Shown piece by piece: positions 1-64,000 of a stretch of 64,000 nt of DNA. Under the pieces are notes generated by a model. That model searched no databases. It was given only the letters and a program-made list of their open reading frames with translations, and was not told the origin of the DNA. The DNA is from Saururus chinensis (Eukaryota; Streptophyta; Magnoliopsida; Piperales; Saururaceae). The position numbers and the translations under genes were made by a program. The stretch is from the NCBI GenBank assembly GCA_035235625.1, contig CP141140.1, forward strand, positions 186,001 to 250,000. Direction: 5' to 3'. Numbering within the stretch: the first letter of the stretch is position 1; every line of letters starts with the position of its first letter.

Positions 1-369
1 CTGGTTTTCATCGTGTTCGGACCCCCGGCCCGGGTCGGTCTTCGGGTCAGGGCGCACAGAAAGTGCATGATATACTGTATTAGGTAGGTTAGTATCTAAG
101 GGCTCATCAGTACGAGTTCAACGGTACCAAGAACATACGAATCCGGAGAACAAAGATACGCGTGTTTGAAGATAGAAGAAAGAAAATAATAATAATAAAT
201 AAAAGAAATTGGCGCGCAGCGCGCAACTGACGCGCCGCAACGCGAGGTCGATGTGCGTTTCAGTAGGCACGGGCACGACCCATGCCATTTTTGTGGGTGT
301 CGCCGCCCGAAACCAGCAGTGCTGCCATTTTTGGCGGTGTGGCGCCGCGGTTTCGGTGTAGCTCGGGTC

Positions 370-377
370 TATAAATA
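370..377 (+). promoter_or_regulatory. TATA box of the edge LTR
   Basis: TATAAATA sits in a GC-richer setting, followed by pyrimidine-rich sequence, as expected for the U3/R promoter of a plant LTR. It agrees with the plus orientation inferred from the LTR end at 2226. Confidence 0.45.
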
Positions 378-487
378 CCCAAATTTCTCCCATTTTTGGT
401 TCAGATCGTCTCCTCCGTTTTTTACCGTTCTGAGTCTGATTAAGGCTATTCAAGAGACATTCTTAAGTAAATCGAGCGTGCTCTATG

Positions 488-1370
488 CAATGGAGTGGTC
501 CTTTCTTTTAGTTGGAGACCATATAAGGAGAAAACGCCCCAAGGGAAGGAGAGGTCCTGTCCATTGTCCTTGAGCACCGACAAACTTCTTTTTCTCTATT
601 TTTATGCATCCTAGCTCCGCTTTAGTCTATCCTAAAGGCATTCTTAACTAAATTGAGTGTGCTCTTCGCAATGGAGGGGTCCATTCTCTGAGTTGGTGAT
701 TGTATGAGGAGGAAATGCCCTGAGATAAGGAGAAGCCATGCCCGTCATCCTCGAGCACCAGAGAAATAAAAATGAGTCAGAAGTAGGATGGGGTTTTGTC
801 CGAAGTTACCATGCCACAACCAGAGAAGCAATCCAGAGTAGGGGAGCTCTGTCTTCCATTGAAGAGCCACATTGTGTGAGGAACATCCCTGAGTAGGGGA
901 GGTTATGTCTGCTACCCTAGCACATCAATGCAATGGAGCGGTCCTTTCTTCGAGTTGGAGACCGTATAAGGAGGAAATGCCCCAAGAGAAGGAGAGGTCC
1001 TGTCTGTTGTCCTTGAGCACAGACAAATTTCTTTTTCTCTATTTTTGAGCATCCTAGCTCTGATTTAGTCCATCCAAGAGGCGTTCTTGACTAAATCGAG
1101 CGTGCTCTTCGCAATGGAGGTGTCTGTTCTCTAAATTGGTGATTGTATGAGGAGGAAATGCCCCAAGACAAGGAGAAGCCCTACCCATTGTCCTCGAGCA
1201 CCTGTGAAAGAAAAAGGAGTGAGAAGTAAGACAGGGTTCTGTCTGAAGTTGCCAAGCCACAACCAAAGAAGCAATCCAGAGTAGGTGAGGCTTTGTCTTC
1301 CACTGAAGAGCCACATTGCGTGAGGAGCATCCCCGAGTAGGGGAGGTTCTATCCGCTGCCCACTAGCGTA
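488..1370 (+). repeat. Tandem duplication of ~443 bp inside LTR
   Basis: The block beginning 'caatggagtggtcctttctt' at 488 recurs as 'caatggagcggtcctttctt' at 931, and similarity continues to the end of each unit ('gaggggaggtt...ctagc'). The two copies have diverged by scattered substitutions, so the duplication is not recent. Each unit also contains a diverged half-repeat ('gaggaaatgcccc...gagcacc'). Confidence 0.6.
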
Positions 1371-2226
1371 GAAAACAAGAAGAGTCTCTGGCAAGGAGAA
1401 CATTTGTACTTAGTCTTTCAGTGCAAGATGAGGAATTTATGGAGGCTAGAGGAAGCTCCGTCTACTTCCTTTGGATCCTAAGGGGAGGACGCCAAGAAGG
1501 AACAAGCAACTCCAAATACCGTTACCTTACGAGACATGAAGGGAGTAAGTATTTCTAACATCCCGTTTAAATTATTGAGCTGCATGTGCTAAATTAGGAT
1601 GTGTGCTATGCCATGATCCTTTGTGCTCTAATATGTTATGCTTTCATGTGACATGTTTATGTTCTGTCTTGCTCTAGGGTAAAGCAAGACGTATCGTGTG
1701 TGTGTGTGTTCAGTCTTGGCTCAGTGATAGAGCGAGACGTATGTATGTGGTTTTGATCTTGCTCTGTGGTAGAGCGGGATGTACGATTTTGTTGACTTAT
1801 TAACTTCCGCTTGACTCCAATATATGACGAGTTTTTGTATAACTCCGATTAAATATTAGTACATATGTATTTTATCATATATGATTTTGTGACGCTTGTT
1901 GTATATATTAGCCGTTAGGCAGAACTATGTTCAGATCCGATCGTATTAGAATAATATCCAATATGTACGTAGGTAACTAACGGCAAGGCAACGTTGGCCC
2001 AATCCAAATTAATTATAAATAAATATTTTATTCTGTTTTACACGCGACGAACTATGAAGCTTCGTTGACTATTACAACCTAAGTCTACGTATGGAGAAGC
2101 CTTGAAGCTCTGTAGTGCGTAGACAAATATTGTACCTCTCGTACACATATGATGATTCCTGACTTAAGGAAAGATCAAATTTTCTATTAGTGATTTTGTG
2201 GGCCCAGCTCGGGTCGGGTCGTTACA

Positions 2227-4389
2227 AATCTAGAATTCAATCTTCATTATTATGGAAAATATCGTCATTAAGCTCTCATATACAATAAACAAATACTTTA
2301 TTTCTCCTCACCTCAAAAGATTAAAATCAAGTTATTAATTGTATCCACAATTTGCAAATCACAACTAATCCCGAATTTCAATATTAAGCATGACAAAACC
2401 ATGTAAGAAACTAATGAGAATCAATTTAAATCATGAGAGAAGCATGACTAAACTCATATATAAATCAATCTCAATAATTAAAGAGGTAAAAACAAATATC
2501 ATTAAATCTACCAGTAAGAAAAATTAATCAAGTCTCATAATCATGAAATTCTATAACTTAATTAAGTTTCATCCATGCCCTAGCAAATATTTTTAGCTAC
2601 TCAATGACCTAAGAAATAAAATCTCCATTAGAAAAATTGAAAAGAGACTTACAAGATGTGAAAAAGATGGAAAATTTTCAAAATACATTATTTGCTATAG
2701 TACCATGATCGATACAAACGATAGTATTGATGATTATGGATATGGGTATGCACTTATGATATGTTTGGTACGTGTCGAAACGGGCATAAACCCTTTTATA
2801 AACATAAAAAATATTATAACTAATAATATATCATTATAATACTTATTTTATAGTATAATAAGACCGTAGAATATCGTATCAACCGATACATGTATTCTAA
2901 AATTAGTTCATTTGGAATAATATTATTATGCTCTCCGTCCCATACAAATTATTACTCTTTCTTTCCTATATTAAGTGGTCTAAAATTAGTTTATTTTAAA
3001 AATAAATAACATGCTTAATATGAATCACATATATATGTTTAAATAAATGCATATTTTGGAGCACTATATGTAAAAAAATAATTATGTAAATTGTATAAAC
3101 CTACCTGTATTGATCTCTTATAACTTTAAAATTTTAAATATAACAAAAACTCAAACTTTCAAAGAAATTGGGTTTGAATTGTGTTTTTGTTTTTAACAAG
3201 AAAAAAAAAATTTGAAAGAAAAAATTTTAAAAATTTAAAATATTTTTTTAAAACAAAAAATTATTTTTTTAATAGTGTATCAATACATATTAGACATATT
3301 GATATGATATGACCGATACATATCACCTTTTGGTGTGGGGGTCCCCCCGTACCTGTATTGGTCTCCACCAATACAGGTACATATTGGTTGATATAGGGCC
3401 ATATCGACCGATACGGCTTTCCATGCATGAGCAGTAACCATGGGTTACAGTTCATCGTGTTCAACATCTGGCTTGTGAACAATGCTGCTACAGTTCCCGA
3501 GAATTGAAATTTCTTTTTCTCGCTTCTTCTTCGCTCCTCGAGCTTGGGACTTTAATTTTCTCAATTTCAAAGTGATCTCTCATCAATTTTGAAGGATGGG
3601 ATTGAAAGATTTTGCCTCTAGTTCATTTTATTCTCCTCCCTCCTCTTACGCAATTCTATGCTATATTGTTTAAATAATTTTCTGGATAACTCTTTTTTCT
3701 TGTTTAAATGCCCAATTCCGTCCTAAATTAAGAGCTTCTTACTATGTTTAAGCATTCCTTTTATAAACTTGTTGCTCAATTCTTTCTCACTTTATTTCTA
3801 GTTTCCTTTCTTTATCCTTTCTTGTTTGTGTTCAACAGTAGCAACCATGAAAAGCAGCTCTCATTCTTCAATCTTTAACTTTAAACATGTTCTTCATTAA
3901 CTAAATTGAATGAGTTTTGAAATGCCTAATTTGTTTGCTCAAATTCGTTGTCAATTTCACTCAAAATCAAATAATTGTAATCTATAAGTTTCTGTCCAAG
4001 AACTCGTCCAGGAAGATGAAGTTGTTCACTGGACAGTCCACATTATTGTCCAGGTTTCTTCTCAATTCATTAAGCTCTTCTGTTAATGTCCATATATATT
4101 TCTAACATGTCTGCATATCCAGAAAGTTGTCCAAGTCACCTGTAAGCATGTCAAGAGTGTTAATTTTTTTTTCTAACATCATCCACATACCTCGAGAAGT
4201 GTGCATTGCCTATAACACATATATAGTCATATTTCAAACATGTAAGACATATGCAAAACATGATTTTATTCAAATACACTTCTAAACAATTAACATTGCC
4301 CAAGTTAACTAGTAATTAACTAACATCACTAATATCTATCTTAATGTAAATAAACTCTAATTGACCTAATCATACACTAGAAAATAAGG
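2227..4389. other. AT-rich intergenic DNA with MITE-like fragments
   Basis: No gene is supported here. 'ctccgtcccata' at about 2934 resembles one end of a Stowaway-type MITE, but I could not find the matching end. From about 2690 to 3420 the words 'gatacg/accgatac' recur, a pattern common in short palindromic repeats of plant genomes. The rest is AT-rich and unassigned. Confidence 0.4.
3349..3380. repeat. Perfect 14-bp inverted repeat (hairpin)
   Basis: 'gtacctgtattggt' at 3349-3362 is followed by a 4-base loop 'ctcc' and then its exact reverse complement 'accaatacaggtac' at 3367-3380. It lies among repeated 'ccgatac' words and next to 'ggggtcccccc', so it is probably the centre of a short palindromic transposon fragment. 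Confidence 0.6.
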
Positions 4390-6399
4390 TAGATAGGCGT
4401 ACAAAATGTATAAAAATCACGCATATCAACAAACACCGTGGCAACCCATGAGAAATGCTGAGTCAGCTCATTATGATTTAGCGTAAACACGGAACTTAAT
4501 TCGTCAAAACCCTCAGGTCTCAAATTCACAATGCTCACATATTAGTTTTGCTTATAATTCATGCTTAAATTAAGTAAGTTATGTGGTACAATTATGCCAT
4601 AAAAACTCTCAAACATATAGTGCTCCACTAATCAAACTTAAGTTGAGCCTGTTCCAAAAGCCTAGTTCGTTAGGGCGGCAGACTTTACTTAAACTCTTCC
4701 AACTCACAACATAACTCATCGTCCACCAAAATCTTACATATTCATACAATATCCACCATCCACCTTATGGACAAAACATCTTAATCAAAAGTTATTAAAT
4801 TGAGCTCCTTAGAGCCAACCCTAGTTATCACCCTCTTACTTATACTATACTTATTATGCTTACTTTTTACTTTATAATATGTATGTTATGCTTGTACAAT
4901 TATGCAACACTCTTACTGTCTGACAATCCCTCAACATATGCTCCAATCCAAACCACACCAATCTACTCCAATCCTCTCCTGTCAAACTTACATCTATTGT
5001 CTTTCATCATACGCTTACATATCCACATACAACTCCATACCAAACCCTCTGTCAACTCTTACTATTCATCGCTCATACTTCTTCCCACATACACATATAC
5101 ATATCCATCGTACAAGCATATAGCCATCATATATACGTATGTTCATCACACATATGTATAACATACACATACTTCCATATATTGCTTACCAATATACTCA
5201 CTAGCCATCATTGGCACATACATAATCCACATACATAGCTCACCAACATACTCGCTAGCCATCACTAGCACATACATATTCCACTAGTCATCACTAGCAC
5301 ACACATATTCTACATACATCATCCATACAGCTCACATGCATGTCATATGCATTTCAACATGGCATAATTTATCCTTTTACATCATGCTAATGGATCATGA
5401 TTTAACATCCAATCATCAAATCTCAATCATCATAGCATGCTTCTACACATTCAAAGTATACTATCATGAAATTACGAGTTCAAGCTCCCCTACGTCATAA
5501 TCAATGATGTTTGATGGAGCATATGACCATGGTAGCATCAGTGGCATTGGCGGCCAAAAATATTGCCAAGCTGAGAGAACTTCTGTCTCAAGGGTTAAGG
5601 AAGCGCCAGAATCAATCACGGCCAAATGGGGGTGACACAGATCATGTAACGCCCGAGATTTTTCATACATTTTCCTTAAAATTCACAATTTTTTTTGCAA
5701 TATAACGACTGTACATCGGGAAAAATGACAAATACATAACCTATGAAAGCAGTTCAAAATTTAAAACATAACACATCAGTTTCTCCCATCCAAATTGTTA
5801 CTCATTCGATCAAACATAGTACGGCCAAAACAAACATCATTAGGCACTACTCAAAAATAAACGTATGAATAAATTGCTATGATCATAGACTTTAAATACA
5901 AATCTCTCCCAGGCATCCCCGAGTGCAAGTCCCATGACAGTCCACAATCTGATCCAAACTAAAAGTCCAGAATACATACACATTTTAATTCTCATCTCAC
6001 CCAATACTTTAGATCGTGGCACAAATAATGCTCATAGTGAGTCAAGTATATACCTGAGTCCAAGGGAATCAATCCACCATGGAAACAAGCATCCATCTCT
6101 AGGAGCTCCCCGACACAAACCTGCAAAAGCCTCCCTAATAATGGGGCTAAAAAATAGGGTAATGAGTATTTTCATACTTAGTAGGAAAATACCTAGTAGG
6201 GGAGTTCTAAACAGTGAACTTAGTAAATCCATACATAGATACATTCATCAACTCAAACATGAACAAACATGCATATCATAATCATGCTCATACGCATACA
6301 ATCACGCATATCATCATGCCAAAATCATACCATCGAATTAAACTTACACAAACACCCTTATTCAGGGTCTTACAAACTTACTCATACCATCGTATACTT

Positions 6400-6720
6400 A
6401 CTCATACAACATACACATACTTGTATGACCTTACTTGTACAATCATATGCTTACTCATATAACTTACACATACATGTATGACCTTACTCGTACAATCTTA
6501 CTCAAAATCATACACTTACTGTCTTACTCAAAAACATACTCTTACAATCGTACTCATACTTATACAGTCGTGCTCATACTCATACTCTTACAGTAATGCT
6601 CATATTCATACTCTTACAGTCATGCTCATACTCATATTCATACTCTTGCAGTCGTGCTCATACTCATACTCTTATAGTCATGCTCATACTCATAATTGTA
6701 TACATACTGTCAACCATTGA
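6400..6720. repeat. Minisatellite of 'catactcttacagtcgtgct' type
   Basis: Units of roughly 26-40 bases built from 'tactcatac' and 'cttacagtcatgctcat' repeat imperfectly across this stretch of LTR A. A looser series of 'ggtcttatagtgcca / cttgggcagaatcatac' units follows at about 6940-7079 and is interrupted by element B. Confidence 0.55.
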
Positions 6721-7079
6721 AGCTCATTACAACTAATAATCTCCAGCATCGAAATGGAAAAGAATGTCACTGAGGCATCACCTTAACCTCTAAGGAGTGA
6801 CTAGATGCCATAGACTTTTCCGAAGGCAGGGCACACGAATTCTCATGGGGCACAAGATCAAATAGGTAAGGCCAGGTCCATGATACTACTTACCTGAACG
6901 CGCAAACATAAACACCCACACATAAGGGGTCATATATTTTCCTACCATAATGGGTCTTATAGTGCCATAGAATTGCCCACCAATATGGGTCTTATAGTGC
7001 CAGTGCCACTCTTGGGCAGAATCATACAATGCCACTATTGGGTAGAAACATGCAATGCCACTCTTGGGCGGAATCATAC

Positions 7080-8794
7080 TGTAACGCTCCTCGTATTTTC
7101 GAATAAAAGAAAACAATTTTTGAAAACGTAACAAAATTTAATTACAATTGCCAAGGATCACCGTGTACTAAAACAGTAATTACAACATACTTTGTATTAT
7201 ACAAAGATTGTCCAAAATTAGGCATCACGTGCCTTTGTACATTGGTCAATACAATAATTTACATAAATACAAAAACAGTAATACAAAACTTGTAATTTAA
7301 GGAAACCCTTCGTCGACTCCTTCAGAATTGAGTGAAACACCTGCAGAGTCTGAGGGTGGGTGAGTAAATTTATACTCAGTAGGTCGAATTAAGTTCTAAG
7401 AATATGCTTCGTGCACATGCCATTTTTTTTTTCTTTTTTTTTTGGAAATCCTTCGGAAAACCTGAAAACACGATCACAGAACGTCGCGATACCAGACGAC
7501 TTACACCCGCGCCCATGGGGCGACGCGAGACTGAAAGGAAGGGATTTACCCATGACATCCCAATCCTGTGCGCGCCAGATGCCAAATTTGGCGGTATCCA
7601 AAATCATAATAATTCTTAGCTCCGAAGAACCGAGAACTATCCAGACGGCACGATTGCCCAAAACTCGGAGAGATTTTCGAAAGGAGGAGATGATTTTGAA
7701 GTCAGAGCTTTTGTTTTCATAAAATAATAGAAAAACTTTTAGTAAGACTTTAGCGAGTCAAAATCTCGGCATACGATTAGAATTTAAAACTACCTACCTA
7801 TAACACGTGCGAAATCTCCTCGTAGCGTAAAGAGAGTCCCGCCTTAATATATCAGCCTTCGAGCGAGAATTTTGGCAGAATAACCACTCCAACGCGTAGA
7901 ATGCCCTTGATTTAGTAGGGTAAGGCTTTGGAACGGGTTAAAAAGGTTTAGGAATGGCCCAGAAACAAGAAAAGATAAAAAAAGAAGATTAGGGAAGGGG
8001 CACGTTTTTCGAGGTCTTAGAGGGGTCGTCTCGAGAAAGTAACGCTTCCGATGCGTAGAGCACCCTTGAATTAGTAGGAAACGGGTCTTGAAACGTGAAA
8101 ATCGGACTTAAAACGGGTCGGGAATGGTGAAAACAGTGAAGGGGGCTGAAAATCGGATGTGGGTGAAGAAGTGGCCGGAAAGGGTATAAATAGGCGGTGG
8201 AGGGAATATTCCGGTGGGCGCCGCCGCGGAACAGGCGGGCGCCCACCGGCGCCGCCACAAACCGGCCGGCGCCCACCGGCGCCGGCGCGAAACTATGTTC
8301 GCGCGCGTGACGAACGCGCGTTCGTCACCGCGAACGCGCGGTTCGTCGCGCGCGTTCGACGCGCGCGCGGCAACGCGCGTTCGGTGCGCGCCGCGCGGCA
8401 CACGCCGCGCGTTGCGCTGCGCCGAGCCGCGCCGCGCTGCGCCGAGTCGCGCCGCGCCGAAAACATAAAATATTTTTAATTAAAAAAAAAAAAATCCAAA
8501 AATTCCAAAAATCGTAACTTCCTATCCCGAACTCCGATTTGCGCGTTCTTGGTACCGTTGAGTTCGTATTCACGAGCCCTACGATACAAGACTATTTAAG
8601 AACCAATCCACTTAAATTTCGAAAGTGGGTCCCGCCGGTCGACCACGTTCCCCGAGGTCGTAACTTTTGCTCCCGACCTCTGATCTTCGCGTTTTAAGAC
8701 TCATTACGCTCGTCTTCATGAGCTCTAACTAAAACTTAAGAAAATTATAAACAAAATATGTAAGAAGATCGTGTTAGAAATTAGGGTCATTACA
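7080..8794 (-). repeat. 3' LTR of element B
   Basis: On the plus strand it begins 'tgtaacgctcctcg' and ends 'gggtcattaca'. It matches 14087-15817 nearly base for base outside short homopolymer and GC-block length differences. It carries a CpG-dense block at about 8215-8460. The best TATA-like word (8185-8192) reads TATAAATA on the plus strand, that is, antisense to the element. Confidence 0.9.
8215..8460. other. CpG-dense block in LTR of B
   Basis: This is a run of about 245 bases dominated by gcgcg, cgaacgcgcg and gccgcgccg words, with many short palindromes such as 'gaacgcgcgttc'. The same block occurs at 15215-15484 in the 5' LTR with small length differences. It stands out sharply from the AT-rich surroundings. 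Confidence 0.8.
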
Positions 8795-8798
8795 ATCT

Positions 8799-8810
8799 AC
8801 CCCCCTTAAA
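8799..8810 (-). promoter_or_regulatory. Polypurine tract of element B
   Basis: On the minus strand this reads AAGGGGGGTAGA immediately before the 3' LTR, the usual place for the plus-strand primer of reverse transcription. The same tract is found in the related element at 35521-35532. Confidence 0.75.
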
Positions 8811-8841
8811 GAAATTTCGTCCTCGAAATTTGAATTATCCA

Positions 8842-11800
8842 CTAAATGAATAACTCAGGGTACTTCTTTTGCATTTCGTTCTCCAGCTCCCAAGTAGCTT
8901 CTTCCGAGGAATGATATTGCCATAGCACTTTGACTAAGGGGATCCTTTTGGTCCTCAAGATTTGTTCCTTGTGATCCAGAATTTTAAGTGGCTTTTCTTC
9001 GAATGATAGGTCGGGCTGGAGAGTAATTAAACTCTGATCAAGAACATGAGAGGAGTCTTGGACGTATTTCCTAAGCATAGACACGTGAAATACGTTGTGG
9101 ACATTGCTGAGTTGTGGAGGCAAGGCTAATCTGTAAGCCACAGCTCCTATTTTGTCTAAAATTTCAAACGGTCCTACAAAGCGAGGACTTAGTTTGCCTT
9201 TAATTCCAAATCTCATGACTCCTCGGGTTGGCGAAACTTTTAGTAATACATGATCTCCCACGCTAAAGTTGATATCCTTCCGTCTTTGATCTGCATAGCT
9301 CTTTTGACGACTATGGGATGCCATTAGACGATGCTTAACAAGTTTCACCTTATCTGCACACTGTTGCGAAGTTCAGACTTAATCAATTTTCGTTCGCCCA
9401 CTTCATTCCAACACGTCGGTGATCGACAAGGTCGTCCGTATAATGCCTCATAAGGTGCCATACCTATACTGCTATGGTAGCTGTTGTTGTAGGCAAACTC
9501 GACCAATGGTAAATGTTTGTCCCAGTTACCCTTCCAATCCATGGTGCAAGCGCGCAACATATCCTCCAAAGTTTGGATAGTTCTTTCTGATTGACCATCC
9601 GTCTGTGGGTGGAAAGCAGTGCTGAACTTGAGAGTTGTACCCAATTCTTCTTGAAATCCTTGCCAAAATTTGGAGGTAAATCGACTATCCCGATCCGAGA
9701 TGATCGATAGTGGTATCCCATGCCGACTCACAATTTCCTTCACGTACAATTTTGCCAAAGAACTTAAAGATTGCTTCTTGCTTAATGGCAGAAAGTGTGC
9801 ACTCTTTGTGAGCCGATCCACGATCACCCAAATGGATTCATGGCCTTGTGAAGTTCTGGGTAGTGCTGAGACGAAATCCATAGTAATGTGTTCCCACTTC
9901 CACTCGGGGATTTCAATCGTTTGCAGGTACCCTGAAGGTTTTTGGTGTTCGGCTTTAATTTGCTGACAAGTTAAGCATCTCGAAATATATTCTCCTATAT
10001 CCTTCTTCATCCCGTTCCACCAAAAACTTCTCTTTAAATCTTGATACATCTTCGTTCCTCCTGGGTGGATGGTATATCGAGAACGATGTGCTTCATGTAA
10101 TAGGTCTTCCCTTAGCTCCGGAATTTCGGGTATTACCAACCGTCCTCGAAATCGAATACCTCCATCAGAGCCTTGGGTAAAGTCAGGTCTTCCGAGCAAA
10201 GTTTGCATTAATTCGTTACCTTTTTGACCTTCAAGAATACGCTCGACTAGTACTGATTTTACTTTTAGGGTGGCAATGAAAGATTTCTTGTTTCCAGCTT
10301 GTAGCTCGGGTCGTAAACTTATAGTTTCTTCCAATAATTTCCATTCTTTAACAAGCATGGAAGTTAATCCTCCGGATTTGCGACTTAAAGCATCAGCCAC
10401 CACGTTGGCTTTTCCGGGATGGTACTTGATGGAAAAGTCATAATCCTTAAGATATTCGATCCACCGTCTTTGCCTCATATTAAGATCACTTTGGGAAAAG
10501 ATGTATTTTAAACTTTGGTGATCGGTGAAAACTTCAAACATCTCGCCGTATAGATAATGTCTCCAAATTTTTAAAGCAAAAACTACCGCTGCTAACTCCA
10601 AATCATGAGCAGGGTAGTTACCTTCATGTTTCTTTAATTGTCGTGAAGCGTATGCTATCACTTTTCCGTCTTGCATTAATACGCATCCTAATCCTCTTTT
10701 AGAAGCATCGCTGTACACGACAAAACCTCCACTGCCAGTTGGCAATGCCAGAACGGGTGCAGTTGTTAATTTCTCCTTTAGCTCTTGGAAACTTCGTTCA
10801 CAAGTTTCGTCCCAAACAAATTTAACTCCTTTCCTTGTTAATTTTGTCAGGGGTAGGGCAATGCTTGAAAATCCATGGATGAATCTTCGGTAATAACCCG
10901 CAAGGCCTAAGAAGCTCCGAATTTCCGTTACTGTTTTTGGCCTTTCCCATTTGATGACGGCTTCAATCTTGGTTGGGTCCACCGATACTCCGTTCTTTGA
11001 AACGACGTGTCCTAAGAACACCACTTGTTCCATCCAGAATTCACACTTGCTAAACTTGGCGTAAAGCTTATGATCCCTTAGTGTTTGCAGAACAACTTGT
11101 AAATGCACTCGGTGATCTTCTAAACTACTAGAGTAGATGAGAATGTCATCGACGAATACGATTACAAACTTGTCTAAAAAGGGCCGAAAAATTCTATTCA
11201 TGAGATCCATGAAAGCGGCCGGAGCATTTGTTAAACCAAATGGCATCACTAAAAACTCATAGTGGCCATACCGGGTACGGAAAGCTGTCTTAGAGATATC
11301 CTCATCTCGTATCCTGAGCTGATGATAACCTGACCGTAGATCTATTTTGGAGAAAACTTTAGCCGTCTGCAATTGATCGAATAGGTCATCTATACGAGGC
11401 AAGGGGTACTTGTTCTTTACAGTGTTGGCGTTGAGAAGTCGGTAGTCAATGCACAACCTTAACGACCCGTCTTTCTTTCTCACAAATAAGACCGGTGCTC
11501 CCCAAGGTGAGACACTGGGTCGTATGAATCCTTTCTCAAGCAATTCCTGCAATTGACTTTTTAACTCTTTTAATTCCGCAGGAGCCATGCGGTAAGGTGC
11601 TTTAGAGATAGGGCTTGCTCCTGGCATCAACTCGATAGTGAAATCTATCTCTCTTTTTGGTGGCAGACCAGAGAGATCATCAGGAAAAACATCAGAGAAA
11701 TCTTGTACTACGTCAATGCTCTTCAAATTAAACGAAGTAGTCTCATTAGTTTCCACACTAGCAAGATAAGCCCAACATCCTTTACTTAAAAGCCGATGAG

Positions 11801-13280
11801 CTTTGACTGCTGAGATGACACATGGTTTAGAATGATCCTTAAGCCCATAAAAAGTGAAACTCCTTTCACCTCGTTCAAAGATCACCTTCTTCTGTTTACA
11901 GTCCACTAATGCCCCGTTATTGGCTAACCAATCCATACCTAATATGACGTCAAAGTCGGTCATATTTAGGAGAATAAGGTCGGCCTCCCACTGGCATTTC
12001 TCTAAGGAAATAGGTACCCTTCGAAGAAATTTACGGGCTAGAAACATTTTTCCCATTGGGGTGGACACTTCTAAGACATATCCTAAATTTAAAATCGGAT
12101 AGCCGAGACTTGAAGCAAAATCGAACGATATGAAAGAATGCGTCGACCCTGGATCTATCAAAATTTTTGCTAATTTATCCAAGACCAGAAGTGTACCTTG
12201 AATGACTGCAGTCGACGCTTGAGCTTCCTCAGCAGTAATTGCGAAGACCCGCCCTTGAGCCCTTGGTTTCTGCTCCGATTTTGATTCTTCTTGTATTTTC
12301 CTCTTTGGGCAGTCTTTAATCTGATGGCCTTGTTCACCACAGAAAAAGCATTTTCTTTCGGTACGATAACACGATCCAAGTGGATGAATTTTACTGCATT
12401 GTGGACATTTTTCTAGCTTCCTTTCTCCCCTTGGCTGTGAAGGTGATTCTGAGGGTTTTTGAAACTTGCGATTATTCTGATTGTTAAACGTCAATCTCCT
12501 TTTCCTTTCATCGGGTCGGAAACCATTATTTTGTCCTCGGTCCTTACGTCCGACCACAAATTCCATATAATCTTGTTCTAGGATGGAGGCTAGTTCAACC
12601 GCTTTGGCAAAAGTCGTGGGTTGATGGCCAATAATTCTTCCTCTTAATCCATTGTTTAGGCCCCTCACGAACTTCCGAGCTTTCTTTAATTCCGTCGTAC
12701 AATAGTCTGGAGCGAAACGTTGTAATTGTACGAATTTATTCTCGTACTGAGTCACCATTAACCCTCCTTGTTGTAGATCTAAAAACTCCTTTTCTTTTCT
12801 TTCTTGGACGTGAGGAGGAAAATATTTATCGTATAAAACTTCCTTAAATTCTTCCCACTTAATATGATCACCAACCGTGAAGAAATTCCTTTCTGCTGTA
12901 GGCCACCAGAAAGCAGCTTCGCCAGTCATAGAGAAAGTGGCTAGCGGCACCTTACGATCATCGGGAATCTTCATTGCTTTAAAGATCCGTTCAACTTCAA
13001 ATGTCCACCTTTCAGCGGCCTCAGGGCCGTCTTCTCCCGTAAATGCTGGCGCAAGCTTCTTAAAACGTTCCAACAGATTATCCTTTTCACTGTGGATAAA
13101 ATCTCCCGAACTAGTTGAATGATTGGAATGATTCGATTGGAAACCTTGAGTCATTCTTTGCATTAATAAATCCACGAAATGCATCATAGGATCTCCCGTT
13201 GTCAAAGTGACCGGCGTAGTAACATCGGGTGGAGTTGAGCTACTTGCCGGTTGAGCATCGTTACCACTAACGTTCGTCAT
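8842..13280 (-). CDS. gag-pol coding region of element B
   Basis: This region encodes the gypsy Gag-Pol polyprotein. Gag occupies about residues 1-345 from the start at 13280 and contains a retrotransposon-gag domain (near residues 90-210) and a CCHC knuckle at residues 311-324 ([14 protein letters not shown]). The protease has DPGSTHS near residue 377. Reverse transcriptase spans about 550-760 with active site FVDD at 709-712. RNase H has DAS at 858-860 and TDH at 919-921. Integrase has the zinc-binding CLTC at 1102-1105 and a D,D-35-E core with acidic residues near 1135, 1196 and 1232. A chromodomain-like C terminus ([16 protein letters not shown]) closes the region. That order and the chromodomain type point to the Tekay/Del lineage. 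The element looks almost whole, with about one break. Confidence 0.9.
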
Positions 13281-13467
13281 CTAAACATGGATTAGTAACA
13301 TCAAGATCTATAGAAACAAACTTACTTTATAACAACCTTGAAGTGTCATTACATCACTCAAAAGTTACGTTAGCTATTTACATAATAAAACTATTCTTAG
13401 TACACATCAAAATTATTCCCACGGAACTATTTACTCGAAATTTTTACAGGCTTTCTTCTCTAAGACT

Positions 13468-13983
13468 TTAGAGAGGAAAGGTTCTAGCTTTAGGGCATTC
13501 AAAGAAAAAGTGGGTTAAGAGTCCACAAAACATGCACCGCTCGGGCATTCCATGCCTTCCGGTTTCTTTCCCTTTGAGGAGACGTTGGACGCCTGGCTCT
13601 TCCACCCATTCGACTTCAGGTGGGGGCAGTTCGTTCAGGTCAAAATCCATTTTATACTCAAGGTTATCCTCGTTAGAATTTTCACTTTCTTCCACTTCCA
13701 AGGAGGGATCTTCTTCAGACTCTTCTCCTGGAGTAGGCGAGTCCGGGATAATTATTATTTCGTTCACGTCATTATTTGTGGGTGAACCAGGGGTGTAAAA
13801 GATCTCAGAATCTTCTGAGTCTGAAATTTCGATGGGTGTCTTATCTTCATTGTACATACTCTTGCTACAGCTTCCTTTCATTGGAAGTGGCAATTTGCGA
13901 GCAGTAGAATGATAAAGATTGCTTGACAGATATGTCTTATGCCTGAGCATCGACATCTGTTTAAGCTTCACATAAAAATTCAT
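13468..13983 (-). CDS. Accessory 171-aa ORF of element B, acidic protein with zinc knuckle
   Basis: This intact frame lies between the 5' LTR and gag, in the sense direction, and I know no named family for it. The predicted protein has a basic N terminus (residues 1-45) and then a strongly acidic, Ser/Pro-rich stretch. In that stretch are two hydrophobic-acidic motifs resembling SUMO-interacting motifs (PIEISDSEDSE, 50-60; EIIIIPDSP, 75-83). The motif DLNELP at 115-120 fits the plant EAR pattern DLNxxP, known in other proteins to bind TOPLESS corepressors. A C-terminal CCHC knuckle has C150, C153, H158 and C163 (CX2CX4HX4C). What is seen is motifs only. Binding to SUMO, TOPLESS or RNA is inference. 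It could be an unusual accessory nucleocapsid-like protein or a captured host fragment. The related element F has no space for it. Confidence 0.6.
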   Translation of the reverse strand: MNFYVKLKQMSMLRHKTYLSSNLYHSTARKLPLPMKGSCSKSMYNEDKTPIEISDSEDSEIFYTPGSPTNNDVNEIIIIPDSPTPGEESEEDPSLEVEESENSNEDNLEYKMDFDLNELPPPEVEWVEEPGVQRLLKGKETGRHGMPERCMFCGLLTHFFFECPKARTFPL

Positions 13984-14070
13984 TAAGAAATTTCAAATAA
14001 GAAAACATACGATAAAATATAAATAATTGTATTGACTGATTTAATTACTTTTTAGTAGACAGTAGAACCT

Positions 14071-14084
14071 TGGCTCCGATACCA
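14071..14084 (-). promoter_or_regulatory. Primer binding site of element B (tRNA-iMet)
   Basis: The minus strand reads TGGTATCGGAGCCA directly inside the 5' LTR. It matches the 3' end complement of initiator methionine tRNA (TGGTATCAGAGC) except for one base, the standard primer of plant gypsy and copia elements. Confidence 0.8.
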
Positions 14085-14086
14085 AC

Positions 14087-15817
14087 TGTAACGCTCCTCG
14101 TATTTTCGAATAAAAGAAAACAATTTTTGAAAACGTAACAAAATTTAATTACAATTGCCAAGGATCACCGTGTACTAAAACAGTAATTACAACATACTTT
14201 GTATTATACAAAGATTGTCCAAAATTAGGCATCACGTGCCTTTGTACATTGGTCAATACAATAATTTACATAAATACAAAAACAGTAATACAAAACTTGT
14301 AATTTAAGGAAACCCTTCGTCGACTCCTTCGAATTGAGTGAAACACCTGCAGAGTCTGAGGGTGGGTGAGTAAATTTATACTCAGTAGGTCGAATTAAGT
14401 TCTAAGAATATGCTTCGTGCACATGCCATTTTTTTTTTCTTTTTTGGAAATCCTTCGGAAAACCTGAAAACACGATCACAGAACGTCGCGATACCAGACG
14501 ACTTACACCCGCGCCCATGGGGCGACGCGAGACTGAAAGGAAGGGATTTACCCATGACATCCCAATCCTGTGCGCGCCAGATGCCAAATTTGGCGGTATC
14601 CAAAATCATAATAATTCTTAGCTCCGAAGAACCGAGAACTATCCAGACGGCACGATTGCCCAAAACTCGGAGAGATTTTCGAAAGGAGGAGATGATTTTG
14701 AAGTCAGAGCTTTTGTTTTCATAAAATAACAGAAAAACTTTTAGTAAGACTTTAGCGAGTCAAAATCTCGGCATACGATTAGAATTTAAAACTACCTACC
14801 TATAACACGTGCGAAATCTCCTCGTAGCGTAAAGAGAGTCCCGCCTTAATATATCAGCCTTCGAGCGAGAATTTTGGCAGAATAACCACTCCAACGCGTA
14901 GAATGCCCTTGATTTAGTAGGGTAAGGCTTTGGAACGGGTTAAAAAGGTTTAGGAATGGCCCAGAAACAGTAAAAGATAAAAAAGAAGATTAGGGAAGGG
15001 GCACGTTTTTCGAGGTCTTAGAGGGGTCGTATCGAGAAAGTAACGCTTCCGATGCGTAGAGCACCCTTGAATTAGTAGGAAACGGGTCTTGAAACGTGAA
15101 AATCGGACTTAAAACGGGTCGGGAATGGTGAAAACAGTGAAGGGGGCTGAAAATCGGATGTGGGTGAAGAAGTGGCCGGAAAGGGTATAAATAGGCGGTG
15201 GAGGGGAATATTCCGGTGGGCGCCGCCGCCGGAACAGGCGGGCGCCCACCGGCGCCGCCACAAAAACCGGCCGGCCCCCCCTGGCGCCGGCGAAACTATG
15301 TTCGCGCGTGACGAACGCGCGTTTGTCACGCGCGCGGTGACGAACGCGCGTTCGTCACCGCGAACGCGCGGTTCGTCGCGCGTTCGACGCGCGCGACGTG
15401 CGCGTTCAGTGCGCGCCGCGCGGCACACGCCACGCGTTGCGCTGCGCCGAGCCGCGCCGCGCTGCGCCGAGTTGCGCCGCGCCGAAAACATAAAATATTT
15501 TTAATTAAAAAAAAAAATCCAAAAATTCCAAAAATTGTAACTTCCTATCCCGAACTCCGATTTGCGCGTTCTTGGTACCGTTGAGTTCGTATTCACGAGC
15601 CCTACGATACAAGACTATTTAAGAACCAATCCACTTAAATTTCGAAAGTGGGTCCCGCCGGTCGACCACGTTCCCCGAGGTCGTAACTTTTGCTCCCGAC
15701 CTCTGATCTTCGCGTTTTAAGACTCATTACGCTCGTCTTCATGAGCTCTAACTAAAACTTAAGAAAATTATAAACAAAATATGTAAGAAGATCGTGTTAG
15801 AAATTAGGGTCATTACA
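14087..15817 (-). repeat. 5' LTR of element B
   Basis: It has the same ends as the 3' LTR ('tgtaacgctcc' and 'gggtcattaca' on the plus strand). By eye the pair differs at only a handful of sites outside the homopolymer runs and the CpG-dense block, where lengths vary. It should drive transcription toward lower coordinates. Confidence 0.9.
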
Positions 15818-15844
15818 CATACAATGTTACTCTTGGGCAGAAAT

Positions 15845-16030
15845 CATGGAACGCTCTCAATAGAGCATCAAACGTCTGAGCTTATACAACACACATACCA
15901 AATTAAAAACATACATCACTCTCAATAGAGCATCAAACGTCTTGGCATCATACAACACATAGACTAAATCGGAAACATACATCGCTCTCAACAGAGCATC
16001 AGACGTCTGGTGCTCTATATAGCACACAAA
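15845..16030. repeat. Three tandem ~65-bp units in LTR A
   Basis: The word 'ctctcaatagagcatcaaacgtct' and close variants recur about every 65 bases (near 15853, 15920 and 15985), each followed by 'tacaacacacata'-like sequence. The repeat lies in the part of LTR A just right of the B insertion. Confidence 0.6.
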
Positions 16031-19000
16031 CAACATCCCGCAAGATAAACACAATGGCAAGACATGAGAAATGTTCAGCTGACTCATTATCGACTAGCCC
16101 AAACATAAAACTTAATCCGTCAAAACCCTTAGGTCTCAAACTCACAACGCTATCATTAGCTTTACTTATAATTCAAGTTTGAATTAAGTAAGTTTTGTGG
16201 TACAATTATGCCATGCAAACTTTCAAACATACTATGCCACACTGATCAAACTGAAGTTGAACCTGATCTAAAATCCTAGTTCATCAGGGCAACATACTTC
16301 ACTTAACCCGTCCATCTTACAACATAACTCATTGTACACAAAATCCTTAAGTATTCATATAATCTCCGCCATCTACCTTATGGCCAAAACATCTTACTTG
16401 GAAGTCCTTAAACTGTGCTCCTCATAGCCAAACCCAGTTATACCCTCTTACTTATGCCTCACTTATTATGCTTATTTTTCACTTCATAATCTGTACGTTA
16501 TGCTTGTACAATTATGCACACTCTTACTGTCTAACAATCCCCAAACATACAATCCAACCCAAACCGATCCATTCTAATCCTCACCCATCAGTCTTATATC
16601 CTTTGTCTTCTATCATACACTTACACATCCACAACAAATCCATACCAAACACTGTCACTTCTTACTGTCCATCGCCTATACCTCTGCCCACATGCACATA
16701 CACATATCCATAGCATAGGCAAATAGCCATCATATATACGTATGTCTATCACACATAAGTATAACATACACATACTTTCATACCTAACTTACCAACATAC
16801 TCGCTAGCTAGCCATCACTAGCACACACTCAATCCACATACGAAGCTTACAAACATACACACTAGCCATCACTAGCACATACTCTCAAACATACTTATAG
16901 CCAACATGCATGTCATATGCATTTCAACATGGCATAATTCATCCTCTTACATCATGCAAATGGATCATAATCTAATATCCATAACATTCAATCATATAGT
17001 CCTAGCATGTTGTTACTCATTCAAAGCATGCTATCATGAAATTATGAGTTCAAAGCACCCCTACCTCGTAATCATGATGTTTGATGGTGAGCACACAATG
17101 GTGGTGGCATCGGGGCGGAGTTGGTTGTCAAAAGCATTGCCAATTTAAGAGAGTTGTTGGTCTGAGGTTTTTAGGAAGTGCTGGAAACAATCATGGCCAA
17201 ACGAGGTCTCAGAAGTCAATGCGGCAAAATCCGCGATCCATGGTGGTACACTAGGGGCACCCAGGAAAAAGGTTGTGCCAACATAAGTGGCGGTGCGACT
17301 AGATGTCGAGGGTGTACTCACTGAAGGTCGGCCGGCGGCTGAGAAGTACTTGGCCGGCCGTAAGACGTCGAAATTGACCGTGGACAGCCCCCAAAGGCAT
17401 CGATTTTGCGTCATCAAGGGCCCCAATAGGGCAGAGGGCATGGGGCGACGCTCGAGGACAAAGGAGAGGTGGTGCAGAACTCTGATGTCAACTTCATTCC
17501 ATGGCAGAACCAACCGAATGTCAAGCGACACAAATACAACGCCTAAACCTAAAAGCACACGCGTGGTCATAAGCACACACGGCCAAAAATTGCCACTCTA
17601 GGGGGAGATGAGTTAGACGGTGGAGTCCCAAGGCCCACAAAGGGGCAACAGAGCTAGGGCCAGGAAGTGGTAGCCGATCGAAGAGGCGACATCGCTAATC
17701 ACCAATCACAACCAACACATTTAGTGTGGGCAGCTATGCATCTCACATGGTAAAGGGCAAAGGCAAGTAGCCCATTTTGAGCGGAGGTATAATCGGGCCA
17801 AGTGGGGCTGACCCTCACTATTGCCGAGCCGGGGTAGAGCCCATGATGGCCAAATGGCCCATAGCTCACCGATGGCAATGACACGAGACACCCAAAATAT
17901 CTAATCGGGCAGAGCAAGACAATAGGGGCGAAGCAGGGTCGAAAACAGAACCCCCTACCGACACTGGGTCGAGGTAGGCTGGACGGAGTCCGTCCAATGG
18001 CCAGATGATGATTGAAAACACACCAACGTCTAAAAAACATCACGGATAGTGAAATGAAAATATAACCAAAACCCGACCAAAGTACTGGTAGCTCACAGTG
18101 GAGTGAAGAAAGTATGGCAGCGGCTCTAGCCAGTGCCTATGGGTTCCTAGCAGCCAAACAAACATAAGTTTAATTGAGGGCGGCTGCAAACAACATTAAA
18201 ATTGCACCCCAACGGCTCAAAAACGAGATTTGATAGAGAGAAAAACTGAAGAAAAGTTCGGTACCTCGTAAAGGAGCGAAGAGGCCATGGTGGCGGTCAT
18301 AGCCAGTACCTACGGACTCGTGGCAATGAGGCAAAGAGGATCCCGACAAGAATAGGCAAAATTCGATGACATAGGAGGGAGAAGAAGCGACCAAAATCTC
18401 ACTCGGGTTCTCACAAAAGTCACTAGACTTGAAAAATGTTACTGGACGTCCTGGAATCCAATCGACGGATTTTATATATAATCTTTTTAATTTTCCATGT
18501 ACGTCACTAACACGTGTTAAGCTCTCGGTTACGCATTATACCTCCAAAATTTGCGTCGTAAGCGCGCAGCCCCACACCCAACTCTATGGGTAAAATATGG
18601 CGTAAATACACAAATACAAATACGCTGAAGCGTTATATTTTTCCACCAAAAATGACCAAAAAAATAGTAGAAAAATCACAAAAAATCATAAAAAAATCAG
18701 GGGCATTACAGATCAACGCAACAAAATCTGCAATCATGGTGGCACATTATGGGAGCTAGGAGAAAAGTCATGCCAACAGAAATGACAAGTGTAACCAAAA
18801 GTTGATATGGACTAACTGAAGGTCAACTGACAACTAAGAAATACTTGACTGGCTGTAAGATATCAAATCGACCACAAATAGCACCAACCAACGACATTTT
18901 TGAATCATCGAGGGCCCAAAAAGGGCAGAGGGTGTGGGGCAACACTTGAGGATAGAGGAGAGGTGGACTATGGTGGACAAATCCAGATGATGACAGAGTC

Positions 19001-19543
19001 ATCAAACGGTTAGGTGACACAAAAGTGAACCTAAACCCTAAATTGTATGCACGACTACATGCACACATGGCCACTTGCACATGCGGAAAAAAGGGCCACT
19101 CAGGTTGGAGAGGGCTGGACAGTGGCGGCCCAAAGCCCACAAAAGGACGATAGAGCTAGGGCCAAGAGATAAAGGCTAGCGGAGACAGAAACATTGCCAA
19201 TCACAAAAATAATTGGTGCGGGCAGCTGTGCATCTAGCACAACAGAGGATAAGGGTGTCTCAGGTCAAGCAAATGCGGAGCGATGGCCATGAGGCCATCA
19301 CCATGCCAAGGCCGATGGAGATTGAATCGGGCTAGACCTTGTCATCATCGGGCAGGGGCAGAGCCCACGGTGGCTAGATGGCCCACAACTCACCAGTGAC
19401 AACAACCATAAATGCACCCAGATGTCTAGCTCAGGTGGAAAGGAAAATCAAAGGAGCAAGGGGCAAAGGAGGTTGAACCGAGCTGAGGGCAATAATTACT
19501 TGTAGTTACCAGGCCATGGTCTATTATATGGAATCTGACTTGA

Positions 19544-21442
19544 TGTAATGCCCAGGAATTTCAATGTTTTGAAATTCGAGCGTTTGGGCCCATTAACGGG
19601 TTTTCTTAAAATTAGATTGTTTTGAGCTTGATTTGTTCGAAGGAACCTGAAAATATTTGATAGGACCCACTTTAATTTTGCAAGTAAATATGCCCTTATG
19701 ATATATTGTTTCAAAGGGCTCATCGGCACGAGTCCAACGGTACTAAGAACATATGATTCCGAGTTCGGGGTAAGGAGTTATGCACGTTTAAAGTTAAAAT
19801 TTATTTCAATTTAAAAATAATTTTTAAAAATAATAAAATAATAATAATAATATAATTTTCCAAAGTTGATGGAATGCTGACACATTGCGTCAGCCCATCT
19901 TACCTGCTACATTACGACAGGGTAATGTGCCGCACTGGTGAAGAAACACAATGCGGCATTGATTTCTACCTCCGGTTGCACGACACGTGTTGCGCATCTG
20001 GAGCATTATTTTGACTATAAAAGGGAGAGGGATGGGGAGGTCCAATTCGCCACTTTTCTTTATCCTCTCCTTTGTGCATAATGTGCATTTGTAAGGCTAA
20101 AACGCGCACTTCTTCACTATTTTTCGTTTGTTTTTGCCCGTTTAAAAACCGTTCCTACCTAATTTAAGGGTGCCCGACACCGTGAGATGGTCCATTTTTT
20201 GAGTTAGCCTATCTAAAAGGGGGAATAACCCGGGGTAAGGGGAGGCTCTGTTTGCCGCTTTTGGGCCAAGAGGAAGAATTTGTCCTAACACAAGGGGAGG
20301 CTCCGTCTACCATTTTTGAGCCGAAAGGAGAAATTGTCCCAAAGCAAGGGGAAACTCCGCCTGCCACTTTAGAGCTCGAAAAAAGATTCTATCTTGGCAC
20401 AAGGGGAGGTTTTGCCCTCCGTTCCTAAGCCCACAAACGAGACAAGGCTCCGACCGCCGACCATTACTTTGGTCAATCTCAAGAACAAAGGGTAGGTGGC
20501 CTTAAACTCTAATCTTGTGCTAGATCACATGATTTTGTAATAATTTTATTTTTATTTTTTTGAAAAATATAGTATTTACTAGGGGTCGGACATACACTGA
20601 AATAATAGCGTATTGTATGCCTCTTTGTGGGATTTTATTGTAATACGTATTTTAAAATATTACTATTATTTAAATGACATATACAAATAATTTCAACTGG
20701 ATTTAAAGGGTAGTTATTTGGTATAAAGCCTAAAAACTTTGAATTGTAGCTATTTGGTATGAAGCCCAAAAGCTATCGGAGTTATGACTCCGAGGTACCG
20801 CCTATTAAGGCATTTGGCGCACCCATGAAGTTAGATATTATGGGAAGATCCTCTTTATTCTGATCTCATTACCCTATGAACATGGGTATATGTCGCTTTG
20901 GTATCGGCGACATTCTATGAATGATATTTTATTTGATTTTGAATTATTTATCGGATTATGTGAATGATGTTTTATCTGATTTTGAATTATTTATCGGCAT
21001 CTGTCTACAAACGAATTATTTGAGTTTACCAAATTCTGCGAAGAACTATTTTGTCTAACTTTTCGTATAAGAAGTGTGCTAGATTCAGTTAGTCGATAAT
21101 ATTATTTGAAAGTCGACCTTTGAATATTAATTATTGTGAGAATATCTTATGCATATTTAATTATGCTTTATGTCATAACATGCTAATAGAATTTAACTTT
21201 ATTTACCGAATATAGTTATACTTACCCACCCCTAAACGCTACAGGTCTGACTGAAGAAGATGATATTAATGAAGATTTCCGATAGACTTCGAAAGATCTA
21301 CATTTTTTATTTACTTTATCATGTTATTTTGTTATGTATTGATTTTGGATGTGCACAACTTTGATCTTGTTAAGGCCCACTTTTAATTACGAATTTGCAG
21401 CACTCTGACCTTTAATTTAATTTAAAAGGTTGAGGCGCTACA
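19544..21442 (+). mobile_element. Gypsy-type solo LTR (C), 1.9 kb
   Basis: It begins 'tgtaatgcccagg' and ends 'gaggcgctaca', interrupting the old LTR D. Flanking bases cttga and cctaa could be a target duplication differing at two positions, which would fit an old insertion. A TATAAAAG box at 20016-20023 lies about 470 bases from the start, giving plus orientation. The repeated 'aaggggaggctccgtctgcc' blocks are shared with the LTR at 1-2226 and, inverted, with L near 57750-58560. No internal region is present. Confidence 0.7.
20016..20023 (+). promoter_or_regulatory. TATA box of solo LTR C
   Basis: TATAAAAG occurs in 'gactataaaagggagagg', with pyrimidine-rich sequence and 'tcatcctctcc'-like DNA just downstream, typical of an LTR U3-R junction. 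Confidence 0.5.
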
Positions 21443-22325
21443 CCTAAGGCCAACCAATGGCGTAAGATGGGTCAAAAACAAAAGAGAACATATGTCGTGC
21501 ATTTGGCTAGAGCCCAAAACAGGGGAACAATGGAGGATCTAGGAGTTTTTAGAGGAAAGCCGAAGTGGCCGAATGAGTTATGATGGAGACCACCTTCGCA
21601 TTTGCCAGGCCACAGGGAGTCGGATAGAGTCTGTCTGGGCCGTCCGACAGCTACCAACGACAGGCAATGGATGCAACAGAAGGGTCAAAATATGGGAGCC
21701 AACCAAACTGATGAGAGGAAAGAAGGGGCAAGGTGGAATTGGGCCTAGTGGTGTGGCTCACTGCCTTTTCCGGATCAAGGCGGAGCCAGACGGAGGTCTA
21801 GTTGGCCTTGGCTCACCAGCGGCGGCCACTGTTTCACCAAAATAGAGCACCTGCAGAAAATAGGGCATAAGGGGAAGAGGAGTGAGGCAGCAAAGGAGAG
21901 TCCCACTGAGACTAGGTGTTACAGCCCCTTGGTGTCGCTACCCAAGGCCAAGCCTTGTATAGCGGTTGGCCCTTGTGGGCCCACGACTACGGCAACCAGA
22001 TGTAAAACAAAGAAAAAAACATAGGGGAGGGGCTAACTGAGGGGAGGGGTGGAGCAGCCGTGGGAGCTGGGCGGTGACCCCTTGTCATAGCACCGCCGAG
22101 GTGGAGCTTGCGGCGGTGGCGGCGGCCCTATGCCCACCGACAACCTCCAACGCCTAGAGAAAGAGAAGCCGAAGGGTGTTGCAATGTCTAGTTCTTTCCC
22201 TTTTTTTTCCCTCTTTCTCTTTCTTATCATATCTCTCATTCTCCTTCTTTTTCGCACTGTAAGGGCGCAAAAATGATCATAAAAATAAGAAAAAAATTAT
22301 AAAAAAATTGGGAACATTTAAAAAC

Positions 22326-22960
22326 AAATCCAACTTAAAGTGAAGAAATTAAGGGTTATTTCAATGTACTTTAATAGGGAAATGAATATGACTTTTACTT
22401 ATTTTTTCTTTTAAGAAATAAGTGAAAGATGAAGATGCTTAGAGCTGCTTAAATGATGAAAAGTAAAAATGGTAGAAAGTCCCGCTTTGAGGAAGGTTCA
22501 TAAAGAATGACAAAAATAAACTAAAAAAAGGACAAGATGAAGGGTCTGCCACCTATATTTTAACAAACCCACCCTATTATACAGGTAGATATCCACCAAC
22601 CATGTTAAGAGGGATAGGCTGCCTAAAATTAGGGGTGGGAGATTTCTCATCCAAAGGATAATTGTCTTTCTTGTTGAAAATTTCTCCTTTTGGCCTCTAA
22701 AGTTCTCCTGAAAAATACAGAATTTTTTTTCTCCTTTTGGGCAGGAAATGCCTTCCAAACTTAATTCAGGTAGAAAGGACCTTACCGCCAAACAGCCCCT
22801 AGGAATTGGAGAAGTAGGGAAAATGAAGCAAGGATTTGAAGTATCTTCTAAATGGCAGGCTAATCGCTTGCTAATTTCCTAGTACGGAAAAAGGTGAAGA
22901 TTATTGAGTTTGCACAAGATTGATGATGAATATGGCGTACAAGAGTACAACAACAAAATT
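22326..22960. other. Spacer between the LTR nest and the P450 gene
   Basis: No gene or recognisable element is supported here. It contains no frame with family resemblance and probably holds the downstream flank of the P450 gene. Confidence 0.4.
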
Positions 22961-22967
22961 CTAAAGT

Positions 22968-22973
22968 TTTATT
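22968..22973 (-). terminator. Candidate polyadenylation signal of the P450 gene
   Basis: AATAAA on the minus strand lies about 135 bases after the P450 stop codon, inside a U-rich transcript stretch. This is a common arrangement, but plant signals are loose and no transcript is available. Confidence 0.35.
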
Positions 22974-23105
22974 CTTTTTTGTTATTAGTGAAAAAAACAG
23001 AGGGAAGTGGCATCATCAAGCATTCTTCCTTAAGAAGTCCACTCATAGTTGCTTCATTCACCAAATCGATGAAGTTCAATTCATAGTGGCCGAAACGATG
23101 GTTCA

Positions 23106-26100
23106 CTAAGTTAATGATTCCAGTAGAATCGGAACTCCAAATTCAGGTTGGAGGAGGATGTTGTTTACTGGGGAATGTTTGTAATGTGGGGAGAGAGAGA
23201 AGGAGAACTTCTGTAAGATGATGGCCAAAATTATCTTGGCCTCCAACATGGCGAAGTTTTGTCCAATACAAACCCGGGGCCCTATGGAGAAGGCAATGAA
23301 GGCGTTGGGGTGCTTGGCAGCCCTTGACAACCCGTCTGCAAATCTCAGGGGATTAAACTCGTTGGCATCATCGCCCCAGTACTTAATGTTTCTGTGGATA
23401 ATAGGAAAGGGAAATGTCACGACAGTGTTCTTCGGGATCATCAAATGTCCTAGCCTCATGTCGGATATGGCTTTCCTCTCGGTGAAAATCACAGGGCTGT
23501 AGAGTCTGAGTATCTCGTACAAAAACATAGTTACCTGCATCATATATATGTACATAACTTGTTAACAACCTCTCGGCCAACAAATGCTTGCGCCAACTCA
23601 GAGCTTACTTATAAGGAAAAGTTTGTGACTAGCTAGATAAGCCTGGCTAAAAAGGTAAGCCGCAACTCTAGCTAGACATCATCTTCTCATAAGTTGTGAG
23701 GCCTCACACCGAATATGGCGTGAGTCGCTAATCACCTGCTCAGGGCCGGCTGGGAGTCGACGCTTCTATTCATTTTCCCAGTAATAATTGGCAATTTAGG
23801 CCGTTTTTTTAGATTAGCTGGGTGCATGCTCCCATCAAAGGAGTGGCCAATCAATGCCAACCACATGGGAAAATGTATTATCAGAGTTTTCCTATGTGGC
23901 TAGGATTGATTGGTCACTCCCACCAATTGTGGTGGGGACCCTTCCAGCAGATCTAAATCCATAATCGATAAATTAGCGGAGGTTGACTGACCAATTTAAG
24001 TTTTGCTAATTTGTCGGCATCTGGAATCTCAGTGGCTACGCAAATGGAGCGAACTTCTTCCCTCAGCCTCCTCTGCCACTCGTGGTTAGAGCCCAGATAG
24101 AACATGGCCCAGCTCAAAAGATTAGAAGTGGTCTCATGTCCAGCAAAGAAGAAGGTCTTGCACTCGTCGATTATCTCATCCACAGTCAAGCCCGAACCCC
24201 CTTGCCTTTTGGATTCTTCAACAGAAGCGCTCAGCATTAAGCCCAGTAGATCATCACCGTAACCTTGAAACGTCTCTCCATCCTTCACCATCATCATCTT
24301 CTGCTTCGCTTCTATAATTGACTTCAGTTTGTTCCTCAGTTTTTTTTCGAGCTTCCACATGCGCCTGTTCCACTTGGTTGGGAGGTGCCTGTAAAAGTGG
24401 CGCAAAGGCTGCATATCTTTTTTCTTCTGGAATCCGTTTGGAAATGGACTTAGAAAACATATATTTTTCTCTTTTTTTAAAAAAATTAATAGTTTTATTT
24501 AATTTTTTAAAATTATTTAAAATTAAATTTTTTTTAAAATAAAATAGGAGGGAGTATGAAACAAGTTCCAGGTTCATACATATCCATGTATCTGTTCCCT
24601 ATTCTCAAGGTTTGAAGAAATTGTTTTAAGTCCAAATGTAGCCCGACTCTATTTAAGGTAGAGACCGGGCCTAAAATATTTTAGCCCTAACTTGTATTTT
24701 TGCAAGCCAGGTTGACATGTCAGTTTTTAAAATTTCACCCCCACTTATATAGAGCTGATAAGGGGTTAAAATATAAAATTATATTCCCTTTATCCTAATT
24801 TAATAATTTTATTTGATAAAAAAATTTATTCTATATTAATAACTCTATTTTATTAAATTTATATAATTGAGTACTTAAAAAAAAAGTAACATAAACTTAT
24901 TCATCCTTCTCTTATATATAGGTTTTAAGACTCAATAAAAATTATTATTTTTTAAATAAAGTTATTAATATAAGATGGAGATAATGTACTCTATTTCTTA
25001 ACATCTTAAGCCAATTAGAAAATGATTATCTAACACTTTATTGATCTTAATTGAGGATCATTAAGGGTAATTGTATAATTTTTTTAAAAAAAGAAGGGCT
25101 ATCTAGCGTTGTAGCTTCAGTGTTAGATAGTGAGTTGGAGCCTCATGACCCTTAGATCACAGCCCCTAGCTATGATATAATGGCCATAAGACTCTCGCTC
25201 TACCCAACGCTAAAGCTATTTCCATTTTAAAAAAAAAATTACTACTCACTCGCTGCCTGGTATGTAAATGTCTGAAACGGAGGCTATGACCATTCGGTGA
25301 AGCTCCATCTCCACCTCGAAGACTTCCCTTCCTTCCTTGTAGCTAGTTCCGAAGGATGTGTGCGCAATGATATCGCCAGTGAGCTGCATGAATTCTCGAT
25401 GCATGTCCAATTCCTTCCTCGGATTCCTTCGTATTTCCTCCTCCCACATGTTAGCTGTCGACAAGGTGCAAGCTCCCATTTGTTTCAACATTCCCTGTCG
25501 TTGTACGATGTTTGAAAAGTGGTTATGAGCGATATTATCCCTTTTTCAACTTATGTTGTTTCGATTTTCAACAAGGAAAGGGTTTTCTTTTTTGCTGTTT
25601 TGTCTTATAAAACTTTATTCAAGCACTCCAGCTATGGGAAGTGGGCTGCGCCTGCGAGAGCTACTGTTCCCTTTTTCTTTTCATTTTATAAATGTTCGCC
25701 TTTGTAATGTGTACCTATTGCATAGCGGCTCTACATTGGCATTAGATTAAAAAGGGTCAACATGCATGCCATATGCCCCTTCAAAATCATTCCATAGGGA
25801 AATTCCTCTCATGGGAGGACGGGTGGTGATAGTGAGGGTATAATAAGCCTGATAAGGAGAAAATAGTGGTTGTGTTAGTCTGAAATGATGTCACTAGCTA
25901 GGACCAGCCACAAAAGTTTTGGCCCATTTCTCTAATAAGGGGCTCACTCAATCTGCCCGCTTATAACTTATTATTAAGTCTTCTAATTCCGAAAATATTA
26001 TGAAATTAGATACGGGTTTCAATACTCCCTCTATATTGTATTAATTGTCTGAATTTGAAAATTTATTTATCTTATATTAATTATTTATTTTCTATTATCT

Positions 26101-27020
26101 TAAATAGAATAAAAAAGTAGATAAATTGCCTTTCATAAGTATCATATTTTCTCGACAACTAATATGGGACAGAGGGATTAGTTGTTTTAAAAAATAGAAG
26201 ATTATATAATAGTTTTAAAGAACATAATACTATAATATGTATAAAATATTTCAAATTATACTACATTATGAACTTATAGAAAGTAAAATTGTATTCGTTG
26301 TAGACATTGCAAAAAAAAAAAAGTGTTACATTGTTATAGAAAAACCGTACAAATCGTCACCTTCAGCTTGTCAATATGGAAGGCTGGATTTACAGCTCTT
26401 CGGTGTCTGGCCCAGTCTGGCCCACTAACGGAGAGCAGACCCTTGCCGAGCAGAGCATCCACGGAAGGGGTTTGCTCGATCACGGTGTAGTAACCAAATT
26501 TGGTAGATAGCACTTCCTTGATCATGGCTGGGTCTACTATGCACAACCTGGGCTCTGTTCCGAACCAGAACAAGAAGGTTTCTCCTGACAAAGCAGCACA
26601 CAGCAGGTTCAGGGTGTTCCACGGATCAAATATGAAAAAAACGAATTATATGTAGTCCAAGTACATAAAAAAACTCTTGTAATTTGTAGGTGAGGAGAAG
26701 AAAAGAGACTGAAGAAGGGCTTGAAGGAGAAGGAATAGAGGCTCACCATATTGTTGAGACCATTTGTGATAGTAGGGCAACACCTTGGGGGTGACATCGT
26801 GGGAGGCCGGGTCCATGGGTGTCTGCTTGGCCTCAATTTCCAGCCGTTTGACCTCCTGCAAAGATCCCGTGAGTATGCTATAAGGAGGGCCTCTGATCCC
26901 TTGTTTGGCGAAGTGCCTGACGATGGAATGAGGTCTCCATACGAGATCCATAAGGATTTTCCCAACGACAAACGCTAGCACGCTCGAAGCAACTGGGAAA
27001 AGAAGATCAAGATATCCCAT
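23106..27020 (-). CDS. Cytochrome P450, CYP709-like (CYP72 clan), five exons
   Basis: A complete spliced gene: exons 27020-26747, 26584-26361, 25494-25250, 24388-23992 and 23534-23106, all introns GT-AG, giving 522 residues. It has an N-terminal membrane anchor (about 5-25) and proline hinge GIRGPPY (41-47). The I-helix oxygen-binding motif AGHETTS is at 330-336 and ExxR at 387-390. The FNPLRF meander is at 440-445 and the heme loop FSIGPRVCIG is at 462-471 with ligand Cys469. Phrases such as the FLFW-G-P segment after exon 1 and GYGDDLLG match CYP709B members. By family it is an ER-anchored heme mono-oxygenase; known CYP709s hydroxylate fatty acids or act in ABA/salt responses, but the substrate here is unknown. 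An in-frame ATG eight codons upstream (27044) is an alternative start. Introns 2 and 3 carry MITEs. No damage was seen. Confidence 0.88.
24784..24986. mobile_element. Stowaway-like MITE in P450 intron 3
   Basis: It starts 'ttccctttatcctaatttaa' after TA at 24782-24783 and ends 'ttattaatataagatggag...' before TA at 24987-24988. The ends are imperfect inverted repeats of the CTCCCTCCGTCC type, the interior is AT-rich, and the size is about 200 bp. A second fragment ending 'ggagggagtatg' sits nearby at about 24480-24558. Confidence 0.5.
26025..26178. mobile_element. Stowaway-like MITE in P450 intron 2
   Basis: It begins 'ctccctctatattgtattaa' and ends 'atatgggacagagggat'. The ends are long inverted repeats, flanked by the target duplication TA (26023-26024 and 26179-26180). 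The length of 154 bp, AT-rich interior and TA target match Stowaway (Tc1/mariner-derived) MITEs, which often sit in plant introns. Confidence 0.7.
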
Positions 27021-27044
27021 GTCTGTTTGTTCTCTGAGAAACAC

Positions 27045-29371
27045 TCACACGCACGCAGACAGACGGATGCAGAAGATGGATCAAACGGAGGAGATGACTT
27101 GCATCTAACTACTACAGGAATGTCTACAATGATCGATGAAAGAGAAGAATTATTAGTCAAGAGTGTAACTCTAAAAGAGACGCGCCTCTTTGATTGGAAG
27201 TTTATGGCTGTAGTATTTATTAGAGTTTGGATTAACTTGACGCGGAAGTCGGGGGCAAACAAATCATGCTACACGCCCATCATACACGAGATGCCCGTGA
27301 CAAGACCCGCTGCACATGCCGGTCAATCGCTTCTATATTGTAATGAGAAGTTAGGGTCTTTATTCTATTATTAAATATTTTGTTTGAATTGAACTCAATT
27401 TAACTGTGGTGACTTCGCCTATTTTGACTCCTAATTACTAGTTTTAAAATTTAAATTTTTATTATTTTTTAATTATTATCTTTAATATTGATCTAATCAT
27501 CAAAAAAATATGTCCTATTTAAAAAATTCAAGATAACATATCTTGTGAGGTTTTCAAATACGAGTGCAACAATAAAATTGTGTTGCATATTCGAGTTAAA
27601 AAAAAAAGTCATGTTAGTTTAAAATTTTTAAAAATAGTTTTAAAGTTTCATCCAAATTTATTTTAATTTTTTTTATTACCGACCATAATATTGACTTTAT
27701 GCTAAATCGATTAAATTAATTCTAAAAAATTTACTTCATTTTCTAAAAAATTCTAAAGCCAAACAACCCTCTCATATATATAATTAATTAATAGCATTTA
27801 TATTTTTTAGCTCCACTAATCAACACTATTCAGATGATAAAGTTAGGACTTCACGCATGAACTTGGACGTCACAAAAATAATTTTCTTTTTATATAATCT
27901 TAATAAATTATTGCATGTGTTCAACCGGTACTAGCCACCGAAACATGTTACAGAAATGAAGTGTAACACACTTAGATTTTGTTAGGGATTAATGTGGAAT
28001 CGTTAAAGAGTTACTTGGGTATTTAGATGGAATTATTAGGAGTTACGGATTCATGTGGAATCGTTAAAGAGTTACTTGGGTATTTAGAAGGAATTATTAG
28101 GAGTTAGGGATTAATAGGAAAAGTGAAAAGTAGTGGTCAGCCGACAGACGTTGACATGTCAAACTATTGGGGTGGCCCTCTAAGATAGTGTGTGACCGGA
28201 GCTTCCTGTACTTGGTGGACTTCCTTCAGGGTATAAATATGATGAGATGGGGATAGAAAATAAAACCCTAAACTATATGGAAGGTGACAAGAGCTTCTGA
28301 ATATCAGATTTGAATGATAAAATGAGGAAGAGAATGAAGTGCAAAACAAACTTCGAGGAACTGATTTCGAATTGGAAAGCCACTGAAATTGAAGAAGGAA
28401 TCTCGTCTATCAATAACTTTTTATTATGCATGAATGTTAAGCAAGATAATGTGTAAAAAGTATGACTCTAATAGATTTCTTTTACTGGAAAATGGATTAA
28501 AACTTGAGATGCGAAGTTTCTGATGTGATGTGATGATTGTTGGACCATGGCATGGGCTCAGGCCCGGTTTGGTCCAATGTATCATGGTTTGGGTAAACTG
28601 GTATGGGTCACGAGGTCTAAGGGTGGTGGGGGCGGATGCGCCAACACCACATGTTCCCTCATTACACATAATTCGAATGAGACTCACACATGTCACACAC
28701 GTATACTAGACATACATTTAAGTGTGTATTTACCATTGTGGGGCCTAGTTGCGTGAATTAGGTGTCAAGGGTGGGACCCGTGTTTAGTGAGAGGTCGACC
28801 CTGTCGCGGGCTTGACCATGTGCAGGGGTCCAGGCCTCTGCGGGCTGTGTGACAGAGCCCACGCCTGTTGTGTTTGAACCTCTATTAGAAACTGGAAGAA
28901 TTCTAGCTTGCAAGCCTAATTTAATCAAAGCCCAAATAAGGCTCATTCTATATTTGGAAAGTAAGGAGATTGATTAGAGGGAGAGAATAAGAGAGAATAT
29001 TCTCTTTTATTCCCAATTAAATGGGATGCCCCCCTTATTGTGGATCTAAGAATTCCAAATGAAGGCTCCCCTCTCTCTCTCTGGGCCGCCCCCTCTCTTC
29101 TTGGTGTGTTTTGCTTCTCCATTGGGAGAAGCTGCTAGCCGCCCCTTCTCTCCCCTATCCAAGGCATTGTAGGTGGGCTGAAAGGAAGGAGAGGACTCTC
29201 CTTCATCGCTGATTCGCTTTGAGGATTGATTGGGCTAAGATCTTGCAACGTTTTTTTCATCCAAGTGGGGTTTGAGAGGGATCAACACATAGGTAACTCT
29301 CTCTCATCCTTAACTTGTTTTGAACTATCCATTGGCGTGCTAGATCTGTGTGAGGAGGGTGTGCTAGGGCT
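27045..29371. other. Upstream flank of P450 and unassigned spacer
   Basis: The first ~300 bases should hold the P450 promoter. The minus-strand AATAAATAC near 27222-27230 is a weak TATA-like candidate. 27400-27900 is AT-rich. At 27981-28121 a 61-bp unit is tandemly repeated. 28500-29371 is less AT-rich, has a CT run near 29071, and reads like transcribed sequence or an old LTR, but no open protein family is recognisable. It continues at 32887 across the E1 insertion. Confidence 0.35.
27981..28121. repeat. 61-bp tandem repeat, ~2.3 copies
   Basis: The unit starting 'gttagggattaatgtggaat' at 27981 recurs at 28042 and, in part, at 28103. The first two copies differ by only a few bases. Confidence 0.75.
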
Positions 29372-30009
29372 GGTTTTGTCACGCCCCGGCCATGCCCGAC
29401 CCGAGCCGAACCCGGTCCAAGGGCCGGTCAAGCGCGCGGGGGCGACAAAGTAAAATTGAGAAACGATTCTAGCGGAAGACTTAATCCCTAACCACGGGCG
29501 ATTAACAGCAACACGGAGTGCGCACAATCCTTTGAGCAAGAGTAAATAAAAGGGAAGAAAAAGGTGTTGCTTATCACAAAGTAAACAACAATCTCAAACC
29601 CACAAACTTAGTTAAGTAAAGCCCACACCAGCTCAAAATAAGTCATAAGCAAACATAACTGTAACATGTGACATAAAACCACAACAAGAACCCTACACAA
29701 AGGTTCGAACATAAAGCATGAAAGAAACGATGATAAGTCACGCAACGATCTCCATCATCACACCCAAGCTACCTCTGACCTTTCCTCAAAAAGGCAATCC
29801 TGTCCGTCTGCGTGTCGTACCACGCAGCCCCAAATCAAAACACAAAAGAGGGGTGAGTTTTAACACTCAGCAATGGTTTTAATATCACTGTCAATGTAGA
29901 AAATACGATAGCTTAGAAATGAGATCGTTTCAGATCAAAGATTTACATGGTGCATTACTTTCTGATCACACATTCATATCACTTAACACTGCATCAAAAT
30001 GCATAATTC

Positions 30010-30395
30010 AACCTGCATGGATGTATCTCTAGCATACATATTCCCACATGCATTCACATCATAACCAATCCCGCATGGATGTATCTCTAGCATACATATT
30101 CCACATGCATAACATCATAACCAATCCCGCATGGATGTATCTCTAACATACATATTCCACATGCATAACATCAAAATCAACATGCATGGATGTATCTCTA
30201 ACATACATATTCCACATGCATAACATCAACATCAACATGCATGGATGTATCTCTAACATACATATTCCACATGCATAACATCAAAATCAACATGCATGGA
30301 TGTATGTCTAACATACATATTCCACATGCATAACATCAACATCAACATGCATGGATGTATCTCTAACATACATATTCCCACATGCATAATGTCAT
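30010..30395. repeat. 55-58-bp minisatellite in E1, seven copies
   Basis: The word 'atggatgtatctctaacata' starts near 30017, 30075, 30131, 30186, 30241, 30296 and 30351, with 'ttccacatgcataacatca' between. The same array has four copies in E2 (about 45460-45690), five in E3 (49600-49875) and five in E4 (63315-63575). Confidence 0.85.
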
Positions 30396-32450
30396 CACAA
30401 TCCACCTCCATCAAGGAGTAATCACACGTTAACGTCACACGTACGGGAGCATAGACAAGGCCACGAAGGCGTGTCATGGTACAAAATTCTACACAAGAAT
30501 TCAAGAAAGATCGGGGTTGTCAATCCCTAATACGCTCGCCCTGGACGATCCTGGCCAAGGAAGTCCCATTCTCACACAGAGAATCTAGAGCAGGGGAGTT
30601 CGCCAGTGCACATCTCCTGCGGAGGGAAGGGCCCGAGTTCTCACACGAGAACCCTAGAACACGTGGTAGCGGGGTGCACACGGCATCCCACACTCGATTC
30701 TCAGGGTCCAGATGACACACATAATAATATTCTCACATATCCGCAAGACAAGTACACAACTCGTCCCCACATCATTCCATTAAACAAGACTCAACCCGGG
30801 GAGTGCACTCGTTCCACACAGGAACTCCAAATCGTTCCACACAGCAACTTCAAATCGTTCCACACAGGAACTTCAAATCAAAATATGTCCTTTCGGACCA
30901 ATCAACTTGCGATTAATCCACGACCGATAAACCCGGCACACAATTCCATCACATTGCATCCAATCGGTCAAATTCGATTAATCATGATGAAGCCTCAATT
31001 GGAAATCCATTTTCATGATGCGTGCAGCATGGTACATGCGTAGGCAAAGCATACATGAACCCTAATCATGATAAGTGCTCTCACCAGCCCCTAATGCATC
31101 ATTCATAATCACGATATTAAGCTTCAACATCATCATTTAACCCCCACATGTGTGTGTGTGTAACTAGTAGAAGTCTTTCACATGATGCATATTAACATGC
31201 TTGAAAATCAACTCACTACCACACTACACATGTGAATTTCTACCTAAACATGAATTCCAGCGAAAATCATAGTAGAAGAATCGTTGAAATCTTAGCTAGA
31301 TTCAAAACTCAACCACAAAGGCTAAACACCTATAGCATCACTCATTTCATCATTGAGTCATGGCATTCACCAACATTCACACACCATTAATCACAATTTA
31401 TCATGACAAATCTGTCCAACAATGATTGTAGTCCCTCTTGAAATATGCTTAACCAAAGGGAAACAACTATTCATAATTTCAAAATAACGATTCCAACATC
31501 ATGCCACAAAACATAAGTCATTCCACCATCACTAAGCATATATCTCAACTCCATAAACTCAATAGCATGCATTTCCAATAGCCTAACATAGCTTAAAACA
31601 CTCCACATTCATATAAAATTGGCAAGCTAAAGTGGAATCATCAAAATAGGCATCATACACACAACATACAATTTCCTGTGTAGCCGATCGATCACCCTTC
31701 AGGCCGTTCGATCGGTTACACGCAAAATTTTGAAAATTTCAGTTCAGCCGATCGATCGCCCTGCAAGGCCGATCAATTGCCAACACGGCAGAACAGTCAT
31801 CTTCTTCCTTTCGCAAAATCAAACCGAAACACCATAGATAACACTTCAAATCCACATCTAGCACCCTAATCATCATCAAAAGTCCTCCTTGACTTCCAGA
31901 ATATCAAACCAAACCATAATAATGCAAAACCCTAAGAAATCGGGATTAAATAATTCCATTTTCTAATCTTACCATTAACACACTAAATCAAGCAAACCAT
32001 TTTGAAATAAGCCAAAAATAAAGAGTTTTACCATGGATAAACAGAGATTTTGAAGACCCATTACCTCAGCACTTGATTAAGCTTGGATTGAAGAGTCACC
32101 CTTCTTGAAATCCTTAAAAATACAATGAGTTTGAATTAAACACCAATGGAAATCGATTTACTTAAGAAATCCCTAATTAAATCTTAGATCTAGGGCTTGT
32201 TGGTAGTAAAAATCGAATTTTGAATGTTAGGGTTTGTAGTAAAACACAAATCAGTAGCTTTTGATGGTCAAAAATGAATTGAATCAAGGGGAAAATGGTA
32301 GATTTAGAAGAAATTAAGAGAAAAGCCAAGGATTAGTGCTTAATTAGAACAAGCTTACCTTAATCGGCTTCTAATTCGGGCCTAAGTGGGGATTAGGCCA
32401 GCCCTCCTTCCTTAGCCTATTCCCAAAAATGGAAATGGCTCAGGTTTGCC

Positions 32451-32460
32451 CTTTTATAGT
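32451..32460 (-). promoter_or_regulatory. TATA box of E-family LTR (E1)
   Basis: The minus strand reads ACTATAAAAG, about 420 bases into the LTR. The same ten bases occur at 47709-47718 (E2), 51947-51956 (E3) and, on the plus strand, 61259-61268 (E4). Confidence 0.6.
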
Positions 32461-32886
32461 AAGGGTTGGGGTAGGCAAAGGTAAGTTTTGGGGTGTAAAT
32501 ATGAAAAGTAGGCTAAAAGTGGTTATTTTGCAAATTTAAGCACGAATTAAGCCTAATAAAATTCTAAAAATTTTTGTGTGACCTTAAGTATATGTCTAGG
32601 TTCATTTGACATAAAAATAAAATTTTCGACCGTGGGGCCCACAGGGGTCCCGCCAAAACCCTAATTTTTGGGAAAATAGTGAAAATTCCGAAAAATCTCA
32701 AAAATTCACATTTGGTTTAAAATCACTTAAAACCACTAATATTGAAGTTAATTTTGGTTAAAACCATCACAAACTCTATTTATTTACGAAATCACCGAAT
32801 AAGATCAGAAAACACGTAAATTGCACGATAACCCATAATTAAATAAAAATCAAAACCGGTTTAAAGATTAGGGTCCTTACAGGTTT

Positions 32887-33499
32887 GGCCCAGGTCAGTT
32901 CGTCATCACTCCTATTTTGATTATCTTCCTTTGATTAATTGTTTTAAGTTGCATGTTTATTGCTAATTTATTTTAGTTATACATGCTTATGGTATAGATC
33001 TATTAAAGTTTGGATTTTGATGTGTGCCAACCTCTCCCACCATAGCTTCTGCTGCTGGACGACCACTCTACAATGATTAAGGTTATTAGAGATAGTTCTC
33101 GAAGGTAAGACTCATTGTGAAAACACTAAATGAATAAGAAATCAAGAAGAAGTGAAAAGAGGCATAAAATCTTTACAAAACTATATAAGATGGTAGAATG
33201 TAGATGACTTTGATAGGCTCTTTGACCTATCTTATTGTGTATAGGTTTTGAGTTTAATACTATTTAAAGCAAGAAGGTCACCCTAATGCTTCTAATCCAA
33301 AATCAAAGTTAAGAACTATAAGATGTGACCTCATTGTTAAGAAATTTATCTACTATTAAATGTAAAATCCAAACCAAGCAATATCACATAAAATCACAAA
33401 AGCGATTTTTAATGTGGAACCCCATTAAGGATAACCTAACACACTAGAAGCCCATATCAAGTTGCTTTAGCCACAAAGACCTTGATACTTATGAACTTG
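32887..33499. other. Spacer and fragment of a copia-type LTR
   Basis: The first ~170 bases continue the sequence interrupted by E1. From about 33290 the words 'caagcaatatcacataaaatc' and 'ttttaatgtggaacccca' match the 3' end of copia LTRs seen at 33660 and 57010, so a related LTR fragment is likely. No gene was recognised. Confidence 0.35.
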
Positions 33500-33843
33500 A
33501 GCTTTAAACTTCTTCTTCCTTAATACATTAGTGTTTAATACATTTCACTTTCTTGAGGGTCACCACAATGCCTCTAGTTCAAGTACCTTACTATGCAACG
33601 AACTGCAAGTTGTGGCATCCATTCTTAGAAAAATTAAAATAGAAAACTAGTGCAATTAGCCAAGCATGCAACCACGTAAAGCAACACAATCAAGTTTTAA
33701 TGTGGAAACCCAAACTAGAACCACACAACCAATCCTTTGGCTGAACTCAATGCACTATGAAGTTTAGAACTTACAAAATTTGAGATTACCAACATCTACC
33801 CAAACTAGATGTCCCTTCTCTATATGATTGTTTGCTACCAAAT

Positions 33844-35518
33844 TGTAATGCCCGCCCATTATAGGATAATATAATATTAATGATCCTGTCCGACATGCGT
33901 AATTAGTACAAACGAACCGGTCTGATGGGCGTTAACGTAAAATGATGGTATGCTCATTGTAGAATATGTTGGAGTAATTGCAAAACCAAGAATAATAAAA
34001 ATATATTAACAAAAAGTTTATAACATAAGCTTAATATATATGCCAAAATTTATTGTACATAGAGTCAGTAGTTATACAAAAACATGATTATCCTGGCACA
34101 TCATGCCTTTACACATTGGCCATATATATAATTACATTATTTTTCTAACGTAGCAAACACACAACTATTTGAAAAACTTTTTTTCTTTACCTTCTTCCAT
34201 TGTTGCATCACCTGCAAAGTCTGGGGGTGTGTGAGTATATTTAAAATCAGTAGGTTTGTTTAAAATCTAAAAGAAATGCTAAGCAAAACATCTTTAAAAT
34301 CAAATCAAACAAATTCACAAATCCGAATCAAATCCACAAGCCGCAATACCCAAGGGCCTACCTCCGCGCTCATGGGACAACGGAGGCCACTAAGGGAAGG
34401 AGTTTCCCCATGATGCTCTACCCTGTGCACGCCACTAGCCGATATTTCCTCGGCGGGCATCAAAATAGTGTACAAAACCACAACACTATGTGGTGCATAC
34501 AAAATCAATTCACAACATTATACGTAGTAAAATTGTCACATAATTCAAGAGAAAATCCATTCATCAGTTAAAATAAGTATCATACTCATATTTGAATCAA
34601 ATACTTCAAGAAAGATTGACTCAAATCAGCAAAGCAGTTATTTAGAGTTTAAAACACCCTACATTAGCCTTGAATATAAAATTCATTAATATAAAGACTC
34701 CAGAAGATGAAAATAACCCCACCACAGTGTTCAACACATTCGCTTTAGTAGAGAATGCCTTTTGAACGGGCAGAATTGGGCTTGAAACGACTCAGAAATA
34801 GTAAAAAGGAGAAAGGGGAGGATTAGGAAAGGGCATGCTTTTCTCGGTTTTAGAGAGGTCATCACAAGAAAATAACCCTTCCGGTGCATAGAGCACCATC
34901 GATTTAGTAGAAAACGGGTCTTAAATTGCGTGAATCGGACTTAAAACGGGTCTAGTACGTAGAAAACAAGAAGAGGGTGAAGAATTGGGGGTGAAAACCA
35001 ATTTTCACCCCTCCCACTATTTATAGGGCACGACACTGCCATTTTTGGCAGCGCCCACCATGAATGCACGTACACACTGATGTGTTTGTTATGCACCAAA
35101 CGCGCATCAGCGCATCCGTTACGCACCGCACGCGCACGATCACGTGCGCGTTTCAATTTTTTTTAAAGCTTATAACTTTAAACCCTTATATCTATTTACC
35201 CCGATCTTTGTTTTGCTCATTCTTGGTGCCGTTGGACTTGTATTGACGAGCCCTACGAAACCACAACACTTATGAATATGTTCGCCCATATTTTATAAGT
35301 GGGTCCCACTTAATCATCCCGCTTATCGAGGTCATAACTTTCACTCCCGACCTCTGATTTACACGGTTTTTGCCTCGTCACGCTCATTTCTACGAGCTCT
35401 ACCATATGCTTCTAAAATATTATCTTAGAAAAAAAATTCTCTAAAAAAAATATTAAAAACTCCAAAATCATCTTTACTAAAGACAAGGAATTTTACCTAG
35501 AATTTTAGAGTCGTTACA
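33844..35518 (-). repeat. 3' LTR of element F
   Basis: It runs from 'tgtaatgcccgcccatt' to 'agagtcgttaca' on the plus strand. TATAAATA on the minus strand near 35018-35027 fits the orientation of the element. It is similar to B's LTR around the 'ttggtgccgttgga...gagccctac' block but different elsewhere. Confidence 0.88.
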
Positions 35519-35560
35519 ATCTACCCCCCTTAGGAAATTTCATCCTCAAAATTGAACCTT

Positions 35561-38500
35561 TTAATCCTTGAAAAGTTCTGGATACTTCTTTAGAGTTTCA
35601 CTTTCTAGTTCCCAGGTCGCTTCCTCAGATGAGTGGTGTCGCCACAATACCTTAACCAATGGGATCCTTTTTGTCTGAAGAATTTGTTCCTTACGATCCA
35701 AAATTTTGATCGGCTTCTCTTCAAAAGATAGATCGGGTTCTAGGGCGATAATTGATTGGTCAAGGACATGAGAAGAGTCTTGTACATATTTCAGGAGCAT
35801 AGATACATGAAATACATTATGAACGCTGTCAAGGTGAGGAGGCAAGGCTAGTTTATAAGCCACCGGCCCTACTTTGTCCAAGATCTCGAATGGTCCTATG
35901 AAACGAGGACTTAATTTGCCTTTAACTCCAAACCTCATCACTCCTCGAGTTGGTGAAACTTTTAAAAGTACTTGATCACCCACACAAAAGTTAAGATCCT
36001 TCCTTCTTTGATCGGTATAGTTCTTCTGACGACCTTGGGCTGTCATTAACCGATTTCTGATGAGTTTTACTTTATCGGCACATTGTTGTACAAATTCTGA
36101 TTTCACCAGCTTATGCTCTCCTACTTCACTCCAACTAGTTGGAGATCTACATGGTCGGCCATAGAGAGCTTCATAGGGTGCCATACCTATACTGGCATGA
36201 TAACTATTATTATACGTGAACTCAATCAGTGGTAGATACTCATCCTAGTTACCCCTCCAATCCATAGCACAAGCTCGTAACATATCTTCCAAAGTTTGAA
36301 TGGTCCTTTCAGATTGACCATCAGTTTGAGGGTGGAAGGCTGTACTAAATCTTAGATTAGTACCTAACTCTTCCTGAAGTCCTTTCCAAAATCAAGAAGT
36401 AAATCAACTATCCCGATCCGAGATTATTGACAACGGTACTCCATGTCGGGTTACGATTTCCTTTACATACATCCTTGCCAAAGCATTTAAGGTTTGGGTC
36501 TTCTTTATAGGTAGGAAATGTGCACTTTTAGTGAGTCGATCTACTACAACCCATATGGTTTCATGACCTTGATTGAAGTTAGGCCGTCCCAGTGAAGCTT
36601 GTACTTCTCCGTCCTCTTTTTGAGCTTCCAAAATACACTCAACTAAATCTGATTTTACCTCACAAAAGAACTCTTGTTTCCCAGTTGCAACCTAGGTTGA
36701 AATCTTATCAGTTATCACCTTGTCCAACAACTTCCATTTTCATGCTATTATTTGAGCTATTTTTCCTTCGGCCTTGCGACTTAAAGCATCAGCCACCATA
36801 TTTGCTTTCCCCAGGTGGTACTGAATAGAAAAATCATAGTCCTTTATATGTTCAATCCATCGTCTTTGTCTCATGTTAAGCTCGCTTTGAGAGAATATAT
36901 ACTTTAGACTTTGATGGTCTGTAAAAAAACTTCAAACTTTTCTCCATACAAATAATGTCTCCATATTTTTTAGTGCAAACACTTCTGCTGCCATTTCCAA
37001 ATCATGAGTGGGGTAATTCTCTTCGTGCTTCTTTAGTTGTCTTGAAGCATACACTATTACCCTTCCATTTTGTATTAGTACACATCCCAGACCGATTCTA
37101 GAAGTGTGACTATAAATGACAAGTCCTCCGTTGCCAGACGGTAAAGCTAAAACTGGTGCAGTAGTGAGTTTTCTTTTTAATTCTTCAAATCCAATCTCAC
37201 ATTCTTCATTCCATCTTTTCTGGTTAACTTTGTTAAGGGCAAAGCTATACTTGAAAATCCTTCGATGAATCTTCGGTAGTAGCTAGCAAGACCTAGAAAA
37301 CTTCTAATTTCTATAACTGTCTTAGGTCTTTCCCATTTCATTATTGCTTCGATCTTGGTTGGGTCTGCTGACACTCCATCCTTTGAAATAATGTGACCCA
37401 GAAAAGCAATATGTTCTAGCCAGAAATTGCACTTACTCAGCTTAGCATATAGCTAATGATTTCTTAAAGTTTGTAGAACTATTTGTAAGTGCTCCCAGTG
37501 CTCTTCTAAACTAGTAGAATAGACTAAAATGTCATTAACAAAAACGATTACAAATTTATCTAAATATGTTCGAAAAACTCGATTCATCAGTTCCATGAAA
37601 GCTGCAGGAGCATTCGTCAATCCAAATGGCATCACTAAGAATTCATAGTGACCATAACGAGTACGGAAAGCTATCTTTGAAATATTCTCATCCCGTATTC
37701 TCAACTGATGATACACCGATCTCAAATCTATTTTTGAGAATACTTTAGCTTCTTGTAGCTGATAAAAAAGATCATCAATTCGGGGTAATGGATATTTATT
37801 CTTTATGGTTATAGCGTTAAGCATTCTATAATCTATACATAATCTCATATAGTTGTCATTCTTTCGCACAAATAGAACTGGAGCTCCCCAAGGTGAGACA
37901 CTAGGTCGAATAAATCCCTTATCTAGTAACTCTTGTAGTTGACTTTTTAATTCCCTTAATTCTATAGGAGCTATACGGTAGGGTGCCTTAGAGATAGGGC
38001 CTGCTCCAGGTAATAAGTCGATGCTAAAGTCTATCTCTCTTTTTGGTGGTACCCCAGGGAGATCATCAGGGAAATACATTAGGAAAATCCCTTATCACAT
38101 CAATATCTTCTAACTTAGAGACTAAGGGCTCTTCAGATATCACAGTAGTAAGATACACCTGACATCTTTTAGATATTTATCGTTGAGCCTTAATAGTAGA
38201 GATAACAGATGCCCCAATATGTTCTTGCTTTCCATAGAAGGTAATGCTTCTCTCTCCTTGCTTATGAAACAAAACTCTTTTTCTCTTACAGTCTACTAAG
38301 GCCTCATTTTCAGATAGCCAATCCATTCCCAATATGACATCAAAATCTGTCATACTTAAAAGTATAAGATTGACTCCTCATTTTTTGTTTTCCAAGGATA
38401 CAGACACATTCTGCAAAAACTCTTGTGCTAGAAGAGTTTTTCCCATAGGAGTTGATACTTCTAATGTATATCCTAGTTCCAAAATTTGACAACTAGTACT

Positions 38501-39754
38501 TAAAGCAAAATTATAGGATATAAAAGAATGCGTTGATCCTGGATCTATCAAAACTTTAGCAATCTTGTCCAAGATCAAAAGTGTACCTTGTATAACAACA
38601 TTTGACGTCTGGGCTTCTTCTGCAGTGATGGCGTAAACTCGCCCTTGAGCCTTAGGCTTCTACTCTGTCTTGATCTCCTCTTGGCTCTTCTTCTTCAGGC
38701 AGTCTTTAATCTTATGTCCCAATTCGCCACAAGAGAAGCATCGTCCTTCAACTTCATGACTCTTCATTTTTGGGCAATTATTTATCTGATGCCCCAGTTC
38801 GCCACAAGCAAAGCAACGTCCCTCATTATAGAAACAAACTCCAGGTGGGTGGATCCAGTAACATTTAGAACACTTTTCCGATTTCTCCTCCCTCTGAGAT
38901 TGAGTTTGAGTTCCAAAAGGTTTTTGAAATTTAGAATTACTATTCTGGGTAGGAGACATGAATTTCCTTTTTCTTTTATCAATCTTGAGGTTGCTATTTT
39001 GCCCACGATCCTTACGTTCTACCAGGAACTCTTGATATTCTTATTCCAATAAAGAAGCCAATTCTACTGCCTTTGCAAATGTAGTAGGTTGAAAACCTAC
39101 TATTCTACCACGAAGTCCACTATTTAATCCCCTAACAAACTTTTGAGTTTTCTTTAACTCCGTAAGACAGAAGTCAGGGGCAAAACGTTCTAACTGTACA
39201 AACTTATTTTCATACTAAGTGACTGTCATATTCCCTTGCTGAAGGTCCAAGAATTCTTTTTCTTTCTTATCCTGAATATGAGGGAAATGCTTATCATATA
39301 GTACTCCTTTAAACTCTTCCCGCCTAATATTTTCTTTGTCAGGAAAGAAGTTCATTTCTACCATAGGCCACCAGAAGGCTGCTTCACCCGATAAAGAGAA
39401 AGTGGCCACATCCACTTTTCTATCCTCTGGAACTTTCATAGCCTTAAATATTCTTTCAACCTCAAATATCCATTTCTTGGCTGCCTCCAAACCATCCTCT
39501 CCAGTGAGAGTTGGAGCAATTTTCTTGAACCGTTCTAGTAAATTATCCTTCTCATTCTGACCATTCTAAGTCGATTCCATAGTGTTTCTCCTATGGTTAG
39601 GACTAGGCTGAACTCCCTGAGTTTGCATATGTTGGGTCATCCTTTGTATTATTACATCGAAGAAATTTTCTATATGATTATCTGATGTTGCTGCACCATG
39701 AGTCACGGTTTCAGCTTGGGGGGAATCATCAGACAAATGGACCTCAGAAGTCAT
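35561..39754 (-). pseudogene. gag-pol remnant of element F
   Basis: Fragments match the Gag-Pol of element B closely. They show a retrotransposon-gag segment, two CCHC knuckles (CFACGELGHQINNC and CFSCGELGHKIKDC) where B has one, the protease DPGSTHS, reverse transcriptase with the [10 protein letters not shown] and FVNDILVYS region, integrase ISDRDS, and a chromodomain ([16 protein letters not shown]). It is a fossil with about ten breaks, and part of the middle of pol is not recognisable. Confidence 0.85.
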
Positions 39755-40040
39755 TTCCGGTTGCTAGTAGACTATAATAACCTTGGTTCCACAAGAAGTT
39801 GGTTTAAACAGACGAAGACTATTTATAATCATTTTAAAGCCTATATACGCATTAACATGTATATAAACATATATATAAAAAATTTATTTAAAACACCTAA
39901 CTTCATAATCATATTTACAGTAAGAGCAAAAACCAACTTAAAACAACCTTTTGAATATAAAAACACATATAGTATCACAATAATTAAAATATTAATTATT
40001 TATATTCTGAGACAGTAAAACTTTGAGCTCCGATACCAAA

Positions 40041-41714
40041 TGTAACGCCCGCCCATTATGGGATAATATAATATTAATGATCCTGTCCGACATGCGTAAT
40101 TAGTATAGACAAACTGGATTGATGGGCGTTAACGTAAAACGATCATATGCTCATTGTAGAATATGTCGGAGTAATTGCAGAGCCAAGAATAATAAAAACA
40201 TATTAACAAAAAGTTTATAAAATAAGCTTAATATATATGCCAAAATTTATTGTACATAGAGTCAGTAGTTATACAAAAACATGATTATCCTGGCACATCG
40301 TGCCTTTACACATCGGCCATATATATAATTACATTATTTTTCTAACATAGCAAACACACAACTATTTGAAAAACTTTTCTTCTTTACCTTCTTCCATCGT
40401 TGCATCACCTGCAAAGTCTGGGGGTGTGTGAGTATATTTATACTCAATAGGTTTGTTTAAAATCTAAAAGAAATGCTAAGCAAAACATCTTTAAAATCAA
40501 ATCAAACAAATTCACAAATCCGAATCAAATCCACAAGACACGATACCCAATGGCCTACCTCCACGCTCATGGGACAATGGAGGCCACTAAGGGAAGGAGT
40601 TTCCCCATGATGCTCCACCCTGTGCACGCCACTAGCCGATTATTTCCTCGGCAGGCATCAAAACAGTGTACGAAACCATAACACTATGTGGTGCGTATGA
40701 AATCAATTCACAACGATATACGTAGTAAAATTGTCACATAATTCAAGAGAAAATCCATTCATCGGTTAAAACAAGTATCATACTTATATTTGAATCAAAT
40801 TCTTCAAGAAAGATTGACTCAAATCAGCAAAGCAGTTATTTAGAGTTTAAAACATCCTACGTTAGCCTTGAATATAGAATTCGTTAATATAAAAACTCCA
40901 GAAGATGGAAATAACCCCACCACAGTGTTCAGCACGTTTGCTTTAGTAGAGAATGCCTTTTGTTGAACGGGCAGAATTGGGCTTGAAATGACTCAAAAAT
41001 AGTAAAAAGGAGAAAATGGAGGATTAGGGAAGGGGCATGCTTTTCTAGGTTTTAGAGAGGTCATCACAAGAAAATAACCCTTCTGGTGCATAGAGCACTA
41101 TCGATTTAGTAGAAAACGGGTCTTAAATTGCGTGAATCGGACTTAAAATGGGTCTGGTACGTAGAAAACAAGAAGAGGGTGAAGAATTGGGGGTGAAAAT
41201 TGGTTTTCACCCCCTCCCACTATTTGTAGGGCACGGCACCGCCCGGAGGGCAATGCCGCGCTGCCAAGAACGTGCGTCATGCGACAAATGTGCTGACGCA
41301 TTCGTCACACACCAAACGCGCTGACGCATTTGTCATGCGCCAAACGCGTGCGTTTCAGTTTTTTTTTGTTTTTTAAAGCTTATAACTTTAAACCCTTATA
41401 TCTATTTACCCCGATCTCTATTTTGCTCGTTCTTGGTGCCGTTGGACTCGTATTGACGAGCCCTATGAAACCACACACTTATGAATATGTTCGCCCATAT
41501 TTTACAAGCGGGTCCCACTTAATCATCCCGCTTATCGAGGTCATAACTTTCACTCTCGACCTCCGGTTTACACGGTTTTTGCCTAGTCATGCTCGTTTCT
41601 ACGAGCTCTACCATATGCTTCTAAAATATTATCTCAGAAAAAAATTCTCTAAAAAAAATATTAAAAACTCCAAAATCATCTTTACTAAAGACAGGGAATT
41701 TTAGAGTCGTTACA
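40041..41714 (-). repeat. 5' LTR of element F
   Basis: It begins 'tgtaacgcccgcccatt' and ends 'agagtcgttaca' on the plus strand, pairing with 33844-35518. The internal side carries the tRNA-iMet primer site TGGTATCGGAGCTC on the minus strand. Confidence 0.88.
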
Positions 41715-42669
41715 CAAATCCCTTTTTAGTGTTTTTTTCCTTTGAGCTTGATCTTCGGCTTCTTCACATCCTTCAATGAAAGTTCTTCTTGATTGATGTT
41801 GATGAAACTTTATCAAAATGCTTCTTGATAAGCCTTTCGCAAATCCTTATGTGTTGTGATATGTGTGCTCTCACAACAATCTCTTTAATTCATAAGATGA
41901 TTATGAATAAAAACTCTCATCTTTCAATTATTTTTCTCTCAATTTGTTCAAAGGTGATTGGAAAATTTAAACAAAGTTGCTCTTAGTTTTTCCTCTAAAA
42001 AATCCCCCTTCCCTTTGTTCAATTTGTCACAATATGGTTCTTAAATAATCCTCTACATTGGTTAGAGTTTCAATGTTATAGTAGGAAATAAATTAATCCT
42101 GTATTGACTTAAAACAAGTAACTGTGACATAGAGTAATCAATCGTTCAACAAGGCAATCAATCATGCCTTAATCTATTACTAAACCCTAGTGCATTTGAT
42201 GAATTGCTTCAAGAGTCTGATCTATCACTCACTATTTTATAACTAACAAATTTGACTTAAAGTGATCTTTCTACTCGACGATCAATTGATCAAACTTTTA
42301 TAAAAAAATCTCATGAAATATTCAAGCTCGATCGATCAATCAATTACTCAAGGACAATCATTCACTTTTGAATATGCAATTTTTTCTAATTTTTATCCTA
42401 ATTACTTAAATCAGAATTTTCTATTAAAAACCTAAGTAATTGTGTACATGTGTGTGTAAAATTTACCTTTCTTTTCTTCAAAGGTCTTCCACCTTGAATC
42501 TTCATAACATGTTTGCTCTAATTCTTCAAGTTAATCAATTACAAATTCAATTTGATATATCACTAATCTAGTCGAACTCTTAAGACTTAAAAATACATGT
42601 ATAATGGACATAGTTTTGATCATTAAAATTAGCAAATTACAAAATATATGACACATAATTATAACAATC

Positions 42670-42681
42670 GCCCCCTTTAGC
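42670..42681 (-). promoter_or_regulatory. Polypurine tract of copia element H
   Basis: The minus strand reads GCTAAAGGGGGC just before the TGTTAT start of the 3' LTR (42666 downward), the standard position of the plus-strand primer. Confidence 0.5.
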
Positions 42682-44822
42682 TATTTTAGGATAAAACTCA
42701 AACTAATATAAATAAAAAATTCAACTCTTTGACAATATACTGCATTTCTCTTGTACAAAATCATTACTTGATTTTGTAAAATTCACTAAAATTATTTGAA
42801 ATTGATCTTGAAAAGCCTTTACTTGTACTTAATGTGCAAACTTTTAAAAAATATTCCATTGCTCAATAAAGTGTTAACTAATTCTCTTTTTGACACATTA
42901 ATCATCTTTTATAAATTTTTGAAGAAACTACCAAAGTTTTCAACTTTTGTCTCTTTCAATCTTAAATTTAGCAATATCACTCTTAATCAAACTGAGATAA
43001 ATTTATTCAAACCCTAGTAAAGACTAAATTCTCATTTTTTAACTTTAGCTAGAATCTATGTACATGTTTTACCTAAAATGAATAAAATAAGTAAAATACG
43101 TAAAATTATGCCCATGTCTTTTTTTAAGTTATGGTATTTTTTCCTCAAATTATTTTTCTAGGGTTTGTTTTTTCTAAATCCTCTCAACTTGCATCATTTT
43201 TTTTAATTTTCATCTTTTTCATTCATTTTTCTTAATGTCAAACAGATAAGAGCTTCACACTAGCCTAGGCCAACCTAAGCAGGTAGCCCTTCCCCTTTAT
43301 CTTTATGAGGAAAATTTCATTAAATAAAAGTATTGAAGTAAAGACACTTACAAACTTGAATCACATTACATATAATTTTTCTTCTTTCTTTTAAATTCTA
43401 AATAAAAGCCTAAAAAAAGATTCTCTAATTTGATCATTAAGACACCATTATAATCCAAACATCTAAGTCAACGTATGTTTAAGAATTTTTTCTTGATGTT
43501 TATATAGAAAACCAACTTGAGTTTGTACATTATGTGTGTAAATTTTAAAAAATCAAGAATTGAAACATCAAGCAAAAGAAAATCAAATTGATGTTCAGTC
43601 CCCTTAGTGTATCATTCTCCTCGTTAATGCTTGTTTGACCACTAATCATATTATTTTTCAGCTTAAAAGAAATTTAATTTTATTATGTCATAAGAGTTAA
43701 ACTAATCAAAAATAAAATCAAAGCCAATTGCAAAAACAAGCAAAAACCACACTAATTTTTTTGTGTTTTGATCATATTCCATTTTTTTTCTTTTTTTTTC
43801 AATTCAAACCTATGTATTAAAGACATGAAAAAATAAAGTAAAATGTAATAAAATTGAAACATGTGTGTCCAAAAGATTGAAATAATTAAATCATGGATAA
43901 AAAAATCTCTTCACTTAGAGATGACAAGCTCCTTAGCTTTATCTAGTCAACCTATCATAAGGCAATCTAAGGTGTTCTTCTTAATTGATTATTCAAAGCT
44001 TAAAGATCAATCTTCCTCACCCACACTCTCTTCATCTTCTTTTCATAAACTTGGTGGGGCAAATTAGGGGTAACAAGGGTAATGTGCTTATTCTCCTTCT
44101 TCGTTGACCTAAGTTTGAAAGGATTATTCTTATGACACTATCTTCTAGTATCGAAATTATTATAACATATTTCATACACACCCACAATACTAAAACATAT
44201 CATCACTCCTTTCACTTTTTACCTAGGTGGGTTAGGCGCTATCTTAGGGTATTTGTCAATCTTTTTTTCCTTTACAAAGATAATAGGTTTTGCTAAGGGG
44301 GTAGTTAAACAATTCCTAAAACCTAAATCCATCTTGTTGAGTTGACCAATGTTCAACATGGTTTCCAACTTCTTCCCACTAAATAATCCATATAATTTCT
44401 CTTTAGGGGATATAAGTTCTCTATTCAGAGACTTCTCTTTCTCATTCTTATATATTTCTTAAGGTCACTCACTTCTTTTTCAAGTATAATATTCAACTCC
44501 ACTAACCTATTTGCCTTTTGAGAAGACAATTAATTCATCATCTTCCTTTTTCAACTCTCTCTCTTAAGGTTTTTAGTTTTCCTAGTTAAAACTAAGAATT
44601 GTTGAAGAATCCTTTATATTCATAAGAATCAAAGTCAAACTCTGAGTTCTATGCAAGAGAAGTGAACTCATGAGACTTCTTCATAACTATTTTTCTTTAC
44701 ACTTATATGGAAGGCAATATAGTTACACATCTCATCTTCATCAAAAGAACTCTCATCAGAGTAAGTTGCTTAGATTACCTTGTTATTTCTCTTGTTATCA
44801 AAACCCTTTAATTTCCTAGGCT
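42682..44822 (-). other. Internal AT-rich region of H, gag end and unassigned
   Basis: From about 44822 to 44050 the minus strand shows the knuckle-distal part of copia Gag, including an acidic stretch (SDESSFDEDE) and Lys-rich, coiled-coil-like sequence. From 44050 to 42682 I recognise no protease, integrase or reverse transcriptase where pol is expected. The DNA is AT-rich with no open frame of note. Confidence 0.4.
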
Positions 44823-44827
44823 TATTA

Positions 44828-47800
44828 TGTCACGCCCCGGCGATGCCCGACCCGAGCCGAACCCGGTCTAGGGGCCGGTCAAACGCGCGGGGGCGACGAA
44901 GTGAAAATTTAGAAATGATCTAGCGGAAGACTTAACCCTAACCACGGGCGATTAACAGCAACACGGAGTGCGCACAATCCTTTGAGCAAGAGTAAATAAA
45001 AGGGAAGAAAAAGGTGTTGCTTATCACAAAGTAAACAACAATCTCAAACCCACAAACTTAGTTAAGTAAAGCCCACACCGGCTCAAAATAAGTCATAATC
45101 ATCATAACTGTAGTATTTGACATAAATCCAAAACAAGAACCCTACACAAAGGTTCGAACATAAAGCATGAAACAAACGCAGGTAAGTCACTCAACGATCT
45201 CCATCATCACACCCAAGCTACCTCTAACCTTTCCTCAAAGAGGCAATCCTGTCCGTCTGCATGTCGCACCACGCAGCCCCAAATTAAAACACAAAAGAGG
45301 GGTGAGTTTTAACACTCAGCAATGGTTTTAATATCACTGTCAACATAGAAAATACGATAGCTTAGAAATGAGATCGTTCAGATCAAAGATTTACATGGTG
45401 CATCACTTTCTGATCACACATTCATATCACCTAACACTGCATCATAATGCATAATTCAACCTGCATGGATGTATCTCTAGCATACATATTCCCACATGCA
45501 TTCACATCATAACCAATCCCGCATGGATGTATCTCTAACATACATATTCCCACATGCATAACATCATCACAATCTGCATGGATGTATCTCTAACATACAT
45601 ATTTCCACATGCATTTTATCATCAAAATCAACATGCATGGATGTATCTCTAACATACATATTCCCACATGCATAATGTCATCACAATCAACCTCCATCAA
45701 GGAGTAATCACACATTAACGTCACACAGACGGGAGCATAGACAAGGCCATGAAGGCGTGTCATGGTCCAAAATTCTACACAAGAATTAAAGAAAGATCGG
45801 GGTTGTCAATCCCTAATACTGCTCGCCCTGGACGATCCTGGCCAAGGATGTCCCATTCTCACACAGAGAATCTAGAGCAGGGGTGTTCGCCCAGGGACAT
45901 CTCCTGTGGAGGGAAGAGCCCGAGTTCTCACATAGAGAACCCTAGAACACGTGGTAGCGGGGTGCACACGGCATACCACACTGGATTCTCATGGTCCAAA
46001 TGACACACATAATAATATTCTCACATATCCGCAAGACAAGTACACAACTCGTCCCCACATCATTCCATTAAACAAGACTCAACCCGGGGAGTGCACTCGT
46101 TCCACACAGGAACTCCAAATCGTTCCACACAGGAACTTCAAATCAAAATATGTCCTTTCGGACCAATCAACTTGCGATTAATCCACGACCGATAAACCTG
46201 GCACGCAATTCCATCACATTGCATCCAATCGGTCAAATTCGATTAATCACGATGAAGCCTCACTTGAAATCCATTTTCATGATGCGTGCAGCATGGTACA
46301 TGCGTGGGCAAAGCATACATGAATCCTAATCATGATAAGTGCTCTCACCAGCCCCTAATGCATCATTCATAATTACAATATTAAGCTTCAACATCATCAT
46401 TTAACCCCCACATGTGTGTGTGTAACTAGTAGAAGCCTTTCACATAATGCATATCAACATGCTTGAAAATCAACTCACTACCACACTACAAATGTGAATT
46501 TCTACCTAAACATGAATTCCAGCAGAAATCATAGTAGAAGAATCGTTGAAATCATAGCTAGATTCAAAACTCAACCACAAAGGCTAAACACATATAACAT
46601 CACTCATTTCATCATTGAGTCATGGCATTCACCAACATCCACACACCACTAACCACAATCTATCATGACAAATCAGTCCAACAATGATTGTAGTCCTACT
46701 GAAAATATATGCTTAACCAAAGGGAAACAACCATTCATAATTTCAAGATAACGATTCCAACATCATGCCACAAAGCACGTCATTCCACCATCTCTAAGCA
46801 TATATCTCAACTCCATAAACTCAATAGCATGCATTTCCAGTAGCCTAACATAGCTTAAAACACTCCACATTCATATAAAATTGGCAAGCTAAAGTGGAAT
46901 CATCAAAATAGACATCATATGCACAACACACAATTTCCTGTGTAGCCGATCGATCGCCCTTCAGGCCGTTCGATCGGTTATACGCAAAAATTTGAAATTT
47001 ACAGTTCAGCCGATCGATCGCCTAGCAAGGCCGATCGATCACCAACACGGCAAAATAGTCATCTTCTTCCTTTCGCAAAATCAAACCGAAACACCATATA
47101 TAACACTTTAAATCCACATCTAACACCCTAATCATCATCAAAAGTCCTCCTTGACTTCCAGAATATCAAACCAAACCATAATAATGCAAAACCCTAAGAA
47201 ATTGGGATTAAATAATTCCATTTTCTAATCTTACTATTAACACACTAAATCAAGCAAACCATTTCAAAATAAGCCAAAAATGAAGAGTTTTACCATGGAT
47301 AAACAGAGATTTCGAAGACCCATTACCTCAGCATTTGATTAAGCTCGGATTGAAGAGTCACCCTTCTTGAAATCCTTGAAAACACAATGAGTTTGAATTA
47401 AACTCTAATAGAAATCGATTTACCCAAGAAATCCCTAATTAAACCTTAGATCTAGGGCTTGTTGGTAGTAAAAATCGAATTTTGAATGTTAGGGTTTGTA
47501 GTAAAACACAAATCAGTAGATTTTGATGGTCAAAAACGAATTGAATCAAGGGGAAAATGGTAGATTTGGAAGAAATAAAGAGAAAAGCCAAGGATTAGTG
47601 CTTAATTAAAGCTTACCTTAATCGGCTTCTAATTCGGGCCTAAGTGGGGATTAGGTCAGCCCTCCTTCCTTAGCCTATTCCCAAAAATGGAAATGGCTCT
47701 AGTTTACCCTTTTATAGTAAGGGTTGGGGTAGGCATAGGTAAGTTTTGGGGTGTAAATATGAAAAGTAGGCTAAAAGTGGGTATTTTACAAATTTAAGCA

Positions 47801-48138
47801 CAATTTAAGCCTAATAAAATTCTGAAAATTTTTGTGGAACCTTAAGTATATGTCTAAGTTCATTTGACACAAAAATAAAATTTTCGACAGTGGGGCCCAC
47901 AGGGGTCCCGCCAAAACCCTAATTTTTGGGAAAATAGTGAAAATTCTGAAAAATCTCAAAAATTCACATTTGGTTTGAAATCACTTAAAACCACTAATAT
48001 TGAAGTTAATTTTGGTTAAAACCATCACAAACTCTATTTATTTACGAAATAACCGAGTAAGATCAGAAAACGTGTAAATCTCACGATAACCCATAATTAA
48101 AGAAAACCAAAACCGGTTCAAAGATGAGGGTCCTTACA
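44828..48138 (-). mobile_element. Solo LTR E2, 3.3 kb, TSD tatta
   Basis: Begins 'tgtcacgccccggcgatg' and ends 'gagggtccttaca'. The perfect target duplication tatta lies at 44823-44827 and 48139-48143. It is nearly collinear with E1 but has only four copies of the internal minisatellite. It interrupts the Gag region of copia element H. The CGATCGATCG cluster is at about 46945-47045. Confidence 0.85.
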
Positions 48139-48958
48139 TATTATTAGAAGAATTGTCAAAATTATTCTTTGACAATCGGCATGAAAGTGACTTAACTTAC
48201 CACGTTTAAAATATTTTGTATTCTTCTTGTCTTGTTTGTTTTACCTCTTTATTGAATTTTGACCCTTATTATCAAACCTAAAGTTCTGAGTTTTCATGAA
48301 TTTATTGATGTTTTTAGATAGTTCAAAGCTTTATTCTTCTTAGAACTTCTCTTAGATATTTTTAGGGCGGTTTGTTTTCCCTTGGATTTTTTAAATAACA
48401 CTTTTTTATTTTTATAAGATTCTTCTTACATCTCAAAAGTTCTAAGGTTCCCAACCAATTCCTCAATGTCTAAGGTTTCTATCTTTCTATATTTATTAAT
48501 TGTAGTCACCTTAATTTTTAATTTGGAGGACAAGAACCTTAACAGTTTTCTCACTACAAGGTAATGAGGAATAGGCTCCCCTATTTTATCACATGTGTTT
48601 ATTATGTTTGATATCTTAGCATAATATTAAAAAATAATTTTATCTTCACTCATTATCATATTTTCAAATTCAAGGGTAAACATCTGTAACCTAGACACTT
48701 GGTAACACCCCATATTTTCTAAAATTATTAGCCATTGTGACCAATCTACGTGTTGATGGACTTGCCGATGGAACTCAAGAAATTTCCATCGATAGACTCA
48801 TTGACATGTCAATGAAACCACCGATGCTAATTGCATGCATGCAGTTACTATGGAATACAGGAGGTTAATCAGTTTAGGATTTAGTGGGTAGTTATTATAG
48901 TATTTAAGGCTTAGGACCGGAATGAGAAGAGGAAAAATGAGTCCAAAGGGAGACTTAT

Positions 48959-51900
48959 TGTCACGCCCCGGCGATGCCCAACCTGAGCTGAACCCGGTCC
49001 AAGGGCCGGTCAAGCGCGCGGGGGCGACGAAGTGAAGATTGAGAAACGATTCTAGCGGAAGACTTAACCCTAACCACGGGCGATTAACAGAAACATGGAG
49101 TACGCACAATCCTTTGAGCAAGAGTAAATAAAAGGGAAGGAAAATGTGTTGCTTATCACAAAGTAAACAACAATCTCAAACCCACAAGCTTAGTTAAGTA
49201 AAGCCCACACGGCTCAAAATAAGTCATAAGCATCACAACTGTAAAATATGACATAAATCCAAAACAAGAACCCTACACAAAGGTTCTCACATAAAGCATG
49301 AAACAAAAGAAGGTAAATCACACAACGATCTCCATGATCATATCCAAGCCACCTCCGACCTTTCCTCGAAGAGGAGATCCTGTCTGTCTGCGTGTCGCAC
49401 CACGCAGCCCCAAATCAAAACACACAAAGAGGGGTGAGTTTAACAAACCCAGCAATGGTTTTAATATCACTAACAACATCGAAAATACGATAGCATAGCG
49501 ATATAATCTTTCAAATCAATGATTTACAAGGTGCATCATTTTCTGATCACATATTCACATCACTTAAAACTGCATATTCCAACATGCATTATATCATTAC
49601 AACTTGCATGGATGTATCTCTAACATACATATTCCCACATGCATAATATCATCACAATTTGCATGGATGTATCTCTAACATACATATTCCCACATGCATT
49701 CACATCATAACCAATCCCGCATGGATGTATCTCTAACATACATATTCCCCATGCATAATATCATCACAACCTGCATGGATGTATCTCTAACATACATATT
49801 CCCACATGCATTATATCATCACAATCAACCTGCATGGATGTATCTCTAACATACATATTCCATTATGCATCATATCATAACATCCTCCATCAAGGAGTAA
49901 TCACAAATTTGGTGTCACACAGACGGAACATAGACAAGGCCATGAAGGCGTGTCATGGTCCAAAATTCTACACAAGAATTCAAGAAAGATCGGGGTTGTC
50001 AATCCCTAAAAATCTGCTCGCCCTGGATGATCCTGGCCAAGGATGTCCCATTCTCACACAAAGAATCTAGAGAAGGGGTGTTCGCCCAGGGACATCTCCT
50101 GCGGAGTGAAGAGCCCGAGTTTCCACACAAGAAACCATAGAACACGTGGTAGCGAGTGCACATGGTATACCACACTGGATTCTCAGGGTCCAGATGACAC
50201 TCATAATAACATTCTCACAATCCGCAAGACAAGTACACAACTCGTCCTCACATAATTCCATTCAACTAGACTCAACCCGGGGAGTGCATTCGTTCCACAC
50301 AGGAACTCAAATCAAAATATGTCCTTTTAGACCAATCAACTTGCGATTAATCCACGACCGATCAATCCGGCACACAATTCCATCACATTGCATCCAATCG
50401 GTCAAATTCGATTAATCACGATGAAGCCTCAATTGGAAATCCATTTTCATGATGCATGCAGCATGGTACATACGTGGGCAAAGCATACATGAATCCTAAT
50501 CCATGATAAGTGCTCTCATCAGCCCCTAATGCATCATTCATAATCACAATATCAAGCTTCAACATCATCATTTAACCCCACATGTGTGTGTATCTAGTAG
50601 AAGCATTTCACATAATGCATGCCAACATGCTTGAAATTAAACTCACTACCACACTACACATGTGAATTTCCATCTAAACATGAATCCCAGCAGAAATCAT
50701 AGGAGATGAATCGTTGAAATCATATCTCAATTCAAAACTCAACCACAAAGGCTAAACACATATAACATCACTCATTTCATCATTGAGTCATGGCATTCAC
50801 CAACATCCACACACAACTAACCACAATCTATCATGACAAATCAGTCCAATAATAGATTATAGTTCTACTGAAAATATGCTTAACAATGAGAAACCAACCA
50901 TTCATAATTTCAAGATGACGATTCCAACATCATGCCACAAAACATAAGTCATTCCACCATCTCTAAGCATATATCTCAACTCCATAAACTTAATAGCATG
51001 CATTTTTAGTAGCCTAACATAGCTTAAAATACTCCACATTCATTTAAAATTGGCAGGCTAAAGTGGAATCATCAAAATAGACATCATATGCACAACATAC
51101 AATTTACTGTGTAGCCGATCGATCGCCCTTCAGGCCGTTCGATCGGTTAAACGTAAAATTTTGAAATTTACAGTTTGGCCGTTCGATCGCCTAGCAGGCC
51201 ATTTGATCGGCTGAACTGGAAAAGTGTCGTTCCAGCAGTGTTGCCGATCGAACGCCCCGCAGGGTCGATCGATCGCCAACACGGCCGAACAGTCATCTTC
51301 TTCCTTTTGCAAATTCAAACCGAAACACCATTGATAACACTTCAAATCCACATCTAACACCCTAATCATCATCAAAAGTCCTTCTAGACTTCCAGAACAT
51401 CAAACCATACCATAATAATGCAAAACCCTAAGAAATCGGGATTAAATAATTGCATTTTCTAATATTACCATTAACACACCAAATCAAGCAAACCATTTCG
51501 AAATAAGCTAAAAATGAAGAGTTTTACCATGGACAAACAGAGATTTTGAAGACCCATTACCTCAGCCCTTGATTAAGCTCGGATTGAAGAGTCACCCTTC
51601 TTGAAATCCTTGAAAACACAATGAGTTTGAATTAAACTCTAATAGAAATCGATTTACCCAAGAAATTCATAATTAAATCTTAGATCTAGGGCTTATTGGT
51701 AGTAAAAATCGAATTTTGAATGTTAGGGTTTGTAGTAAAACACAAATCAGTAGTTTTTGATGTCCAAAAATGAATTGAAATAAGGGGGAAATGGTAGATT
51801 TGGAAGAGATTAAGAAGAAAGCTAGGGGTTTAGTACTTAATTAGAGTAAACTTACCTTAATCGGCTTCTAATTTGGGCCTAAGTGGGGATTAGGCCAGCC

Positions 51901-52376
51901 TCCTTCCTTAGCCTATTCCCAAAAATGAAAATGGCTCTGGTTTGCCCTTTTATAGTAAGGGTTGGGGTATGCATGGGTAAGTTTTGGGGTGTAAATATGA
52001 AAAGTAGGCTAAAAGTAGTTATTTTTCAAATTTAAGCACAAATTAAGCCTAATAAAATTCTGAAAATTTTTGTGTGACCTTAAGTATATGTCTAGGTTCA
52101 TTTGACACAAAAATAAAATTTTCGACGGTGGGGCCCCAGGGGTCCCGCCAAAACCCTAATTTTTGGGAAAATAGTGAAATTTCTGAAAAATCCCAAAAAT
52201 TCACATTTGGTCTAAAATCACTTAAAACCACTAATATTGAAGTTAATTTTGGTTAAAACTATCACAAACACTATTTATTTTACAAAATCACCGAATAAGA
52301 TCAGAAAACGTGTTCATCTCACGATAACCCATAATTAAAGAAAACCAAAACCAGTTTAGAGATGAGGGTCCTTACA
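48959..52376 (-). mobile_element. Solo LTR E3, 3.4 kb, TSD cttat
   Basis: Begins 'tgtcacgccccggcgatg' and ends 'gagggtccttaca', flanked by cttat at 48954-48958 and 52377-52381. It sits inside G. It has five minisatellite copies and an enlarged CGATCG cluster (51115-51280) with an additional block not seen in E1 or E2. Confidence 0.85.
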
Positions 52377-52849
52377 CTTATGGCCGTAGAAAGAGTAGAG
52401 GATGATTGAGAGTGAGGTGAATGCCAAAAAATTGGGTGACGCTCGCATTTCAAGGTCAGATGACTTTCTAAACTTAAACTTTTCTCAAATTGGTGTAGTT
52501 TTGGATTTCTTTCTTGCTCTTCATGATTCGCATTGAATATAATGTCAATTGAAGTAAAGTTTGTGAGTTTTATAATCTTTTGAGTCAATTTCCTAGTTTT
52601 TATTGTATTAGGAAGTAAAATTATGATTCGCGTTGATGATTTCTTCTTTTTTGAAAGATTTTCAATGAGTATGCACATAAATATGATTTTCCAAAACAAA
52701 AGAGAGCATTTGGGTATGATTCTAATCATTGGTGAAGTCATCAATATGTATGTGGTTGCATCGATGGAATGAACAGTGCTTAGGCATTTGTGTGTTGCAG
52801 ACATGTAGTTTTTGATCATTGGCAACATAAATGACATGTCGATGAGGCG

Positions 52850-53300
52850 TCAGTGAGAATGACACAAAAGTGTGATTCCATTGCTAGTAGCACTTGATGT
52901 GTCGGTGAACTCACTGATGGTTATTGGTGAGGGCATTGACCCGTCTATAAAGTCACCGATAGAGATTTATATCTCTGTCAGTGAACTCACTAATGGTTAT
53001 TGGTGAGGGTGCCGACCTATTTCTAAAGTCATCAATAGAGATAAACATCTCTGTCAGTGATAGCCAACACGTCGGTGAACTCTTAGGGTACTGACCCATC
53101 TGTAAGGTCATCAATAAATTCTATTAGTAAGGTTCAATGCACCAGTGAACTCACCAATGGTTATCAGCAAGGTCATTGACCTGTCCATAAGGTTATCATT
53201 GGACCTCATAGTCACAATTGGAAGGGTTCGACATGTCAATGAGTTCACGATGGTCATCAATGGGACCATCAACATGTCGGCAAAACTATCGATGGAATAT
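52850..53300. repeat. Diverged tandem array in G ('gtcggtgaactcac')
   Basis: Units of roughly 80-90 bases containing 'gtgaactcactgatggttattggtgagggcattgacc'-like words repeat about five times with heavy divergence. A similar 'ccgatggaactcaagaaatttccatcgatag' word occurs near the left end of G (48755-48800). Confidence 0.5.
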
Positions 53301-56300
53301 ATGATTTTGGAGTTTATTAGGATTATAGATAATGTATGTTAGTATTTATAATTAATATTGCATGGTTTTTTATGTGAGATGCTATGTGGATGAAATGTCA
53401 CTTATGCATATATTATTACCAAGGGGTTAGAATCCCCAATGCAGTGTATGAGATTATTGATTGTGATGAATGAGTACCTAAAAGACTATGCATACAAAAA
53501 CTAAGGTCATAGGAACCCTTAGTGCCTTTGCTCCAAAAGTTAGTCATTAGCCACGTAGACAGAAGGGGTTGGGGTTCGTATGAAAAAGGACAAAAGTCTT
53601 GCATGTCTCTTAAAACGGGAGTTATGTAGAGCCACTTCCCTAGCCCAAGAGTCGCTTTTAAATGGAGTAGAGCATTAAAAGATGGCTAGTTCCTCACAAA
53701 GCAATATAGGAGGTTTAAATTATCATGGAAAGTCAAATCTCAACACTACAGTCCATGAGCCCTTATGAGTTCATAGCACTAAGGTCATTATGTGATAACT
53801 CAATATTTAGGAGAACGACACTCCTAGATGAGGTCATCGTGTCTAGAGAACTTTCGGGAAGGGTTTTGCTTGCAAATGAAATGAATAATATGGAAGACAT
53901 GTTATCTTTATATGGTGATGAATCAATTGGTTTTTTAACGAGAATTCCCCAGTATGTTAATCGTGTTTTTATGATTCTTTAATAGTGCTATCCTACTAAG
54001 TATTCCTATATATCCTTTGTGGTGTAGGTGTCCAAGTCGAGATTCGAAGGTATGTGAAGGTCGTAGTTGTAGTAAAGATTTACTCTATATTTATGGATAT
54101 ACTTTGTTAGGTTTGATTAGGTATGTGAGTGTGTCATTTCTCTTTTATTGGTTTAGATATTGTTAACAAACAATTGTGAATTGGGGTTGTGACACACTTT
54201 GATAGCATCAACTCCCTCACTATATTTTACAAAATTTAACCATTCAACCTTGGCAGATGTGCAATTGAAAATTAACCTATGTTGTGATTTTGCAACGACA
54301 TTGAACAATGCCCTAAGGGTTTTACTATTTTGATTTGTAAGCTTTATTTTATTTTCATCTCATTCACTCTCATTTTTAATATTGAATTATCATCTTTGAC
54401 TTTAGTCATTATAGGATTCTAACCTTTAATCACCGATTTCCATGCATTCTCATTAAGCATTTGAATAAAATCCCTTATCCTATTATTCTAATATAAAAAA
54501 TTTTGACCATCAAACAATAGTGGACAATTTATAGGATTACCCATGTCTTCATATTTATTCATTGAGTTATTTGACGCAACCATTGAAACTTAAACAAACT
54601 AAAATCACCTGAACAACAAATTTTAAATACTCAAAGTAAGAAGAATTATAAGAGAAACAAATTATCAAACTAGGGCATACAAATCAACTAGTTTAACAAG
54701 TAATTATGAGAGAAAAACAAGTAAACCAAGCACAATTAACAAATAAAACCTAGCACAATATATCCAATATTAGAAATCAAAATATAGGAAGACAAAGCAA
54801 GTTAATGATGCACTAGCATGCAAAAACAAATTGATATCATAAATCAAACTCAATTTTTTAACAAAATCCTCAGCTACCACTTGAGAATTTAATATTCATC
54901 TAATCAACATAGCGATTAACACATTACCCTTAGTCTGATTATCTAACTAACATAAAGACTATGAGATATGGCCTTGTTGCACATAATTTTCTTAAATAAT
55001 GGAAACATTTAAAACCTAACTATGCGCATTATGATCAATCAATCATTTCACTGCACATGCAAACCACAACAACCTCAATCTTAGGCTAAATCAATGCACT
55101 AAAGCGATATAGATCTTACAAGACTCAAAAAAACCAACCTTAAAACTTAACACAAATTCCTTTTGTTCAATCTTCTCTTATTGATAATGTTATCCTTCAA
55201 TTCTTCCTTCCTTAAATCATTGAATTTTTTCCTCTTTGAGTTGTGATCACTATCTTCTTCTTCTAGCAACTCAAACAAGAACTCCTTCCTTGTTTGCTCA
55301 TTTACCTATTGTGATTCTTCAACTCCTTTGAAAAACTTTGCTTATTCCTTTATCTGAAATTTCTATGTAAAATCTTCTCTTGTTAGTTGTGCATCAGTAT
55401 GAATTCACCATCAATAATCTCTTCAAACTCCTTTATGAATTCTTTAGGAAAACAATATGAAAATGATTTTCCTTTCTTCTCCAATTTTTATAGTTTTTTC
55501 TCACTTTATTTTTTGTCACTACTTATCCTTTATATCGGTCTCCAAAATAATTTAGCACTTTGACTTCAACAAGAAAATAAATATAATCTAAAAAGGCTTT
55601 TTTAGGGCAATTAAGACTACTAGCAATCAATCATTTCAAACGACGGTTGATTGTTTACTATTTTCATAATACACGACTCATGCAATCAATCTATCATCAA
55701 ACTGATTGATCGATAAACTCTTGACTTCGTTTTACAAAGGACTGATTCAGGTGCCGATTGATCATTTCAAAGGGTGATCGATAGATTCTTCAATTTCGTG
55801 CAACTATTTATCAGCAATCACTCAATTCAATCAATACACTCTACCAGCAATTGATCAATGATACTAGTCAAAGACAATTTTGTCCATTTAAGTGTAAAAC
55901 TTTTTGAAATCTCTGAAATCACTTCTGAAACTTGTCCAAGTGATTTTGGTTTGAGAATGTGAACTGAAAAAGCTTTGTAACCCATCAACATTCTTTAGTC
56001 TTTGGTCTTGATCCATAAGAATATGTCTGCTCCAATTTTTCAAATCCAACATTTCTAAACCTGACTCGACCACAACTACATCTAATTAGATTTTAAGAGT
56101 GATTACATACTCAAGGTTTCTAATATAATTTTTAAAAAAAAATTAGCCAATTAACCTAACATATGACATATGTGCTCTAATAACACCTTTAGAACTAGTA
56201 TAATTTGACTCTCTACCTTAGTCCATGTTTATCACTACTATCTTGTTTGATGTACAAAATTTTGTCTAACTTCTATGGCCCTCAAGTGAAATATTTCAAT

Positions 56301-57816
56301 TTTTTCTTGAGAAATTTTTAATTCACTCCCTAAATCTTAAATCTCCTTCAAATAAGATTTATTTGTCTCTACTCTCTCATGAATTTCATTCTCTAAGGCA
56401 TTAACTTCTTCATTAGAAGACGCAAGTTTATCTTATGAAGATTTAGATTTTCTCTTTTCTTTCTCAAGTTCACTCTTCAGAGTTTGAATGTCCTTCTCTA
56501 GTGATTCCTTATCTTCAGTCAATTAAATTTTATTTATAAAAATGGTTTCAATTGTTTCCTCATTTGATTTGGCAATATTTTCTAACCTTTTACACTTTTC
56601 ACTCGATTCAATGGCTTGTCTAAAAAGACTTTCAATATTAATACACTCATCATCACTAGAAGAAGAATAAGACATGATGAATCAATCAAGCACAAGTATA
56701 CAAGTTCAAACAAACACACCAAAAATCACAAAAACACACCTTATGGAAAAGTAAGTTTAATTAATATGTATAGACACACACTAGCATGCAAAATTAGATT
56801 GATAGCATGAATTAGAAGCAAATTTCAAATAAAAATACTCAAATACCACTTCAAAGCTTAATATTAGTCTAGATGGCAGTAGCGGATTAATTTTCTAACT
56901 TCTACTTCGTAGCAGTAAGAATCAATAATTCTAGACTCTATTTGCAAAAATTTCTATCAAACAATAGAAACTAAATATCTACACATTCATGATCAATCTA
57001 TCAATCATTCAATCTACAAAGCATGCAAATCACACATGAACACAAGAATTTAACGTAGAAAACCCCAACTAAGGTAAAAAATCACAACAGCCACTCTTGG
57101 CCAAGATCAACCGTGTATAAACAAGTAACCCTTAAAAATAATTTACATATGTACATAATTTTTTTTTTAAAAGGGTGATATATGACACAAACATTATGTC
57201 AACATAAATATACAACCTAAACAAAAGACATTAAACAAAATTTTGTGCAAAGGCCCTCAGTTTTTCCACAAGTCGATTTAGAAACTATAGTTAGGACTTT
57301 TGTAGACATCAAAATAAAACATACCATTCACATAATGTCACCAACACTAAAATGACATACGGTCGTGCTTATAGGGCCACAGGATTAGAAGGAGAGACGT
57401 TTCTTATAATACCCCAACATAAAAGCGTGCTATAAGCCTCTTAAAGCAATATCTTGGAGTAAAAACTCTGATAGTTCTTAGTTTGTGTGCTGAAGAACTA
57501 CCCTTCAAATTCTAAAATTTAAAGCTATCGGAATAATCAGACTATATTCAAATATTCATACATTAATATATTTTTTTAAGGGATAGACATCCGTCCAACC
57601 CCTAACAATACTTTAAAATATATTACCTTCTACGTAAACCTCATTTATGACTTGAAAGGATTTTGAAAACAAAGTCTAACTCTAGCATGAAATTAAAATT
57701 TATAACCACCTACCCTCTTTTTTGAACTTCTTCTCAAAATGGATGGTGGGCGAAGCCTTCTCTTGTTCCTAGGCTTAAGAGCAGTGGGCAAAACCTCCCT
57801 TCACACTGGGACAATC

Positions 57817-58343
57817 TGATGTAGCAGCATAAGAGAATTTGAATAGTATATTTCAAATTTGAATTGTCAAATTGTAACAATTGTTCTGGACAACTTTGTA
57901 TTCAACATATTGAATCAAATGTGTTGAATTAAATCCAAATTGTATTTCAAATTTCAATGATCAACAAAGAACTTTCAATTCACAGTTCCATTATAGTAAC
58001 AAAATAAAAAATAGAGTATGATCTTACTCCACTGTAATCCAACAATGGCGAAGATTTACAACATAAAAACACAGATCTGACAGTGGCTTGAATCCACGGG
58101 GCTCTTCGATCTCAGGCTCTATGAAGAATTCAACAATTTTGATTCAAATTTGAGAAAATTTTGTCTACCAAAAACTATGGATCAACCCCTTTTTATAATT
58201 GCCTTCGTTGAGCTGAAATCACTGTTAGCGGTTAATTTTGTTTTAAGTTGAACTTGTCATGTCAGCATTACGACGAAGTTAAAAAATGCCTCATTGTTAT
58301 TTCAATTCAATTTAAAACTTGAGGGGCAGTTTCGACCACATCA
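57817..58343 (-). mobile_element. Copia-type solo LTR (M), 527 bp, TSD caatc
   Basis: It begins TGATGTAGCAGC and ends GACCACATCA, with six-base inverted ends, and is flanked by caatc at 57812-57816 and 58344-58348. TATAAAAAGG on the minus strand (58197-58188) gives its direction. Size and end structure fit a short plant copia LTR. It sits within L, so it is the youngest layer there. Confidence 0.7.
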
Positions 58344-58893
58344 CAATCTCTACTTCTAAGCTCGAATGCAATGGGTAGAGCCTCCCGTCTAACTATGACG
58401 ATTTCTCCTTTCGGCTTGTAAGCGGAAGAAGGAGCCACCTCTTGCCCCAAGTCTTTTCTCCTCTATAGAGTGGCTAACTCGAAAAATGGACCCTTCCACA
58501 ATGTAGAGCACCCTCAAATTAGTTAGGATTGCTCTTTGAATGGTCGAATTCAGGCGAGAAACTACTTTAGAACAGAGGATGGAAGCTAAGAGGGCGGGTG
58601 AAAATCACAAGAGAGGAGGAGAGAAAGGTGTGGGGAGAATTGGAACCCTCCCCCCTTCCCCTTTTATAGGAATATGGGGCCACTAGATGCATGCCATGTC
58701 GTAGGCATCCAATGGATGGCTAGCCATTAAAGCTAGCCACACTGGTCTACACCTCGCAAGCCTAGCTTATGTGGCAGCCACTGGCTTGTGCAATAGCTGC
58801 ATGCTTGTATGGTTGCACTGCACAAGCCTCATAGGTGCAGCCACCGTAGGTCTGGCCTGCACAGGCTTGTGTTAGCACTGCTGACGCCAACTC

Positions 58894-58896
<3 letters not shown>

Positions 58897-58960
<64 letters not shown>
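58897..58960. repeat. (TA)32 microsatellite
   Basis: An uninterrupted run of 64 bases of alternating T and A lies inside LTR L. Its purity suggests an actively changing length. Confidence 0.95.
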
Positions 58961-58963
<3 letters not shown>

Positions 58964-59276
58964 AATTAAAATTTCTAACCACGACAACTTTGTACCCCGA
59001 ACTCGGATTAATATGTTCTTGGTACGCTTATGTTACCCATAATTTAAAGTGAGGCCTTCCCACAACATGCTTATTAAGGCCTTACCCAACGATCTCAGTG
59101 TAATTTATGTGTTCTTGGGCTCGATACATTTGCGTCTCTGAGTCCTATTAAAGATCAAAAGGGTCCTTTAAGAGATTAAAGCTCAAAACAACTTAAAATC
59201 AATACATCAATTTGTTAGGCCCGAAAACATAATATGGGCCCAAAAGCTTAGATTACCAAAAAATCTAGTTGTTACA

Positions 59277-59560
59277 ACTAGATAGCATGATACTACATAG
59301 AAACAAACAAACCACCAACTTTTGTTGATTAACTCTAACTCAGAAACTCCTTTTTGTTTAGATCTTCAACAAACTCCTTTCGTCGTTAGCCTCAAGACTT
59401 CTCCCTCAAACACTTAAAACTAGATAGCATGATACTACATAGAAACAAACAAACCACCAACTTTTGTTGATTAACTCTAACTCAGAAACTCCTTTTTGTT
59501 TAGATCTTCAACAAACTCCTTTCGTCGTTAGCCTCAAGACTTCTCCCTCAAACACTTAAA
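59277..59560. repeat. Exact 142-bp tandem duplication
   Basis: The 142 bases from 59277 ('actagatagcatgatactac') are repeated without a single difference from 59419. The first copy starts immediately at the end of L. The sequence belongs to the copia LTR of K. Confidence 0.9.
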
Positions 59561-60300
59561 ACTTTTCTTTTACTTGCTTTGTCTTTATTTCTTTCTAGCC
59601 ACAAAAAAAAGCTCCTCTTGTTCTTTGGCTTTAGCCTTAATCCTCTTCAACTCCATCAAAGATTGTTGCAACTCCTTTTTATTTGTATGTGAGAACCTTC
59701 TTTTTTGGTTGTGTGTCCTCATGAAATCACCATTAACATAAGCATGAAGCTCAATGATGATCTCCTCTAGGAAAAAATGGCAAATGAACTCTCATCTCTT
59801 TCTCTATGCATTTTTAGGTTTATTCCAGCAATTGATTATTTGACGCAACGATCCATTGTTCACTTTTTCATTCGGGTACAACACTGCTAGCAATCGATTA
59901 ATAAATTCTCTGCTTAAATTTATAAATGCTTAATTCAGGTGCCGATCGATCAATCGGTCTCGTGTATTTTACTGTGATCAATAAATTAAACAATAGTTTG
60001 ATTGTTTTACCCTAATTTGGTCAAAAATTCTCACATTCACTTAATTCACTCATTGTAGGCTAATTTAAGTGAATTGTATATGTGAGTGAATGCAAAATTT
60101 ACTATTTTACCTTCAACACTCTTAGTCTTCAACCTTATCGTTAAGAACACATATGCTTCTATTTTGTAAGTCAATCAATTCAAAATCTGACTTGAGCATA
60201 ACTAAATCTAATTAGATTCCTAAGACTAAAAACATACATGTTGTTTTGACATAGTTTTGATCATCAAAATTAGTCAATTGCAATACATATGCCTCGTATG

Positions 60301-60837
60301 TTCTTTTAGATACTACGTAGGAGGGCAAATAAACATTCCTACTTAGGCATACATGTTTTGTTTGTATGAACTTAAGTGTCTTTATGTCATTTATTGACTT
60401 AATTCTATGATTAAAATAATGTCATTGATGTGTAATTTTGAGTCAATTTAAGTTTAAAGGTTGGTTTCTTAAGGTGGAGCAAAAAGAAGACTCAAATTCG
60501 AACTTTCATTAGGTAAAAACATGCACAAACATCACATTCAAACACTTTAGTATAAGAGATACCTTAAGTTAAAAAATGGTGAGGATTGGAGGTTTATCAA
60601 GTGAAAAATAAAAAATCTAGTCAGAACAATTGATTGTTAGATTCAACAAATTGACCAATGATGAAATTCAGAAGAATTTCTAAAATGTGGAAGAACAATT
60701 GATCACTTGAAGGAATGATCTATCAACAACTGAAAACACTATTGTAAACGAACCCGAGAGTTTATTAATTAATTATTGTGTCGATGGATAGATCAATCGA
60801 TGAGTCATGAGGGAAAAGAATAGAGATTGATTGATCG
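60301..60837. other. Unassigned AT-rich DNA, possibly part of a copia LTR
   Basis: Words such as 'gaacaattgatcacttgaag' and 'ttgattgttagattcaaca' resemble copia LTRs of this window read on the plus strand, but no ends were found. The E4 insertion follows at 60838. Confidence 0.3.
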
Positions 60838-63800
60838 TATAAGGACCCTCATCTTTAAACCGGTTTTGATTTTTATTTAATTATGGGTTATCGTGCAATT
60901 TACGTGTTTTCTGATCTTATTCGGTGATTTCGTAAATAAATAGAGTTTGTGATGGTTTTAACCAAAATTAACTTCAATATTAGTGGTTTTAAGTGATTTT
61001 AAACTAAATGTGAATTTTTGAGATTTTTCGGAATTTTCAATATTTTCCCAAAAATTAGGGTTTTGGCGGGACCCCTGTCGGCCCCACGGTCAAAAATTTT
61101 ATTTTTGTGTCAAATGAACCTAGATATATACTTAAGGTCCCACAAAAATTTTCAGAATTTTATTAGGCTAAAATTGTGCTTAAATTCGCAAAATAACCAC
61201 TTTTAGCCTACTTTTCATATTTACACCCCAAAACTTACCTTTGCCTACCCCAACCCTTACTATAAAAGGGCAAACCAGAGCCATTTCCATTTTTGGGAAT
61301 AGGCTAAGGAAGGAGGTCTGGCCTAATCCCCACTTAGGCCCGAATTAGAAGCCGATTAAGGTAAGCTTGCTCTAATTAAGCACTAATCCTTGGCTTTTCT
61401 CTTAATTTCTTCTAAATCTACCATTTTCCCCTTGATTCAATTCGTTTTTGACCATCAAAAGCTACTGATTTGTGTTTTACTACAAACCCTAACATTCAAA
61501 ATTCGATTTTTACTACCAACAAGCCCTAGATCTAAGATTTAATTAGGGATTTCTTAAGTAAATCGATTTCCATTGGTGTTTAATTCAAACTCATTGTATT
61601 TTCAAGGATTTCAAGAAGGGTGACTCTTCAATCCGAGCTTAATCAAGTGCTGAGGTAATGGGTCTTCGAAATCTCTGTTTATCCATGGTAAAACTCTTCA
61701 TTTTTGGCTTATTTCGAAATGTTTTGCTTGATTTAGTGTGTTAATGGTAAGATTAGAAAATGGAATTATTTAATCCCGATTTCTTAGGGTTTTGCATTAT
61801 TATGGTTTGGTTTGATATTCTGGAAGTCAAGGAGGACTTTTGATGATGATTAGGGTGTTAGATGTGGATTTGAAGTGTTTTCTATGGTGTTTCGGTTTGG
61901 ATTTGCGAAAGGAAGAAGATGACTGTGCCGTGTTGGCGATCGATCGGCCTTGCAGGGCGATCGATCGGCTGAACTGAAATTTTTAAAATTTTGCGTGTAA
62001 CCGATCGAACAGCCTGAAGGGCGATCGATCGGCTACACAGAAAATTGCATGTTGAGTGTATGATGCCTATTTTGATGATTCCACTTTAGCTTGCCAATTT
62101 TATATGAATGTGGAGTGTTTTAAGCTATGTTAGGCTACTGGAAATGCATGCTATTGAGTTTATGGAGTTGAGATATATGCTTAGTGATGGTGGAATGACT
62201 TATGTTTTGTGGCATGATGTTGGAATCGTTATTTTGAAATTATGAATAGTTGTTTCCCTTTGGTTAAGCATATTTCAGTAGGACTACAATCATTGTTGGA
62301 CAGATTTGTCATGATAAATTGTGATTAATGGTGTGTGAATGTTGGTGAATGCCATGACTCAATGATGAAATGAGTGATGTTATAGGTGTTTAGCCTTTGT
62401 GGTTGAGTTTTGAATCTAGCTAAGATTTCAACGATTCTTCTACTATGATTTCCGCTGGGATTCATGTTTAGGTAGAAATTCACATGTGTAGTGTGGTAGT
62501 GAGTTGATTTTCAAGCATGTTAATATGCATCATGTGAAAGGCTTCTACTAGTTACACACACACATGTGGGGGTTAAATGATGATGTTGAAGCTTAATATC
62601 GTGATTATGAATGATGCATTAGGGGCTGGTGAGAGCACTTATCATGATTAGGATTCATGTATGCTTTGCCCACGCATGTACCATGCTGCACGCATCATGA
62701 AAATGGATTTCCAATTGAGGCTTCATCGTGATTAATCAAATTTGACCGATTGGATGCAATGTGATGGAATTGTGTGCCGGGTTTATCGGTCGTGGATTAA
62801 TCGCAAGTTGATTGGTCCGAAAGGACATATTTTGATTTGAAGTTCCTGTGTTGAACGATTTGGAGTTCCTGTGTGGAACGAGTGCACTCCCCAGGTTGAG
62901 TCTTGTTTAATGGAATGATGTGGGGACGAGTTGTGTACTTGTCTTGCGGATATGTGAGAATATTATTATGTGTGTCATCTGGACCCTGAGAATCCAGTGT
63001 GGTATGCCGTGTGCACCCCGCTACCACGTGTTTTAGGGTTCTCTGTGTGAGAACTCGGGCTCTTCCCTCCGCAGGAGATGTCCCTGGGCGAACACCCCTG
63101 CTCTAGATTCTCTGTGTGAGAATGGGACATCCTTGGCCAGGATCGTCCAGGGCGAGCAGTATTAGGGATTGACAACCCCGATCTTTCTTGAATTCTTGTG
63201 TAAAATTTTGTACCATGACACGCCTTCGTGGCCTTGTCTATGCTCCCGTCTGTGTGACATTAATGTGTAATTACTCCTTGATGGAGGTTGATTGTGATGA
63301 TGCTATGCATGTGGATTATGTGTGTTAGAGATACATCCATGCATGCTGATTTCGATGTTATGCATGTGGATTAGGTATGTTAGAGATACATCCATGCATG
63401 CTGATTTTGATGTTATGCATGTGGAATATGTATGTTAGAGATACATCCATGCATGTTGATTTTGATGTTATGCATGTGGAATATGTATGTTAGAGATACA
63501 TCCATGCGGGATTGGTTATGATGTGAATGCATGTGGGAATATGTATGCTAGAGATACATCCATGCAGGTTGAATTATGCATTTTTATGCAGTGTTAAGTG
63601 ATATGAATGTGTGATCAGAAAGTGATGCACCATGTAAATCTTTGATCTGAAACGATCTCATTTCTAAGCTATCGTATTTTCTACGTTGACAGTGACATTA
63701 AAACCATTGCTGAGTGTTAAAACTCACCCCTCTTTTGTGTTTTGATTTGGGGCTGCGTGGTACGACACGCAGACGGACAGGATTGCCTTTTTGAGGAAAG

Positions 63801-64000
63801 GTCAGAGGTAGCTTGGGTGTGATGATGGAGATCGTTGCGTGACTTATCATCGTTCTTTCATGCTTTATGTTCGAACCTTTGTGTAGGGTTCTTGTTGTGG
63901 TTTTATGTCACATGTTACAGTTATGTTTGCTTATGACTTATTTTGAGCCGGTGTGGGCTTTACTTAACTAAGTTTGTGGGTTTGAGATTGTTGTTTACTT
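60838..64000 (+). mobile_element. E4, inverted copy of the E-family LTR, cut by window edge
   Basis: It begins 'tataaggaccctc' (E-family 'tgtaaggaccct' with one changed base) and runs collinear with the reverse complement of E1. It has ACTATAAAAG at 61259-61268, the CGATCGATCG cluster at about 61935-62035 and five minisatellite copies at 63315-63575. The window ends before its expected 'ggggcgtgaca' end, so it could be a solo LTR or the 5' LTR of a complete element. Confidence 0.75.

What the first reader, a model, noticed from the sequence alone, without database searches (positions are those of the whole stretch)
13468..13983. Accessory ORF in a young Tekay-like element: acidic protein with SIM-like, EAR-like and CCHC motifs
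Seen: an intact 171-aa sense frame between 5' LTR and gag, with PIEISDSEDSE and EIIIIPDSP, DLNELP (residues 115-120) and a C-terminal CX2CX4HX4C knuckle. Known: hydrophobic-plus-acidic stretches can bind SUMO, DLNxxP motifs recruit TOPLESS corepressors, and knuckles bind nucleic acid; some plant gypsy lineages (Ogre/Tat) carry ORFs before gag. Inference: a retrotransposon accessory protein that may engage host SUMO or corepressor machinery at chromatin. Tekay elements are usually described with gag-pol only.
Basis: partly seen in the sequence, partly recalled or inferred. Interest (0 to 1): 0.72.

Follow-up and report, generated by a model that had tools for sequence, protein, structure and literature searches.

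The report
Retrotransposon accessory protein with repressor-binding motif
A family of plant jumping genes carries an extra small protein, kept intact by natural selection, whose best-preserved stretch contains the six-letter tag that a fungal effector uses to grab a plant gene-silencing protein, so it may be a mobile element's tool for handling its host's repression machinery.

Summary
The ORF is real but lies on the minus strand (13983-13468). It sits between the 5' LTR and gag of a minus-strand chromodomain (Tekay-like) LTR retrotransposon, 7080-15817. It is a family trait: of the first 84 gag matches in this genome, 83 have all or part of it upstream. 39 of 40 chosen copies are open from Met10, the likely start, giving a 162-aa protein. 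Change is frame-specific: dN/dS 0.37 (bootstrap 0.27-0.51) against 0.81-0.84 in the shifted sense frames. DLNELP is the exact EAR hexapeptide of the TOPLESS-binding fungal effector Jsi1. Related Tekay-like elements, one in this window, lack the ORF. Tekay 5' accessory ORFs are already in print, so this is a new variant of a known kind. Best reading: a mostly disordered adaptor that binds element nucleic acid through its knuckle and engages TOPLESS/SUMO corepressor machinery. Constraint is shown; partners and function are inferred.

The parts
14087..15817 (-). 5' LTR (TG...CA); 5-bp target-site duplication CATAC at 15818-15822
   Evidence: 96.5% identical to the 3' LTR; ends read from the sequence
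14072..14084 (-). primer binding site TGGTATCGGAGCC (initiator-Met type; tRNA identity recalled)
13468..13956 (-). accessory ORF1 from the conserved start Met10 to the stop, 162 aa (the 171-aa frame starts at 13983)
13804..13836 (-). SIM-like stretch 1, PIEISDSEDSE (residues 50-60)
   Evidence: pN/pS 0.25; I51 and I53 in 39 of 39 open copies
13735..13761 (-). SIM-like stretch 2, EIIIIPDSP (residues 75-83)
   Evidence: pN/pS 0.24; I77 in 39 of 39, P80 D81 S82 P83 each in 38 of 39
13597..13647 (-). DFDLNELPPPEVEWVEE (residues 113-129) with EAR-type DLNELP at 13624-13641
   Evidence: lowest pN/pS of the 8 segments, 0.15; DLNxxP in 38 of 39 copies
13495..13536 (-). CCHC zinc knuckle CMFCGLLTHFFFEC
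   Evidence: pattern in 38 of 39 copies; weak match to LIN28 knuckles, E 0.033
13281..13467 (-). spacer between ORF1 and gag, ending ...TTACTAATCCATGTTTAG directly before the gag ATG (3'-splice-site-like)
9345..13280 (-). gag-pol frame (gag, CCHC, protease, RT, RNase H, integrase), 1311 aa, cut short by a frameshift in this copy
8842..9348 (-). end of pol in another frame: integrase C-terminal part and chromodomain
7080..8794 (-). 3' LTR; target-site duplication CATAC at 7075-7079; purine-rich tract just inside, about 8795-8815

Best explanation
ORF1 is a genuine, selectively maintained accessory gene of one Tekay-like retrotransposon family (shown). It encodes a 162-aa acidic, probably largely disordered adaptor (acidity shown; disorder only suggested by a low-confidence model). 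Inferred mechanism: the C-terminal CCHC knuckle binds the element's own RNA or DNA. The central DFDLNELPPPEVEWVEE segment docks on TOPLESS/TPR corepressors as a host-motif mimic, and the two nearby SIM-like stretches read SUMO, which is attached to TPL/TPR proteins. The protein would thereby capture or blunt SUMOylated TPL-HDAC repression, a decoy that favours the element's expression. How ORF1 and gag-pol are both expressed is unsettled; a conserved splice-acceptor-like TTTAG directly before the gag ATG suggests gag-pol is made from a message that skips ORF1. Estimated: constrained accessory protein 0.95; TPL binding by the DLN segment 0.45; SUMO binding 0.35; decoy/anti-silencing outcome 0.25. 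The single confidence given is for the adaptor reading (EAR and/or SIM engagement).
For: Family-wide presence: of the first 84 gag rows, 77 pair with an ORF1 match (recounted); the other 7 were fetched and 6 carry all or part of ORF1. With a query from Met10, 107 of the 150 printed rows show no stop in the matched stretch (151 matches, best of 548 candidates; my count). dN/dS over 9 clade representatives 0.37 (bootstrap 0.27-0.51) against 0.84 and 0.81 in the +1 and +2 frames. The pattern persists with transversions only (0.58 against 1.87 and 1.45), so it is not just cytosine deamination. The four motif segments had lower pN than randomly placed segments in all but 4 of 5000 draws. The DLN segment combines the lowest pN/pS (0.15) with the highest pS (0.37), so the constraint there is on protein, not on DNA. 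FDLNEL is invariant in 13 divergent copies. DLNELP is the listed motif of Jsi1, whose TPL binding is lost when DLNxxP is mutated (PMC8126959, passages). TPL and TPR1-4 are SUMO targets (PMC3443746, passages). ORF1 distances track gag distances (Mantel r 0.75, 36 copies, 0 of 2000 permutations).
Against: No expression, protein or binding data. Constraint extends past DLNxxP to EVEWVEE, which an EAR motif alone does not explain. In a review of characterised EAR repressors most DLN-type motifs lie in the C-terminal quarter (PMC9956375, passages); here it is at about two thirds of the protein. SIM patterns are near chance in this composition, and the strict pattern is lost in 7 of 39 copies. One open copy lacks the EAR proline (L029) and one lacks a zinc ligand (L047). 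The fixed-difference test shows only moderate constraint (N:S 13:8, 23:13, 21:12, neutral about 2.9) and no contrast with polymorphism; within clade C dN/dS is 0.55. One antisense register also gives a low value, 0.45. Gag is under stronger constraint (0.145 against 0.41 in the same 8 copies). The copies were chosen by ORF1 similarity, which lowers dN. No copy of one modelled spliced junction was found.
Confidence: 0.4

Rival explanations
1. ORF1 is an RNA-handling accessory protein, nucleocapsid-like or Rev-like: the CCHC knuckle binds the element's RNA for packaging, chaperoning or export of unspliced RNA, and the acidic and DLN parts bind element or export proteins rather than TPL/SUMO.
For: The zinc knuckle is the least likely motif to arise by chance (2e-5) and is constrained (pN/pS 0.33). 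A nuclear protein encoded by a spliced C. elegans Cer1 mRNA is required for export of unspliced Cer1 RNA (review PMC12786077, passages). The TTTAG directly before the gag ATG and the 18 ATGs from the ORF1 start (counted) to gag fit regulated splicing.
Against: The DLN segment is more constrained than the knuckle. The protein is strongly acidic (net -17, pI 4.5), unusual for a nucleic-acid binder. No spliced copy was found for the one donor tried.
Confidence: 0.27
2. ORF1 is an integration-targeting or nuclear-localisation cofactor that uses TPL- or SUMO-marked chromatin as a tether, helping the chromodomain integrase choose sites.
For: In sunflower the Tekay group with a 5' aORF inserts mostly in chromosome arms and near genes, while groups without it are centromere-biased (PMC11728184, passages). 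The related elements without ORF1 here would allow the same comparison.
Against: Insertion landscape was not compared here; the sunflower aORF protein is not shown to be related; the chromodomain can account for targeting alone.
Confidence: 0.15
3. ORF1 is a captured host-gene fragment or an older decaying gene with no present function; intact copies are merely young.
For: Many of the 150 scored matches are young, near-identical copies; LTR identities are 91.8-98.6% in the 15 of 20 fetched copies with a near-full LTR pair; older copies accumulate stops and frameshifts.
Against: Frame-specific constraint between clades up to 20% apart in DNA; presence in 83 of the first 84 gag rows; length differences between the open clade representatives are whole codons.
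Confidence: 0.06
4. The stretch is kept for a cis-acting RNA or DNA function (packaging, leader structure, promoter), and the frame is incidental.
For: The non-coding leader and spacer are about as conserved in DNA as ORF1 and gag (mean distance 0.085 and 0.093 against 0.107 and 0.093, 7 representatives).
Against: Within ORF1 the pairwise changes follow codon positions (639, 641, 953), and the most constrained protein segment has the highest synonymous change.
Confidence: 0.06

Closest known systems
Tekay 5' accessory ORFs (sunflower Tekay group 2; maize Tekay, sorghum Sb7, rice Retrosat-2) as described in PMC11728184
   Same: Same place (between 5' LTR and gag), restricted to a sub-group of Tekay, present in nearly all copies of the group (500 of 523 there; 83 of the first 84 gag rows here), disordered or compositionally biased protein; no Pfam match for the sunflower protein or for this one.
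   Different: The sunflower protein is 402 aa, proline-rich, with a predicted C-terminal NLS; no EAR, SIM or CCHC motif is mentioned in the section read. That paper reports no amino-acid similarity between the sunflower and grass aORFs.
Jsi1-type DLNxxP effectors of plant-pathogenic fungi (PMC8126959)
   Same: Identical hexapeptide DLNELP in a protein of a parasite-like agent; a host-motif mimic.
   Different: Secreted fungal proteins with no knuckle or SIM mentioned in the passages read; unrelated otherwise. Works-like comparison only.
Plant EAR-motif repressors (ERF, ZAT types)
   Same: DLNxxP motif.
   Different: No DNA-binding domain of those families (no Pfam match at cut-off); zinc knuckle and SIM-like stretches instead; motif not in the C-terminal quarter.
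Gag nucleocapsid knuckle of the same element
   Same: Both are CX2CX4HX4C and share C-x-F-C-G and H-x4-C-P-K (read directly).
   Different: Alignment not significant (E 0.12); no gag domain found in ORF1.
ORF1-less Tekay-like element at 33836-41703 in the same window
   Same: Related gag-pol (58-82% in pieces), similar PBS and LTR stretches.
   Different: About 285-nt U-rich leader directly before gag; no ORF1.

Membership tests
Chromovirus, Tekay clade (Ty3/gypsy) | gag-PR-RT-RNaseH-INT order with C-terminal chromodomain | tested here: met
   Retrotrans_gag, RVP_2, RVT_1, RNase H, Integrase_H2C2, rve, SH3_Tf2-1, Chromo (Chromo 22.6 bits, E 9.9e-5, just under Pfam's cut-off of 25.1)
Chromovirus, Tekay clade (Ty3/gypsy) | RT/INT placement with Tekay references in a phylogeny | not tested
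   No reference elements held; the Tekay label is recalled from the chromodomain II-like end and PBS
LTR retrotransposon | paired LTRs, TSD, PBS, PPT | tested here: met
   LTRs 96.5% identical, TSD CATAC, PBS, purine tract
Plant 5' aORF (sense ORF between 5' LTR and gag, kept by most copies) | sense ORF upstream of gag in most copies of the family | tested here: met
   All or part of it in 83 of the first 84 gag rows
Plant 5' aORF (sense ORF between 5' LTR and gag, kept by most copies) | homology to a described 5' aORF protein | not testable with these tools
   Sequences of published aORFs not held; no supplement look-ups allowed
EAR-motif (DLNxxP) protein | DLNxxP sequence, conserved | tested here: met
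   38 of 39 open copies; pN/pS 0.15 for the segment
EAR-motif (DLNxxP) protein | binding to TPL/TPR or SAP18; transcriptional repression | not testable with these tools
   Needs binding and reporter assays
SUMO-interacting protein | hydrophobic core flanked by acidic/Ser residues, beyond chance | tested here: inconclusive
   Strict pattern (recalled definition) in 32 of 39 copies; chance 0.048 (strict) and 0.46 (core only), but both stretches constrained
CCHC zinc knuckle | CX2CX4HX4C kept | tested here: met
   38 of 39 copies; chance 2e-5; no Pfam match at cut-off
Gag/nucleocapsid duplicate | significant similarity to gag of the same element | tested here: not met
   E 0.12 over 19 residues

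The most novel reading that the evidence does not exclude
A plant LTR retrotransposon encodes a dedicated mimic that binds SUMOylated TOPLESS/TPR corepressors through an EAR hexapeptide plus two SIMs and carries them to, or away from, element nucleic acid. It would be a retroelement counterpart of pathogen effectors that hijack TPL, and an anti-silencing route distinct from the DNA-transposon proteins of the Vandal (VANC) kind.
Probability: 0.3. Interest if true: 0.85.

Novelty: new variant of a known kind. Interest (0 to 1): 0.57.

Why it matters
[quoted passage not shown] a review says the same for the antisense kind (PMC7264820). Here a high-copy family carries one with short motifs of known binding partners under measurable constraint, and related families without it exist in the same genome. 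That makes the question 'what is an aORF for?' directly testable with a few point mutants and a binding assay. If TPL binding holds, transposable elements would join fungi, oomycetes and bacteria among the agents that exploit this plant hub.

Tried and rejected
Pfam on ORF1 alone and on 13 divergent copies: nothing at cut-off; weak only: LIN28-type knuckle E 0.073 in 3 of 13, DUF7130 E 0.033 in 2, TBC1D23_C E 0.088 in 1. PDB sequence search: LIN28 knuckles at E 0.19 and 0.033. Single-sequence AlphaFold model: mean pLDDT 52.6, pTM 0.15, best block residues 111-120 at 78; too poor for a fold search, which I did not run. IMG/VR scan with the alignment: 201 pattern stretches, no relative. Splice-junction search: the pattern joining one leader donor to gag, 0 places; the unspliced form 162 places, 3 mismatches allowed; only one donor was tried. 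Leaky scanning to gag looks unlikely (18 ATGs from the ORF1 start to gag). Gag duplication as origin: not significant. Fixed-difference test: direction agrees with constraint, no contrast with polymorphism (p 0.48-1.0). Rfam and tRNA scans of the window: nothing. Host-gene origin could not be searched: candidate lists fill up with element copies, and no plant proteome is held. The species was not identified.

Not found in print, by these searches only: EAR/TOPLESS with retrotransposon (15 of 64 listed, 12 of 43), SUMO-interacting motif with LTR retrotransposon or knuckle (12 of 25, 12 of 12), the string DLNELP (2 of 2, by title on a fungal effector and on EAR repressors), aORF and Tekay searches (20 of 289, 20 of 121, 15 of 58, 15 of 47). 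Only listings were seen except for the papers cited. Two papers that hold all four terms (PMC7748000, PMC12646159) were not opened.

Full report
What is there. The window lies in a 516-Mb genome of 11 contigs. The finding sits in a minus-strand LTR retrotransposon at 7080-15817: LTRs 15817-14087 and 8794-7080 (96.5% identical), target-site duplication CATAC, a TGGTATCGGAGCC primer site, and gag, protease, RT, RNase H, integrase and chromodomain by Pfam (the chromodomain is just under Pfam's cut-off). With a recalled plant rate of 1.3e-8 per site per year, 3.5% LTR difference is about 1.4 million years. Pol is broken in this copy by a frameshift; three gag rows show a frame of 1479 aa or more. 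The 171-aa frame is on the minus strand; the same bases read forwards have stops.

The start. Many older copies show one stop when searched with the 171-aa protein. When the query begins at Met10, 43 of the 150 printed rows have a stop and 107 do not (my count; 151 matches, one not printed; best of 548 candidates; frameshifts and partial matches are not counted in this). Alignment shows a stop at codon 9 or a 1-nt deletion before it in several clades, with ATGTC kept. So the conserved protein is probably 162 aa. Of 40 fetched copies, 39 are open from Met10 to the stop; L043 is frameshifted and was dropped from codon counts. I chose 37 of these 40 because one search showed no stop, and 3 (L046-L048) with one stop, so 39 of 40 is not a population rate.

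Family trait. To avoid choosing by ORF1, I searched with gag residues 13-230 (best 150 of 3298 candidates). Of the first 84 rows, 77 have an ORF1 match at the expected distance, and I fetched the other 7: six have all or part of ORF1, one (L069) is rearranged. Further down, 4 of 4 fetched loci with gag identity 84-85% (L053-L056) carry it, and 3 of 4 others with 75-83% carry all or part (L065, L066, L068; L067 has none). The 8 fetched loci with 70-72% gag identity (L057-L064) have none. A related element in this very window, 33836-41703, has only a short U-rich leader. ORF1 thus looks like a sub-clade property, inherited with gag (Mantel r 0.75 over 36 copies).

Constraint. Nei-Gojobori dN/dS: within clade A 0.22 (190 pairs), within B 0.29, within C 0.55, between A and the others 0.27-0.32, B-C 0.40, one copy per clade 0.38 (9 copies); over 153 ungapped codons 0.37, bootstrap 0.27-0.51. 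The same DNA in the +1 and +2 frames gives 0.84 and 0.81; the antisense registers 0.77, 0.45 and 0.83. I read the 0.45 as cross-talk with the sense codon positions; I did not test that. Transversions alone give 0.58 in frame against 1.87 and 1.45. Fixed differences give N:S 13:8, 23:13 and 21:12 against about 2.9 expected, not different from polymorphism. Gag of the same representatives is tighter, 0.145 against 0.41 for ORF1 (8 copies). Copies found by protein similarity bias dN downward, most of all within clade A.

Motifs. Segment pN/pS over 9 representatives: N-terminus 0.43, PIEISDSEDSE 0.25, next linker 0.63, EIIIIPDSP 0.24, acidic run 0.79, DFDLNELPPPEVEWVEE 0.15, next linker 1.28, knuckle segment 0.33. 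F114 D115 L116 N117 are identical in 39 of 39 copies; C153, H158 and C163 in 39 and C150 in 38. Shuffling says CCHC and DLNxxP are unlikely by chance; the SIM patterns are not.

Mechanism. DLNxxP is one of the two defined EAR patterns (PMC6283911 passages; PMC9956375 passages). The fungal effector Jsi1 has exactly DLNELP, and changing the motif abolished TPL binding, which maps to the second WD40 domain (PMC8126959 passages). TPL and TPR1-4 are SUMO targets, and a fly SUMO-targeted ligase is said to antagonise the TPL homologue Groucho in a way that involves its SUMO chains (PMC3443746 passages, one cut short). A protein with an EAR motif next to two SIM-like stretches is therefore what a reader of SUMOylated TPL would look like; that is inference. 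The knuckle would link it to RNA or DNA. Whether the outcome is a decoy, a recruiter or a tether is open. For expression, the gag ATG is directly preceded by TTTAG, with TTACTAAT (TTATTAAT in some older copies) ending 10 nt before it; 162 places in the genome keep this region within 3 mismatches. 18 ATGs from the ORF1 start to gag make scanning to gag unlikely. Skipping ORF1 by splicing would solve this, but a search for reverse-transcribed spliced copies from one candidate donor found none, and the proposed donor is unproven.

Known or new. 5' aORFs in Tekay elements are known: in sunflower group 2, 500 of 523 elements have one, and grass Tekay elements have others without amino-acid similarity to the sunflower protein (PMC11728184, passages and section). 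PMC7264820 (first of three parts read) says aORFs lie upstream or downstream of gag-pol, those between pol and the 3' LTR being the most frequent. I found no report of an EAR motif or SIM in a retrotransposon aORF in the searches listed under Tried and rejected. The find is a new variant of a known kind with an unusually testable motif set.

Noticed in passing
window 33836-41703 (minus): Related Tekay-like element, LTRs 90.8% identical, pol in several frames, no ORF1, about 285-nt U-rich leader.
   Followed up: partly
window 29368-32890, 44819-48138, 48958-52385, 60840-64000: A repeat of about 3.3 kb in four copies (one inverted), mostly 86-94% identical, with internal repeats at spacings of 55-59 bp.
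   Followed up: no
window 23106-27044 (minus): Exons that read like a plant cytochrome P450 (stretch FSIGPRVCIGQNFA; motif recalled).
   Followed up: no
window 4431-5626 and 16047-17201: 77% identical stretches on either side of the element.
   Followed up: no
gag start of L058 and L063; window 13281-13290: The CATGTTTAG|ATG context of the gag start is shared with ORF1-less relatives, so the acceptor-like site may be older than ORF1.
   Followed up: partly
L045 (from base 760 on): The most divergent open ORF1 copy has a different sequence, GC-richer by eye, where the spacer and gag should be.
   Followed up: no
window 13281-14084: Non-coding leader and spacer are as conserved between clades as ORF1 and gag.
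   Followed up: no
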